52,799 nt of DNA from a virus. The stretch covers positions 1 to 52,799 of the IMG/VR virus record IMGVR_UViG_3300034108_000798. One strand, given 5' to 3'. The notes below the pieces were generated by a model. That model was not told where the DNA came from, searched no databases, and saw only the letters and a list, made by a program, of their open reading frames with translations. The position numbers and the translations under genes are program-made. Of this stretch, positions 1 to 52,799 are shown in pieces (within the stretch, counting starts at the first letter, position 1; each line of letters begins with the position of its first letter).

Positions 1-23
1 TTAAAGTCTTTCTATATACCTCT

Positions 24-29
24 AGTATA
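24..29 (-). promoter_or_regulatory. possible -10 box for a gene to the left
   Basis: On the minus strand TATACT follows GTG just after the stop of the first minus-strand gene. It could drive a gene lying beyond the left edge of the window. No -35 box is evident and the gene it would serve is not visible, so this is a weak call. Confidence 0.25.
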
Positions 30-31
30 CA

Positions 32-337
32 CTATCTAGCGATATATTTCAAGGCAGAGACAAGGTTGTTGATTGCTTCTGCAGCAGTATAGTATAGATT
101 TTTCTTGCCACGATCTGACTTATCTACATTAGCCATCCAAGTAGCCTTGAATGCCATCTTAGCGGCAATAGCCTGTAATCTTACAATCTCTATTGTCACT
201 ACGTTAATAGGGATATCTGGCTTAATAATTACCTTGGCAATAAAGGTAAGAGCTGTGTTTAGCTCCTCATCCTGCATATACTCTGCAATTTCAGATAGTC
301 CGTTAATTGAATCGATAGTTGTTTGCTGTTGTTCCAT
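32..337 (-). CDS. hypothetical small helical protein (101 aa)
   Basis: I do not recognise a family. The protein is mostly alpha-helical in appearance, with a basic C-terminal half (MANVDKSDRGKKNLYYTAAE). An in-frame ATG lies at 367, but I chose the ATG at 337. A TATAAT sits 6 nt upstream of it, the same spacing as at other probable leaderless starts in this phage, and this start avoids overlapping the exonuclease gene. It is the last gene of the replication block inside the window, so a minor role in DNA metabolism is possible but not shown. Confidence 0.6.
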   Translation of the reverse strand: MEQQQTTIDSINGLSEIAEYMQDEELNTALTFIAKVIIKPDIPINVVTIEIVRLQAIAAKMAFKATWMANVDKSDRGKKNLYYTAAEAINNLVSALKYIAR

Positions 338-343
338 AATAAT

Positions 344-349
344 ATTATA
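344..349 (-). promoter_or_regulatory. -10 promoter element, probable leaderless start
   Basis: A perfect TATAAT on the minus strand, preceded by GG rather than TGn, lies 6 nt before the ATG at 337. It overlaps the end of the DnaQ-like exonuclease gene. The spacing puts the transcription start at or beside the start codon. Confidence 0.4.
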
Positions 350-959
350 CCTCAGATTCCCTGTCATACCCAGAGATAGCTATCTTTTCTTTTGTTGTTG
401 CACTTGCCTTGCCAACAAACCAAGGAAGCAGCTCTTGGTATAGATCTACCAGAAGATTCACATCCTGAATCTGGTATTCTTTCATCTCTTTCCAAGCTTT
501 TTTATCGCCTTCCATACAGCGAATCCATAGCTTAAATCCAGAGTGCTTTACCTTGGCACCAACGTCTAGCTTTTGTGCCACATAGTCTAGCTTGTTCGAT
601 GGGAACAAGAAGTTAGCCTTTGTGATGCTCATAAGATCTAGGTCTTTTGTAGGTGATGGCGGTGCCATCTTATTCTCTAAGAACTCTCGATTAATATGCT
701 TGTGGTCAAAAGCTGCAGAGTTCCAGCCAACTAACAAGTCTGCCTCGTCCATTAGCTTGTGCAACTCTTTTAGCATTTCTTTCTTGCCATCGTGGTGAAC
801 GGATTTAAAGATTACCTTCTTTCCATCTAGCCACCTTGCACCAAAGCATAGCATCTCTGTGCTCTTGATGATTTGATCAATGCTGATGTTCTGGTCCCAA
901 AGGCCCCACGCATAGACCTGCATTGGTGTTGTTTCTATATCTAGTAGTAGTATTTTCAT
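345..959 (-). CDS. DnaQ-like 3'-5' exonuclease (RNase H fold, 204 aa)
   Basis: The protein carries the DEDD exonuclease signature: DIET at the N-terminus (D7, E9), a second block NSAAFDHKHI with D85, and a third block around D166 in EYQIQDVNLL. These acidic residues bind the two metal ions that hydrolyse DNA or RNA from the 3' end. It resembles the stand-alone predicted 3'-5' exonucleases related to the PolB exonuclease domain. It lies in the replication block with the DnaE polymerase, which has no obvious exonuclease domain of its own, so it may act in proofreading or nucleic acid processing; that link is inference. The start has an AGGAAA-type ribosome site, 4 bases after the upstream gene's stop. 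Confidence 0.8.
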   Translation of the reverse strand: MKILLLDIETTPMQVYAWGLWDQNISIDQIIKSTEMLCFGARWLDGKKVIFKSVHHDGKKEMLKELHKLMDEADLLVGWNSAAFDHKHINREFLENKMAPPSPTKDLDLMSITKANFLFPSNKLDYVAQKLDVGAKVKHSGFKLWIRCMEGDKKAWKEMKEYQIQDVNLLVDLYQELLPWFVGKASATTKEKIAISGYDRESEV

Positions 960-962
960 TTT

Positions 963-1244
963 TTATTTTCCTGTCAGTTCTTCTAGTATTGATAATTCTA
1001 TAATTGCTAATCTTGTTTTCATTCCAGACTCTCCTAGTACGACTACGATTGCTGGATCGTTGTTATTCTTAATCGCATCCGTAGTTGCCTTTGCCCAGAC
1101 ATCTTTGTTTAGGGTAAACGACTTGCCAACTTCCTTAAAGTCAACGGTAAAGTTTTCCCAAGAAGCGTCGCCCTTGTGAAGCCCCCTGCCAGAATTCTTG
1201 TGCTGCTTAGCTCCAAGCCTTTTGCTTTCACTTTTCTCGCTCAT
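963..1244 (-). CDS. putative PD-(D/E)XK-like nuclease or resolvase (93 aa)
   Basis: This small protein contains KGDASW followed by TVDFKEV. D26, D35 and K37 could form a GD-x(8)-DxK metal-binding site of the PD-(D/E)XK type, and the preceding HKNSGRGLHKGD stretch resembles small phage nucleases and Holliday-junction resolvase-like proteins. After the core comes a hydrophobic strand (PAIVVVLG) typical of this fold. Its place downstream of RecA and a zinc-binding protein supports a recombination role. The start has GAAGGA just upstream and lies inside the end of the preceding gene (17-base overlap), so translation is probably coupled. Family assignment is by motif only. Confidence 0.5.
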   Translation of the reverse strand: MSEKSESKRLGAKQHKNSGRGLHKGDASWENFTVDFKEVGKSFTLNKDVWAKATTDAIKNNNDPAIVVVLGESGMKTRLAIIELSILEELTGK

Positions 1245-1404
1245 AATCCTTCTTTCGTTTTGACTTTAAGCTTACGTTTGTTAGGTGTTTGTCTTCACAC
1301 ATCCAGCTAAGTAGCTGATCTTCTCCATAGCAACGCAAAGACGTTACCTCTTTCTTGCAAGTATGACAAGGGAATTTACCGCTAATAACTATATATTTAG
1401 ACAT
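1228..1404 (-). CDS. small zinc-ribbon-like protein (58 aa)
   Basis: I read this gene directly from the sequence between recA and the nuclease gene. It starts with MSKYIVISGKFPCHTC and has Cys13, Cys16, Cys25, Cys36 and His40, a CxxC...C...CxxxH arrangement that could bind zinc. The C-terminal part is Lys/Arg-rich (SLKSKRKKDYEREK), which suits nucleic acid binding. The start overlaps the end of recA by 8 bases and the end overlaps the next gene by 17 bases, so it sits in a tightly packed operon. It would be easy to miss because of its length. No family is recognised. Confidence 0.6.
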   Translation of the reverse strand: MSKYIVISGKFPCHTCKKEVTSLRCYGEDQLLSWMCEDKHLTNVSLKSKRKKDYEREK

Positions 1405-2404
1405 CTAGCTTGCTTCTAATAGAGGCTTCAAGGTCTTTGTCTTCTTTGACCTTATTTACGAAACCATCTCTACCCTGGACCTTAGACCCGTCTGGGAGGA
1501 TGTACCAGGCCCCTGAGCGCTCTACAACCCCTAACATCTCTGCAGTGTCCACTAGGTCCCCAATCCCGTCTATGCCGATTGTGTCGCCTCTGAAGTAGAA
1601 GTCATATTCTCCAGTATCTCCTGGGGCAGAGGTTTTTGAGTTCTGGACTTCCCATAGAACCCTTCTGCCAAGCTTTTGTTCAATTAGCTTGTCTCCAACC
1701 TTGATCTTGCCCTTTATAGCTTTAGAGTCAGAGCTTGAAGAAAACAACTTAACGATAGTTGAAGACATAAACTGAGTGGTTAGACCACCAGTTGGCACTG
1801 ACTGGGTATACATTGCGGTAATGTTATTTCTTGCTTGAGAAATTGCAATAATTAGAGCGGGCTTTTCACGATTATTTGCATAGTTTAGCATTAACCAAGC
1901 GTGTTTTAAGTCTTTAGACTCTGCCCCAATTTGCTTGGTCTGGTCCAAAGCCTTTAGCTCATCAGAATCTTTTTCAAAGTATACGGCTGGGAGAAGAGAG
2001 CTAATACTATCGATTACAATAATATCTACCCCTGCATGAAGAAGTGCAACACCAACATCTACCATGTCGTTTACACTTCTGGCCTCAGAGTATATAAGTT
2101 TAGATGTGTCTACCCCAAGCTTTTTTGCCCAATCTTCATCATAGGACATTTCTGCATCTACCCAAGCACAAAGCTTTCCCTCTTTCTGTGCCATAGCAAT
2201 CGTTTGCAAGCAGAGCGAAGACTTTGCACTAGACTTGCTTCCCCAAAGAAGAACCTGTCTTCCATATGGAAAGCCACCGCCCAGTGCTCTATTAAGGCCA
2301 ACGCTTGGCGTAGGCTGTAGTTCTGTTTTAACTCCTACCCCAGAGGCAATTCTTTTTCTAATCTTTGGATCTAACAGTGCAAACGCTTCTTCTATAGTTG
2401 TCAT
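1397..2404 (-). CDS. recA: RecA-like recombinase (335 aa)
   Basis: This is an ATP-dependent strand-exchange protein for recombination and repair, with a P-loop GSKSSAKSS at residues 55-63, a Walker B strand DIIVIDSISSLLP and the RecA-type segment GGLTTQFMSSTIVK. The N-terminus (KRIASGVGVKTELQ, PSVGLNRALGGGFPYGR) aligns with the core of RecA proteins. At 335 residues it is close to the bacterial size. The P-loop is unusual: bacterial RecA has GPESSGKTT, whereas here Ala replaces the glycine before the lysine and Ser replaces Thr, as in divergent phage RecA proteins. ATG overlaps the stop of the MazG-like gene (TAATG), with GGAG 9 nt upstream. Confidence 0.9.
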   Translation of the reverse strand: MTTIEEAFALLDPKIRKRIASGVGVKTELQPTPSVGLNRALGGGFPYGRQVLLWGSKSSAKSSLCLQTIAMAQKEGKLCAWVDAEMSYDEDWAKKLGVDTSKLIYSEARSVNDMVDVGVALLHAGVDIIVIDSISSLLPAVYFEKDSDELKALDQTKQIGAESKDLKHAWLMLNYANNREKPALIIAISQARNNITAMYTQSVPTGGLTTQFMSSTIVKLFSSSSDSKAIKGKIKVGDKLIEQKLGRRVLWEVQNSKTSAPGDTGEYDFYFRGDTIGIDGIGDLVDTAEMLGVVERSGAWYILPDGSKVQGRDGFVNKVKEDKDLEASIRSKLDV

Positions 2405-2733
2405 TAAAACTTTACTCCATGTCTTTCTGGTCGTGACTTGTTAAAACTAGTCTTATTGTTTAGAGCTACCTGTAGCTCTTGGTCGACATATCCATTATCC
2501 ACCAATCCTTGGTATAAGTCAAGTGTTCTGATTATAATGTCTGCCATTTCATCAGCAACTTCTTGCTTTCCCTTATTCTTGCGAATAGCCTCCATCGCCT
2601 CTACCACTTCTGATACAATCATCATCATCTGTTTGGCAATAAAAATATCATCCACCTTGTCTGGCCAAAATCCTTTTTCTACTGCCGTAGTGTGAATATC
2701 TTTTGCCAAATTATCTAATGAGTTATATATCAT
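2404..2733 (-). CDS. MazG-like nucleoside triphosphate pyrophosphohydrolase (109 aa)
   Basis: The all-alpha NTP pyrophosphohydrolase motif is present: E42 and E45 in SEVVEAMEAI, then E62 and D65 in DEMADIIIRT, the ExxE...ExxD metal-binding set. These enzymes cleave (d)NTPs to NMP and pyrophosphate. Phage forms are proposed to adjust nucleotide pools or alarmone levels during infection. The start has an excellent ribosome site, GGAGG 6 nt before ATG, and overlaps the end of dnaE by 11 bases; its own stop overlaps recA. The single-domain length matches phage MazG proteins. The physiological substrate cannot be read from sequence. Confidence 0.85.
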   Translation of the reverse strand: MIYNSLDNLAKDIHTTAVEKGFWPDKVDDIFIAKQMMMIVSEVVEAMEAIRKNKGKQEVADEMADIIIRTLDLYQGLVDNGYVDQELQVALNNKTSFNKSRPERHGVKF

Positions 2734-5700
2734 TTACATCCTCCATAATTATTGTTCCGTCTTTTGTTTTTCCAAACGAAAAGTCGTATGATGAACCCTC
2801 TTGGATCTTCATGTATGCTTTTGGAAAGGTTGTTGGGAAAACGGTTACTGAGTGTAGGTTTCTAGAACTATCTGCAAGGGTAAGGGAAGCCATCTTTTTA
2901 CCAGCCTTAGTTATCCTTGGCTTAAAAGAAACTACAAACATTTCTTCATCTTTGTAGGGCAATTGCTTATACCCCAAAAACTTTACTAAGGCATTACTAG
3001 ATTGTTTTATTTCATCCACGGGAATGGCAGTAACAATCCTATTGTTATCACATAGAAGAAGGTAACTCCTGCCAGCCTCAATAACTGTTTGCTCTTCATC
3101 AAATATTCCTACGCTTCCAGTTTTATCTAGTACTTCTACTCGTGACCAGCCTTTTCCACGCTTAATTGATTTTACCATTCCCATCAAAACAAACGCACCC
3201 TTTTCTTCAAACTCTTCTACAGGATTGATGAAAGCGTAATAGTGAGATGGCACTGTGATATTAAACTCTGGAAGATTCAGAAACTCATAAAGATTTTCTT
3301 TAATTTCTTCTTCGTTTCTAGAGTTATCTTCAAAGGTTGCAGCACCAATTACACGCAAGGCCTGCAAGGACCTGCTGTTGACACCACTTCCTTTTGTATG
3401 GGTAAATTCTTCTAGATGCTTATAGTTTTTGAATGGTCTCTGAGCAATATACTTAGAAGCAATGTTATCGGAGATGTACTTGATAGCGGTTAGTCCAAAA
3501 CGAATTCCCTTGCCCTCAATTTTAAAGTCAGCGTCGGAGTCGTTTACGTGCGGTAGCTTTACGGCAATCCCCATACGCTTTGCCTCAATCAAGTATTCTG
3601 TTCTGGTATCTTTATCTTTTTCATTCTTAAGCAAGGAATACATAAATTCTAGTGGGTGATAGAACTTTAACCATGCTGTCCAATAAGACAGGGTTGAGTA
3701 GGCTACAGCGTGAGACTTGTTGAACGAGTACCCTGCGTGGGCTTCAAAGTCGTGCCAAAGATCTCTTGCCAAGTTGGGTGCCATAAACTTAGATGATCCG
3801 TCTATGAACTTATCCTTAAACTTATCAAACTCTTTGGCGTCTTTCTTCTTACCAATGATCTTACGAACTTGGTCTGCTTCTGCCATGGTCATTCCACCGA
3901 GCTCTGTACAAGCTTGCATAACTTGTTCCTGATAAAGGATACATCCGTAAGTATCTTCTGTAAACTTTTTCATAACTTGGTGGTGATAAGAAATATTTTG
4001 CTTTCCATGCTTACGAGCAATATAGTCTTTACCAATTGTATTCATAGCGCCTGGACGAACCAACGCATTGGAAGCTGCTAGCTCATTAAAGTTTTTGACA
4101 CCCATTTTTACCAGCAAGTTTGTGTATGGCGTAGCTTCACATTGGAAAACTCCTTTGGTGTATCCAGAAGAGAGCATTTCGTAAACTTTTAAATCTTCCA
4201 TTGGGATAGATAGGAGATCAATCTTTTTTCCATTTCTATGTTCAATAATCTTTAGGGTGTCCTGTAGCACACTCAAAGTTTTTAGACCCAAAGCATCAAT
4301 CTTAATTAATCCAATTCTTTCGGCCTCAGCCATGTCAACTGCAACTACTGGAATTCTTTCGTCAGAGCCAGGAGATGATCTGGTTTCCATTGGCGCATAC
4401 CTAAAGATTGGTTCTTTAGAGGTTACAACTCCAGCAGCATGAATACCAGTACCACGAATTCGTCCACGTAGTTGCTCTCCATACTTTTCAATCTCTGGAT
4501 ACTTCTCACGGAACTCCGCAGTAGACTTTGAGCTACAGTATTCATCCCAAGTGTCTACAAGTTTCATAACCTTGTTTACGTCTGGCAAAGGAATATTTAG
4601 TACACGTGCAATGTCTCTTACTACACCCTTATCCTTAAAAGATAAGAATGTTGCAATAGATGCAACGTGACGATATTGACGAACAAGATAATCTTTAACT
4701 TCTTCACGACGGTTATCCTGGATGTCTGTATCAATATCTGGGAAGTCATTACGTTCTGGATTAATAAATCGGAAGAACAGAAGGCCATGCTTAATTGGGT
4801 CAATGTCTGTAATGCCCAGAGAGTAACAAAGCAAAGATCCCGCAGACGATCCTCGTCCTGGACCAACCATGATGTCTTCCTTCTTTGCCCATGCAATCAT
4901 AGAGCGCACAACAAGAAAGTATGGTCCAAAGTTTTTATCTTTAATTACCTTAAGCTCTTCTTCAAGCCTATCTAGATATTCGGCATTGCCATCTAGCCCT
5001 CTGGCTTTTAGTCCTTCAATAGCCAAAGTCTTTAATTCTTTATCTGGGTCTTTGTACTGAACTGGCAATAGGTTCATGTGGTCTTTAATGTCATACTCTT
5101 CAATCTTGTTTGTTATTTCAAGAGTGTTTTCATACATGTCGTCTCTGTCAATACCCTGAGCCTCCATGGCACTTCTCATTTCCTCATAAGAAAGTAAATG
5201 AATCTCAAAGTTGTTAAAGCTCATCTGCCTGTCTGCACCATAAAGGTAATCTAGGCGGTCCATCAAATTGTTAAACTTTTTAGACTTTTCATAGGTTGCA
5301 TCTTTTTCAACCTTATTAGAATAAGTATTAAGAATAAGCTTTAGTTCTTGAATTTCTTTCTGCCCTGGATCTGAGTGGTGGCAGTCTGGAGTTACTACAG
5401 GCTTAATCTTAAACTCATCGGCAAGCTCAAGAATTGTCTTATTCATCTCTGGTGGGTTGTGTGGCATTACCTCTAGGTAATAGTCATCACCAAAAGTATC
5501 CTTACACCACTTAATATGTGTTTTTGCAAAGGCTAAATCTCCAGCCTCAATTGCTTTAGCCAAGACACCGCTAAGGCACCCAGAGGTAACAATTATGCCT
5601 TCTTTATATTGCTCTAAGACTTTCCAATCAATTCTTGGCTTCTTAAAAAATCCCTCAGTCCAAGCAATTTCATTTAGTCTATTTAGGTTTTCTAAACCTT

Positions 5701-6001
5701 TGGGGTTCTTGGCAAGAAGGACAAGGTGGTTATAAACAAGGTCTAATGGCCCTGTTCTTTCGTCTTTATCACGACGGTCAAAACGATCCTCCGTTATATA
5801 TCCTTCTACGCCAAGTATTGGCTTGATACCTTTTTCTTTTGCAGCACGATACATTTCTCTGTGTCCAGACAAAGAACCGTGGTCAGTGATTGCAATGGCA
5901 GGCATCCCTAGTTCTGAAGCACGATCTACGTACTCTTGAGGAGTTGCAATTCCATCAAAAAGCGAGTAGTGCGTGTGAACGTGTAAGCCAACATACCCCA
6001 T
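2723..6001 (-). CDS. dnaE: DNA polymerase III alpha subunit, DnaE type (1092 aa)
   Basis: This is a C-family replicative polymerase. The N-terminal PHP domain keeps its metal-binding motifs (LHVHTHYS at residues 6-13, ITDHGS at 38-43). The palm domain holds GPGRGSSAGS at 380-389 and the catalytic pair in PDIDTD at 421-426, with the third acidic residue likely in KIDALGLKTL. The tandem HhH/fingers region is marked by YSFNKSHAVAYSTLSY. The C-terminus has an OB-like segment. It is slightly shorter than E. coli DnaE and has no inserted DEDD exonuclease, so proofreading may come from the intact PHP domain or a separate exonuclease. With the helicase, primase and SSB-like protein nearby it completes a nearly self-sufficient replisome. 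Confidence 0.95.
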   Translation of the reverse strand: MGYVGLHVHTHYSLFDGIATPQEYVDRASELGMPAIAITDHGSLSGHREMYRAAKEKGIKPILGVEGYITEDRFDRRDKDERTGPLDLVYNHLVLLAKNPKGLENLNRLNEIAWTEGFFKKPRIDWKVLEQYKEGIIVTSGCLSGVLAKAIEAGDLAFAKTHIKWCKDTFGDDYYLEVMPHNPPEMNKTILELADEFKIKPVVTPDCHHSDPGQKEIQELKLILNTYSNKVEKDATYEKSKKFNNLMDRLDYLYGADRQMSFNNFEIHLLSYEEMRSAMEAQGIDRDDMYENTLEITNKIEEYDIKDHMNLLPVQYKDPDKELKTLAIEGLKARGLDGNAEYLDRLEEELKVIKDKNFGPYFLVVRSMIAWAKKEDIMVGPGRGSSAGSLLCYSLGITDIDPIKHGLLFFRFINPERNDFPDIDTDIQDNRREEVKDYLVRQYRHVASIATFLSFKDKGVVRDIARVLNIPLPDVNKVMKLVDTWDEYCSSKSTAEFREKYPEIEKYGEQLRGRIRGTGIHAAGVVTSKEPIFRYAPMETRSSPGSDERIPVVAVDMAEAERIGLIKIDALGLKTLSVLQDTLKIIEHRNGKKIDLLSIPMEDLKVYEMLSSGYTKGVFQCEATPYTNLLVKMGVKNFNELAASNALVRPGAMNTIGKDYIARKHGKQNISYHHQVMKKFTEDTYGCILYQEQVMQACTELGGMTMAEADQVRKIIGKKKDAKEFDKFKDKFIDGSSKFMAPNLARDLWHDFEAHAGYSFNKSHAVAYSTLSYWTAWLKFYHPLEFMYSLLKNEKDKDTRTEYLIEAKRMGIAVKLPHVNDSDADFKIEGKGIRFGLTAIKYISDNIASKYIAQRPFKNYKHLEEFTHTKGSGVNSRSLQALRVIGAATFEDNSRNEEEIKENLYEFLNLPEFNITVPSHYYAFINPVEEFEEKGAFVLMGMVKSIKRGKGWSRVEVLDKTGSVGIFDEEQTVIEAGRSYLLLCDNNRIVTAIPVDEIKQSSNALVKFLGYKQLPYKDEEMFVVSFKPRITKAGKKMASLTLADSSRNLHSVTVFPTTFPKAYMKIQEGSSYDFSFGKTKDGTIIMEDVNDI

Positions 6002-6014
6002 GTATTATTACCTA

Positions 6015-6671
6015 CTACCAGTCAATATTGGTAGCTGATGTTAATGATGGAGTGTCAAAGCCTAGATAGAAAGCTTCCTGCTCCGAATATGGAATATTTC
6101 TAAGAGCTAGCTCTAGTGGGAATGCCTCAACGCCACCCCAACTATACGGCTCTGTGTCTGGTCCAGACGGGAACAACGTGTAGGTTGTTTCTGTTCCTTG
6201 ACCACTGCGCTTTAGCTTCCAGCTTAGGTTCGAAATGCTTCCAGTTTCTAGAGCATACTCACGAATTGTGTTGAAAGCAGACTGCTTGCTAATACCCATA
6301 GACCAGATTGCGACATATGGGTCTTCAATTCCGTCATCGACAAGAACGTTGCAGTAAAAACGAAGACGTGCTTTCCAGCCAGCCTTTGGATCTTTACGGT
6401 GCATCTCTTCTGCCCAGTCACGGCCTTCTGTTTCCATTGTGTCTACAGCCTTACGCTTGTAGTCCTTTGGATTTGTGTGTTCTTTTACTACAATTGCCAG
6501 ACCTCTTTTTGCGTCATAGTTTGACGAGTCTTCGTCTAGCTCTTCAATAAAGCGGATCTTTACAGCTTGTCCGTCAGCTAGCTTTAGCCAGCGAACTTTG
6601 CTTCCAGTTCCTTCGTATTTTGGTCTGTCAAGCAGGGCGTTGATATCTTTTAATCCCTTTGTTACGCTCAT
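6015..6671 (-). CDS. probable phage single-stranded DNA-binding protein (218 aa)
   Basis: The protein begins with a short helical segment and then KVRWLKLADGQAVKIRFIEE, a pattern seen at the start of gp32-like or OB-fold ssDNA-binding proteins of phages. A beta-rich core with aromatic residues follows (ARLRFYCNVLV, YVAIWSMG, NLSWKLKRSG). Its place between primase and DnaE supports an SSB role. The C-terminus is only weakly acidic, unlike classical SSB tails. AGGAG lies 7 nt before the ATG. The assignment rests on general resemblance and context rather than a diagnostic motif. Confidence 0.55.
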   Translation of the reverse strand: MSVTKGLKDINALLDRPKYEGTGSKVRWLKLADGQAVKIRFIEELDEDSSNYDAKRGLAIVVKEHTNPKDYKRKAVDTMETEGRDWAEEMHRKDPKAGWKARLRFYCNVLVDDGIEDPYVAIWSMGISKQSAFNTIREYALETGSISNLSWKLKRSGQGTETTYTLFPSGPDTEPYSWGGVEAFPLELALRNIPYSEQEAFYLGFDTPSLTSATNIDW

Positions 6672-6700
6672 ATTATTTCTCCTATTTTATTTGTTATTTA

Positions 6701-7645
6701 TTATTTTAGCATATTGGCAATAGCGTTGTCAAACTTAAAGTCTAATAACTTTATGTCTTCGTCCGACATATCACCAATGTCTTTATACTTATTATCTAGT
6801 TGTATTACGGAAACACGAGAGCCAAGCTTTTCTAGCAGCCTGTTTTTCATATTACCGCCTGCCTCATCATTATCTGCAATAACAATAATGTTATTGAAAT
6901 ATTTCTGAAGAAGTTCTATTTGCATACCAGAGACGTTTGCCCCTAGCGTTGCGACTGCAGAAAGGCCAACCTGATCTAGCCTAATTGCATCGAAAGAAGA
7001 TTCTACCACATAAACCTGCTCTGCAGTTTTTACACGATTTATGTTAAACAGGGTTTTGCTCTTGGGAAGTCCTGGAGTATTCTTAAACTCTTTACCCTCA
7101 ATTGATCTGCCAACAAAACCCAAGAGCATTCCGTCTGGGGAGTGAACTGGAACAGTGACCATATCAAAATTTTCTGAAAAGCCTAGGCCAAACTTTGCCA
7201 TAGATTCTTTATTAATTTTTCTACCATTAAAGTAGGTGCTAGCTCTTGGAGAGTCCATAGCTTGAAGGTGAAGTTTTTTAACTTGCAGCTCATCGTAGGG
7301 AACATACTCTTGCCTGGTATGTAGCTGCCTTGTCATCTCTTGCTCAAGATCTGTTTGCTGCTCTTTGCTTTTTATAAAACGAACTGACTCAAAGTATGTT
7401 CTTGCAGATGTAAACATTACAAACTCCACAAGATCTGATGTTTTGTGACAAGAGAAGCAATAAAAGATACCACTCTTTTTGTCTACTTCTCCAGCTGGGC
7501 TACGATAGTTGTTGTGAAATGGGCAGAAGATTATAAAGTCGGAATCAACCTCAGACTGAACGTCTATACCCGATCCCTCAAGAACTCTTTCAACTTGCTC
7601 TTTTGTGTATAGATTACTCTTGTTCCGTCTAGTCCTATTATCCAC
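6701..7645 (-). CDS. DnaG-type DNA primase (314 aa)
   Basis: An N-terminal CHC2-type zinc-binding domain shows CPFH (C41, H44) and CFSC (C63, C66). A Toprim catalytic domain follows, with the conserved glutamate in VVESSFDAIRL and the acidic motif IADNDEAGG. It would make RNA primers for the phage replisome together with the DnaB-like helicase. At 314 residues it is about half the length of bacterial DnaG and lacks the C-terminal helicase-interaction domain, as in compact phage primases. No alternative start codon lies between the ATG at 7645 and the zinc domain, so it overlaps the upstream gene by 82 bases. Confidence 0.9.
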   Translation of the reverse strand: MDNRTRRNKSNLYTKEQVERVLEGSGIDVQSEVDSDFIIFCPFHNNYRSPAGEVDKKSGIFYCFSCHKTSDLVEFVMFTSARTYFESVRFIKSKEQQTDLEQEMTRQLHTRQEYVPYDELQVKKLHLQAMDSPRASTYFNGRKINKESMAKFGLGFSENFDMVTVPVHSPDGMLLGFVGRSIEGKEFKNTPGLPKSKTLFNINRVKTAEQVYVVESSFDAIRLDQVGLSAVATLGANVSGMQIELLQKYFNNIIVIADNDEAGGNMKNRLLEKLGSRVSVIQLDNKYKDIGDMSDEDIKLLDFKFDNAIANMLK

Positions 7646-7890
7646 TGTGTTTTTTTCTTTCCTACGTATATTCCATATGTCGTTAATTTAAATTCAAATA
7701 TTTGTACTTCTTTATTATACCTTATTGTGAAGTCTGGGTCAAGGTCTAGCCTTGGCACATACCCCAAAGTTTTCATTTCAACTAGTAATAGTTTTATGTA
7801 TTCTATTTTTAGTCGTGCAATTGTTGAATCGTCATAGATGATGCCATCTAGGAAGAAGCTCTTAATCGGTTTATGGTGTAAACTGTCCAT
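7564..7890 (-). CDS. conserved phage protein upstream of primase (108 aa)
   Basis: The protein has a hydrophobic/aromatic pattern (FFLDGIIYDDSTIARLKIEY, GYVPRLDLDPDFTIRY, YGIYVGKKKTQWIIG) that I recall from small proteins next to primase genes in actinobacteriophages; the function is not known to me. It looks like an alpha/beta single domain. The last 27 codons overlap the primase start in another frame. The start is 5 nt after a TATAAT box with no ribosome site, suggesting a leaderless mRNA that would also serve primase. Confidence 0.65.
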   Translation of the reverse strand: MDSLHHKPIKSFFLDGIIYDDSTIARLKIEYIKLLLVEMKTLGYVPRLDLDPDFTIRYNKEVQIFEFKLTTYGIYVGKKKTQWIIGLDGTRVIYTQKSKLKEFLRDRV

Positions 7891-7895
7891 AAACC

Positions 7896-7901
7896 ATTAT
7901 A
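7896..7901 (-). promoter_or_regulatory. -10 promoter element, probable leaderless start
   Basis: TATAAT on the minus strand lies 5 nt before the ATG at 7890, just before the helicase stop codon. No Shine-Dalgarno sequence is present between them. It would drive the 108-residue gene and the primase-polymerase block. Confidence 0.4.
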
Positions 7902-7902
7902 A

Positions 7903-9123
7903 CTACTTATCTTCATAATCTTTATATTTGTACCATCCCTTGTCAAAGTCAGCTTGAACAAGGAAGTCTCCCATAAATCCATTACGGTTTTTCCTGAATA
8001 CACATTCTAGGATATCGCTATTAGCAGCTCTACCCATTGCTAGGACCCAGTCGGCATCGTAGGCAATTTGACGTGACCAAGCTGTCTGACCCAGCGTAGG
8101 GACGGTGTCTAGCTTTGTAACATCATCTGGCGTGGCAGAAGAAATAGCCATAATTGGAACTTCTTCTCCAATAGCCATAAGCTTTAGCTCACGAGACAAG
8201 TTCTTCATTCTTACAGTTTCGTTATCTGACTTTTGATTAGGACTCATTAGCTGTAGATAGTCAACAATAACAAAGTCTGGCTTATACTGATCTATCTTTC
8301 CACGAAGAACCGATGGGGTAATGTCTCCACCAGTATCATTAGAAATGATGTGAAACTCTGGCTTACCCTCGACGTTTACCTTGTGCCAACGCTTAAGGTC
8401 TTCAATATCTATTTCTCCGTTACTTATCTTACGGTGCGACCAAAGACCCTCGCCCATAATAGTAAATACACGATTACGAACTTCTGTCTCCGACATCTCA
8501 AGGCTGATGACCATTGGAGACTTGCCCTGCTTCCAAGCTTGAACAGCAAAGTAAAGAGATAGCCAAGACTTTCCAATACCTGGATAAGCAAGGAACACTC
8601 CTAGCTGTCCTGGCATAATTCCAGAAGGGAGGTAGTTGTCAAAACCTGGCAAACCAGTTTTAATTCCAAGTATGCCCAGCTCTTTCTGTCTTTGCACATT
8701 CTCAAAGTAAGCTACAGCAGAGTCAATATCTGTGACGTCAATGTCACGAATAACAGCCGTATTCTTTTTTAACTCTGATGTTTTTGTGATTAGCTCTTCT
8801 AGTGCTTCTGGGCCTTTGCCACTTTGGACATCTGCAGCTGTTGTCATAAGGATATCTTTTAGACTAGCATTAAGATACTCTGCTTGTAATTCTTCTAGGT
8901 GGTGCTTTGTTGAACCTACATCTTCTGTAGTAGAGAAGTCTCTAAATTTTTCTACAACTAGGGTTGTTGGGGGAACGGATCCATTTACCTCAGAATATTT
9001 TCTAATGAACTGCCAAACATCTGTGTGAGTGCGCAATAGGTTTTCTACGTTTGCTTGCAGCAAAACGTGGACCTGTTTGTCTTTTAAGACTGCAGATATT
9101 AGCTTAGCCTCTACATTACTCAC
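7903..9123 (-). CDS. dnaB: replicative DNA helicase, DnaB family (406 aa)
   Basis: This is a RecA-fold hexameric helicase that would unwind DNA ahead of the phage polymerase. The C-terminal motor domain starts near residue 155 (TGLPGFDNYLPSGIMPGQLG), has a P-loop PGIGKSW with K185 and S186, a Walker B DFVIVDYLQLM, and a helicase motif near GQTAWSRQIAYDADWV. The N-terminal 120 residues form a short DnaB-like primase-interacting domain (KLISAVLKDKQVHVLL). The P-loop departs from the usual GxxxxGKT in its first residue. The start is GTG at 9123, with AAGGA about 8 nt upstream, overlapping the upstream gene by 8 bases. Confidence 0.9.
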   Translation of the reverse strand: MSNVEAKLISAVLKDKQVHVLLQANVENLLRTHTDVWQFIRKYSEVNGSVPPTTLVVEKFRDFSTTEDVGSTKHHLEELQAEYLNASLKDILMTTAADVQSGKGPEALEELITKTSELKKNTAVIRDIDVTDIDSAVAYFENVQRQKELGILGIKTGLPGFDNYLPSGIMPGQLGVFLAYPGIGKSWLSLYFAVQAWKQGKSPMVISLEMSETEVRNRVFTIMGEGLWSHRKISNGEIDIEDLKRWHKVNVEGKPEFHIISNDTGGDITPSVLRGKIDQYKPDFVIVDYLQLMSPNQKSDNETVRMKNLSRELKLMAIGEEVPIMAISSATPDDVTKLDTVPTLGQTAWSRQIAYDADWVLAMGRAANSDILECVFRKNRNGFMGDFLVQADFDKGWYKYKDYEDK

Positions 9124-9424
9124 TTAACCATTCCTTCGCTTTTTGTCGTCTTTCAGATCTTTCCCTTAAGTCCTGAACAATTCTTTCTCTAGATTCTATA
9201 ATTGTTTCTGCGTAGTTTGCAAAATACTTCCAAGATGGGTTAGGGCTTACTTCAAAATAGTAGTCTAGCATATCGTAACAAATCTCTAGGGTAAAAGACT
9301 CTATCAAGGCATCTGCAGCCCATTGCTCTACGTTAAGATTTACGATTGGCTTTTCTTCATACCTAGCTTTGTGTAGTTTACTATACCTACTAAGCAAAGC
9401 CATTCGGTATTTACGCTCAGCCAT
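9116..9424 (-). CDS. hypothetical helical protein (102 aa)
   Basis: No family is recognised. The protein is rich in helices with basic ends (MAERKYRMALLSRYSKLHKA, RSERRQKAKEWLSE). The middle has an aromatic patch (ICYDMLDYYFEVSPNPSWKY). It overlaps the helicase start by 8 bases and its own ATG overlaps the previous stop (TAATG), so it is translationally coupled in the helicase operon. A helicase-loader or accessory role is conceivable from position alone. Confidence 0.6.
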   Translation of the reverse strand: MAERKYRMALLSRYSKLHKARYEEKPIVNLNVEQWAADALIESFTLEICYDMLDYYFEVSPNPSWKYFANYAETIIESRERIVQDLRERSERRQKAKEWLSE

Positions 9425-9633
9425 TACTTGCTGTCGATTTCAGAAGAGGCTTCTTTAACCTTTTCTGCTAGCTTGTTTTCTACAAATTCATAGACACGTT
9501 CAAAGGCTTCTCCAGTGTTTTCGCTGTCTCGCTTGCTATCTGATACCTCTAGGTCAATTCTTAGTGACTGAAAGTTGCCAAGGTTAAGAGTGTATCCTAA
9601 CCCAACTTTTACTCTAGTGCTTTCGTTTTCCAT
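9424..9633 (-). CDS. hypothetical small acidic protein (69 aa)
   Basis: The first half looks like beta strands (TRVKVGLGYTLNLGNFQSLR) and the second half like a charged helix (AFERVYEFVENKLAEKVKEA). No family is recognised. The start has GAAGGAA 6-7 nt before the ATG. The stop overlaps the next gene start, so the two are coupled. Confidence 0.6.
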   Translation of the reverse strand: MENESTRVKVGLGYTLNLGNFQSLRIDLEVSDSKRDSENTGEAFERVYEFVENKLAEKVKEASSEIDSK

Positions 9634-9647
9634 ACCCAGTTCCTTCT

Positions 9648-9653
9648 ATTATA
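9648..9653 (-). promoter_or_regulatory. possible -10 box
   Basis: TATAAT (preceded by GCA) lies 14 nt upstream of the ATG at 9633, with a GAAGGAA ribosome site between. The box overlaps the stop codon of the HTH gene. It could start the helicase operon, but no -35 box is seen. Confidence 0.3.
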
Positions 9654-10191
9654 TGCTTTCATTCCAAATTGGAATAAATCTACCATCTTCTGTTTTCGTA
9701 TAAGTCAGTATACCATCTCCCAGACGCCTTGTCAATTCCTGACGGCTAGGAGTTATATCGTTGGTTATTAGCTTATCATTTCTTGGTCTACCCATGTGGT
9801 AGGTAGCTAGTATATCACGAATTTCTTTTACCTGTGATTCTGCGTAATAGGATCTTACTTGCCATCCAGTTCCCCCGCCTTTTTGGGATCCAGTAGGATG
9901 AGGAATAATTTCACGCTTCATCAAGCTTGGCATATACTTCTTATGACGATTTACTAGTGAGGCTGTTTCTCCAACAGTATAAGCCCTCTCCCTATTTTTT
10001 TTAAAATCTGAAATCAAACAACTCTCAATCCTATCTTTTACAATATTGTAAACTGACATGATTCCATTAGACTTGTTTAAGTGATGAACTCTTATTAGGT
10101 CTCCGTTTAAAAACCAAACCTTCTTGTTTCCTGGAATAACTGGTAAAGAGTTATACTCTACCATGTCGACTTGGCCGTGTCTTTTAGCCAT
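9649..10191 (-). CDS. putative HTH DNA-binding protein (180 aa)
   Basis: Residues around 90-150 read as a winged-helix/MerR-like HTH: AYTVGETASLVNRHKKYMPS, then a turn with HPTGSQKGGGTGW, then RSYYAESQVKEIRDILATYH and a basic tail MGRPRNDK. This recalls excisionase-like or MerR-like phage regulators. The N-terminal part contains a small beta domain (NKKVWFLNGDLIRVHHL). It sits at the junction between the tail genes and the replication genes, a reasonable place for a regulator, though binding sites are not evident. No clear ribosome site precedes its ATG, which lies 2 bases after the upstream stop. Confidence 0.5.
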   Translation of the reverse strand: MAKRHGQVDMVEYNSLPVIPGNKKVWFLNGDLIRVHHLNKSNGIMSVYNIVKDRIESCLISDFKKNRERAYTVGETASLVNRHKKYMPSLMKREIIPHPTGSQKGGGTGWQVRSYYAESQVKEIRDILATYHMGRPRNDKLITNDITPSRQELTRRLGDGILTYTKTEDGRFIPIWNESI

Positions 10192-10193
10192 TG

Positions 10194-10637
10194 TTAGTTT
10201 GGAATACCGACAGCAATAATATGAACCTTAACGGCTAGCTGTCCTGGGCTATTAAAACGAACAATTCCATTTACTGCCGAGTTAGTAACGCTTGAAATAA
10301 CTACAGACACATCTTTTCCAGATGATGTTCCCTCGATAAGAACTGGGGTAGCTGTGACAATTGGAGGATACTTGTATTCACCCTTAAAAGAGTATGTAAA
10401 AGATTGGTCTGTTTCTGCAGTTACATTTGTTAGGGTTGGATAAATAACATGCTCTCCAGCCACCACTTTTGTATCCGTAAGCAGTGTACTTTGGCGGCCC
10501 TCTGATGTATCTATCGATGCATACTTATATCTTGCAGAAGATATCTGAGAAGATAAATCATTGATTGCTTCAACTATTTGATAGACATAATTTACGTCTA
10601 GAGGCTGTCCTCTGTCTGGTGTTGGTATTCTTGCCAT
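10194..10637 (-). CDS. virion structural protein, minor tail type (147 aa)
   Basis: A short N-terminal helix (NYVYQIVEAINDLSSQISSA) is followed by an all-beta domain. Its C-terminal half (YKYPPIVTATPVLIEG, NGIVRFNSPGQLAVKVHIIA) resembles small receptor-binding or lectin-like domains at the ends of phage fibre proteins. Position at the end of the tail module supports a tip or fibre accessory role. It has its own extended -10 box 5 nt before the ATG and no ribosome site. Confidence 0.55.
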   Translation of the reverse strand: MARIPTPDRGQPLDVNYVYQIVEAINDLSSQISSARYKYASIDTSEGRQSTLLTDTKVVAGEHVIYPTLTNVTAETDQSFTYSFKGEYKYPPIVTATPVLIEGTSSGKDVSVVISSVTNSAVNGIVRFNSPGQLAVKVHIIAVGIPN

Positions 10638-10642
10638 AGTTA

Positions 10643-10651
10643 ATTATAACA
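10643..10651 (-). promoter_or_regulatory. extended -10 promoter, probable leaderless start
   Basis: TGTTATAAT on the minus strand lies 5 nt before the ATG at 10637. The longer string GTGTTATAATTAA also occurs at 26976, upstream of a tail-chaperone gene, which supports a shared promoter motif. Confidence 0.55.
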
Positions 10652-10664
10652 CAAACAAACGGGT

Positions 10665-11126
10665 TTATGAGAGGCTAACTACAAAATCTTCTATATTGCA
10701 AATCTCTAGGGCAGGGCTTAATACCTTTTCTATCCCAGCAAGCTGTATCTTGACACGTATACCAGTGGCAGCAGAAGGTCTTAAAAAAGAATAAGATTGA
10801 GATAATGAAGATCCATGATAGGCATAGCTGCCCCAAGCAAACGTTGAGGTTCCAGTATTATATATGCCAAAACTTACAAAAACATCATATGATGAAGCTA
10901 CGGGAGATTCTTCCCAAATTGCTGTAATTGCTAAAGAGGTGTCAGACAACTGAAGGCCCCCAAGTACATCTTCTATAAAAGGTTTTGCATCTAAGGTGTA
11001 TATGGGAGACCAGGGGGATGTTCTATTCTTATCTTCCGAAATAACTCGGTATCGAATTAGGTACTCCCCATTTGGAGAAAGTGGTGGCAAGTCCTTTTTT
11101 TCAATAGTTACCTTTTTAGCTGGCAT
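10665..11126 (-). CDS. minor tail protein with FN3-like fold (153 aa)
   Basis: The sequence YLIRYRVISEDKNRTSPWSP is typical of fibronectin type III-like strands in phage tail proteins, and a second beta domain follows (SLAITAIWEESPVASSYDVF). No catalytic motif is seen. It overlaps the preceding minor tail gene by 11 bases and is part of the tail-tip operon, so a structural or binding role at the tip is likely. Confidence 0.55.
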   Translation of the reverse strand: MPAKKVTIEKKDLPPLSPNGEYLIRYRVISEDKNRTSPWSPIYTLDAKPFIEDVLGGLQLSDTSLAITAIWEESPVASSYDVFVSFGIYNTGTSTFAWGSYAYHGSSLSQSYSFLRPSAATGIRVKIQLAGIEKVLSPALEICNIEDFVVSLS

Positions 11127-12297
11127 TTCCAGTACCCAGATCTACATCTAGTGCAAAACGAAACTCTACTAGGTTTGCAGTATTTGAAACTTTTACAATT
11201 GGAAGAATATCTGGAGATCTTACTACGGAATAGCCAGTCATTCCGTATAATGGATTAATAGAAGAAGTATTTTCTAGCCTAATTGCGTCGAGAGCTACGT
11301 AGTAGTCTGAGGTTGGTGTTCCCCCAGCTCCCAATACCGATGCCCAAATTTTTACAACGTTAACAGTATTCCAAGTAAAGCTTGTGCTTTTGATTAAATC
11401 TTTTAATTGCTTGGTTACAACAATATATCTATTGGTTGCAAAATCATAGCCACCAACTCCGTTAGTTATGTCTACTTGGAACTGAGCATAGTTTGTTGCT
11501 TCTTCAGCATCGCTATCTGCAAACTCAACTAACAGCTTTACTCTTGTTGGGTGAAAGCCATTTGCTGTAGGCGTTGCACTTTTATTAACAATAGAAAATG
11601 CAAGCTTTAGCTCATCACTTGCTGAATTTTTATTAAAATCAAGACTTGCTCCAGTCAAGTGTATATGATTTGATCCATTAGTGGCTACCATCCTTGATCC
11701 TGAAGGAATAGATAGGGTTGACTCATTTCCTGGGATAAATATTGTGTTATTTAAATACCTGCAAGACTCATATCTATTTAGCCTATTAATGTCAAGAAGG
11801 GTTGTATTGTCAGCATTGGTTTGAAAGACTGCGGGAACTCTAGGAGTAATTATTGCTTTCTCTAGAGGGTCTTGCGCCAAGGGGGTATTAACCACCTCAA
11901 TCGTGGATGCTGCAGTTGCTGTGTGATACTCCCAGTTTTCTGCTGTTGAAAAAGAATAAACGGTTTTACTATCGTATGCTCCAGCAGTTGGATTTGATGC
12001 AGCAGAATAAATTCCTATTTCTGTAATTTCGTATCTTTCAATCGTTGGTAGTTCGGCTGTTAAAACAATTTTAGAATCGCCATTTTCATTTACATATCCC
12101 CTTGAGCTAATTGGAACACGAAACATTTCAAAGTCTAAATTTTTCTTTGCTAGGATGTCGGTTATGTCCTCGCTGGTTGGGTCATAGGTTATAGCTTTAG
12201 GGGTTGGTCCACAACCAATAGCAATATGAGTTGCGTAAGATGGAGCCTGTCCAATAAGGTACTTAGCCAATAGGTTTTTGCCAACATCTGTAATCAT
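11116..12297 (-). CDS. minor tail protein (393 aa)
   Basis: The N-terminus (MITDVGKNLLAKYLIGQAPS) resembles baseplate or tail-tip proteins that begin with a helix and then AIGCGPTP. The segment ELPTIERYEITEIGIYSAAS is common in phage tail proteins. The middle and C-terminal parts form a beta-sandwich with a carbohydrate-binding look (SFTWNTVNVVKIWASVLG, DYYVALDAIRLENTS). AGAGGA lies about 7 nt before the ATG. It is probably part of the tail tip and may bind host surface sugars; binding is inferred. Confidence 0.65.
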   Translation of the reverse strand: MITDVGKNLLAKYLIGQAPSYATHIAIGCGPTPKAITYDPTSEDITDILAKKNLDFEMFRVPISSRGYVNENGDSKIVLTAELPTIERYEITEIGIYSAASNPTAGAYDSKTVYSFSTAENWEYHTATAASTIEVVNTPLAQDPLEKAIITPRVPAVFQTNADNTTLLDINRLNRYESCRYLNNTIFIPGNESTLSIPSGSRMVATNGSNHIHLTGASLDFNKNSASDELKLAFSIVNKSATPTANGFHPTRVKLLVEFADSDAEEATNYAQFQVDITNGVGGYDFATNRYIVVTKQLKDLIKSTSFTWNTVNVVKIWASVLGAGGTPTSDYYVALDAIRLENTSSINPLYGMTGYSVVRSPDILPIVKVSNTANLVEFRFALDVDLGTGNAS

Positions 12298-13214
12298 GAA
12301 TAATCCTCTTCATATATTGTACCATCAAAAACTTTTCCAGAAGAGACCATTTGGACCTCTATTTCGTAATCTGCCTTAGTGTTAATTACATCAATTATAA
12401 CATTTTTAGTAATTGGATCAATGTAGGCTACTAGGGGTGGGTCTTCGTTTGTAGTTTGCTCTATATGATTTTCTAGCTTTATTGCAAAATTCTTAAAATA
12501 TTCTTCTCCAGAGCCTGGCATCTTTACCATGTTTTGTGGGTTATAATCAATTGCCAACTGAGAAACGTTTTTTATTGGCCTATAGATTATGTTTTGTCCA
12601 TTAACAGTATCGTGTCTTACAAGGTTTATTAATTCTAAGCCGCCAATTTTTTCTAAAGTTAGTTTAAGGATTAATTCTATCGGCACATCGTTTTCATCAA
12701 TAAGGACATCTTCTGGTGTCGCATACTTGACTGGTTCTCTTGTAGCTGGAACGAGTGGTATTGGCATTCTGGCAATAGCCTCTTGCTTGGCTCGCTCTAC
12801 CGCTTCCTGCCTTTCTCTTTCAAGTCGTTCTCTTTCGAGCTGGGCCTGTCTTTCTCTTTCCAGTTGAGCCAGCCTATCTCTTTCTGCCTGGGCTGCCCTG
12901 TCCAGGGCTCCCTGATCTACCGCTGGAGCAGCGGGTCGTGATGGGGCTGAAGGGGCCGAAGGGGTTGAAGGAGCTGAAGGTTTGGCCGCAGCCGTAGCCT
13001 TGGAGTCTGTCATACTATTAAATCCAGAAATACCTAGCTTAGAGGCTTTAAAGGCTGCAGCACTTGCCTCCTGGTCTCTCTTTATTTGAGCAGCTTTTGC
13101 TGCAACCTCCCTCTCTATTTGATCTGGGGACTTTCCTACTTGTTGTGCCGTTGGCTTTGCTGCTGGTGCAGCAACTCTTTGTATTCTTGAGTTTGAGTCT
13201 TTACTAAGTGCCAT
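12294..13214 (-). CDS. minor tail protein with Ala/Pro-rich and coiled-coil segment (306 aa)
   Basis: The N-terminal half is low-complexity: Ala/Lys-rich stretches, a Ser/Pro hinge (SAPSTPSAPSAPSRPAAPA), then a long charged helix (AQAERDRLAQLERERQAQLE) likely to be coiled coil. The C-terminal 130 residues form a folded domain (DVLIDENDVPIELILKLTLE onward). The shape suggests a flexible linker and oligomerising stalk near the tail tip. It overlaps the next gene by 4 bases. AGGTG precedes the ATG. Confidence 0.6.
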   Translation of the reverse strand: MALSKDSNSRIQRVAAPAAKPTAQQVGKSPDQIEREVAAKAAQIKRDQEASAAAFKASKLGISGFNSMTDSKATAAAKPSAPSTPSAPSAPSRPAAPAVDQGALDRAAQAERDRLAQLERERQAQLERERLERERQEAVERAKQEAIARMPIPLVPATREPVKYATPEDVLIDENDVPIELILKLTLEKIGGLELINLVRHDTVNGQNIIYRPIKNVSQLAIDYNPQNMVKMPGSGEEYFKNFAIKLENHIEQTTNEDPPLVAYIDPITKNVIIDVINTKADYEIEVQMVSSGKVFDGTIYEEDYS

Positions 13215-13216
13215 AA

Positions 13217-16200
13217 CTACACCTCACTCAAATATAGGCTCATGCTTGGTCCAGAAGAATCTTTTGCGTAGTCTATGCTGTATACTACAAATCTTTTTTC
13301 TGGTTCAAAGGCTACCTCGTCAGAGCTATCGGAATAGTTTATAGAAACTATATCTCCTAGCTGTATTGTTGGGTTAGCAAAAATGTTAACTCCCACAGAT
13401 TTTCTCGGCTTCATTATTTTTGATATTATCCATTTCATCAGATTGTTAGCTGTATCAGCGCTTTGAATATAGATAGAGTCAAGCAAGAATTGATTTCTGC
13501 CATAAGTTATTCTGCTAGTCTTTATATCATTGTAAAGCTCTTTTTGGGTAGTTGGAGATAAGATAGTCATATCTTCTTTTATCTGAGGGTTAGCAAAATT
13601 TGCAGTTTTTTCAAAATAATTATCTACCGTTAGTTCGTAGCGAGAATCTTGGGTAAAAGTAATTCCTTGAATTCTTAGGTAGTTTCCTACAGTTTCATCT
13701 AAGAACAAGAAGGTATCTGTAGCATTAAAGATTAGGAACTCTGCCCCATAGGCTCCTCCAAAAAATCCAGATACGGTATATCCACGAAGCTTGTTAAAGG
13801 TTGGAGATACCATCGAATATAAAGCTGGATATGCCTTATCATATTTGACGTTAAAGTATGCCATTTCTCTAAGAATACTTCCAAACTCCTCATAAAAAAT
13901 ATTATACTGTGGTGGCTGCGCTGGACTTATTCCAGAAAGAAAGGTTGGCTGGACAATACCGTTAATTGAATATTTTCTGAATGCTTCGTTAGACGATATA
14001 TCAGTTTTATTTGTAAAAATTTTATTTGCAATTGGACCCAAAGAAACATCTGAGTTTTGACTATAGTTATTAGCTAGAGCATATACGTTTTCAAACATAC
14101 AGTGAGAACCACCACGAACAAATAAAGACATGTTGTTTGCATTATTTAGCGGAAGGGGGTCTGGGTCATCTACGACAGCAACCTGAGTATCATTTAGATA
14201 TAGGTAAAATCTTCTAGATTTTTCTAGATCTTCATACTCTATTGCAAGGTCGTATACCGTTGTATACTCCTCAGCTATTACCCTAGACTGGCCAGCAAAA
14301 TTTCCGTCATCAACAATAATTGAAGAAAGTCCACTCCAAAGTCTGACTGGTATTGCGTCTTCATCTTTAGTTAAAACCCATTTTGATGGTGGCCCAGAGT
14401 TATATATTGGAGGATTTACCCCAGAAATAATAACACGATTACCAGTTGTATAGCCGTGAGGCGTCGTTGTTGTATAGGTTAAAGTAGATACGTTCTTAGT
14501 GATTTGACTAATTTCATATACAACCGCAATACCAAATTGTCCATCTTCAACATGCCGAGATACATAACCACCAGAAACATAATCAGGAATTGTGCCGCTA
14601 GTTGGCAATGGCATAACAAAGGTGGTAGGGCTGGTTACAACAATTGTTGGCGGATTATTTCCAGCATTGGTTAATTTATAATAACCATTTTGTGAGGTAA
14701 TTGTTTGTCCCCTTAGCAAAACTCTTTGCCCAGCCTGAACGATGGAAGGAGCAAGACTGCCAGATGGCAATATTAGTGGTGAGTTGGTTGAAGCTGTTAA
14801 AGTTGTTTCTGTAGCAACTGCAGGAAGATTATTGTCCAAAGTTAAACTTGTTGCTGTTGGGGTTGGTAGTGCTAGGGGGTCTCTCACAGGAGTCTGAATA
14901 TCATAGCTGGTATTTTTTAATAGTTTATAGAAAAATATATTGGATATTCCATCGGCACTATAAGTAGCGGGGGCCAAAGAAATATTTTCAGTTTGATTAA
15001 TTCCTGTAGTATTTGCAACAGTAAACCCAGATCCACTTATTGTTATTGTGGTAGATGTTGCTGCAGTTACAGTCCAAGTTCCTAATGCATATACTGGCAA
15101 ATTTACTGGGCTAGAAGTAGCAGATTTTCCAGAAGATATCATAACCTTACTGCCGACTGGATAGCTAGTGGCTGCGGAAGATACATAAACAGTTGCAACG
15201 CTGGTTGTGGTAGCATCAAAGCGGGTTATGCTTTTTTTGATGTTAGGGGTACTTCTTTTATATAGGTCTATGTTTTTTTCTGACAATGCTGCTATTTCAA
15301 AATAATACCCATTGTTATTTTCTGGATTTAACAATGTTGCAATTCCACCACTTCCCCCAGAAATAGTTTTATTTTCATCTGGAGTTGTAGTAGGAACGTT
15401 AAAGTATGTTGTGGCCCCAGCTGGAGTTTGAACAGATTTCTCGTTATTTTCAAGTTTACCGACAATTCTCATTCTTGTTCCAAAATGTTTAAAAGAACCA
15501 CTAAGAGGTTTGTTTACATAGGAAATAAAGTCAATGGGGGTTTCTTGTGATGAAAAAGACGGACCGTTAAATACAAGAGCCGAAGCCTGAACAGTTTCTG
15601 AAGTTGAAGAGAGTTTATTCTTATTAGAGGTTTCTTCATTATGAGAAAAAGAAAGATAGTTTTTAATTACGCTAGATCTTGAGGCTTTTGTAGCTAGAGA
15701 TTTGCTTACTCCAGCTGTACCAGCACTGGTGTCACCTTCAAAAGCAAGGTTTCCAAATAGATAAGCAGACTTCATTTTACAGCCATAAACATTTTCATTA
15801 TTTGTCCAGTATGGGTTTAGGCCAGCTGTGTGATTTACAACTGTTGTTCCAAACTGCCCCCTACCGTGCTTGGCTACTGAGCCATTAGACATTCTTGTTA
15901 TTCCATCAAAAGTTTCATAGTTTGGCTCTGCATAAATTCTTGCACGGCCAGTTGGGTAAATCTTTCCGTTAAAAGAAAGTTTAGAAAAATAGTCTTCGTA
16001 TTCTTGTGGACTAGATATCCAAACGTTTCCTCCAGTAAAATTAGAGTCTACCACGCTTGATGGCAAAACCGAAACATTGTATTCTACTGCGTCGTATCTA
16101 ACGACCTCTCCATTAGAATAAAAGTATCCGTTATATCTTCCAATGTACAAAATGCCATCGCCAAAATCAATAATATTATTAACAAGTTCATGATTTAGAA

Positions 16201-18436
16201 CTGCTGGTACTTGATCATTTAAATCTGAATTTAGTGGTATAGCTGCTAGGGCATACTTATTTCCAGTAGCTGTTTGTCCATTTGTTGGCTTTAGATTTTC
16301 TGTGCCAGATACTTCCCAAAGCAGGGCTGGCTTATATATCCAAGAAATATTTTTGTCTGCTACATAGGCCTGCTTGATTGAGCCCATAGATTTCTGGATG
16401 TATCTTGCAATATAGCTTATTTTTCCATCATTATAGATGTTGTTATCCTGAGAGGCTATGTCTATAATGTTCTCTAATTGTCTTGGTTGAGCATCACGAA
16501 TTTGTTCTGTTGTGGTTAACTTTGGATCAGTATTTGATCCCAGCAAAATTACATCTGTTTGCCTTTCTTCTTCAGTTGGCAAGGAGTAGTTTTTGCTCAT
16601 CATAACAAAGTTGTTGTACTCGTCAAAATACATTGCGGTCTGTGTTGCTATGGCTAGATCGTTTAATACCTCTGCTATAGTTTTATCTGGAGAAACAAAG
16701 AAGTATGGAATAATTGGATCGCTTTCTCCGTCAAGTCTTTTAAAGGAGTAGTTGCTAAAACCTATGCTGTCAAAAATTGTTGCAAGTGCGTATGACAAGG
16801 ATGCGTTTGGAATCAAAAGCTCTGGGGCTGACTGAGACTCAAAATAGAAGAAAAGGTCTCTTAGTGATAGCTTAAGCTCTCTACTCTTTAGGTTTGACTG
16901 TGGAAAAGATTCTGAATACAATGTTTTTATTGGAACATAAAAACTTTTTTTAATCTTATTTTCTTCATTATCTATGACAGTAACATCTGAGATTATCTCA
17001 TAAAACTTTATTTGAATATTTTTGTTTATGTATTTTGCAATAATGCTTCCAGTTCCAGTTTTTGGATTCCAAATATTATTTTGATTAAAAGACTGGTCAT
17101 AGTCAAAGAGGGACAGCTCTCCATTAGATGCAAGTAGCTGACCAACTGGCAAACCACTTACCCCAAGATCTGAAGCATTTTTAGTTACTGAGTATGCTAC
17201 TGTTTTTTCAGTTAGATCTACTGTTAGTCTTGGAGAAAGTTCTATTAGGTCTAGGGTTGCTCCAAAACGATTCATTGTTTCAACAACTACCCTGATTCCT
17301 GAAATAAACAAAAACTCTTCATAGTCTAAAATACCAGCCTGAGCTGTATTGTATTTCTTAGGGCTTGTTGTATCTGTTACAAAGTTTGTAAGCTGGTCTA
17401 CGTTTTCATCTACTACGTACCAACCATATTCTGGGTGAAATTCAAGGTAGCCACTGTCTTTCCAAATATAGTATCGCCCAAGGTCATTCGTGTTTTGTTT
17501 TACAAGGTAGGCCTGACCATTTTCATTTTCTGTTGGAAGCATAGTTGTGGAGGCTAGGATTCCATTATTTATAAAGTTTGACCTAAAACTATCTGGAACA
17601 ATAAGTCCATACCCAATTTCTAAGTATCCATCTGTTCCGATTATGGCATCGCCATTATAGCGTACAGAGTTTTTATTAAAGGAAATTGCGTCTAGCCAAA
17701 TATTGTTTTTTAGATATTGGATTTTCCATTTTACTGGGGTTGTTTTATTTTCCTCTCCAAAAAATGGATCTGCAAATATTCCAGATGAGTTGGAGAATGG
17801 TCCAAGATCAACATTTCCAACATTGGTTTGCGTCTTTACAACAATCCTGTTTACTGGAATTTCTTCTTTATATACAACATATGGGGCTACATCTTCTACG
17901 TGGTAATTGCCATTAAGAGTATTGTTTGCAATTCCGTACTCTTTTCCATCCTCAGTCCTATATGAGGTCCAGTATTTAAAAGTATCATTCTTGTCTGGCA
18001 TATAGTATCTTGGCCGATTAAACATGTCAACATTACTGTGATGTAGGTATTTTCCAGTAATTCCGTATCTAAGTTTGTTGATTCCAGACCTTGGCCTAAA
18101 CTTTCCAAAACACTCTTCTAGAGAAAATAAAAGTTTTTCTTTTTCTTTTTTAGGTTTAAAAACAACTGGAGTTTGGCCATCCTCTTCAAAACCACCATCT
18201 ACTAAAACATCAGCATCTGTTGCGCCAGTGTAAAAGTTTCCTAGGTCTTTTGGGTCATAGATGTTTGGTATTGATCCGTATTTTTGAGCAATTCCAAGAA
18301 GTGGACGGTATCTGTAGTTTCCAATATCTGCAATATTTTCAAAGAAATTCATGTTCCATTCTGCAATAACTGCAGCACGAGACTTTATTGTAGAAGAAGT
18401 ACTAAGATGATCGTTTAGCTCTTTGCTTTCAAACAT
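13217..18436 (-). CDS. large tail-tip protein with LamG-like domain (1739 aa)
   Basis: This is the largest minor tail protein, two genes after the tape measure, the usual position of the tail-associated (Tal/hub) protein. The N-terminus begins with a segment common to actinophage minor tail proteins (AAVIAEWNMNFFENIADIGN). The region near residue 1400 (EYEDLEKSRRFYLYLNDTQV, NNMSLFVRGGSHCMFENVYA) looks like a LamG/concanavalin-like carbohydrate-binding domain. The C-terminus (IQLGDIVSINYSD, RFVVYSIDYAKDSSGPSMSL) matches the closing beta domain of tail hub proteins. AGAGG precedes the ATG. No peptidase or hydrolase motif was spotted. Confidence 0.75.
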   Translation of the reverse strand: MFESKELNDHLSTSSTIKSRAAVIAEWNMNFFENIADIGNYRYRPLLGIAQKYGSIPNIYDPKDLGNFYTGATDADVLVDGGFEEDGQTPVVFKPKKEKEKLLFSLEECFGKFRPRSGINKLRYGITGKYLHHSNVDMFNRPRYYMPDKNDTFKYWTSYRTEDGKEYGIANNTLNGNYHVEDVAPYVVYKEEIPVNRIVVKTQTNVGNVDLGPFSNSSGIFADPFFGEENKTTPVKWKIQYLKNNIWLDAISFNKNSVRYNGDAIIGTDGYLEIGYGLIVPDSFRSNFINNGILASTTMLPTENENGQAYLVKQNTNDLGRYYIWKDSGYLEFHPEYGWYVVDENVDQLTNFVTDTTSPKKYNTAQAGILDYEEFLFISGIRVVVETMNRFGATLDLIELSPRLTVDLTEKTVAYSVTKNASDLGVSGLPVGQLLASNGELSLFDYDQSFNQNNIWNPKTGTGSIIAKYINKNIQIKFYEIISDVTVIDNEENKIKKSFYVPIKTLYSESFPQSNLKSRELKLSLRDLFFYFESQSAPELLIPNASLSYALATIFDSIGFSNYSFKRLDGESDPIIPYFFVSPDKTIAEVLNDLAIATQTAMYFDEYNNFVMMSKNYSLPTEEERQTDVILLGSNTDPKLTTTEQIRDAQPRQLENIIDIASQDNNIYNDGKISYIARYIQKSMGSIKQAYVADKNISWIYKPALLWEVSGTENLKPTNGQTATGNKYALAAIPLNSDLNDQVPAVLNHELVNNIIDFGDGILYIGRYNGYFYSNGEVVRYDAVEYNVSVLPSSVVDSNFTGGNVWISSPQEYEDYFSKLSFNGKIYPTGRARIYAEPNYETFDGITRMSNGSVAKHGRGQFGTTVVNHTAGLNPYWTNNENVYGCKMKSAYLFGNLAFEGDTSAGTAGVSKSLATKASRSSVIKNYLSFSHNEETSNKNKLSSTSETVQASALVFNGPSFSSQETPIDFISYVNKPLSGSFKHFGTRMRIVGKLENNEKSVQTPAGATTYFNVPTTTPDENKTISGGSGGIATLLNPENNNGYYFEIAALSEKNIDLYKRSTPNIKKSITRFDATTTSVATVYVSSAATSYPVGSKVMISSGKSATSSPVNLPVYALGTWTVTAATSTTITISGSGFTVANTTGINQTENISLAPATYSADGISNIFFYKLLKNTSYDIQTPVRDPLALPTPTATSLTLDNNLPAVATETTLTASTNSPLILPSGSLAPSIVQAGQRVLLRGQTITSQNGYYKLTNAGNNPPTIVVTSPTTFVMPLPTSGTIPDYVSGGYVSRHVEDGQFGIAVVYEISQITKNVSTLTYTTTTPHGYTTGNRVIISGVNPPIYNSGPPSKWVLTKDEDAIPVRLWSGLSSIIVDDGNFAGQSRVIAEEYTTVYDLAIEYEDLEKSRRFYLYLNDTQVAVVDDPDPLPLNNANNMSLFVRGGSHCMFENVYALANNYSQNSDVSLGPIANKIFTNKTDISSNEAFRKYSINGIVQPTFLSGISPAQPPQYNIFYEEFGSILREMAYFNVKYDKAYPALYSMVSPTFNKLRGYTVSGFFGGAYGAEFLIFNATDTFLFLDETVGNYLRIQGITFTQDSRYELTVDNYFEKTANFANPQIKEDMTILSPTTQKELYNDIKTSRITYGRNQFLLDSIYIQSADTANNLMKWIISKIMKPRKSVGVNIFANPTIQLGDIVSINYSDSSDEVAFEPEKRFVVYSIDYAKDSSGPSMSLYLSEV

Positions 18437-19150
18437 TTAAACCTCTTCTAGGCTTACGCTTATGTTCCATAAATCGTGGTTTGATCCCCCACGTTTTTCA
18501 ACTGAGTAAGTAAAGCTAGAAATATACATTTCAAGAATTTCATTATACTGGCCCAACCTAGAATACTTTAGTGTGTCTTGGTCAGAAAATTCTGTATATT
18601 TATCATAGGCAAGATAAACATAAAAAGGGCCCTTGTAGTTGGTATACCAATCAAGTATTTCCAACCCGCCAGCTCCGCCGTCAGAGGTGTATTGCTGATC
18701 TTTATATAGGGGTGATCCACTAAGCTGAATAGTTTGATTTGGCGTTATGGGATTACTATCATGGTCTATAGAGGTTACTAACTCTTGCTGTCTTCCATAC
18801 TCATCAAATCCTGGAAAGTCAGAAAATGATCTAGATGGGAGCATGCTCCAAGAAGTAGACAACTCTATCTTATCTGCAACATGGTATGACCTCATCCTAC
18901 CATTTATCATTCTTTCCTTTTTTTCAATTCTTAGCGAGTTAAACTGCAAAGCCGATCGATTATCGTCTGATAAAATTAAGAACTCATTAAGCAACTCTTC
19001 TTCTGTTGCAGTTGTTGGCCTAGTTTGTCCAACTTCAAATCCCGACGGAATATAGAACCCACCAACAGCATTACCTGGATTGTTTGCCCAAAGCATTGCT
19101 TGCGGACGACTATACTTTTTCCTATTTGTCATGTATGCATTAGTTGCCAT
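18437..19150 (-). CDS. distal tail protein-like (237 aa)
   Basis: It is located directly after the tape measure gene, the canonical place for the distal tail (Dit) protein. Its beta-rich sequence includes PFYVYLAYDKYTEFS and ends in EMYISSFTYSVEKRGGSNHD and WNISVSLEEV, a typical ending for Dit-like or baseplate-hub proteins. Dit would form the ring that joins the tail tube to the tip. The ATG overlaps the tape-measure stop by one base, with AGGT upstream. Confidence 0.6.
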   Translation of the reverse strand: MATNAYMTNRKKYSRPQAMLWANNPGNAVGGFYIPSGFEVGQTRPTTATEEELLNEFLILSDDNRSALQFNSLRIEKKERMINGRMRSYHVADKIELSTSWSMLPSRSFSDFPGFDEYGRQQELVTSIDHDSNPITPNQTIQLSGSPLYKDQQYTSDGGAGGLEILDWYTNYKGPFYVYLAYDKYTEFSDQDTLKYSRLGQYNEILEMYISSFTYSVEKRGGSNHDLWNISVSLEEV

Positions 19151-22100
19151 TAGAACCTGTTGCCCCTTATTCTTTGAGAGTCAATCATTCTAATTTGACC
19201 CATCACGGTTTGTGCAATTGAGTTAGGGTCTGACTGAGACGCAACGTTTACACTTAAGTTATAATTATACACTGAATTCGAAGATGGTGAGAGAACTTGT
19301 GTAGATGGCACAGAGTTTTTATCAACTGATACAGAAGGTCCTGTAGAGTTAAACATTGGGGTTGTTATGTTTTGAATGTTTGGACTAGACATGCCCTGAA
19401 CATTGCTAAAGGATCCAGAGTTAATCTTGTTAAATAAATCTGTTCCATACTTCCTAACCATAGGTCTTCTTACTACAAATTCTCCAGGAGTTAACATTGC
19501 TGGTACGGTATCTGAGCCTAACGGAGATCCCCCATCTGACATGTAGGACATAACCCTTCCTCCATTAGCCAAGAATCGGTTAGCATTACTTCCGCCTCCG
19601 CTTCTTCCAGTAACGCCAGCCTTGGAAAGAATAGCGTCTGCCTGAGCTTTTGTTATTTTTGCAAGGTAGCTATTTATTAATGCCTCTGCTCTATCGGCAT
19701 TAGACATAGTTACTCCAGCTGCGTCTCTAAGTGCCTTAGAAACTTTAGGGGCAGTGGTAGCGTTATTTAATGCTTGTCTAATCCTATTTGCCTGAGCTGC
19801 TGGGGTGTCAGCGCTTGGATCTAGTGGGTCTGGGCCTGGGTTTCCTGGACCGCCTGGACCGCCTGGGCCTCCAGGGCTTACATCTCCCTCTCGAACTGTC
19901 GTTACTGTATAAACAGTGCTCTTTGGCTTCTCAATTTCATTCCAAGCATCTAGAACCTTTTGAACAATTTTTTCGGCTTCTATAATTGCATCTTTGTAAG
20001 TTTTACTATTTACTCTAGCGAAATCAATATTGTTCTTAATAGTTTCCCATTCAGTTTTTGTTTTGTCCAAAACTTCTAGCTCTTTAATTCTTGATGCTAG
20101 CTCTACTCCAGCCAAGCGGACTCTTTCTGTTGCTGGCTCTATAGAGTTTTCTTCAATTTCAAATATCTGATTTGTAAGAGTTTCTATTCTTTCTTGTATT
20201 TCAATTCTAGATAGTCCATTTTCGCCTCTAATTGCGTCAAGGGCGTTTTGTCTTCCCTGGTTAAGTGCGTCAGTTTGACTTGAGAAGTATCCAGAAGCAG
20301 AAGTTTGTCTTACGTCCTGAATAGCCCTAGCTGCTGCAGAAAGATCGCCACGAGTAATGGCTTCTGCAACTGATAGCTTGCCCTTTTCTTGATCAAGAAC
20401 TTTTTGATTTGCTTTGCGTACCTTTTCTAGTGCTTCTAGCTTATCGTCATAAGTCTTGTTAATAGCATCCTCTTGCTGCTCAATACCACGCAAATCTGCT
20501 TCGTAATCGTCAAGCTGGTATCTTATTCCATCTATCTGATTTTGAGCATCTTCAATAATTTTTTGATCATCTGCTATCTTTAGCTCATACTCTAGAGTTA
20601 GTTTTTTCTCTTGAACGTCAAACGCTTCCATTGCCTTATTAAAGCCTTCATCAAAAACCTGTTGTTTTCCTTCTGGAGTTAGCCTTTCAAATTGCTTTGC
20701 TGCTTCTGCAGTTGCTCTCTGTAATGCAAGCATCTCAGCTATTTGTTGTTGGGTGTAATCTCCAGCAACTATGCCTGCGGCAAGCGCTGCATCCTGAATT
20801 GCTTCATACGCTTCTGCAACAGAATATCCAGACGACCTTAACTGGTTAAATGCTAATACCTGATTCTTTGACTCTTGAGCCTGTTTCTGCTGCTGGTTAA
20901 CATATTGACCAATAGCGATTGCAGAAAGAGCTTTTCCAATATTCTTTAACTGATTTTTAAATCCTATAATTTCTCCAGTTTGCTTGTCAAAATTAAATAG
21001 GGTATTCTTTTTCTTTTCAAACTCTTCTGGATCCATTCCAGCTATAAGGCTGATTAGGTCTTCTCCAGCCCCTAGTCGTCTCATGTCATTTTCAATACCG
21101 CTGAAAAGATTGATTCCAGCTCCGCCTCCAAACAACTTATTGATTGCGTTAGCTGATGCTTCAAAGCCCTTGGTTACACCAATTTGGTTTTTACGAATAT
21201 CTCTAAGTTTTTTCAAGAGGTCGTCTAGTGGGGATGCAGATGGTCCTCCGCCACCGCCTCCGCTAGTGTCTTCTTGTTCTATGTCTACCGCCGATGCGTC
21301 TTTCCCAGCCTCAGTAACTCTTACTGCAGTAACAGTTGCAAAGTCTTCAAAGGCCCTAGCCTTTTGATCTGCAGGTAGTGTTTTCTGCCATGCTCTCCAA
21401 GCATCTTGCATATCCTTATCACCACGCAACTCCATGGTATTAACAAATGCAGAAACATAGTCTTTTCTTTGTTCATTGTCCAGACTTTCGAAATAAGCTT
21501 GGTTTTGTTTAAAGGCTTCAAACTGTGCTTCTCCAACTAGATTTTGAACAAAGTCCATGGTCAACTCTCCCCCATAAGAGTTTATTTGCTCTATCATGTC
21601 TTCCATTTTTTTCTGTGCTTGTGGATTCTTATTGTAGAATTGCATAATTACGCTAGCTTCAAGAACGTTAGCTCCACCCAGCTTTGCCACTTCTTCAAAC
21701 ATGGCCAAGGCTTTTTGAGCTTGTGCTGGAGTTTTAGACTCTATATTTGCAATAAATGTTTTTTGTTGATCTGGCAAAGCCTCGCCATCTTTATCAACAA
21801 ACGCATTCATTAATGCGATTGCACGATTTCCATCAGCGGATCCGATGTTGGTCATGATATTAAGGACCTTTGTCAACTGTTCGCCATCATTACCAAAACT
21901 AGATAGTAGCTGAGTAGCAACCATTGGGTCTAGCTCCTTGCTTGCAAGCATGAGCGTCATCTGGTACTTTTGAGTTTGGTCTAAGGCTGCACTGCCTATT
22001 TGTCCCGTAGCACCCTTAGCAATCTGTCCCTTAACGGGATCGTCTGCGTAAGCCACATCAACAGCCTTCTTGGCTGCATCCATATAAGCACCTTGTCCAA

Positions 22101-25100
22101 AAAACACGTCTTGCTTAGCAAAGTTGTCAAGAACCATTTGAGTTGTTTCCGCATTCTTGATAAGAAGGGCTTCCCTGTCTCGTATATGCTGTGTTGTAAG
22201 CTCTTCTGCTCTTGCCACGTCCCCAGCTGCAACGGCATTGGCAATTCGTTTCTGATATTCTAGATCTAGAGAGTCTACCATTTCTTGCTGCTGCTGCATA
22301 GCAATCATTCCCATGGCAACATTGGTACCAGAGACTTCTCCCAGCTTTGCCATTCTGTCTACTCCAGCTGCAATACCAGTTCCTAAAAGGACTGCTGCAG
22401 ACGATGCAAGAAGTATTCCACTGGCAACTTGTCCGACTACTGGAACAGCGTTTGCCATTAAGCCAGTAGCCCCTAGGGCTGCGGATAACGCAAGTCCTTC
22501 GCTAACTAAAGGAGTTGCAGTAGAGCTTCGAACCTGGCCAGCTTTTATAGTAGCTCCAACCTGATCCTGAGTTTGCTCTATCATTTTTACTCTAACCTCA
22601 AGGGGCTCGTTTATAAGATTTTCTCCATTTGGACCGAATATTTCAATGAGCTTTGCATTAACGTTAATGCCAAAAGATTGATTCCCTAATTCTTTTCCAA
22701 TACTAGCTGCAATGCTTCTTGCTTGTGCTTCATTTAATGCCCCAGAGGCAACGGCAGTTCCTAGCTGATTTACAAGTTGAGCTTGTGTTGCAGAAGACCC
22801 AGAAGTTGCAACACTCTTTCTTAGTGACTCTAGCATACCCTTACCCTGTTCGCTAGTTACAAAAGATTCTCCAAATGTTGTTTTACCCTGCTGAACAGAA
22901 AAGGGAGAAGCGTTATTGGCTCTTTGCTTATCCATAACTTCTCCAGCTGATGCCGTTCCTGCAAATTCTGCATAAGCAAGAATTGCTTTTGAACCAGAGC
23001 CCAAAGTTTCTGTTAATTCTATCGCCTCTTTTTGAGCGGTGTCAAATGCACCCTTTAGAGCAAAGGCAGCCATGGCCAATCCAGAAATAGCAGCAACTGC
23101 AATAGCTACTGGGCCTGGCAACATTGGCAAAATCATTGAAAGTGCCATGATTGGCATCATTAGGTCTTGTGCAACTTTTCCTGCGGCACCAGGCAACATT
23201 GACCCACCCATTACGGCTCCAGAAGCCACCATGCCAACCATACCAGCCCTTCCACCACCAGAGCCTCTTTGCTGAGCTTGAGGAGCCTGGGACCTTAGTG
23301 CAGCATTAGCCCTTCTTGTCTCTACACCCTTTGCAGCCCCCTGCTGTCTGTTATAGGTTGTTTGTCCAGCTTTTTGGTCTGCAACTAATTTGTTTCCAGA
23401 GTAGTAACGTGTGCCAGCTTTTGTTTCTCTAGCTGTAATTCTTTGAGACTGTCCTGGACCAGCAGGGGTTGCCAGCTTTTGCTTTGCCTTAGTCTCTTTG
23501 ACTGTTTCTTTTTTGTTTTCTTTTACTGCCTTTGTAGCTGCAACTTTTTCTTTTGTTGCTTTTTCTGTAGCTTTTGTTTCTTTGTTAATTACAGAAGCTT
23601 GTTTTGCGGTAGCACTTGTTTTTGCTTTTTCTGCTTCTTGAGATTTTGCGAATGCCCTAGCAGACTCGTCTTTTTGAGCTTTAGTAAGTTTGTCAACTTT
23701 GGCCTTTGCCCTAGCGTCAGCCTTTGCTGTTGCCGCTTCTTGATTTTTCTTAACAGCTTCATCCTTAGAAGGATCGTATTTTCTACTTCCTAATGTTTCA
23801 TAAAAACCTTTTCCTGGATTCTTCTTTGCAAAATCATCCCTAGATTTTAGAACTGACGCAGCAAGCCTTCCTTGATTTGGTTTTGGATCTCTTCTTGCCA
23901 GCTCTTGCATAACTTTTGATCCGCCAGCAGTAGAAGGAGATATTCCCTGACTTAACAGCTTTAACTGTTTGTTAAGTTCTTTTTGCGATACGCCCAGCTT
24001 TTTGGCTAGAGCCTCTTGCCCCTTTGGATCCATCATGCCCTTTAAAGCATTCTGGGTGCTTTTTGTTCCGCCGCCGCCTTTTTCTAGATTAGCTTGAGCA
24101 GCGTACCTATTAACCATTGGGTCATCTGCCAGCAAGCTCCTGGCCATCCAGGACTTGGTGGGGACTTGTCTTCCAGCTACTGAAATCTTGTAGCTAGACT
24201 GCTTAACGTGAGCAGCATCTGGAGTTGCTTTAAGGAGAGATCGTTCTTGACTTGAAGAAATTTTTCTTCCCTCTTGTCTCATTTTTTCAAGTTCTGCTTT
24301 TTTGGCAGCCATTTCTTTATCCATGCCAGCCCAGGACTTTAGTTCGGTTTGCCTTCTGACCTCGTCTGGAGAGCTACTGAACCCACTACCCGCAACTTCT
24401 CTTTTTGCAATTGCCCTAACATAGTCTACGTCGCCCGTACCGTTTCTAAACCCAGGAATATTTCCAGAAATTAATGCTTGAATAAATCCACGATATTTTT
24501 CTGCTTTTTCTGCTGGGATAACTGCTTCTCCAGGAGAGAGCATGGCTGGAACAACGTCTCCAGCACCCTTTGGCCCAGGCACTGAAAGAATTCCAGAAGC
24601 TAGCTTCTTAGGAGATTTTGCTCCTCTTCCTATAGCCATTGGAGTTCCAGCAAAAGCAGCTTGCTTTAAGATTGCTCTTTCGTATGCGGCAGTCAATCCA
24701 TTTATAGCTGCTGCTTCAGAAGTAAATGTTTGTTTTAGTTTTGTATGCACCTGATCTAGAGAGGCTGCTACTGCAGCTGCCTCTAGCTGTTGCTGAGTCA
24801 TGTACTCAGTTTGCATTCCTAGCTGTGTGCTAGCACTTCCAGCTTTATTCATTGCGGTTTTAAAGAATACAAATCCCTTTATTACGTTTGCTACACCGTT
24901 AGCAATAAGACCAAAGCCCATTAGGAATATTGGACCAATTACTCCAGCAATAGCTGTTAGGCCAACAACAAATCCCTTTGCGCCTTCATCTAGCTCATCA
25001 AACTTTTTAAGTACGCTAGTTCCAAACTCTAGCAGTGGGGTAACTGCCTTTAGGAATGCCTCGCCAAGTGGTACGAGAGTTACTTTAATGTCTTCCAAAG

Positions 25101-26601
25101 CTTTTTGGAATTTAAACATTGGAGAGTCTTCAATTTTCTTAAGCTCTCTTTCGGAAAGAACTGCTAGTTCAGCAGTGGTGGCATTTGTTAGCTTTAAGAC
25201 ACGACTTGCTTGGTTTCCATCCTTAATAACGTTTTGGAATAAAGTTGATAGACGAGAGAATTGAAACTTTCCAAATAGCTGTTCAATTGCTCGTGCACGA
25301 TCTAGGGGGGCTAGCTCATCGAGTGCTGAAGCAAAGTCTATAACTAGACCTTTTACATCTCCAGCATTTGCTTCAACAATGCCCTTGATGTTAATACCAA
25401 ACCCTGCAAGCATCTCGGACGCTTTTCCAGTTGGGTTAATAAGAGCTGCAAGACCAGACTTTAGTGCGTTAGCACCTTCAGAGGCATTGATTCCACCCTC
25501 ACGCATAGCTGTTAGGAAGAACGTAAGGTCTTCAACATCTCCACCAAGCTGTTGTACGACTGGACCAGCTTTGGGAATAGCAATGGTTAGGTCTTCAATA
25601 GAAGTAATAGTTTGGTTTTCAACAGCGTTTAGGAAATCAATCTTCCCTGCTAGATCTTCTGCAGAAACTCCAAAGGCGTCTGTTAATGATATTGTTGCTT
25701 GTAGGGCCTCTGCTTGCTCTACCCCACCAAGCACGGCTAGCCTTGTTGTTTCTGCAACTTGAGCGGTAAGCTCTGCACCCATCTTGCCAGTAGCTGCAAT
25801 GTCAGCAGCCAGTTCCATAGTTTTTGATACAGCGACACCATACTTTGTAAACTCATTTGCAAGATTCTTTATATCCTGAAGAGCCTTATTGGTTTCCTCT
25901 GTTGTAGTAAACATTTCGCCATAGACACGCTTAAATCTTACAGCTTGCTTTTCCATGTCCATGAATGTTTTAGCTGCAACGCTACCAAGCATTATTAGGG
26001 GTACGGTAAAACCAACCATAAGCTGACGACCAGCCCACTGGGTATTCTTACCAAAGTTTAGAAGATTAGTAGATCCCTGCTTAAGCATTTGATTAAGAAG
26101 GGCTTGGCGCTGAGCAGCAATTTGAGTTTTTGTTGCTAGGTTTTCCATGTCAAGCGATAGCGGTCTAACCGCAATGGCTCGCATCGCTCCATTTGCATCT
26201 CTACCCATTTTAATATACTGGGTCTGCAAATCCTTAACACGTTCACGTGCTACCTTGTTTATTGTCTCAAACTCTGATGAGAAAAATCTTCCAAAGCTCT
26301 TTGTGGCTGCAGCAGAATACCTAAAGTATTCCCCCATAGAGAGTTTATTTTTTTGAAGCGAATTGGTAAAAGAGTCTGTGGTAGTTTTTATAGTTTTAAT
26401 ACCAGCAGAAAATTGACCAGTCTTATTTATACCATTAATTAGGCTTTGCTGCAACTGTAAAGAAGATGCAGTAGCCTGCGCACTGGACTTTGCCAGAGAG
26501 GTGTGGAAAGTTGATATCTGCCGTTGGAGATTCTTAATATTGGCCAGCGCTGCGGCTGTGTCAATATCGACTCTTATTCTGGCATTGGCGTCTTCAGCCA
26601 T
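19150..26601 (-). CDS. tape measure protein (2483 aa)
   Basis: It spans the tail lumen and sets its length. An N-terminal coiled coil is followed by the conserved TMP core (TNLLNFGKNTQWAGRQLMVG, RFKRVYGEMFTTTEETNKAL). Gly-rich SPGEAVIPA-type motifs occur near residues 687 and 2367 (TPGEFVVRR). Hydrophobic stretches lie near 1165-1190 (PVAIAVAAISGLAMAAF) and around ALGATGLMANAVPVVGQVAS, a Lys/Ala-rich linker near 960-1080, and a short GPGGPGG tract near 2250. Length times 1.5 angstroms per residue predicts a tail of about 370 nm, long for a siphophage. No lysozyme or peptidase motif was spotted. AGAGGG lies upstream of the ATG. Confidence 0.9.
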   Translation of the reverse strand: MAEDANARIRVDIDTAAALANIKNLQRQISTFHTSLAKSSAQATASSLQLQQSLINGINKTGQFSAGIKTIKTTTDSFTNSLQKNKLSMGEYFRYSAAATKSFGRFFSSEFETINKVARERVKDLQTQYIKMGRDANGAMRAIAVRPLSLDMENLATKTQIAAQRQALLNQMLKQGSTNLLNFGKNTQWAGRQLMVGFTVPLIMLGSVAAKTFMDMEKQAVRFKRVYGEMFTTTEETNKALQDIKNLANEFTKYGVAVSKTMELAADIAATGKMGAELTAQVAETTRLAVLGGVEQAEALQATISLTDAFGVSAEDLAGKIDFLNAVENQTITSIEDLTIAIPKAGPVVQQLGGDVEDLTFFLTAMREGGINASEGANALKSGLAALINPTGKASEMLAGFGINIKGIVEANAGDVKGLVIDFASALDELAPLDRARAIEQLFGKFQFSRLSTLFQNVIKDGNQASRVLKLTNATTAELAVLSERELKKIEDSPMFKFQKALEDIKVTLVPLGEAFLKAVTPLLEFGTSVLKKFDELDEGAKGFVVGLTAIAGVIGPIFLMGFGLIANGVANVIKGFVFFKTAMNKAGSASTQLGMQTEYMTQQQLEAAAVAASLDQVHTKLKQTFTSEAAAINGLTAAYERAILKQAAFAGTPMAIGRGAKSPKKLASGILSVPGPKGAGDVVPAMLSPGEAVIPAEKAEKYRGFIQALISGNIPGFRNGTGDVDYVRAIAKREVAGSGFSSSPDEVRRQTELKSWAGMDKEMAAKKAELEKMRQEGRKISSSQERSLLKATPDAAHVKQSSYKISVAGRQVPTKSWMARSLLADDPMVNRYAAQANLEKGGGGTKSTQNALKGMMDPKGQEALAKKLGVSQKELNKQLKLLSQGISPSTAGGSKVMQELARRDPKPNQGRLAASVLKSRDDFAKKNPGKGFYETLGSRKYDPSKDEAVKKNQEAATAKADARAKAKVDKLTKAQKDESARAFAKSQEAEKAKTSATAKQASVINKETKATEKATKEKVAATKAVKENKKETVKETKAKQKLATPAGPGQSQRITARETKAGTRYYSGNKLVADQKAGQTTYNRQQGAAKGVETRRANAALRSQAPQAQQRGSGGGRAGMVGMVASGAVMGGSMLPGAAGKVAQDLMMPIMALSMILPMLPGPVAIAVAAISGLAMAAFALKGAFDTAQKEAIELTETLGSGSKAILAYAEFAGTASAGEVMDKQRANNASPFSVQQGKTTFGESFVTSEQGKGMLESLRKSVATSGSSATQAQLVNQLGTAVASGALNEAQARSIAASIGKELGNQSFGINVNAKLIEIFGPNGENLINEPLEVRVKMIEQTQDQVGATIKAGQVRSSTATPLVSEGLALSAALGATGLMANAVPVVGQVASGILLASSAAVLLGTGIAAGVDRMAKLGEVSGTNVAMGMIAMQQQQEMVDSLDLEYQKRIANAVAAGDVARAEELTTQHIRDREALLIKNAETTQMVLDNFAKQDVFFGQGAYMDAAKKAVDVAYADDPVKGQIAKGATGQIGSAALDQTQKYQMTLMLASKELDPMVATQLLSSFGNDGEQLTKVLNIMTNIGSADGNRAIALMNAFVDKDGEALPDQQKTFIANIESKTPAQAQKALAMFEEVAKLGGANVLEASVIMQFYNKNPQAQKKMEDMIEQINSYGGELTMDFVQNLVGEAQFEAFKQNQAYFESLDNEQRKDYVSAFVNTMELRGDKDMQDAWRAWQKTLPADQKARAFEDFATVTAVRVTEAGKDASAVDIEQEDTSGGGGGGPSASPLDDLLKKLRDIRKNQIGVTKGFEASANAINKLFGGGAGINLFSGIENDMRRLGAGEDLISLIAGMDPEEFEKKKNTLFNFDKQTGEIIGFKNQLKNIGKALSAIAIGQYVNQQQKQAQESKNQVLAFNQLRSSGYSVAEAYEAIQDAALAAGIVAGDYTQQQIAEMLALQRATAEAAKQFERLTPEGKQQVFDEGFNKAMEAFDVQEKKLTLEYELKIADDQKIIEDAQNQIDGIRYQLDDYEADLRGIEQQEDAINKTYDDKLEALEKVRKANQKVLDQEKGKLSVAEAITRGDLSAAARAIQDVRQTSASGYFSSQTDALNQGRQNALDAIRGENGLSRIEIQERIETLTNQIFEIEENSIEPATERVRLAGVELASRIKELEVLDKTKTEWETIKNNIDFARVNSKTYKDAIIEAEKIVQKVLDAWNEIEKPKSTVYTVTTVREGDVSPGGPGGPGGPGNPGPDPLDPSADTPAAQANRIRQALNNATTAPKVSKALRDAAGVTMSNADRAEALINSYLAKITKAQADAILSKAGVTGRSGGGSNANRFLANGGRVMSYMSDGGSPLGSDTVPAMLTPGEFVVRRPMVRKYGTDLFNKINSGSFSNVQGMSSPNIQNITTPMFNSTGPSVSVDKNSVPSTQVLSPSSNSVYNYNLSVNVASQSDPNSIAQTVMGQIRMIDSQRIRGNRF

Positions 26602-26620
26602 CCACTAGCACCCTCTTTAC

Positions 26621-26941
26621 TTAGGCATTTACAAGACCAAGAGATGCCTCTGAGAGCTTAACCCCAGATGCTTCTTCTACAATCTTGTAGACTGTTGGAA
26701 GATCTAGATTATCTTCCAAAGCCTTTAAATCTTCAGCCATTTCTGGCTTGTACTGTCTCATTGCAATTTGAACACATTCCATCAGTAGGCTCATAGACTT
26801 GTCGTTGTCTTCTGCTACTGCTGTAATACCCTCAAACTTTTTCATAAATGGACGTAGCAAAGAAATCTTTAGTGGGCGCACCTTAACTTCTGTTCCGTCA
26901 ATTAACTTAATTGTTTTCTCTTCGTATACTTCTGTACTCAT
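26621..26941 (-). CDS. tail assembly chaperone, short form (106 aa)
   Basis: This protein is the immediate upstream neighbour of the tape measure and is homologous to the first 100 residues of the next chaperone. Both have KTxKLIDGTE-type starts (IKLIDGTEVKVRPLKISLLR versus VSLIDGTEINLSPLKIKYLR), then AMRQYKPEMA versus SMQQYHPKIA and DLPTVYKIVEEASGVK versus DLPGIYKVLEIAAGIK. It would correspond to the G protein of lambda-type systems. It has an extended -10 promoter and GGAAGGAA ribosome site of its own, so it is expressed independently rather than by frameshift. Confidence 0.8.
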   Translation of the reverse strand: MSTEVYEEKTIKLIDGTEVKVRPLKISLLRPFMKKFEGITAVAEDNDKSMSLLMECVQIAMRQYKPEMAEDLKALEDNLDLPTVYKIVEEASGVKLSEASLGLVNA

Positions 26942-26975
26942 ATTTTTGTATTCCTTCCGCTATGAGGCTTTATTA

Positions 26976-26984
26976 ATTATAACA
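26976..26984 (-). promoter_or_regulatory. extended -10 promoter for the short chaperone
   Basis: TGTTATAAT on the minus strand lies 34 nt upstream of the ATG at 26941, with GGAAGGAA between. It follows a possible terminator after the long chaperone gene. Confidence 0.55.
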
Positions 26985-26985
26985 C

Positions 26986-27011
26986 AAAAAGCTTTATTTT
27001 TTAGGCTTTTT
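26986..27011 (-). terminator. possible weak terminator after the long chaperone
   Basis: AAAAAGC at one side pairs with GCTTTTT at the other (7 bp, 12-nt loop). The T-run is part of the stem. It overlaps the stop codon of the long chaperone gene and is mostly A-T pairs, so it would be inefficient. Confidence 0.3.
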
Positions 27012-27695
27012 AGTCAAGTCTTCATATCCAAGGCCCATTCCAATTCCAAAACCAGCCTTTTGAGCATTAACTCCTTGGAGGGCTAAGACGTCATTTCCGT
27101 CCTTAGCTTTTCCACCACTGAACACTCTGGCCTTCATGTCTTCCCACTTATTCTCTGGAGCTTGGCTATTGTTCTTATCTATGTCAACCCCCTGAATAGC
27201 GGCCAGGAACTTCTTTTCTTGATAGTCAAGTTCTCTTTTTGACTCTAAGGTTATTAGGAGCTCTGGCATAGACATGCTAATTTCTAATTCTTCGTAGTCT
27301 TTCCAAATGCCCAGCAAAAAAGCTTCTGCTTCAAGCTTAGCTAAATCAAGCTTGTCCCAAGAAGATCCGCCATCCCCAGCCTGATCTTTTACAGAGTCTT
27401 CAGAATCTTCATTAATTTTTATTCCAGCAGCAATTTCTAAGACCTTGTATATTCCTGGCAAATCCATAGAATCTTCTAGCTCGGCAATTGTTGCTATTTT
27501 GGGATGGTACTGTTGCATTGATATAGCAGCACAATTTGACAGAAATATGATAGCTTCTTCATCGCTATCTGCAGTTTTTACAAGCTCAAAGGCTTCCATA
27601 AATTCTCTAAGATACTTTATTTTTAATGGAGATAGGTTAATCTCAGTACCGTCAATTAAGCTGACTTTTCCCGTTTTATATATTGTTGTTGCCAT
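26994..27695 (-). CDS. tail assembly chaperone, long form (233 aa)
   Basis: The first 100 residues match the short chaperone; the rest is a T-like domain with WDKLDLAKLEAEAFLLGIWK, SMPELLITLESKRELDY and KARVFSGGKAKDGNDVLALQ, as in the long (frameshift) chaperones of actinophages. These proteins load the tape measure and tail-tube protein during tail assembly. Here the G and T domains are encoded in one uninterrupted frame. A TTG start 8 codons earlier is possible, but I chose the ATG at 27695 because it lies 6 nt after a TATACT box and the extra residues are not conserved-looking. Confidence 0.8.
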   Translation of the reverse strand: MATTIYKTGKVSLIDGTEINLSPLKIKYLREFMEAFELVKTADSDEEAIIFLSNCAAISMQQYHPKIATIAELEDSMDLPGIYKVLEIAAGIKINEDSEDSVKDQAGDGGSSWDKLDLAKLEAEAFLLGIWKDYEELEISMSMPELLITLESKRELDYQEKKFLAAIQGVDIDKNNSQAPENKWEDMKARVFSGGKAKDGNDVLALQGVNAQKAGFGIGMGLGYEDLTKKPKK

Positions 27696-27701
27696 TATAT
27701 A

Positions 27702-27707
27702 AGTATA
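27702..27707 (-). promoter_or_regulatory. -10 promoter element, probable leaderless start
   Basis: TATACT on the minus strand lies 6 nt before the ATG at 27695, directly downstream of the terminator that ends the major tail gene. No ribosome site is present. Confidence 0.45.
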
Positions 27708-27710
27708 CCG

Positions 27711-27747
27711 CAAAAACAAAATTACCCAGCCTAAAAAGACTGGGTAA
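27711..27747 (-). terminator. rho-independent terminator after the major tail gene
   Basis: On the minus strand TTACCCAG pairs perfectly with CTGGGTAA around a 10-nt loop, followed by a run TTTTGTTTTT. It sits 21 bases after the stop of the major tail protein gene, so it would limit readthrough from that strongly expressed gene into the chaperones. Confidence 0.85.
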
Positions 27748-27767
27748 CTCTGCGTTGTTAGTTTGTA

Positions 27768-28436
27768 TTACGATACTGCTGGGATAGTGCGGTCTACGAT
27801 CTTACCGTAGGATGCAGCATCGTTTGGCAGTAGACGGAATGAAACCTCGTACATAGTTGGCTCATCACGCTTTGCAGAAACTGTAACACTCTCAATAGAA
27901 AGTGCACGGTATGCAACGTAAATACGCTCAATCTGCTCGTCTGGGTCACAGTCACCTGTACCTGGACCAACAGCAACTAGGCCACGCTCAACTGGACACT
28001 CACCGATGTCACCTGCTGATAGGTTTAGGGTTGGGGATCCAACCTTAATTCCTGTTGCTCCTGCGCTTGATGTGAGATCTGCATCTCTACCAGCCAAGGA
28101 GAACAGCAAGTTCTCTAGTGTTGCTTCAGCAAAAGCAGTGTTCAGGTTAACCTGCATACCCTGCTTGTATAGCTTTGCAACGTCAAGAACCTGATCAACC
28201 TGTACCTCGCCAAAATCTGGCTGGAACTGTAGCTCTAGACCGTTCATTGTATAACCAACGTTACGGAAGGCTGCAGAGTCAGCTAGGGTTTCACGATATG
28301 TTCCTGTTGTGTTTCCAACAGATCCTTCAGCTTCATAAGCTGGAAGACCTGCGTCTGTCAATACTCCTGCTTCGTAAGTAAACAAAGCAGCTGCTCCAAC
28401 AATAATGTTGGTGCTTGTACCTCTTGTATATGCCAT
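27768..28436 (-). CDS. major tail (tube) protein (222 aa)
   Basis: Position before the two chaperones and the tape measure, size and composition fit the tube protein that polymerises around the tape measure. It begins MAYTRGTSTNIIVGAAALFT and includes GNTTGTYRETLADSAAFRNV and VTVSAKRDEPTMYEVSFRLL, typical of actinophage tail-tube proteins. Its own promoter (TGATATACT), a strong AGAGGTGA ribosome site and a strong terminator make it an isolated, highly expressed unit. The two cysteines near GECPVERG and GDCDPDEQ could pair; unusual but unproven. Confidence 0.8.
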   Translation of the reverse strand: MAYTRGTSTNIIVGAAALFTYEAGVLTDAGLPAYEAEGSVGNTTGTYRETLADSAAFRNVGYTMNGLELQFQPDFGEVQVDQVLDVAKLYKQGMQVNLNTAFAEATLENLLFSLAGRDADLTSSAGATGIKVGSPTLNLSAGDIGECPVERGLVAVGPGTGDCDPDEQIERIYVAYRALSIESVTVSAKRDEPTMYEVSFRLLPNDAASYGKIVDRTIPAVS

Positions 28437-28486
28437 TTATTTCACCTCTTCTTTTTATAGATAATAGGCGTGTTTCCTCAAGCTTA

Positions 28487-28495
28487 AGTATATCA
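28487..28495 (-). promoter_or_regulatory. extended -10 promoter for the major tail gene
   Basis: TGATATACT on the minus strand lies about 50 nt upstream of the ATG at 28436, after the end of the tail-terminator-like gene. The leader carries AGAGGTGA 6 nt from the start. Confidence 0.5.
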
Positions 28496-28501
28496 GCTTA
28501 T

Positions 28502-29125
28502 TTAAATAATCTGTTTTACTGGTAAAATTCTTTCTGGAACCCAGTCTGAATTAGTCATGCTTGGCATCTGGTGGTAGTCATATTCAATAATAATCTTGTT
28601 ACCGCCATAGGTTCTAGCAGTTCCGAAGTCAATTATGTCTCTAGACTCTTCTAGCTGATACACCTTAAAATCGTGAAAATAGAACATGTTATCTACAAGC
28701 AATTCTGGGTCAGTTGGATTACCACTACTGTCAAATCTGCCCAAATTTATCTGCCTATTTGCTGACCAGTTATTTACTTCTTGAGCTGTTTCATCGCCAC
28801 GGTCCATTAGTCTCAAAACCTGCTCTTGAATCTGAACCATCTTTTCAATAGGGTTTTCTCCGTTTGCGTAGAAGTAGTACATAATCTGCTCACACTTAAT
28901 GTGTGGAAAACTCTTCTTGTTCATTTTAATTAGTCTGTCCCAGGTAGCCATTGTTCCACCAGTAGGAAAATAAGAAGTTAAGTCATTAATTGTAGAAGGC
29001 AGAGTTGGAAAAAATGGAGTATCTAAGCTAGTACTATCTAGAATCTTGCTTTGAAGATACTTGTTTATCCATAACACTGGAGTATTTAGTAATGAGTCAT
29101 TAGCCAACCTTAGCCACCCCCGCAT
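28502..29125 (-). CDS. probable tail terminator protein (207 aa)
   Basis: It lies between the neck-like protein and the major tail protein, the standard place of the tail terminator (gpU-like), which caps the growing tube. The sequence shows alternating beta and helical stretches (FYFHDFKVYQLEESRDIIDF, GNKIIIEYDYHQMPS). It overlaps the upstream gene by 26 bases; an in-frame TTG at 29107 is an alternative start. Assignment is from gene order, with no decisive motif. Confidence 0.55.
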   Translation of the reverse strand: MRGWLRLANDSLLNTPVLWINKYLQSKILDSTSLDTPFFPTLPSTINDLTSYFPTGGTMATWDRLIKMNKKSFPHIKCEQIMYYFYANGENPIEKMVQIQEQVLRLMDRGDETAQEVNNWSANRQINLGRFDSSGNPTDPELLVDNMFYFHDFKVYQLEESRDIIDFGTARTYGGNKIIIEYDYHQMPSMTNSDWVPERILPVKQII

Positions 29126-29777
29126 TTGCTACCCAGCGATATCCAGTAGACACTCCGCCTGCCTTGCCAGTTCTTTTTCCTTTTGACAAATTCTTTTTAT
29201 ATACTGTAGGGTTTTCCAGATAAGCTGCCATACCGCTGGCCCTCAAGAAAGCTTGAGTAAAGTATTTATTGAAGAAGTTATCAAAAACTTCTTGAAACTT
29301 TCCTTCAGTATTTCCTCCAGGATTTTGAACATACACTGGTCCTTTTGTAAAGACTTCTTCTCCATTATCCATATACCTTAATACCTGAGCATTTACTGGA
29401 ACTATGGTAACAGGAATACCCTCTTCCATAATTCGTGCCTTGTCATAAAACGGTGTGTTTGACCCATTTTGAATGGTTGTAGACTGTCTAAAAGAAGAGT
29501 TAAAAGAGAGCCCCAGATTGCTTACGGAATATCCTATGTCATAAAGTCTTGCGGTCGGACTACCGATCCTATTCCACTCATAAACGTGATGAAGTATTGA
29601 TGGGTTTACCTTTGCGTTAGAGTCTATATAGCTTTTTAAAATTTCTATTGTTTGAACTCCTAGAGAGTGCATAAGCTGTTGCTTGCCCATCTGTATACCA
29701 TCTAGGAATCCAGCTGAATAGTCCATCATGTTTTTCATGTCTCTGCCAAACTGTCTTCCATCAAACTTAATCCTCAT
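29100..29777 (-). CDS. HK97 gp10-like neck protein (225 aa)
   Basis: The N-terminal helix (RDMKNMMDYSAGFLDGIQMG) and the central part (LMHSLGVQTIEILKSYIDSN) look like the HK97 gp10/neck family, which links head and tail. The C-terminus is basic (KKNLSKGKRTGKAGG). It overlaps the upstream gene by 4 bases (ATGA) and lacks a clear ribosome site, so it is probably translated by coupling. Confidence 0.6.
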   Translation of the reverse strand: MRIKFDGRQFGRDMKNMMDYSAGFLDGIQMGKQQLMHSLGVQTIEILKSYIDSNAKVNPSILHHVYEWNRIGSPTARLYDIGYSVSNLGLSFNSSFRQSTTIQNGSNTPFYDKARIMEEGIPVTIVPVNAQVLRYMDNGEEVFTKGPVYVQNPGGNTEGKFQEVFDNFFNKYFTQAFLRASGMAAYLENPTVYKKNLSKGKRTGKAGGVSTGYRWVANAGVAKVG

Positions 29778-30223
29778 AGGTCTGCCGCCTGATTCTCTGA
29801 TCTACGAACAACAACCTTGTAATACTCTACTGATCCAAATGGCCCCATAAAAGGCTCAACAGTTGCTACCTCAAATAGGGTAGACCTTCCAGCTCTTGGG
29901 CCTGCTGTTTCTAAAAAAACCTCATTAAGATTTCTGTCTTTTATGTTAGTCACAATAATGTTTGTAATTGAATTTTGAGCATTTTCATTTGAAAACCGAA
30001 TGTCTGTTTTTACTCTGCCTAGCATTATGCTATCCTGTGTAATGTTTGCGTTAGGCTTTATGTCTTCTTTCCAAGCTGTTCCTGCTGAATTAAAATTACA
30101 GGCAATTGTTCTATCGTGAATCCAAGTTTTTTGAACATTTCCATATGCTCCTTGGTCAACAATTGGGTAGTATACGTCTGCAAGCATTGGAAAAATAATT
30201 GACGTATTTTCGCAGGTAGCCAT
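29774..30223 (-). CDS. putative head-closure (stopper) protein (149 aa)
   Basis: A beta-rich protein with MLADVYYPIVDQGAYGNVQK and TIACNFNSAGTAWKEDIKPN, as seen in actinophage head-tail closure proteins that follow the adaptor gene. The C-terminus has GSVEYYKVVVRRSENQ. It overlaps the adaptor gene by one base with GGAG upstream. The role is deduced from gene order. Confidence 0.5.
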   Translation of the reverse strand: MATCENTSIIFPMLADVYYPIVDQGAYGNVQKTWIHDRTIACNFNSAGTAWKEDIKPNANITQDSIMLGRVKTDIRFSNENAQNSITNIIVTNIKDRNLNEVFLETAGPRAGRSTLFEVATVEPFMGPFGSVEYYKVVVRRSENQAADL

Positions 30224-31110
30224 TATAAGACTCCAAGTCTAGTAATAGACTTAGCATACTTTGAAAGTATCTTGTCTACTATGATGTTTCCTGTTCCCTC
30301 GAATACCCTGCTATCAAACTGTAGTCTAAACTGGTCTGTGTTATAGGCAGAAATATATCTTTGGTAGTAGTCATTTCTGCCACACTTAATATCGTCAATA
30401 AGCAGAGTTGCTGCTCTAACGACGTCTGAGGGCACTGTAGGGTATCCCACCTCTAAAACAAACTTGTAGTCGTATCCATTAGGAAAGCCCCGCAGAGGCG
30501 GCAGAACGGTGTCTACAAGGTCTGAGGCTGCTGCTGGCAAAATTAATAGAGCCTGCTCATTACGATTAACTCCGTCAAGAACTGTTTCTGTTATTGCAGT
30601 TTTATCTCTAGTTATTTCATAAGTACGATCTTCAACTAAAACATTATTTTCATAGACGGATAAAATTCTTTTTGCTTCCCACCACAAGGGGATGTAGTCT
30701 GCCCCGAGACCAACAACTTCCAGGGTTCTTTTTTTGTAGTAAAATCCTTCTGGAATAACAGAGTCAAGAATTGCTCTTGCAATTTCTTCATACTTAGTAT
30801 ATTCCGCAATTTCTGAGGCGGTTGTGCCCAAGGTATCTGGATTGACATATGGTCTACGTATCTCATATGTTTCATCGTGAATGACATCACCAGATGCATC
30901 TGTAATTACAACACGATAGTCTGTATCATATTTACCAGATAGACCTATTGTCCAAACATAGTTTGCATTGTCTGTTACGGTTTTTGTTGTAAAAGAAAGG
31001 TCCGCTAGATCAGTAATCGTTGCCACAAAAGCCTCATTTAAAACATAAGCAGCTGGAATTGTAAATGTAATATTTACGTCTTGATATGGCAGAACCCTTA
31101 AAATTTCCAT
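30223..31110 (-). CDS. head-tail adaptor / connector protein (295 aa)
   Basis: The N-terminal 90 residues form a beta domain (YQDVNITFTIPAAYVLNEAF). The rest is helical and resembles gp6-like adaptor proteins (RFGxxRYYQRY-like pattern here as KCGRNDYYQRYISAYNTDQ). It includes the usual sequence VRAATLLIDDIKCGRND. This protein would bind beneath the portal. Start overlaps the previous stop (TAATG). Confidence 0.6.
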   Translation of the reverse strand: MEILRVLPYQDVNITFTIPAAYVLNEAFVATITDLADLSFTTKTVTDNANYVWTIGLSGKYDTDYRVVITDASGDVIHDETYEIRRPYVNPDTLGTTASEIAEYTKYEEIARAILDSVIPEGFYYKKRTLEVVGLGADYIPLWWEAKRILSVYENNVLVEDRTYEITRDKTAITETVLDGVNRNEQALLILPAAASDLVDTVLPPLRGFPNGYDYKFVLEVGYPTVPSDVVRAATLLIDDIKCGRNDYYQRYISAYNTDQFRLQFDSRVFEGTGNIIVDKILSKYAKSITRLGVL

Positions 31111-31550
31111 TAAATTCCGTACTCTCCAGCAACTTCTTCTGGAGTTGCAATTCTAATGTGGTCACGTTCTGCCCATTTTTCTGCGGCTTGCTTAGTGACA
31201 ATATTATACCCCTTAGAAACCTGACCAACTCCAGACCAAGTAACATTTTTTGTAGAGTATACGGCTACGCTTTCTTTTTCAATAACTGGCTCTTGCTTGG
31301 CAGTTTCTTTTCTATCCGCACTACCAGAACCAATAACATTATCGTCGTTTGATACAACTGATGGGTTAGGGCTTGTGGCCAGCTTGTCAAAGGAAATTAC
31401 GTTATTGATTTCTGACTCTTTAGACTCTTCAATATGTTTATTTTTAAGCTCTTCTACTGCTTCTTTGTATTTTTCAACAAGTGGGTGTGGAATTAGTGAT
31501 TCGCCATCTTGTAGTTGGGCAGGAGCTACATCTATATTTTTTTCTGACAC
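31110..31550 (-). CDS. head-tail connector accessory protein (146 aa)
   Basis: The N-terminal two thirds are charged and probably disordered. The last 50 residues (VTWSGVGQVSKGYNIVTKQA then AEKWAERDHIRIATPEEVA) form a compact module that I recall as frequent after major capsid genes in actinophages. The start is GTG with AAGGAG 6 nt upstream, preceded by an extended -10 promoter. A structural role at the capsid or portal is suggested by position only. Confidence 0.5.
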   Translation of the reverse strand: MSEKNIDVAPAQLQDGESLIPHPLVEKYKEAVEELKNKHIEESKESEINNVISFDKLATSPNPSVVSNDDNVIGSGSADRKETAKQEPVIEKESVAVYSTKNVTWSGVGQVSKGYNIVTKQAAEKWAERDHIRIATPEEVAGEYGI

Positions 31551-31574
31551 TTAAGTCTCCTTCTTTATCTTTTA

Positions 31575-31583
31575 ATTATAACA
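31575..31583 (-). promoter_or_regulatory. extended -10 promoter for the connector operon
   Basis: TGTTATAAT on the minus strand lies 24 nt upstream of the GTG at 31550, with AAGGAG between. It directly follows the major capsid terminator. Confidence 0.5.
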
Positions 31584-31587
31584 GATA

Positions 31588-31628
31588 TTAAAAAAGGGAG
31601 CAGGAGATTTTACTCACCTGCCCCCTTT
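31588..31628 (-). terminator. rho-independent terminator after the major capsid gene
   Basis: On the minus strand AAAGGGGGCAGG pairs with CCTGCTCCCTTT (12 bp with one G-T pair) around a 12-nt loop, followed by more Ts. It lies 19 bases after the major capsid stop codon. Confidence 0.9.
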
Positions 31629-31646
31629 AATAGGTTGCGTTAGACT

Positions 31647-32756
31647 TTAGGAATCGCTAGAGTTTGAGTCAGCGAACGCAATTGCGTCCTCTTCCTCCCA
31701 CTGAATACCAAAACGTACGAATACGGTGTATTCAATAGTGTCCTTCTTAGGAACATACTGGCGGTTCACTGTGATGTCTCTCTGGAAACCCCATACACGG
31801 TTCTGTGGGAATGTAAGGTCTACATATCCTGCAGGGTAGTAAGGAACTTCCTGAACATCAATGCCTAGAACACGAGTAGTGCGAGCACCACCGAATGTCT
31901 GGCCCTGGCCGTCAAGGTAAGCCTGGGTATTAGCCTGGGTATTACCGTTCTGACCTAGTGCCTCAGCAATTGCATCTGATAGGGTACCGTTGTTCTTAAC
32001 AATTCCCTGGAATGCGTCTGTACCAGCATAGAACTTAAGATTGCTCTTAAGTGCACGGTACTTCCTTGGCAATGCAAGAATAATCTTCTGCATTACGTCT
32101 GGTGTCCATGCGTTGTCCGCAACTGTTACAACTGCTTCGTGTGCGTCTCCAGTAGTAGCCTTGTTAACAAATCCGTCCATGATGGATAGGAATGCGTCTG
32201 AGCCAGTGCCAGTACCGTTGATAGCTAGATCTTCGATGTCATTTGCAAATGCATTTGTCATCAAGCGAACTAGGTGATCTTCGAGAGCACCTCCTTCAAC
32301 GTTGTCTTCTAGTGCTTCAGCTGAAACTTCCCAGTCCAGACGAATTTTCTTGGTAGAAAGTTCGACCTTTGAGAATGTTGCACCTGTGTTTGTGTATACG
32401 GCATCAGCCTGAGCTGCTGCACGAATTACACGTTCGCCTACGTTAACTTTTTCAAGTTCCATAGAGTTGGCTCGCATAGTTACACGACGACCATCTTTGG
32501 CGAGAATAGTAGCGTCCCATACGTAGTCAATAAAACGACGTGCCTGTTCAGGGCGTAGGATACCACTTGCCGCATCACCCGAAGGATTTACGGCATTTGG
32601 ACCACTTGTTACTCCTAGTGTTGCTGTTGGGATGTTGCCCAGTGTGTCTGCACCTGGGTCAGTTACACCACCAATTCCTCCAGACGCAAATGCTCCTTGG
32701 CCATTGACCTCGTTAGCACCAGTACCTGGATAGTTTTTAATAATCTCTTCCGACAT
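31647..32756 (-). CDS. major capsid protein, HK97 fold (369 aa)
   Basis: It follows the protease-scaffold gene and has the composition of actinophage HK97-fold capsid proteins: a Gly-rich N-terminal arm (about 80 residues), then GILRPEQARRFIDYVWDATI, a central LSTKKIRLDWEVSAEALEDN and a C-terminal VRFGIQWEEEDAIAFAD. I place the start at the ATG 32756, with AGGAGG 8 nt upstream, rather than a GTG three codons before. The strong ribosome site and the terminator behind it fit very high expression. No cleavage site could be fixed by eye. Confidence 0.9.
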   Translation of the reverse strand: MSEEIIKNYPGTGANEVNGQGAFASGGIGGVTDPGADTLGNIPTATLGVTSGPNAVNPSGDAASGILRPEQARRFIDYVWDATILAKDGRRVTMRANSMELEKVNVGERVIRAAAQADAVYTNTGATFSKVELSTKKIRLDWEVSAEALEDNVEGGALEDHLVRLMTNAFANDIEDLAINGTGTGSDAFLSIMDGFVNKATTGDAHEAVVTVADNAWTPDVMQKIILALPRKYRALKSNLKFYAGTDAFQGIVKNNGTLSDAIAEALGQNGNTQANTQAYLDGQGQTFGGARTTRVLGIDVQEVPYYPAGYVDLTFPQNRVWGFQRDITVNRQYVPKKDTIEYTVFVRFGIQWEEEDAIAFADSNSSDS

Positions 32757-32781
32757 AATTGTCACCTCCTGTGATATTTTT

Positions 32782-34095
32782 TTATTTGAATAGATCGGCA
32801 GTTTTGAGGAAACGTCCGCCCCATAGGGATTTCTGAACCAGTTGCGGTTCAGATTCCTGAACGATCTCGCCTAGATCGCCAGACTTGCGGAAAGCGGTAT
32901 CTGCCTCTACAGCGTCTACCCTCTTTCCAAACTCGTTAAACTGTCCCTTGGCTTCTGTTACCTCATTTTTTACAGAGTCAATTGACTTGCTTAGTGCAGA
33001 TACCTGCTCGTGTAGAGCTTTTACGGTATTTGCTAGATCGCTAAAGGCTGATGTTAGAGTACTCTGGATTTCGGTAACTGCATTTACAATTACTTCTTCC
33101 GACTTAGATACCCCTTCTTCCTCGGCTACAGCTTCAGACTTCATTTCGTCTTCGTCCATGTCATCAGACTTAATTTCTTCCTCGTCCATTGATTTCTCTT
33201 TGGATTTGGCTTCGTCAGTGTGCATAGACTTTTCTACTGCATCTTCGGTTGTGGCATCTGCCTCTGGAGCGACCTGTGATTCTTCTACTACATCGTCAGA
33301 CTTTTCGACGATGTCTTCAGTGATTGTTGTTTCACTCATAGGACTTACCTCCTTCTTAATCTCAGTTTTAATGCCTTTAGCACTATCAACTAAGAACTTT
33401 ATCATATCTGTTTTTTCGTTATCGTTTTTCTCAACGAAACCTATATTTTGCATTGGAGTTCCACTTGTAGGACTCTGCTCAGCGTCATTTTCTGACAACA
33501 TGACTATGCCAGATTCTGCATCCCAGAATACGTTTTCAATTGGGGTGTCTAAGCTTTCGCCTTTGATCATATCTACTCCGTCAACTTTTTCGACAGATAA
33601 AACATTTGCAAACTGATTTGCAGGATTATCTACCAGAGACAATTCTACCAGATCATAGTCTTTAATAATTCTAATTTTTGCGTCCATCTTTTCGTCATAT
33701 CCATCGTCCCACTTGTTCATCTTTCCACCAATAGAAAAGCCAGAAAGAGTCCCATCTAGGACCTTTTCCCAAGTGTCTTGAGCACCCTTGGAGATGTATG
33801 TAGAAACGTAAACTCCAGAATAGAACTTCTTGGACTCTGGGTCAAAGTACTTATCTTCTTTAAAAGAAATCATTTTTCCAACTGCTGTTGGCTGGTGCAT
33901 CTCTCTAATGTTACCCCGAAATTTAGAAAAGGCCTTAACGCTTGCATCTGTTGTGACTATGTCGGCTTGCTTGTCGATATTATCGAGTGTGGCAAAGCCA
34001 GAGACAATACGTCTCTCTACGTCCACTTTACTGAACGGCATTGATAGGCGAACGTTGTCACCCTCAGTGGCCCAATGGGCTTTCTGCATAGTCAT
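32782..34095 (-). CDS. prohead protease with C-terminal scaffold-like domain (437 aa)
   Basis: Residues 1-170 form a herpesvirus/HK97-type serine protease: RRIVSGFATLDNIDKQADIV, histidine 67 in REMHQPTAVG, and serine 121 in LSGFSIGGK, then VELSLVDNPANQF. It would cut scaffold and capsid during maturation. Residues about 240-350 are very acidic (SMDEEEIKSDDMDEDEMKSE). Residues 350-415 form a coiled coil (LANTVKALHEQVSALSKSID), like a scaffold protein fused to its protease. The basic end (SLWGGRFLKTADLFK) could bind the capsid. Transcription probably starts at TATAAT 9 nt before the ATG; a second ATG follows two codons later. Confidence 0.85.
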   Translation of the reverse strand: MTMQKAHWATEGDNVRLSMPFSKVDVERRIVSGFATLDNIDKQADIVTTDASVKAFSKFRGNIREMHQPTAVGKMISFKEDKYFDPESKKFYSGVYVSTYISKGAQDTWEKVLDGTLSGFSIGGKMNKWDDGYDEKMDAKIRIIKDYDLVELSLVDNPANQFANVLSVEKVDGVDMIKGESLDTPIENVFWDAESGIVMLSENDAEQSPTSGTPMQNIGFVEKNDNEKTDMIKFLVDSAKGIKTEIKKEVSPMSETTITEDIVEKSDDVVEESQVAPEADATTEDAVEKSMHTDEAKSKEKSMDEEEIKSDDMDEDEMKSEAVAEEEGVSKSEEVIVNAVTEIQSTLTSAFSDLANTVKALHEQVSALSKSIDSVKNEVTEAKGQFNEFGKRVDAVEADTAFRKSGDLGEIVQESEPQLVQKSLWGGRFLKTADLFK

Positions 34096-34104
34096 GTTAA
34101 TTCA

Positions 34105-34110
34105 ATTATA
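34105..34110 (-). promoter_or_regulatory. -10 promoter element for the protease-capsid unit
   Basis: TATAAT on the minus strand lies 9 nt before the ATG at 34095, just after the portal terminator. No ribosome site is seen, so a very short or absent leader is likely. Confidence 0.45.
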
Positions 34111-34120
34111 AAGGCCTTTT

Positions 34121-34144
34121 ATAAAAAAGTGTTAAAAAAACACT
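34121..34144 (-). terminator. rho-independent terminator at the end of the portal gene
   Basis: On the minus strand AGTGTT pairs with AACACT around TTTTT, followed by a TTTTTTAT run. The stem begins inside the portal stop codon. The stem is short (6 bp) but the T-run is clear. Confidence 0.6.
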
Positions 34145-35774
34145 ATTCTGAAGACCTTCCCTCTCCAGCTGGATTTCTTCCAGATACTGTTGCCGTGTTA
34201 TCTGAAGAATTGTTCGCTCTCTCAGAATCTCTCTGTCTGTTTTGAGCAGTGTTTGCTCTTGCGTCTGTAGCCTGTCTTGTAGACATCTCGAATGGCTCAT
34301 CGCCGTCTGGTCTTTGAGGCAAGCCAAGTTTTTCACGGGCTTCGTTAGGAACCATAATCTGAGTCTTAACGTATCTTTCAAGAATCTGCGATTGAGCAAT
34401 CTCATCTGTCAAAGTTAACTCATTAAACTTAAAATCTAGGATATCTGTCTTTTCCTTAATTACCTTATTGATAATCTTTTCCAAATTTGCCTGAGCTGGT
34501 CTTGCAACCTGCTCTTTAAATGTACGGTCTTGGGCCAAAGCTGCAGCAATGTTTGAGGCATCGCCACCACCAATCTTTGATAGTGGAACTTGGTGAGCAA
34601 CTAGAATATCGTCCCTGTTTCTAAGTCTGTAATCATTAAAAGAAGCCTCTTGCACTCCAGCCTCAATTGGCTCCATCTTAAACTCTACCTTGTTTGTGTC
34701 TGTATCTGCTGGTAGAGGAATGTATAGAGTTCTGTGAGACTGTCCCTTTAGACTGGTCTGAAGGAATCTAAACATCTTGTCTTCTGCGTCAGAAGATAGC
34801 TTTGCTCCCTTTAGAGTTACGATATACCTGGGAACACCCTTGTTTCCAAAGTAATCAATATTGTATTGAGAAGCTAGCTGATCACCGTGCAAAGCAGAGA
34901 TTGCAGACATAATATCTGGAACTCCATAAAAAGTGTTTAGTGGAGAGTATTCTTTATAGTGAATAATCTCATTTGGTCTTGGGTCTGCAGTAATTGGATT
35001 CTGATTCTTTGCCCCGAAGTTTTTGAAGTAAACAACTTTCTGACCAATAATTTGAACATATCCGTCACGTAGTCTTCGAACTCTCATAGTTGTAGATGGG
35101 ATGTGGCCAAGGTAGCCAATCTCTCCAGTAACAGTTCTTCCGACCTCAAGATATCCGTTTCCAGTTGCCTGAACGTCTGTATAAAACTTCATCATTGTAT
35201 TTGAAAAAGAGTCATCGCTATTTAAGGTCTCAAGCCACTCACGCATTTCAACCTTTGCTCTTTCAATACGTTTTCTGGCCTTATCTGTTGCAGTCTCGCT
35301 AGTAGAGGCCTCAAGCTGCATCATAGTTCTTTTTGAAACGTGGAAATCGTAGCCTAGACCAACAATGTTTTCAACCTTTGCATCAATAGCTGCATGGTTG
35401 GCAAACGAAGTGTCATAGTAGTTGGCTAGTTCATAAAGGTTCCATGGTGGAGTAATTACGTCAAACATTCCATACCCATTGTGGAATACTGATCCAGGAT
35501 TAATCTCTTTAGATCCAGCTCCGTTTTGTCCAGTGCTTGTGGCCAATGCACTGTCTTGATATCCCTGCCTCATTGTGTCTACTCCAGTAAAAGCAAGGCT
35601 GTCATAGGCTTTTACGATGCGGTCAGAGCGTCTTTTAAAATTCTTTTCTAGCCCAGAAAGGCCTTTTAGGTCATCCCATTTTTTGCCAAATGGATCTTGT
35701 TTCTTGAATAAATCTTCTTCTTGCTCTTCTTCTGGCGTAAACGCCTGAATTGGATACTGGTATTCTTCTGACAT
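34143..35774 (-). CDS. portal protein (543 aa)
   Basis: This is a phage portal that would form the DNA-entry ring at one capsid vertex. Features are typical: FANHAAIDAKVENIVGLGYD near residue 130, YLEVGRTVTGEIGYLGHIPS, then a loop DPRPNEIIHYKEYSPLNTFY and YGVPDIMSAISALHGDQLAS, the region DDILVAHQVPLSKIGGGDAS, and ALAQDRTFKEQVARPAQANL. The last 40 residues are polar and disordered. It overlaps the upstream gene by one base and has GAAGGA before the ATG. No terminase gene lies immediately upstream, which is unusual. Confidence 0.9.
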   Translation of the reverse strand: MSEEYQYPIQAFTPEEEQEEDLFKKQDPFGKKWDDLKGLSGLEKNFKRRSDRIVKAYDSLAFTGVDTMRQGYQDSALATSTGQNGAGSKEINPGSVFHNGYGMFDVITPPWNLYELANYYDTSFANHAAIDAKVENIVGLGYDFHVSKRTMMQLEASTSETATDKARKRIERAKVEMREWLETLNSDDSFSNTMMKFYTDVQATGNGYLEVGRTVTGEIGYLGHIPSTTMRVRRLRDGYVQIIGQKVVYFKNFGAKNQNPITADPRPNEIIHYKEYSPLNTFYGVPDIMSAISALHGDQLASQYNIDYFGNKGVPRYIVTLKGAKLSSDAEDKMFRFLQTSLKGQSHRTLYIPLPADTDTNKVEFKMEPIEAGVQEASFNDYRLRNRDDILVAHQVPLSKIGGGDASNIAAALAQDRTFKEQVARPAQANLEKIINKVIKEKTDILDFKFNELTLTDEIAQSQILERYVKTQIMVPNEAREKLGLPQRPDGDEPFEMSTRQATDARANTAQNRQRDSERANNSSDNTATVSGRNPAGEGRSSE

Positions 35775-36145
35775 TATCCTTCATCTCCATAAAGTTCAAG
35801 TGTTTTCTTAGCAGCCATAACAGCACCAATGTCATTCATTGATGGGATTAGGCCTTGCTTCATTCGGTCTATTTGCTCGCTATATTCTTCATCGGTAATT
35901 CTTGCTGTTCCTGGGAAAAACACGTGGGATCCATTTGGTTCTCCGTAGTAAGCAGCTGCTTGCTTTAGCTTAGCAATCTGCCCTTCGTCGCCCCTGTTTG
36001 CTGGAACGTTCAGGATATTGCCATCTCCATCGGTAAACCACTTGCCGTTAGCCTTTTTCCAAACATATACGCCCCAGGCATATCCCGTTTGATCTACAAG
36101 AGTTACTTTAGCTTTACCAATTGCTTCTGCAAATTTGTCTTCCAT
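35774..36145 (-). CDS. hypothetical protein upstream of portal (123 aa)
   Basis: No family is recognised. The sequence (AKVTLVDQTGYAWGVYVWKK, NGKWFTDGDGNILNVPANRG, YYGEPNGSHVFFPGTARITD) suggests a small alpha/beta domain and then a helical C-terminus. The upstream GTG is less likely than the ATG at 36145, which lies 7 nt after TGGTATACT. It is co-transcribed with portal and overlaps it by one base, so a packaging or head-related role is possible, but a small terminase subunit is not evident (no HTH). Confidence 0.6.
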   Translation of the reverse strand: MEDKFAEAIGKAKVTLVDQTGYAWGVYVWKKANGKWFTDGDGNILNVPANRGDEGQIAKLKQAAAYYGEPNGSHVFFPGTARITDEEYSEQIDRMKQGLIPSMNDIGAVMAAKKTLELYGDEG

Positions 36146-36152
36146 GACCACT

Positions 36153-36161
36153 AGTATACCA
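36153..36161 (-). promoter_or_regulatory. extended -10 promoter, probable leaderless start
   Basis: TGGTATACT on the minus strand lies 7 nt before the ATG at 36145 and would drive the 123-residue gene and portal. No ribosome site intervenes. Confidence 0.5.
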
Positions 36162-36163
36162 TA

Positions 36164-39100
36164 TTATACAGCGGGAAGGATGTGGCTTTGCCAAGTTACA
36201 CCCTGATAGGTGTTATACTCATAGCGATTAAATTTTAATGGGGTATCATCGTCAATAATAAACTTGTTTGTTCCAGTATAAACCTTATAAATATCTGATG
36301 GGTTTACGCCAGTTAGAGTTGAGGTAGAAATAACCAAAACCCCATTCCAGTTATAATCTTGGTTCCAGAAATCCCAGTCATATCTATCTCCAGAGGTTAC
36401 GCTGGCAAAGTCTGTTAAGAACCAAGATCTCAGCGTCTGCCTTTGAATTTCTTGCAAACTTGTTGACTGATACTGAGAAATACTGTTTACCAAAACCGAA
36501 CCAGTTACTCTAAAACCACCAGCAAATGAGTCAAAATTTAGTGTATTCGGGAAAGATATTCCTAACACACCCCAGTCGCTCAGTGTTATAACTGGTTCCC
36601 TAACAACCTTACCGTTCCAATAAAAAGCAATTCCGTTTTCAAAGTTACCAGTCTTAGCATTAAGTCCGTAGATTCTGGCCCTAGTTCCAGAGTCATCGTT
36701 GGCAACAATAAAGAACTTTATGTAATTGTCCTTGCTTTCTATCTCAAAGATTTGCTCTGGGTCTGATGGAAACCGATCTCTACCATATCTAAGGAAAAGC
36801 TGTAGGGCTATAACCCTATAGCTTTGAGCTAAGTTTTGATTAACTGGCATTGAGAATCCACGATTAACCAATGCACTATAGTCTCCAACCTTTTCTAACC
36901 CGCTGTTTTTTGTCAGGTATAGGTAGGGTGTGCTTCCCTTATAAATTCTGTATGGATTCTTGCTCTTGTAGTCAAAGTACGATCCGTACTTAAGATAAGG
37001 AAATACAGGAGTTCCAAACCTAGTTCCCACAGGGTTTGAGGTTTTTTCGTTAAAAGCCTGAGAAGCATACTGTAGCTTTTTAACTACAAGGGGATTAGTG
37101 ATAATTCCTGGAACCGTCCACTCCAAATGGGTAACAATAGAAACATCAGACAGGCGAATGCCCCTTGGAGGATAGATTATGGTTCCATCTACAACTTCGT
37201 ATTTTGTTGTGATCCACTCTGCCCCTGGAGAAACGACGTTATTTTTTGGGGCTGCAATGGTTGTAAAGTATGAGTTTTTTGCAGATGAGTTGTTTTTTAA
37301 ATACTGAAAAGAAACATAAGACTTTAGTAGATTGTTTGAGGTATTGTAAGTGTTACCAGTAAAGTTTTCTAAGGCTGGGTAGTCGACGTTAAACTGAATA
37401 AAATCTAGGTCGTAGTATTTTTTATTAAATGAGTCTGAAACATACTGTGCAAAATAGGTTAGGGTTTGATAATCTTCCCAGTATCCATCTATAGCGATAT
37501 CCAGAGAAATTGAGCTAAAGTTTATTTTTGGAATAAGCGTATAACTGGCTGTAAAGTTTGATATTGTTGCAAAGCTAATCCCAGCAATAGACTCAAAGGA
37601 ATCCACTTCTCCACCAAAAAGAGTTTCATCATATACTGGGTCATTTTCAAAATTAGTATCTCCTGCATCAAAAACAAGATCTAACGAATGATCATCAAAG
37701 TAGTTTTCTGGATTAAAGTAGGTTAGAAGGCCCTTTTCGTCAAACAGGTTTGATATTTTTTCAAGGTTTCTTGAACTGCAGAACCCCACCTTATAGATTT
37801 TTCCCAAAAAGGTTTTAGTAAAGTCAGTGTCTCCACCTATAAACAGCGAAAGCTTGCTTCTATTTCCAAAAAATGAAGAAGCTTGGTCTCCGAAGTATTC
37901 TGACAATTTTTCGGTTTCAATACCTACACAGAATGGACTTAACGGAAGGAACATTTCTTGAGAATACAGGGTTGTTGATTCTGTTCCGAAATTAAGCTTG
38001 TAAACTAGGTTATTGTTTTCTATATATATCTCTAAGTTATTTGAGTTAGTTTTATCTTGTATCTTTAATAGTATTTGTTTGGCTGTTCCAGTTCCTACTT
38101 TTTGGAATACCCCGAAAATACCTTTAAGGTCTTGCTGAAGAATGTTCATGTTTTCAAATAGTAAATGAGCATCTTTTCCAGTAAAGCTAATAAAGGGAGT
38201 TACGGGGACAGTGTTTTCATCGTAAAGATCTTCGTACCACTGCTGGGTTGTAAAGGTATTTTTAAACTTTATCTCTGGTAACTTATAGTCTGGCACAGAT
38301 AGGGCGTCATCCAATATTGTTAAGTTTTCAACCTGTCCTTGGCTCCAGCGACCAATGTCTGGATAACTATAGTTACTTGTATAATCAGCAAAAGAATAGT
38401 CTACAAGAACAGACGTTCCCCCGTAGGCAGTATTTGCATTCTCTGGGAATTCTGTTGCTTGACCATAAGCAAACCTTCTTTTTGCAACTACCGCTGGAAC
38501 TAGATATGAGTAAATGGCTACACAGTCAATATCTAAAAAAGGCACACTAGCAGAAGCATAAAATCCTAGCCAGTCATTATCTTTTTCTATGCCACCTACA
38601 AGTTTTGTTTTTGGTGGTAGCGTTAAGTCTTTTGTAGAGTAAGAAATAGATATTACCTCTTCTCCGTTTATCAACATTGTTGCCGTGTTCTCGGAAACTT
38701 TTAGATCTATCAGCATTGGCCTATACCACTCTGTAATTGGATGGGCTCCAACTGAGTCTCCAATTTTTATTTTAATGAAGGGACCGTCTACATAGATTCC
38801 ATCGTTAGAATCAATTGGTCCAAAAATTCTAGTTGCCGTAACAGCCTTAGAGTCAATTCGCATCCACATCTCTGCTGTATAATCTCTATACTTTCCAGAT
38901 TCATTTAGAAATCCTTGACCAGGGAGAATTACCGATGGGTCAGTTCCATTTGGAAGAATTCTAGTAACATTTGATGATCCGTAAACAATTGGTATTGATG
39001 AGTTCTTTGCTGTTAAAGATCCGTTATTTATAAAGTAATATCCGTCTAAATCTTGCAATCCATAAGACTTAGCTGTAATTGCCTTATAGCTAAATGGAAC

Positions 39101-39733
39101 ATTTGTAGGAAGGGTATCTCCAAATAGTCCAGATGACGATGACAAAAATTCTTCTGACCATTGTCCAAAAGTAATTCCGTTAATGTCAAAAAGCATAGTT
39201 GTTCCAGCTGGTGGAACAATGGAATTAATCCTTATAACGATTTTTATTCCAGATACCGTTTGAGGTATTTTAAAAGTTTCAGATATTAAAATCCACCTAT
39301 CGCTAACCTGAGAGTCGAAGGATCTTAAAACTGGGTTTGCTAGTCCGTCATAGGTGTATCCAATTTCGTAGGATGTAACATATGGCTCATTTGCAAAAAT
39401 ATATGCACTAATTGCAAATGTTTCCTGAAAGCTATTCATTAGTAGTGGGCTTACAATTTCTGGGCTAGTTAAGACAATTTGATTTGTTAGGCCTGTAGTG
39501 TTTGGGGTTAGGGTTGTAGTAAAGGTGTCTGGCATTGGCTCATTCAATATACCCAAATTTTGTGCCTTTGTTCCTCCAGTAATTGTCCAATTAAAAACAT
39601 TGCTCTTGGAGTTTGCTGGCACCCCAACTTCTGGTATCAAAGAGAGGTAGTCGGCCTGATCATCTAACGCCCACATCGCAATCGGGTGTTCGCTAAAAAT
39701 TTTTTCTGCATACAGATTAGATGGGTTTGCCAT
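36164..39733 (-). CDS. large LamG-like virion protein (1189 aa)
   Basis: The N-terminus (YAEKIFSEHPIAMWALDDQA) and repeated beta segments with EMWMRIDSKAV, GPFIKIKIGDSVGAH and SENTATMLINGEEVISISY indicate concanavalin A/LamG-type sandwich domains (near residues 285-400). At least one more LamG-like region lies around residues 540-660 (NLEIYIENNNLVYKLNFG, NRSKLSLFIGGDTDFTKTF). Such domains bind carbohydrates and occur in fibres or capsid decorations. It is upstream of portal rather than in the tail-tip cluster. The C-terminus (DIYKVYTGTNKFIIDDDTPL, GVTWQSHILPAV) matches tail-associated LamG proteins. The start lies 6 nt after an extended -10 box. Confidence 0.65.
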   Translation of the reverse strand: MANPSNLYAEKIFSEHPIAMWALDDQADYLSLIPEVGVPANSKSNVFNWTITGGTKAQNLGILNEPMPDTFTTTLTPNTTGLTNQIVLTSPEIVSPLLMNSFQETFAISAYIFANEPYVTSYEIGYTYDGLANPVLRSFDSQVSDRWILISETFKIPQTVSGIKIVIRINSIVPPAGTTMLFDINGITFGQWSEEFLSSSSGLFGDTLPTNVPFSYKAITAKSYGLQDLDGYYFINNGSLTAKNSSIPIVYGSSNVTRILPNGTDPSVILPGQGFLNESGKYRDYTAEMWMRIDSKAVTATRIFGPIDSNDGIYVDGPFIKIKIGDSVGAHPITEWYRPMLIDLKVSENTATMLINGEEVISISYSTKDLTLPPKTKLVGGIEKDNDWLGFYASASVPFLDIDCVAIYSYLVPAVVAKRRFAYGQATEFPENANTAYGGTSVLVDYSFADYTSNYSYPDIGRWSQGQVENLTILDDALSVPDYKLPEIKFKNTFTTQQWYEDLYDENTVPVTPFISFTGKDAHLLFENMNILQQDLKGIFGVFQKVGTGTAKQILLKIQDKTNSNNLEIYIENNNLVYKLNFGTESTTLYSQEMFLPLSPFCVGIETEKLSEYFGDQASSFFGNRSKLSLFIGGDTDFTKTFLGKIYKVGFCSSRNLEKISNLFDEKGLLTYFNPENYFDDHSLDLVFDAGDTNFENDPVYDETLFGGEVDSFESIAGISFATISNFTASYTLIPKINFSSISLDIAIDGYWEDYQTLTYFAQYVSDSFNKKYYDLDFIQFNVDYPALENFTGNTYNTSNNLLKSYVSFQYLKNNSSAKNSYFTTIAAPKNNVVSPGAEWITTKYEVVDGTIIYPPRGIRLSDVSIVTHLEWTVPGIITNPLVVKKLQYASQAFNEKTSNPVGTRFGTPVFPYLKYGSYFDYKSKNPYRIYKGSTPYLYLTKNSGLEKVGDYSALVNRGFSMPVNQNLAQSYRVIALQLFLRYGRDRFPSDPEQIFEIESKDNYIKFFIVANDDSGTRARIYGLNAKTGNFENGIAFYWNGKVVREPVITLSDWGVLGISFPNTLNFDSFAGGFRVTGSVLVNSISQYQSTSLQEIQRQTLRSWFLTDFASVTSGDRYDWDFWNQDYNWNGVLVISTSTLTGVNPSDIYKVYTGTNKFIIDDDTPLKFNRYEYNTYQGVTWQSHILPAV

Positions 39734-39739
39734 AGGTCT

Positions 39740-39748
39740 ATTTTAACA
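39740..39748 (-). promoter_or_regulatory. extended -10 promoter, probable leaderless start
   Basis: TGTTAAAAT on the minus strand lies 6 nt before the ATG at 39733. The same TAAAAT variant and spacing occur at 42020. Confidence 0.5.
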
Positions 39749-39791
39749 CATTAAGTAGTTAAAGTTATAGGTTATTTTTAAACATTAACCA

Positions 39792-40235
39792 TTAGCTTTC
39801 CACTGGAGGGGAGAAGCTTTCTCCATCCCATGCCCACCAATAAGAGACATTTTCTGAAAAACTGGTTATATCCATTGCAGTTACTTCACCTGTACTAAAT
39901 GCGGCCGCAAAAGCATCCTTAAGCAGCGAAAGACTATCCGTTAAGTCTAATATCATAAAAACAACATTTTCCTTGTCAATAAAAGCGTACCTTTTTTGAT
40001 TTGAATTAGCTTCAAGAATAATGCTATCTTCTGGGAGATGGGAGTTATCAAAGCTCTCGCCATTCCAAATTGATCCAATTGCTATATTTGGGATGCCGCT
40101 TATGTCTAGCCCTGTTGGCTCATTTAAAAAGCCATTTGACCATCTTAAAAAAACCTTATCTTCATAATTGCCTGCTATTGGCATAATGTGAAAAATTTCA
40201 TTTTCTACTAAAAAAGCATATCTTTTCTTTTCCAT
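39792..40235 (-). CDS. two-repeat protein with KRYAF/WDGESF motifs (147 aa)
   Basis: The protein is an internal duplication of about 70 residues. Each half starts with KRYAF (MEKKRYAFLVENEIFHIMPI; QKRYAFIDKENVVFMILDL) and ends with a WNGESF or WDGESF box. Short WDG-x-F modules recur in phage tail-fibre and structural proteins. I place the start at the ATG 40235 rather than 40244, since TATAAT lies 7 nt upstream of it. It stands alone between the fibre module and the LamG protein, so a fibre-associated role is possible. Confidence 0.6.
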   Translation of the reverse strand: MEKKRYAFLVENEIFHIMPIAGNYEDKVFLRWSNGFLNEPTGLDISGIPNIAIGSIWNGESFDNSHLPEDSIILEANSNQKRYAFIDKENVVFMILDLTDSLSLLKDAFAAAFSTGEVTAMDITSFSENVSYWWAWDGESFSPPVES

Positions 40236-40242
40236 ATTAATC

Positions 40243-40248
40243 ATTATA
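40243..40248 (-). promoter_or_regulatory. -10 promoter element, probable leaderless start
   Basis: TATAAT on the minus strand lies 7 nt before the ATG at 40235, in a 39-bp intergenic gap. It overlaps an alternative ATG at 40244, which argues against that codon being the start. Confidence 0.45.
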
Positions 40249-40274
40249 CCCTAATCTATCTATAAGTTTTATAA

Positions 40275-40781
40275 TTACATTGCACACGTGCCAGCTAGAC
40301 ACCTGAATGGTGAGACGCACGGAGGGCTACAAGAGGCAAACCTAGGTGGGAAGAACGGTGGGAAGAACGGTGGGAAGAACGGGAACCTAGGTGGGAAAAA
40401 CGGTGGGAAGAACGGTGGGAAGAACGGTGGGAAGAACGGTGGGAAGAACGGTGGGAAGAACGGTGGGAAGAATGGCGGGGTAGTTATAACTGTATCGGAA
40501 TACGCAGACCATTCACTCAGTCCAACAGCGTTTTGTGCACGAACACGATAGGCTTGTGAGGTTGACCCTTCTTGATTGACTGTAACCGATGTACCAGCCG
40601 TGCTCCCACTTTTCGAGTCTGTACTTTCCCAATAGTAAAGCGTTATGGGGCTTCCTCCATTATGTGGGGCTATCCAACTAACGATATCTTGGTTAACTTG
40701 CAAAGTTACAGTTGGTGCAGCTGGTGGTCGTGGTACAAAAGGACCGATAGCTCCAACAGATGCACCCAAAGCACCAGTCAT
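40275..40781 (-). CDS. FN3 protein with PPFF repeats and Cys-rich end, module 1 (168 aa)
   Basis: After a short lead, a fibronectin type III domain (about residues 20-100: VNQDIVSWIAPHNGGSPITL, SQAYRVRAQNAVGLSEWSAY) is followed by about 50 residues of PPFF-type repeats with RFPFF variants. It ends in a Cys-rich segment SCSPPCVSPFRCLAGTC (four cysteines). FN3 domains in virions bind cell-surface carbohydrates. The Pro/Phe stretch is probably rigid or surface-active; its role is unknown to me. The FN3 is very similar to the last FN3 of the protein at 51697-52536. The ATG overlaps the fibre stop codon, so the fibre and this protein are coupled. Confidence 0.7.
   Translation of the reverse strand: MTGALGASVGAIGPFVPRPPAAPTVTLQVNQDIVSWIAPHNGGSPITLYYWESTDSKSGSTAGTSVTVNQEGSTSQAYRVRAQNAVGLSEWSAYSDTVITTPPFFPPFFPPFFPPFFPPFFPPFFPPFFPPRFPFFPPFFPPFFPPRFASCSPPCVSPFRCLAGTCAM
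40341..40479. repeat. tandem repeat encoding PPFF, module 1
   Basis: Runs of the 12-bp unit GGTGGGAAGAAC (plus strand) encode PPFF on the minus strand, with one CCTAGG-linked variant encoding PRFPFF. The unit is nearly perfect over most copies, which suggests recent expansion by slippage or recombination. The same unit occurs at 51717-51932. Confidence 0.9.
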
Positions 40782-42013
40782 TAGGTTAATCCATTACCAG
40801 AAGCTATCCACGTAGTTGCTTCTACTTTTATAAGTGTTGCCATTCCGTAAGCAGCTAAAGATCTTGTGCCAGTTGCACTTCCACCAGCAAGTCGAAGAGT
40901 GTCCCCCGTAATGGCTATTAAACTGGTCACGTTTGCATTTATAACGAGAATGGTTGTTCCAATTTCAAATGGTACTGAAGAGTTAGATGGTATTGTAATG
41001 ATTTGGCTTGCACCAGTAACATAAATATGCTCTCCAGCGTGTGTTTTGCTAAGTGTCAAGTTTCCCGTGTTTAATATTACTTGTGGCAAACCAATATACC
41101 CCAAATTTTTTGCAGTATTAGCATTTACGTCTGGCTCAGATGGTGCTCCGATAATTGTTCCAGTAAATGTTGGACTACCTATAACAGAAACTTCGTTTCC
41201 AGAAACAGAAATATTGGTTCCAGCTGTGATTGTTCCTGCTCCAGAAAATTGAAAAACTTCAATATTGTTAGTGCCCACTACAAAAGTTGCAGGGTCATCA
41301 ACTACCTGAATCCATCCAGTACCAGCGTTAGTTCCATCCTGAACAAAGATATAGGCTCCTGGAATTTCATCAGCCTCATCACAGTAACCACATCTAGTTA
41401 AAACATATGGGGTAGACACTGACCCCATATCTGAAACAAAGTATCTTCCATTCTCGGCCTTGTTGGTTTGATTTTTTACAAGAATACCCTTACCTACTGC
41501 CCATCCAGTTGCTCCTGCTGCTTCAGCTGGAAAAACTCCATTTGCATTATAAGTAAGAGTTGCTCCAACTCCATTGGTTCCGTTGTTATACGTTGCATTA
41601 ATGTTTGCTGTGGTAGCTCCTAAAACCTGTGGCTTTGAAACAATTCCAGCTGCAATACCATCTACGTAAATCTTAGTTGCTGCATGAAGGTTAGATGTCG
41701 GTGGACCTGAAAGGGTTAGTGGGCCAGTCATTGTTCCACCAGAAAGATTTAGCTTTGATGAAATATCACCTGTGGGACCCACTAAGGATAGTAGCCAAGC
41801 AGACTCCGTCCCCACAAAACCATTTGATACAGCAATTTCGTATGCAGATTTTCCATCTATGGAGGGTAGCGAGTTCCAGGGGGTGCTTCCATTACCGATC
41901 TTGACCACGTTAGTGTCGTAAGCAAATCCCATCTCCCCCACGCCAAGAATAGTATTTGCGGTTGCCCATTGGGTGGCGGTACCACGTCTTTGAAGCATTC
42001 TATATAGGGACAT
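40781..42013 (-). CDS. tail-fibre protein, module 1 (410 aa)
   Basis: The N-terminus (MLQRRGTATQWATANTILGV, EMGFAYDTNVVKIGNGSTPW) matches the trimerising N-terminal domain of phage fibre and Mtd-like proteins. It is followed by SSKLNLSGGTMTGPLTLSGP and HAATKIYVDG, a common tail-fibre repeat. The middle (residues about 130-260) is a phage-fibre domain containing GKGILVKNQTNKAENGRYFV. The C-terminus (HIYVTGASQIITIPSNSSVP then IGTTILVINANV and WIASGNGL) is homologous to the partial protein at the right edge. It likely binds the host surface. Start lies 6 nt after TGGTAAAAT. Confidence 0.8.
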   Translation of the reverse strand: MSLYRMLQRRGTATQWATANTILGVGEMGFAYDTNVVKIGNGSTPWNSLPSIDGKSAYEIAVSNGFVGTESAWLLSLVGPTGDISSKLNLSGGTMTGPLTLSGPPTSNLHAATKIYVDGIAAGIVSKPQVLGATTANINATYNNGTNGVGATLTYNANGVFPAEAAGATGWAVGKGILVKNQTNKAENGRYFVSDMGSVSTPYVLTRCGYCDEADEIPGAYIFVQDGTNAGTGWIQVVDDPATFVVGTNNIEVFQFSGAGTITAGTNISVSGNEVSVIGSPTFTGTIIGAPSEPDVNANTAKNLGYIGLPQVILNTGNLTLSKTHAGEHIYVTGASQIITIPSNSSVPFEIGTTILVINANVTSLIAITGDTLRLAGGSATGTRSLAAYGMATLIKVEATTWIASGNGLT

Positions 42014-42019
42014 ATCTCT

Positions 42020-42028
42020 ATTTTACCA
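42020..42028 (-). promoter_or_regulatory. extended -10 promoter for the fibre module
   Basis: TGGTAAAAT on the minus strand lies 6 nt before the ATG at 42013. It is back-to-back with a plus-strand promoter at 42057-42067, so this is a divergent control region. Confidence 0.5.
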
Positions 42029-42056
42029 TATGATTATTCTATTTATCAGTTTTAGC

Positions 42057-42067
42057 TATGATACAAT
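42057..42067 (+). promoter_or_regulatory. -10 region for the plus-strand gene set
   Basis: TATGAT (42057) and TGATACAAT (42059-42067) overlap here, upstream of an AAGGAGG ribosome site at 42073-42079. Either would give a very short leader for the GTG start at 42085. Confidence 0.4.
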
Positions 42068-42084
42068 TAATTAAGGAGGCTTTT

Positions 42085-42723
42085 GTGTCAGTTCAGATTA
42101 TAGACAATTTTATTTCAGATAATGAGGCTAAGGCTATTGTTGATGCCCTATCCCCGCACCTAGTGGCTAGTGAAAGATTTGGCCTGTCAGAAACCCGCTT
42201 TGAGGACTATATGAAAGTTCTTAAGCATATATACGATGGAGAGTCTATCTTTGAAGGGCAAGACAATGCTGAGGCAGGTCTTTTATTTACACAAATAGTT
42301 AATGGTGTTGCCAAAAAGATTAATGATTTTTATGGGGTAGACGTCGTAGCCATAAACCCTCAGCTTGCAGAAATTTCTAAGGGTGGCAAAAATGACGGAC
42401 TACATTGTGACTCTGTCCAGCTAGACGGAACCCCTTGGGATGATGGAAACACGATGCTAGAAGATCTTGAGTTTTCAGCCTTAGTTTATTTAAATACTTC
42501 TGGAATAGACTATACTGGTGGAACCATTTATTTCCCAAATCAAGACATTAACCTTATGCCCAAAACTGGACAAATGATATTTTTTAAAGGAGACATTGAC
42601 CACCCTCACGGAGTTTCTGAAGTAACTTCTGGTAAAAGGTATGCCCTGGTGTTGTTCTATGGTCGCTCTGACCGTGTTAAGGTTTATTTACAGTATAAAG
42701 CTGGGGAAGCTATGGGCCTATAG
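42085..42723 (+). CDS. 2-oxoglutarate/Fe(II) oxygenase, prolyl-hydroxylase-like (212 aa)
   Basis: A double-stranded beta-helix oxygenase: 2-oxoglutarate + O2 + substrate give succinate, CO2 and hydroxylated substrate. Iron ligands are H107 and D109 (GLHCDS) and the distal His in HPHGVSE (H175); R185 (SGKRYAL) would bind 2-oxoglutarate. The typical YTGGTIYFP turn is present. The true start is GTG at 42085, with AAGGAGG 5 nt upstream; an ATG nine codons earlier lies inside the promoter. It is on the opposite strand to the seven other 2OG genes, which suggests separate acquisition. The substrate is unknown. Confidence 0.85.
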   Translation: MSVQIIDNFISDNEAKAIVDALSPHLVASERFGLSETRFEDYMKVLKHIYDGESIFEGQDNAEAGLLFTQIVNGVAKKINDFYGVDVVAINPQLAEISKGGKNDGLHCDSVQLDGTPWDDGNTMLEDLEFSALVYLNTSGIDYTGGTIYFPNQDINLMPKTGQMIFFKGDIDHPHGVSEVTSGKRYALVLFYGRSDRVKVYLQYKAGEAMGL

Positions 42724-42758
42724 CCCCCGCCCGCCTTATTTACAAAAACCTCTAATCA

Positions 42759-42767
42759 TGCTATAAT
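42759..42767 (+). promoter_or_regulatory. extended -10 promoter
   Basis: TGCTATAAT lies 35 nt upstream of the ATG at 42803, in the gap after the oxygenase gene. It could drive the 61-residue gene and the cupin gene. Confidence 0.5.
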
Positions 42768-42802
42768 TTTTAAGCAACATTTTTAGAGAATAGGATATTA
42801 TA

Positions 42803-42988
42803 ATGGAAAAAAATCAAGTAGTAGAAAAAATGGTTTCGATTGCAGAAGAATTTAACATGTTAGCAATCAATGGATCTGGATTGCCAGAAGACCAGGCCAA
42901 GCAAATGATTGATCAAGTTAGACCGCAGCTTTATGCAATTCAGGGCGAGATCTACGATGTCCTTGTACAAGATGGTATAATTAAATAG
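42803..42988 (+). CDS. hypothetical helical protein (61 aa)
   Basis: A small acidic protein of two predicted helices (VEKMVSIAEEFNMLAINGSG, DQAKQMIDQVRPQLYAIQGE). No family is recognised. It lies between the 2OG oxygenase and the cupin gene and has its own promoter and an AGGA site. A partner of one of its neighbours is possible but not shown. Confidence 0.55.
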   Translation: MEKNQVVEKMVSIAEEFNMLAINGSGLPEDQAKQMIDQVRPQLYAIQGEIYDVLVQDGIIK

Positions 42989-43006
42989 CAAACAGAAAGA
43001 TTATCC

Positions 43007-43597
43007 ATGAAAGAGATTTGGTCTAAGGCTAAAGAGAATCGGGATATTCTTCACTTTAAGGGTTTTCAGACTCCAGAAATTACTTGGGAAGACACTTTAA
43101 AATTTATTTACGACCTTTCAAAAATCCCAGCTAATGAAAGCTTTGCAGAAAGAGCGGAAAAGTCAAGAGGCTCTCAGGTGTTATTCGGTAGCGTTATCTC
43201 CAATCTTGGATATTTTTTGTTTGAAGAGAACAATCTCTTTCCAATTTTTAAAGGCGTCACCGAACTGATGGAAAAGGTAAATGGTGGAAATAGCGGAAAA
43301 GATTGCAATTACTATGATAAGGATAGGACTTCGGACTCATGTACCTGTGGAGAACAGTGGCACATACAAACCTTAAGATTTTCTATATCTGACCACTTAG
43401 TAAACAGTCATCACGACCCGAACAATGTTTTATACTGGCAAGTATTGGGAAACTCTTATTGGGTTATGAATGAAAAAAAAGAATACTGTCTAAAGCCTGG
43501 GGACCTTTTATATTTTAACAAAGAAGATGCACATTTGGTATGGCAAGATGGTCCAAGAGCTGGTATCATTATTGATGACATTCGGTCTAAAGAATAG
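43007..43597 (+). CDS. JmjC/cupin-like Fe(II) oxygenase (196 aa)
   Basis: The C-terminal half resembles a JmjC or ribosomal-oxygenase-type cupin: HHD (H135, D137) after LVNS, then NNVLYWQVLGNSYWVMNEKK, the KPGDLLYFNKEDAH segment with H176, and GPRAGII. These residues could bind Fe(II) in the HxD...H manner, and such enzymes hydroxylate protein or nucleic acid residues. A Cys-rich insert (KDC...SCTCG, three cysteines near residues 100-114) is unusual. The ribosome site is weak (AGAAAG). The family call is moderate: a plain cupin is the alternative. Confidence 0.55.
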   Translation: MKEIWSKAKENRDILHFKGFQTPEITWEDTLKFIYDLSKIPANESFAERAEKSRGSQVLFGSVISNLGYFLFEENNLFPIFKGVTELMEKVNGGNSGKDCNYYDKDRTSDSCTCGEQWHIQTLRFSISDHLVNSHHDPNNVLYWQVLGNSYWVMNEKKEYCLKPGDLLYFNKEDAHLVWQDGPRAGIIIDDIRSKE

Positions 43598-43622
43598 ATT
43601 TATTTTAAAAGGAGAATGTATC

Positions 43623-43805
43623 TTGGAATTTAAATACCGTGCTACTTCAGACTCTGTGTTAAAGTTTTTTGAAGAAAGCAATCAGACATTATTTTTTGAT
43701 ATAGCCTTGTTTAATGCCGTTTTAACGATAGAGGCCCCTGACGAAGATACCGCTGACAAAATAAGAATGACAGTCTCTGACATCACCATGTGGGAAAAGG
43801 TTTAA
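43623..43805 (+). CDS. small acidic protein, TTG start (60 aa)
   Basis: The gene starts with TTG at 43623, since AAAGGAG lies 8 nt upstream. The first ATG nearby is in another frame and stops after five codons. The protein (EFKYRATSDSVLKFFEESNQ, ending DKIRMTVSDITMWEKV) looks like an alpha/beta mini-domain. No family is known to me. It closes the plus-strand set and meets the minus-strand operon head-on at 43809. Confidence 0.55.
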   Translation: MEFKYRATSDSVLKFFEESNQTLFFDIALFNAVLTIEAPDEDTADKIRMTVSDITMWEKV

Positions 43806-43808
43806 CCT

Positions 43809-44390
43809 TTATAGCACATCCCAGTGTAAAAAGTCTCTAAATTCTCCATGACTAATAACTTTAGGATCTACCCACCAGTCTTCGTAGACAGATCTACGTA
43901 CTAAAGAGTATCCAAAAGAATCTAAAATTTCTCTTTGTGTATCCCTAATAGCCGAATTTCTCCAATACATGTTTGCATCGTGCTCAAACGTAATTACTGT
44001 AAACCTGTAAGTGTTTAGTGGAACTGCCAAAAGCCCCTGTAGTGTCCAGTATGGACTGCCCACTGGTCTACCAGCATCGTCGTAGCCCCCATCAATATCT
44101 ACCTGAAGAAAATCTATCTGCTTTGGAAAATTATTTTCTTCAAAATGCTTAACGTAATTAAAAGATAAAGCGTCCCCCATACATGGATTTTTTCTATTTA
44201 AATTAAACTCTTTTCTCATTGAGTCAACTATTTCAAAAGATACGCCAGTCCAGTCGTAGTCTTTTTCTAAAAGATAGGTGTTGTTCCCATTACTATAGTG
44301 TGCAGCTCCAAGCTCCACGTAATACCCGTTTCTTTTTTCCTTTAAAATGTCAATAATAAAGCTTTCTTCGTTAGTCATTTCATGTGTCAT
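43809..44390 (-). CDS. FkbM-like SAM methyltransferase (193 aa)
   Basis: A Rossmann-type methyltransferase: YYVELGAAHYSNGNNTYLLE (residues 23-42) resembles the SAM-binding GANxG...SNTYLLE motif of FkbM proteins. IDFLQVDIDGG (92-102) follows, and EHDANMY further on. FkbM enzymes methylate sugars and antibiotics, typically at hydroxyl groups. The glycines of the SAM motif are partly replaced (LGAAHYSNG). It ends the accessory operon and overlaps the preceding oxygenase by 4 bases, so the two may act on the same substrate, for example hydroxylation then O-methylation. Confidence 0.65.
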   Translation of the reverse strand: MTHEMTNEESFIIDILKEKRNGYYVELGAAHYSNGNNTYLLEKDYDWTGVSFEIVDSMRKEFNLNRKNPCMGDALSFNYVKHFEENNFPKQIDFLQVDIDGGYDDAGRPVGSPYWTLQGLLAVPLNTYRFTVITFEHDANMYWRNSAIRDTQREILDSFGYSLVRRSVYEDWWVDPKVISHGEFRDFLHWDVL

Positions 44391-44953
44391 TTAAATATCT
44401 CTTTTCTTAGTATAGTTGGTTCTTTTTCTGTACCACGTACAAAAACAGTTGAAAAATACCTTATGTCATCGCTTAAGACTGGGGTAGATCCATGCAAGAT
44501 ATGGCCACCGTGGATATAGAGAGAGTTTTTCTTTGGCTTAACGGTTATTCCTAAATCTGGATACTCTAACTGCCCCCCATCATAATTATCATTATAATAT
44601 AGGCATAATCCATATCCAATGTAGTAGTCTAAGTCTGGGATCCATTGATCGGTATGCGGATGTATAAAATCATCCTTTTTATATCTTTGTAAAATCATTT
44701 TTGGTGGATAGTAGTGGTAGGACTCAAACAAATTCTTCATCTTATTATTTATTTTATCAAAAACGGTTTCTGTTTTAAACTCTAAATTTTTTCCATACCA
44801 GAATCCTTTATCTCCACTTGCTTCTTCAGAGAACCAGGCTTTTTCTTCTGTTTTATTGATTATCTCATGAACCTCTTCAAGCTCTTCGTCTGTTAAAAAA
44901 TTATTAATCTCATAAACATCGTCGTATAGCTTTATAATATCCATCTTTATCAC
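44387..44953 (-). CDS. 2OG-Fe(II) oxygenase (188 aa)
   Basis: The iron site is H100/D102 (HPHTDQW) and the distal H154 in GHILHGSTP; R165 in DDIRYFS is the likely 2-oxoglutarate anchor. The short form (188 aa) consists almost entirely of the catalytic core, with the NDNYDGGQLEYPDLGI turn. GTG at 44953 overlaps the SDR stop (GTGA); an ATG three codons later is also possible. It may hydroxylate a peptide or sugar, with SDR and methyltransferase as neighbours. Confidence 0.8.
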   Translation of the reverse strand: MIKMDIIKLYDDVYEINNFLTDEELEEVHEIINKTEEKAWFSEEASGDKGFWYGKNLEFKTETVFDKINNKMKNLFESYHYYPPKMILQRYKKDDFIHPHTDQWIPDLDYYIGYGLCLYYNDNYDGGQLEYPDLGITVKPKKNSLYIHGGHILHGSTPVLSDDIRYFSTVFVRGTEKEPTILRKEIFK

Positions 44954-45618
44954 ATAAACTTACTATTAAAAATATTGCTAACCTCTAGATGATTAACGTT
45001 AAAATGTTTAGGCAAAGAGCCAATCCAGCGAATAACCTCTGCCATATCTTCTGCCGTTAATGAATATGGCTTGCTCTCTTCTTGAGTATCGATGGTTCCT
45101 GGGCAAATTTCTGTAATCTTAATTCCGTATTCTGGAAATTCCATTCTCATGGTATCTACCAGGGCCATTTCGCCCCTCTTAGCATTGCTATAGTTTCCCC
45201 CACCCCGAAAAGGAATTTTTCCAGATAAGGAGGTCACAAAGATTATAGTGGGTGATTCCGATCTTTTAAGAGCTGGCACAAAAAGCTGGGATAGGTACAT
45301 TGGACCAGAAACATTTATCTCATAAGCGGTCTTAAAGTTATCCATTGTTTCATTAATGATGCTTGTCGGACTAGCCCCACCACCCGCATTGTTAACAAGA
45401 AGGTCTATGGCCAAGTCGCCGTATTTTTCAAAGAATAGCTCAATTTCTTTTGGCTGGGTAATATCTAGCTTGTATGTTTCAACAGCATCAGACTCTAGTT
45501 TTGAAACTCTAGATAGGTCTCTTGAAACAGCAATAACCTTGTATCCATTTTCAGATAGCAGCTTTACTGTGGCATAGCCTACACCCTTGCTTGCTCCAGT
45601 AACTATGGCAGTTTTCAT
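44950..45618 (-). CDS. short-chain dehydrogenase/reductase (222 aa)
   Basis: A classical SDR: TGASKGVG at residues 7-14 binds NAD(P), NNAG at 76-79 stabilises the fold, and the catalytic triad S130 (VTSLSG), Y143 and K147 (NYSNAK) is intact. It would oxidise or reduce a hydroxyl/carbonyl of a small molecule, perhaps a sugar. Arg34 after the second strand (VSRD) favours NADP. The ATG overlaps the preceding oxygenase stop (ATGA). SDRs are rare in phages; this one is embedded in the oxygenase cluster and likely works in the same pathway. Confidence 0.85.
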   Translation of the reverse strand: MKTAIVTGASKGVGYATVKLLSENGYKVIAVSRDLSRVSKLESDAVETYKLDITQPKEIELFFEKYGDLAIDLLVNNAGGGASPTSIINETMDNFKTAYEINVSGPMYLSQLFVPALKRSESPTIIFVTSLSGKIPFRGGGNYSNAKRGEMALVDTMRMEFPEYGIKITEICPGTIDTQEESKPYSLTAEDMAEVIRWIGSLPKHFNVNHLEVSNIFNSKFM

Positions 45619-46466
45619 AGATCCAACATCTCGATTTCTTTTTTGTAGTATTCTTCAAATTCCATCCAGAATGGAATATTATTAATACTTTGTACGTTAG
45701 TGCTATCTCTATTAAACTTAAGCCTTTGGTCTTCTAGCTGCCGCCAAATATCCTCACCGTACTTCTCCTGAAGTTTTAACCAAAGGGGGTGTCCAGGATA
45801 TTCATATCTCCAGTAATTTCTAATTATATATTTTTCTCCACTAGTTACTGCCTTCACTCCATGGTAATGTGGTGGACCAGATGGAAACACGAGAATGTCT
45901 CCAGCAGATGGCTTATACGAATAATCTTTTTTTATAATCCATGGGTCATTTTCGTCAAGGAATCGGAACATAATCTCTCCGCCATCATAGTCTTCGTTTA
46001 GATAGAAAACTGCAGTAATTCCAAACTTTAATCCAGGATTGTAGGCAAACTCTCTTTGATAGTCTGTATGGTGCATCATCGCATAATCTTTGTGATGCTC
46101 TGGGTTTGTAATATACTTTGCAATATTCCAACCATCTTCAACCCAGTTATCTAGCGAAACATTATTGCTTTCCTTGTATAGCTTAGTTGCGTGGTAAAAC
46201 AAATCTTCTATCTGAGCCTCAAAATACTGTGGCTCTCCAGGGGCAGTTTCTTTATAGTTTTTAGCTTTTCTCCACTCTTCGAGAGTCGGAAATTCTTTAA
46301 ATATTCCTGAATCTAGGTTTGGACCGTCCGCTACTTTTCCAAAAGTATACCAGTCTTTCCACTCTTTATTTTCATTAAAGTAATTTACAAAATCTTTAGG
46401 ATTTTCTATAGCACCCTTAAAGACCCAAACCAAATCATCTATTTTTTCAACATTAAAATTATACAC
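45615..46466 (-). CDS. 2OG-Fe(II) oxygenase with N-terminal extension (283 aa)
   Basis: Iron ligands are H133 and D135 (MHHTDYQRE) and H202 in PPHYHGVKA; K212 in SGEKYIIR likely binds 2-oxoglutarate. The core carries YLNEDYDGGEIMFRF. It is the longest 2OG protein here, with about 120 residues before the core (VWVFKGAIENPKDFVNYF), and a helical C-terminus (FNRDSTNVQSINNIP). GTG start at 46466 has AAGG 6 nt upstream and overlaps the end of the previous gene by 8 bases. The Lys-type anchor resembles collagen prolyl hydroxylases, in contrast to the Arg-type members. Confidence 0.8.
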   Translation of the reverse strand: MYNFNVEKIDDLVWVFKGAIENPKDFVNYFNENKEWKDWYTFGKVADGPNLDSGIFKEFPTLEEWRKAKNYKETAPGEPQYFEAQIEDLFYHATKLYKESNNVSLDNWVEDGWNIAKYITNPEHHKDYAMMHHTDYQREFAYNPGLKFGITAVFYLNEDYDGGEIMFRFLDENDPWIIKKDYSYKPSAGDILVFPSGPPHYHGVKAVTSGEKYIIRNYWRYEYPGHPLWLKLQEKYGEDIWRQLEDQRLKFNRDSTNVQSINNIPFWMEFEEYYKKEIEMLDL

Positions 46467-47181
46467 TGCAGCCTTTTTTCATATCCATGTCATTGTGAAT
46501 CCAGTGACTAGGAATCATATACTTAACTCCAGATTTTACTGTGTGTGCAATGTGGTAGTATGGAGCTGAAGATGGAAAAATAATTACACTTCCAGCACTT
46601 GGTTTTACCCCAAAATCTATTTGATTCTTTTGTACCGCAACGTCGTAATCTAGGTCTGGGCTATCTACTTGATTATGATCCTCATAATCTGATAGCTTAA
46701 ATGAAATCTCTCCACCCTCGGGGACTTCGTTTAAGTACATAACCAAAGAATACCTAAGAGTTTTATCTCCGTCTAGCTGATCGTAATGTGCACCCATTGC
46801 TGCCCCAGTATCATACTTTTTAATATTAAAAACTGGAAACAGTCGTGGCTCATCTGCATCTCCTACTGACTTCGCATAGTCCTTGCATACCTCATATAAT
46901 GCTTTCATAATGTTGAGGTAAACATATTCCATTTTGCTTCTGTATGGCTCAGCCATTTGATTAATCTGATTTAGGTCAAAAGTCTGGGTTTCTCCATAGA
47001 TAAAGTCTTTGTCGTCTGAAGCAGTCCACTTGCCCCACAGCCCACCGCCATCTAAAATATTCATTTCAGTAAGTTCAGAGATTGTGTCCATAACTTGCTG
47101 AAAATTTTCAATTGCATCTTCATAGTAGTAAACCTTGTCATGCAGCATATTTTTTTTCATGTTAATACTTATTCCTCTCAT
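46459..47181 (-). CDS. 2OG-Fe(II) oxygenase (240 aa)
   Basis: H132 and D134 (GAHYDQLD), H210 (PYYHIAH) and K220 (SGVKYMIP) complete the active site. The core has VMYLNEVPEGGEISFKL and a long insert (SDYEDHNQVDSPDLDYD). Two ATG codons downstream (47160, 47148) are alternative starts; GAGAGGA lies 13 nt before the one at 47160. The 47181 start has only a weak site. The insert is absent from other members. Confidence 0.75.
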   Translation of the reverse strand: MRGISINMKKNMLHDKVYYYEDAIENFQQVMDTISELTEMNILDGGGLWGKWTASDDKDFIYGETQTFDLNQINQMAEPYRSKMEYVYLNIMKALYEVCKDYAKSVGDADEPRLFPVFNIKKYDTGAAMGAHYDQLDGDKTLRYSLVMYLNEVPEGGEISFKLSDYEDHNQVDSPDLDYDVAVQKNQIDFGVKPSAGSVIIFPSSAPYYHIAHTVKSGVKYMIPSHWIHNDMDMKKGCSV

Positions 47182-47201
47182 TAAATACTTTCTTTAGCTT
47201 T

Positions 47202-47960
47202 TCAATCATTTGAGTCGCCACCTATCTTATACGGATTGCCATCTAGATCTAGCTTATATCCATCTTTGAGCAAATCTTGCCATTCTTTTTTCTCTAATTC
47301 TTGAGACTCTCTAATTTTTTTCATTTCTTCTGCCCATGCATCTCTGACTTCTTGAGGATAAGCATCTTCTTCACGGTCATCCCAGAATGATCCTATGGTA
47401 TACCTAACTCCAGACTCTATTAAGGTTACTTCGTGCATGTTGTTAAATCCACCATTAAATGCCGCCAACATTCCGACTTTTGGAGATATTTCTAAATCCT
47501 GTTTTGGAAACTTTAAGGTTCCTCCAGAAAAATCATCATTTAAATAAAGAAATGCCGCATATCGACTTCTTGCAAACGGTCCAGTATTTCCGTGTTCATC
47601 TGTATTGTCTGAATGAACTCTGGCGTAAGCCCCAGGCTCCCACTTCTGAGTATGATAGCCTATCTCCACTATTGTGCTTGGGTCTAGGTCGTGGACTGAG
47701 GCTACCGCTTCAACTATTTTGGCTTTGATTTGTACAAAAATGTCTGAGGGCAAGCCAGACTCAACAATTTCAGCGTCTCCCTCTTTTGGAAGGGTGGAAG
47801 AGTAGGATTCATAAAAAGAAATAGGCGTCCACGTTAAGGTTGCGTTATCAGCAGCTTTATCTAAAACCTCTATAATCTTTGCAGACTCTTCTGGTGTTAG
47901 AAAATTTTCATAAACTACAATATCTTCTGTCAGCCTATTTTTATTTTGTAGGTTTGTCAT
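47202..47960 (-). CDS. 2OG-Fe(II) oxygenase (252 aa)
   Basis: H116 and D118 (RVHSDNTD), H176 (NNMHEVTLI) and R186 (SGVRYTIG) form the expected active site, with YLNDDFSGGTLKFPKQDLEI between. A helical N-terminus (NFLTPEESAKIIEVLDKAAD) is typical of P4H-like proteins. The acidic C-terminal part (AEEMKKIRESQELEKKEWQD) extends beyond the fold. The ATG has its own extended -10 box and a GGAG-type site. Confidence 0.8.
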   Translation of the reverse strand: MTNLQNKNRLTEDIVVYENFLTPEESAKIIEVLDKAADNATLTWTPISFYESYSSTLPKEGDAEIVESGLPSDIFVQIKAKIVEAVASVHDLDPSTIVEIGYHTQKWEPGAYARVHSDNTDEHGNTGPFARSRYAAFLYLNDDFSGGTLKFPKQDLEISPKVGMLAAFNGGFNNMHEVTLIESGVRYTIGSFWDDREEDAYPQEVRDAWAEEMKKIRESQELEKKEWQDLLKDGYKLDLDGNPYKIGGDSND

Positions 47961-47978
47961 TTACACCACTCCCATTAA

Positions 47979-47987
47979 ATTATACCA
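47979..47987 (-). promoter_or_regulatory. extended -10 promoter inside the oxygenase operon
   Basis: TGGTATAAT on the minus strand overlaps the stop codon of the oxygenase gene at 47980 and lies 18 nt before the ATG at 47960, with GGGAG between. It would uncouple the downstream genes from the operon head. Confidence 0.45.
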
Positions 47988-48660
47988 CGTCTTGTGGCTT
48001 TGTCTTATGAGCTAGGATTGTCCAGAAAAATGGAACTGTATATCGAATGCCAGACTTAATTTCAGTCACACCGTGGATGTAGTTTTTGTCTCCAGGGAAG
48101 AAGTATGCTGCACCAGCCTTTGGCTTAAATTGAATACCCTGGTTAGGGAAATACAATTCCCCTCCCTCATAGTCGTCATTAATATAGAACAGTCCAGCTA
48201 AATCGTAATATGGAAAATCGTTTGGCGTTCCAGCATCTGGACCTTCGTGCAACTCTTTATCTGCGTGTGGCATTTGAAGCTGCCCAGGCAGCCATCTAAC
48301 CATTGCTGGGCTGGTCGGATTAGCGTCAACTCCAAAAAAGTTATCCACTTCAATTTTTAGCCTTGCTACCATCTTTTCTATGAGATCTGGAATCTCTGGA
48401 TCGCCCTTTTGAATTGTTGGATAGGTGGCAACACGATTTGCCCAATAGTCTGCATCGTAAATTACTGTTCCATTTTCATTATGATGAGTTTCTGTGACAT
48501 CCCAGTTATTATTATTTCTAATAAAATTGTTTAGCCTTGATAGCTCTTCTTCTGTCATAAAATTTTCAAGAGAAACGATATTATCTGCAGACTCTCCAAA
48601 AAATCCAGACGGGGTAATTGACACCCTATCTACCCAATGATTATTTCTTAAATCATCCAT
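47980..48660 (-). CDS. 2OG-Fe(II) oxygenase (226 aa)
   Basis: H132 and D134 (MPHADKELHE), H196 (YIHGVTEIK) and R206 (SGIRYTVP) make up the active site, with INDDYEGGELYFPNQGIQF as the GG turn. I prefer the ATG at 48660, since AGGAG lies 9 nt upstream; the ATG two codons earlier is only 3 nt from it. The N-terminal half includes NFMTEEELSRLNNFIR, common to most of these paralogues. It is close in core sequence to the oxygenase at 47202. Confidence 0.8.
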   Translation of the reverse strand: MDDLRNNHWVDRVSITPSGFFGESADNIVSLENFMTEEELSRLNNFIRNNNNWDVTETHHNENGTVIYDADYWANRVATYPTIQKGDPEIPDLIEKMVARLKIEVDNFFGVDANPTSPAMVRWLPGQLQMPHADKELHEGPDAGTPNDFPYYDLAGLFYINDDYEGGELYFPNQGIQFKPKAGAAYFFPGDKNYIHGVTEIKSGIRYTVPFFWTILAHKTKPQDVV

Positions 48661-48672
48661 AAACATATTCTC

Positions 48673-49398
48673 CTATTCATACTTTCTTTTTTCCCAAACA
48701 TCTCTTAGATATACCCCGCCATCTGGAACCCTGTATTTATCAGAATTTGCCATATTCTTTTTTACGATAGACAGTCCTGACTCTTTTACATACTCAGATG
48801 TCCAGTCTTCTCTTTTAAATGGCATCATTTGCATATAAGGAGTTCCTGCTGGCAAAACGCCAGTCCAGTCTTTAGCAATAAAGAATGGCATAGTTCCTGG
48901 CAAGTTTACCTTATCATTATCAATTATACCGCTAGTTGTCAAAAATGGTAGATCATACCTGTCATAAGGCTGTGAATAAAGAACGCTATATCCTTGTGGA
49001 ACCTCTACAGCCCAGTCTGGAAACCATGCAAAGTGTTTTTCGTGATAGCCTCTTGGGCCTTCAAACTGTGGCATTTTTTCTCTGTCTTGGATAAAATCAG
49101 AATACTTTGGATCTAAAACTTTTGCAGAAATCTTATTGCTGCTATCCATAAAAAATTCAATATCGCAAGGAGTTCTATAGACATACCCAGTAGTAAGAAC
49201 ATCATACATCGCTGGACAAGCCTTCCACGTTGGGACTTTTCCTCCATCTGGCCCCACATAGCTTTTTCCATCTGGGTTTTTGTAAAATCTATCTGCTGAA
49301 ATATACCATTCTGGAAGGCTCTTTGAAGTTGGCTTTGGGGCAGAAGCATCTTCTTCAGAAAGCCACCCCCTATTAGTTACAAATTTAATCTTTGGCAT
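48673..49398 (-). CDS. unknown protein, distant relative of DUF6065 (241 aa)
   Basis: No function is known to me. It begins PKIKFVTNRGWLSEEDAS and shows PEWYISADRFYKNPDG, then KACPAMYDVLTTGYVYRTPC and DIEFFMDSSN, GYSVLYSQPYDRYDL and VLPAGTPYMQMMPFKREDW. The order of these motifs parallels the DUF6065-like protein encoded next to it (cysteine-Pro ... G ... P-x-DI-x-F and a late P-x-x-TP motif). It is beta-rich and might be a cupin-type fold. It is flanked by oxygenase genes on both sides of the pair. The overlap with the preceding gene is 14 bases. Confidence 0.55.
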   Translation of the reverse strand: MPKIKFVTNRGWLSEEDASAPKPTSKSLPEWYISADRFYKNPDGKSYVGPDGGKVPTWKACPAMYDVLTTGYVYRTPCDIEFFMDSSNKISAKVLDPKYSDFIQDREKMPQFEGPRGYHEKHFAWFPDWAVEVPQGYSVLYSQPYDRYDLPFLTTSGIIDNDKVNLPGTMPFFIAKDWTGVLPAGTPYMQMMPFKREDWTSEYVKESGLSIVKKNMANSDKYRVPDGGVYLRDVWEKRKYE

Positions 49399-50104
49399 TA
49401 TCTTTCACTTTCATTAAAATCTTTTTAGCATCGTGATAGCCAGCTGGACAACCCTTATGGTCGATGGCATCTCTATAAAAATGTGTCCACTCTCCACTAG
49501 AATTCATAGCTTGTTGAGCCTCTCCTCGCTCAAACATATTATCGACCCACTTTTGTGTCATATATGCTGGCCTATCGTTTCTAATTTCTAGTTCATGGTT
49601 TTGAATATCTGACAAAGATATTGGCACGATTGCTGCAATTGGAGTCTTTGCTGGAATTGTTATTTCAACGTTAGGCTCTGTAATCATCCAGGATACTGGA
49701 AACTCGTTAGAAAGAACAGATGTACTGATTAGTGTGGTCATACACTGAGCCCCTCGAATAAATTGATTAGGAACTGGCATTGTTAGTAAAGTAAAATTTT
49801 CATTTTCTTCGCCAGTAAAAGTTATGTCTGTGTAAAAACTTATGGTTGCATTACCTCGTCTAGGAGTTACATATTTTTCACCAGAAATAATTTTTACATG
49901 GTCTGGTGATGAGTCGTTTACACCGTCCCAAATAAACACGATGTCCTCTGGATAAGATATTCCCCAGCCAAGCCTATTTGACAAAGATACTGGAAAACAT
50001 TGGTATGCATGCTTTTCAAAAGTTATATCCATCCAATCACGATGCATTGGCAACTGGTCTATAACACTAACATCTCCAGAGGTGTATGCAAAAACTTTTT
50101 TCAT
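49385..50104 (-). CDS. DUF6065-like protein (239 aa)
   Basis: Motifs match what I remember of the DUF6065 family: MHRDWMDITFEKHAYQCFPV, SNRLGWGISYPEDIVFIWDG, TISFYTDITFTG, then MPVPNQFIRGAQCMTTLIST and VSWMITEPNVEITIPAKTPI. The family is found in bacteria and phages and has no known function. I place the start at the ATG 50104 next to the TGA of the previous gene (overlap of one base); a TTG just before it is possible. The protein is beta-rich; a sugar- or nucleotide-related role is a guess only. Confidence 0.6.
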   Translation of the reverse strand: MKKVFAYTSGDVSVIDQLPMHRDWMDITFEKHAYQCFPVSLSNRLGWGISYPEDIVFIWDGVNDSSPDHVKIISGEKYVTPRRGNATISFYTDITFTGEENENFTLLTMPVPNQFIRGAQCMTTLISTSVLSNEFPVSWMITEPNVEITIPAKTPIAAIVPISLSDIQNHELEIRNDRPAYMTQKWVDNMFERGEAQQAMNSSGEWTHFYRDAIDHKGCPAGYHDAKKILMKVKDNAKD

Positions 50105-50826
50105 CAATCCCCAGTTTCTTGATAAAATTCTGGCTTGTGATACTTTTCTGAATAATCTAGCATTGTTACGATCGAATGCTTTGTTCCAGACTCAACTGGC
50201 AAAGACTTGTGTGGATACATATAGTTTGATGGGAATATGAACAAGTCTCCAGCCCTAGGCTTAACCTTTAACCCTTGGAGCCTAAACTCTAGCTCACCGC
50301 CCAAATAATCATCATTTGGATAGGCTACTAAAGAAACTACGCAGTTATAAGAATATCCGTTATCTGAGTGTTCTTGAAAGTGTTGTCCTGGGCCATACTT
50401 TACAAAATTCATAGCTTCCCAGTATCGTAATTCACCAATGTTAAACTTTTTTGCGTAGTCTTTTACTGCCGCAACTTTTCTGTCATATAGGTCTTGCCAT
50501 AGATCCTGTAGGGTTTTTGATGCCTCTGATGTGTCGTGAGCAATATCTGTTTTTTTATACTTAAAGTCGTAGCAGTCTCTATACTCTGGCATTTTCATTC
50601 CATATCCCACCATAGCTTCCATGTAGTCATAGTGGTTTGACTTGTCGTCAAGAACCTGCTCTAATCTTTCTACAATGCCCATGTCAATTGGCAAAACATC
50701 GTGATATACAAAAATTCCAGGCGAAAGTTCTTCTACCGAAGACCATGTTTTTTCTGGAATATGATAATAATCTTCAAGTCTTTTTTGTACTACGTTGATA
50801 TCTTCTATTTCTTCAATGTTATTCAT
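50104..50826 (-). CDS. 2OG-Fe(II) oxygenase (240 aa)
   Basis: H153 and D155 (FQEHSDNGY), H206 (PHKSLPVES) and K216 (SGTKHSIV) form the active site, with YPNDDYLGGELEFRLQGLKV. It is a near sister of the oxygenase at 50837: both share FNFVKYGxG-like text before the core (AMNFVKYGPGQHF versus AFNFVKYEGAGKHF), -HxSLP- after the distal His and the ending MLDY/MTDY. AGGTAAAAA precedes the ATG. Confidence 0.8.
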   Translation of the reverse strand: MNNIEEIEDINVVQKRLEDYYHIPEKTWSSVEELSPGIFVYHDVLPIDMGIVERLEQVLDDKSNHYDYMEAMVGYGMKMPEYRDCYDFKYKKTDIAHDTSEASKTLQDLWQDLYDRKVAAVKDYAKKFNIGELRYWEAMNFVKYGPGQHFQEHSDNGYSYNCVVSLVAYPNDDYLGGELEFRLQGLKVKPRAGDLFIFPSNYMYPHKSLPVESGTKHSIVTMLDYSEKYHKPEFYQETGD

Positions 50827-50836
50827 TTTTTACCTA

Positions 50837-51595
50837 TCAGTATGTTAGTTTGTTTTGATCTTCTTCTCTATATGGAAAATAGCGAAGTCCTCCACGGTCG
50901 TTATAATCTGTCATAACAACAACTGAGTACTTTGTGCCGTTTTTCATTGGCAAAGAAGCGTGTTCATAAACATATGTGGATGGGAAAACAACAATATCTC
51001 CCTGCTTTGGCTTAATTGTTAAATCAAACCTTGGAAAATAAAGGTCTCCGCCCTCATAGTCGTCGTTAAGGTATGCAACTGCAGAAACTGTAGTAACATA
51101 TGCTGGACCGTGGTCAGCATGAATATTAAAATGCTTTCCAGCACCTTCATATTTTACAAAATTAAAAGCTTCATAGAATGAAATGCCAACCCCCCAGTAT
51201 TTTCCATAATCCTGAACGTTTGGATGAATTGCATCAAAGGTCATTTGATGAATATCATAAAGGGCTGAGTTTTCTTCATTTCTTGGACCATAGCTGTTGC
51301 TGCTAATTTTAAAATCAACACAGTCTCTTGCTTCTGACATTGCAGAGTCTGACTCAGTAACCATAGCACTGTGCCAGCTATATGTCTGGCTAGAGCTGTT
51401 TGTAAGTTTTGACTCGAGGGTGTCTATAATTTTAATAGAAGTTTCTTTTGATATTCCATTGTTGTAGATATTAATTCCCATTGCTGGGTTTGAAACAGAT
51501 ACCCCGCTCAAAGTTAGTCGGTCTGGCACCCTATTTTTATCAGTTTCTGATCTATCTTTTGTAAACCAGTCGTCTTTATTTTCTTGAGTTTCCAT
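50837..51595 (-). CDS. 2OG-Fe(II) oxygenase, first gene of the cluster (252 aa)
   Basis: H159 and D161 (NIHADHGP), H212 (EHASLPMK) and K222 (NGTKYSVV) form the active site; YLNDDYEGGDLYFPRFDLTI is the GG turn. The start is the ATG at 51595, 6 nt after TGCTATAAT, without a ribosome site; the TTG six codons earlier lies inside the promoter. As the first gene of the leaderless operon it may be the most strongly expressed oxygenase. It is a tandem duplicate of the gene at 50104. Confidence 0.8.
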   Translation of the reverse strand: METQENKDDWFTKDRSETDKNRVPDRLTLSGVSVSNPAMGINIYNNGISKETSIKIIDTLESKLTNSSSQTYSWHSAMVTESDSAMSEARDCVDFKISSNSYGPRNEENSALYDIHQMTFDAIHPNVQDYGKYWGVGISFYEAFNFVKYEGAGKHFNIHADHGPAYVTTVSAVAYLNDDYEGGDLYFPRFDLTIKPKQGDIVVFPSTYVYEHASLPMKNGTKYSVVVMTDYNDRGGLRYFPYREEDQNKLTY

Positions 51596-51601
51596 GGCAT
51601 A

Positions 51602-51610
51602 ATTATAGCA
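51602..51610 (-). promoter_or_regulatory. extended -10 promoter of the oxygenase operon
   Basis: TGCTATAAT on the minus strand lies 6 nt before the ATG at 51595. It is in the 100-bp gap after the FN3/PPFF gene and would start the accessory operon down to 43809. Confidence 0.5.
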
Positions 51611-51696
51611 CAAAGTCTTTATTATTCAAAATCACTCTTAACAGGCTATTTTTAAAAATCAAAATGTTAAATTACTTTATTGTCTATTTAGACATT

Positions 51697-52536
51697 TTAG
51701 ACTGCTCTAACCCTGAATCTAGGTGGGAAGAACGGGAACCTAGGTGGGAAGAACGGTGGGAAGAACGGGAACCTAGGTGGGAAGAACGGTGGGAAGAACG
51801 GGAACCTAGGTGGGAAGAACGGTGGGAAGAACGGGAACCTAGGTGGGAAGATTGGTGGGAAGAACGGTGGAAAGAATGGAGGGAAAAACGGGGGGAAGAA
51901 TGGTGGAAAGAATGGGGGGAAGAATGGTGGTGTTGTGATGATTGTAGGAGAATATGGAGACCACCCTCCAAGCCCATTTGCGTTTTCTGCACGAACACGA
52001 TAAGCTTGTGAAGTAGAACCTTCTTGAGTAACTGTAACCGAAGTAGATACTGTATTGCCACTTTTAGCATCATCGCTTTCCCAATAATAAAGAGTGATAG
52101 CTGTTCCTCCAGTTGCTGGAGCAATCCAACTAACCACATCTTGATTAACTTCTGGAGTTGCAGTTGGAGCAGATGGCGTGGCTGGAACAGTAGTAACTGC
52201 TACTGTAGTTGTTGCAGAAGCTGCAGATGTTCCTGCTGCGTTTGTTGCTGTTACACTTATGGTGTATGTTGTTGCAGATTTAAGTGTCTCTACTATGATG
52301 GGTGAGGTAGCTCCCGTAGCTGTTCTAGTTGTTTCCCCAGCAGCGGTAGCCGTTACGGTAAAAGAAGTTGCTGGGGGAGATCCTGCTGGCAGTTCAAAAG
52401 CTACGCTTGCTGCACCATCATCAAAAGCTCTGCCCGTTCCTACGTTTGTAGCAACTATACTTACAGGGGCAAGAGGTTCGAGTTCGAGAAAGTCATTCTG
52501 TTGTGATGACTTTCCTCCAGCTTCTTTCTTTGCCAT
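51697..52536 (-). CDS. two-FN3 protein with PPFF repeats, module 2 (279 aa)
   Basis: Two fibronectin type III domains: the first about residues 20-115 (AFELPAGSPPATSFTVTATA, SATTYTISVTATNAAGTSAA), the second 120-205 (VNQDVVSWIAPATGGTAITL, SQAYRVRAENANGLGGWSPY). A Pro/Phe tail of about 70 residues then has PPFF units and 11-residue FPFFPPFFPPR units, ending PPRFRVRAV without cysteines. Compared with module 1 it has an extra FN3 and a longer repeat. AAGGGG lies 10 nt before the ATG. A virion attachment or fibre-tip role is inferred from FN3 and from coupling to a fibre gene. Confidence 0.7.
   Translation of the reverse strand: MAKKEAGGKSSQQNDFLELEPLAPVSIVATNVGTGRAFDDGAASVAFELPAGSPPATSFTVTATAAGETTRTATGATSPIIVETLKSATTYTISVTATNAAGTSAASATTTVAVTTVPATPSAPTATPEVNQDVVSWIAPATGGTAITLYYWESDDAKSGNTVSTSVTVTQEGSTSQAYRVRAENANGLGGWSPYSPTIITTPPFFPPFFPPFFPPFFPPFFPPFFPPIFPPRFPFFPPFFPPRFPFFPPFFPPRFPFFPPFFPPRFPFFPPRFRVRAV
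51717..51932. repeat. tandem repeat encoding PPFF and FPFFPPFFPPR, module 2
   Basis: Two types occur: 12-bp PPFF units near the FN3 end, and at least three 33-bp units linked by CCTAGG near the C-terminus. The C-terminal units are nearly identical in DNA, while the FN3-proximal units differ at synonymous positions. This gradient suggests recent homogenisation or growth at the C-terminal side. Confidence 0.9.
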
Positions 52537-52548
52537 TTATTCTGCCCC

Positions 52549-52799
52549 TTAAACCTTAAGATCTCCATAGAGAATCCAACTATCTGTTCCACGCTTTAAT
52601 ATTGTAGCAGATGACCACTGTGTTCGTAGCTTATTTCCTGGAGTTCTGTTTAAAGTCACACCCATAGCGGCGTCAATAGTTACCTCTCCAGTGTTTGTTT
52701 GGAAAATGTCCATAGATGCTCCAATTGGCCAAGCTAATGTTGCATTAGTTGGAATTGTAAAAGTCATCGGGCTGGTAGAGTTCATCTCAATAACGCTAT
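52549..52799 (-). CDS. tail-fibre protein C-terminus, module 2 (partial, cut by window edge)
   Basis: The reading frame is open to the window edge (upstream codons read VIE before the first ATG at 52785), so the gene starts outside the window. The visible part (PMTFTIPTNATLAWPIGASM, NTGEVTIDAAMGVTLNRTPG, SSATILKRGTDSWILYGDL) is homologous to the C-terminus of the module 1 fibre. It ends 13 bases before the FN3/PPFF gene. Confidence 0.7.
   Translation of the reverse strand, partial: SVIEMNSTSPMTFTIPTNATLAWPIGASMDIFQTNTGEVTIDAAMGVTLNRTPGNKLRTQWSSATILKRGTDSWILYGDLKV

Follow-up and report, generated by a model that had tools for sequence, protein, structure and literature searches.

The window, by which we mean the whole 52,799-base IMG/VR virus record of an uncultured aquatic phage, carries tail, capsid, and replication genes and a block of eight 2-oxoglutarate (2OG) oxygenase genes. 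This block is a conserved downstream module of a tail gene that encodes an (FFPP)n repeat, and not a generic accessory region. The linkage of 2OG genes to the FFPP gene is specific and directional. Because the block is a downstream module of this tail gene, a virion protein is the most likely substrate. On balance, we favor the view that the phage encodes a module that would hydroxylate its own proline-repeat tail protein, with a putative activity, a candidate substrate, and a predicted product.

Layout of the block

The 2OG block (42058-51613) sits between two FN3-type tail genes, each of which encodes (Phe-Phe-Pro-Pro)n. The features are as follows.

51697-52536, minus strand: FN3-domain tail protein (Pfam fn3, 2.5e-9) whose last ~90 residues are (FFPP)n / PRFPFFPP repeats; heads the block; proposed substrate
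50837-51613, minus strand: 2OG oxygenase 8; HAD165-167, H218, Lys anchor; separated by 83 nt from the FFPP gene upstream; PF13640 4.9e-12; 74/74 orthologues intact
50104-50826, minus strand: 2OG oxygenase 7; HSD153-155, H206, Lys anchor; PF13640 2.4e-13; AlphaFold pLDDT 93; 93/93 orthologues intact
49385-50107, minus strand: DUF6065 protein, conserved cassette member; PF19541 1.6e-23
48673-49398, minus strand: phrog_7084 protein with no assigned function, conserved cassette member; phrog_7084 2.4e-30
47980-48666, minus strand: 2OG oxygenase 6; HAD, H198, Arg anchor; PF13640 1.2e-6; 106/106 complete orthologues intact
47202-47960, minus strand: 2OG oxygenase 5; HSD, H176, Arg anchor; PF13640 1.6e-8; 52/52 complete orthologues intact
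46459-47181, minus strand: 2OG oxygenase 4; HYD, H210, Lys anchor; PF13640 1.7e-9; 26/26 intact
45615-46466, minus strand: 2OG oxygenase 3; HTD, H202, Lys anchor; PF13640 1.3e-11; 17/17 intact
44950-45618, minus strand: short-chain dehydrogenase/reductase (SDR); PF00106 5.9e-38
44387-44953, minus strand: 2OG oxygenase 2; HTD, H154, Arg anchor; PF13640 28.5 bits (six-frame) or 26.9 bits (hmmscan); 12/12 complete orthologues intact
43809-44390, minus strand: putative methyltransferase-like protein; no significant family or PDB profile match
43007-43597, plus strand: JmjC/cupin-like protein, H135-x-D137...H176; possible ninth oxygenase; JmjC_2 E 0.0017, below cut-off
42058-42723, plus strand: 2OG oxygenase 1; HCD, H184, Arg anchor; PF13640 3.5e-10; 8/8 intact
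40781-42013, minus strand: tail fibre protein with Mtd_N domain; PF18454 3.9e-11 and tail-fibre PHROGs
40275-40781, minus strand: another FN3-like protein with (FFPP)n, paralogous to the 51697 gene; its C-terminus is rich in Cys; fn3 E 0.069, below cut-off

An earlier note on this DNA had placed all eight oxygenase ORFs close to these positions, except that it began the first at 42085 instead of at the ATG at 42058.

The major capsid protein of the window is 79-100% identical to its counterparts in many viral contigs, while its nearest relatives in isolates are mainly from Streptomyces phages (~42% identity). Among phage isolates, there was no megablast match to positions 36000-52799 of the window.

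Eight old and intact oxygenases

The earlier note's description of eight 2OG ORFs, each with HxD, a distal histidine, and an arginine or lysine anchor, was borne out. In a six-frame search, all eight exceed the PF13640 cut-off of 27 (28.5-53.2 bits), and all eight also match phrog_61. With hmmscan, seven pass and 44387 falls marginally under (26.9 vs. 27). The HxD, the distal His, and an Arg or Lys 9-11 residues further on are kept in every one. Across the eight orthologue groups, the four active-site residues are intact in all 388 orthologues from other contigs, counting sequences that are complete at all four sites. Also, dN is 0.06-0.22 and dS is mostly above 1, and sampled dN/dS ratios (~0.04-0.17) are well below 1 for all eight. 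The intact orthologues and the low dN relative to dS exclude decayed copies.

In the phylogeny proposed in the earlier note, every one of the eight forms a separate clade together with homologues on other phage contigs (maximum likelihood, support 91-100), which implies that the set is old and not a recent burst. The eight proteins are strongly diverged. The closest pair are genes 7 and 8, which are 38% identical over their full length and form sister clades; the tandem duplication of 50104 and 50837 that the note saw is therefore genuine, and it is ancient, as each copy has a separate set of orthologues. These comparisons support a retained multi-enzyme oxygenase system comprising eight old, separately conserved lineages with intact sites. 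That much agrees with the multi-step or multi-substrate system that the note drew from the number of genes, but eight per phage is not unprecedented (Synechococcus phage S-SCSM1 is reported to have 24 2OG oxygenase ORFs; PMC9602691), and the note missed the FFPP tail context.

By profile and by fold, the nearest relatives of these enzymes are protein prolyl hydroxylases. The best match for a profile of the eight is the prolyl 4-hydroxylase (P4H) of Bacillus anthracis (1.5e-14), followed by a PKHD hydroxylase, prolyl 3-hydroxylase 1 (1e-11), and the P4H enzymes of PBCV-1 and Chlamydomonas. The AlphaFold model of gene 7, the one protein modelled (pLDDT 93), has the double-stranded beta-helix fold and matches P4H structures; its top Foldseek matches are P. 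putida P4H:EF-Tu, algal P4H:(Ser-Pro)5, and PHD2. The conserved active sites are intact and the fold is that of prolyl hydroxylases. Some protein prolyl hydroxylases act on proline-repeat proteins. Members of PF13640 also act on free amino acids and small molecules. The resemblance fits a protein-hydroxylase role and is not proof of it.

The FFPP repeat proteins

Across 157 distinct repeat proteins, which were partly selected for the pattern, the repeat unit is [F/Y/H/W]-F-P-P and both prolines are over 99% conserved. The Gly-X-Y repeat of collagen is absent from the putative substrate. Codon variation within the FFPP repeats is synonymous and leaves the amino acids unchanged, and the differences between the FFPP gene and an orthologue are mostly at third positions.

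The genes at 40275-40781 and 51697-52536 share 300 nt at 79% identity. These stretches (40348-40647 and 51800-52099) are direct repeats of ~300 nt that bracket the whole block, and they could favor recombination or its deletion.

Aromatic-proline repeats of tail proteins also come in variants such as SPFGF, FGPFGVF, FFTPPFFPP, and HFPP (at L293:1-660, L309:639-1358, L187:4774-5751, and L473:5433-6248). Many FN3-repeat tail proteins of related phages have a C-terminal Hint/intein-like domain, with ends like "...GGYLVHN" (L130:2841-4130, where PT-HINT scores 8e-5, below cut-off; L475:4262-5626; L235:9800-11185; and L265:3-1034). This suggests autoprocessing of the tail protein.

In a scan of cellular genomes for FFPP, four of the 12 matches listed had clear tail-type repeats, and all four were on MAG contigs. 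In the open-licence literature searched, we found no paper that describes the FFPP repeat or connects it with 2OG genes, which is not proof of novelty.

2OG genes lie downstream of FFPP genes

The earlier note had proposed a search for similar clusters, and the pairing of 2OG and FFPP genes does recur in many other environmental phages. A scan for three FFPP units gave at least 120 stretches in viral contigs, which we call FFPP loci; the pattern scans are samples. To count 2OG genes in the loci, we used a profile made from the eight proteins of the window itself, which we checked against PF13640 on whole records. Among the matches listed, 85 of 120 FFPP loci contain a 2OG ORF, at 2.9 per 10 kb. 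The density is 0.20 per 10 kb in loci with related capsids and 0.03 per 10 kb in chance viral loci. In the matches listed, FFPP contigs thus have ~15-20 times the density of comparable phage loci and ~100 times that of chance viral contigs.

The arrangement is also directional. Among the matches listed, 89 FFPP ORFs had sufficient sequence and 53 of them are followed within 1 kb by a 2OG ORF on the same strand, none of 60 has one upstream, and 199 of 220 nearby 2OG ORFs are on the FFPP strand. For 54 of the listed FFPP genes, the contig continues for 4 kb downstream; 43 of these have a same-strand 2OG gene in that stretch and 11 do not. In a shift test with eight records, 55 of 62 2OG genes were within 10 kb of an FFPP gene, as compared to a permutation mean of 25.6, and this was not reached in any of 20,000 permutations. 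A census of the families near FFPP genes (matches listed) was led by FN3/tail proteins (93 loci), followed by 2OG oxygenases (85 loci), an apparent artefact from another reading frame, and phrog_7084-like proteins (38 loci, with likeness judged by eye). A glutathione-peroxidase-like gene (PF00255) is near FFPP in 18 of the 120 loci, among the matches listed (such as L073:9876-10457).

The association is also seen in records that were picked by capsid similarity alone. Strict FFPP is present in seven of 30 such records, each with 6-10 PF13640 matches, while 21 of the 23 without it have 0-3 matches. (Fisher P = 1.8e-5, with related contigs treated as independent; because the contigs share ancestry, such P values overstate the evidence.) Two records have at least six 2OG genes and no strict FFPP. 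G014 has a gene with HFPP/FFPF repeats ~50 nt upstream of its gene 8 homologue. The contig of G002 begins immediately before the gene 8 homologue, so a repeat gene would fall off the contig. Among 24 long records that were picked for FFPP, all have PF13640 and 21 have four or more matches, although some have only one or two such genes.

Is the FFPP repeat the substrate?

The pairing with a proline-repeat tail gene is specific, directional, and widely repeated, and its simplest reading is that of enzyme and substrate. The partner gene is specific, its position is strict, and its repeat is simple, so its product is a concrete candidate substrate. We infer enzymatic activity, the FFPP repeat as the substrate, hydroxylation as the product, and a role in adsorption. 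On the other hand, eight enzymes seem to exceed the apparent need of one simple repeat.

One alternative is that the oxygenases modify some other virion or tail protein, such as the fibre or the FN3 domain, or several such proteins, and that FFPP merely belongs to the same adhesin operon. In S-SCSM1, tail-fibre genes that lack FFPP are immediately preceded by four 2OG genes. Also, among loci for FN3-type proteins with other aromatic or Gly-Pro repeats or Hint tails, 10 of 14 have a 2OG gene nearby. But these loci mostly have just one, and several of the proteins carry other aromatic-Pro repeats or Hint tails, so we rejected the FN3 domain alone as the linked feature. A generic tail-fibre neighborhood is ruled out by loci with Mtd_N tails, which have 2.07 2OG genes per 10 kb with FFPP (16/16 loci) and 0.14 without. 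Nor is the linked feature any proline-rich tail repeat: fibres with RQP repeats are weakly linked to 2OG genes (0.42 per 10 kb; 8 of 43 loci among the matches listed). Collagen-like loci without FFPP or FN3 have no 2OG genes at all (0/48, matches listed). We consider this alternative unlikely.

Another alternative is a small-molecule or host-surface pathway, in which the oxygenases, SDR, methyltransferase-like protein, and DUF6065 make or alter a glycan, a lipid, or a free amino acid. The SDR and methyltransferase-like genes are interspersed among the 2OG genes, PF13640 is a broad family, and the Foldseek matches to gene 7 include PolD of Streptomyces cacaoi. Pfam bears out the SDR that the earlier note named at 44950. 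However, the SDR (7 of 120 FFPP loci, among the matches listed) and the methyltransferase-like gene (5 homologues) are rare compared to the 2OG genes, the best matches of the oxygenases are protein hydroxylases, and the gene order is fixed to a structural gene. We view such a pathway as quite improbable.

The note had also called the protein at 43809 an FkbM-like methyltransferase, for which searches of Pfam, PHROGs, NCBIfam, and PDB profiles gave no FkbM or methyltransferase match and hence no support. As for its JmjC/cupin-like gene, 43007 scores 18.3 bits against JmjC_2, below the cut-off of 22 (E 0.0017), and matches phrog_4992 at 5e-6; its one close homologue retains H135, D137, and H176, and the label has weak support. 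There is one DUF6065-type protein (49385, by Pfam) instead of several, since 48673 is phrog_7084 without a Pfam match. The viral contigs contain 50 relatives of DUF6065, each at a locus that also has 2OG genes; a fold search gave just a weak dUTPase-like match (E 1e-3). phrog_7084 has at least 25 non-redundant homologues in the retrieved loci. Tailed viruses of haloarchaea also encode homologues of the protein at 48673-49398 (26-30% identity); their genes adjoin those for thymidylate synthase and DNA polymerase, and these neighborhoods give no functional clue.

A final alternative is modification or repair of nucleic acids (of the TET/JBP or AlkB type), or control of cellular 2-oxoglutarate as proposed for cyanophages (PMC3037559). 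In its favor are these published proposals and Tet_JBP matches to genes 2 and 6, which are weak and below cut-off. However, the linkage is to a tail gene and not to replication genes, and eight divergent enzymes, each conserved separately, are more than a 2OG sink would require. We regard this alternative as very improbable.

A proposed tail-maturation system

Returning to hydroxylation of the FFPP repeats, we propose that FN3-(FFPP)n proteins are tail adhesins, and that the repeat offers a long run of identical and probably exposed Pro-Pro/aromatic sites. The neighboring 2OG-Fe(II) oxygenases would be protein hydroxylases of the prolyl-hydroxylase type that act on these repeats before or during virion assembly. 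The paralogues probably differ from one another in the residue, carbon, or repeat context that they target (Pro-3, Pro-4, PRF junctions, or other tail residues). The product would be a hydroxyproline-rich tail, analogous to the action of P4H on the repeats of collagen or extensin. Later steps may fall to DUF6065, phrog_7084, the SDR, and the methyltransferase-like protein.

The broader proposal is of a widespread phage system in which prolyl-hydroxylase-like paralogues, DUF6065, and phrog_7084 make an adhesive fibre, rich in hydroxyproline and possibly decorated further, out of the (FFPP)n repeat of the tail; we see the case for it as evenly balanced. If true, this would be a phage counterpart of collagen and extensin maturation and would give phage 2OG oxygenases their first substrate class. 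Phages would tailor their own tail surface by a modification that is most familiar from collagen and plant walls, and many "metabolic" phage genes would be recast as virion-maturation genes.

Comparison with known systems

Phages with many 2OG genes are already known, and roles in nitrogen signalling, DNA repair, and general reprogramming were proposed for them (PMC3037559, PMC9602691). Eight in one phage is no record; the link to FFPP is likely the added context. The 2OG oxygenases of T4-like cyanophages are from the same family (phrog_61, PF13640), with several per genome, sometimes next to tail-fibre genes. But cyanophages have many 2OG genes without FFPP (there is no FFPP repeat gene in the two that we checked), and the best identity of gene 8 to phage isolates is ~32% over part of its length. 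The short tail fibre of S-SCSM1 (ORF245, L351:8279-9544) has an Arg/Pro-rich (RQPxxx)n insert of ~230 residues and is next to seven 2OG genes. Other viral contigs have RQP repeats of a similar kind, in one case along with a Hint-like tail (L369).

The protein P4H and P3H enzymes (B. anthracis P4H, P. putida P4H:EF-Tu, algal P4H-1, PBCV-1 vCPH, PHD2, and P3H1) have the fold, the HxD...H, and the basic 2OG anchor in common with the phage proteins. The phage differs in having an operon of eight paralogues that adjoins an FFPP repeat, instead of a collagen, Ser-Pro, or HIF motif. Another parallel is collagen modification in giant viruses: mimivirus is likewise reported to encode both a repeat protein and the enzymes that modify it (PMC9546862). 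That system is from a eukaryotic virus and involves Gly-X-Y collagen, whereas here the repeat is aromatic-Pro and is in a phage tail.
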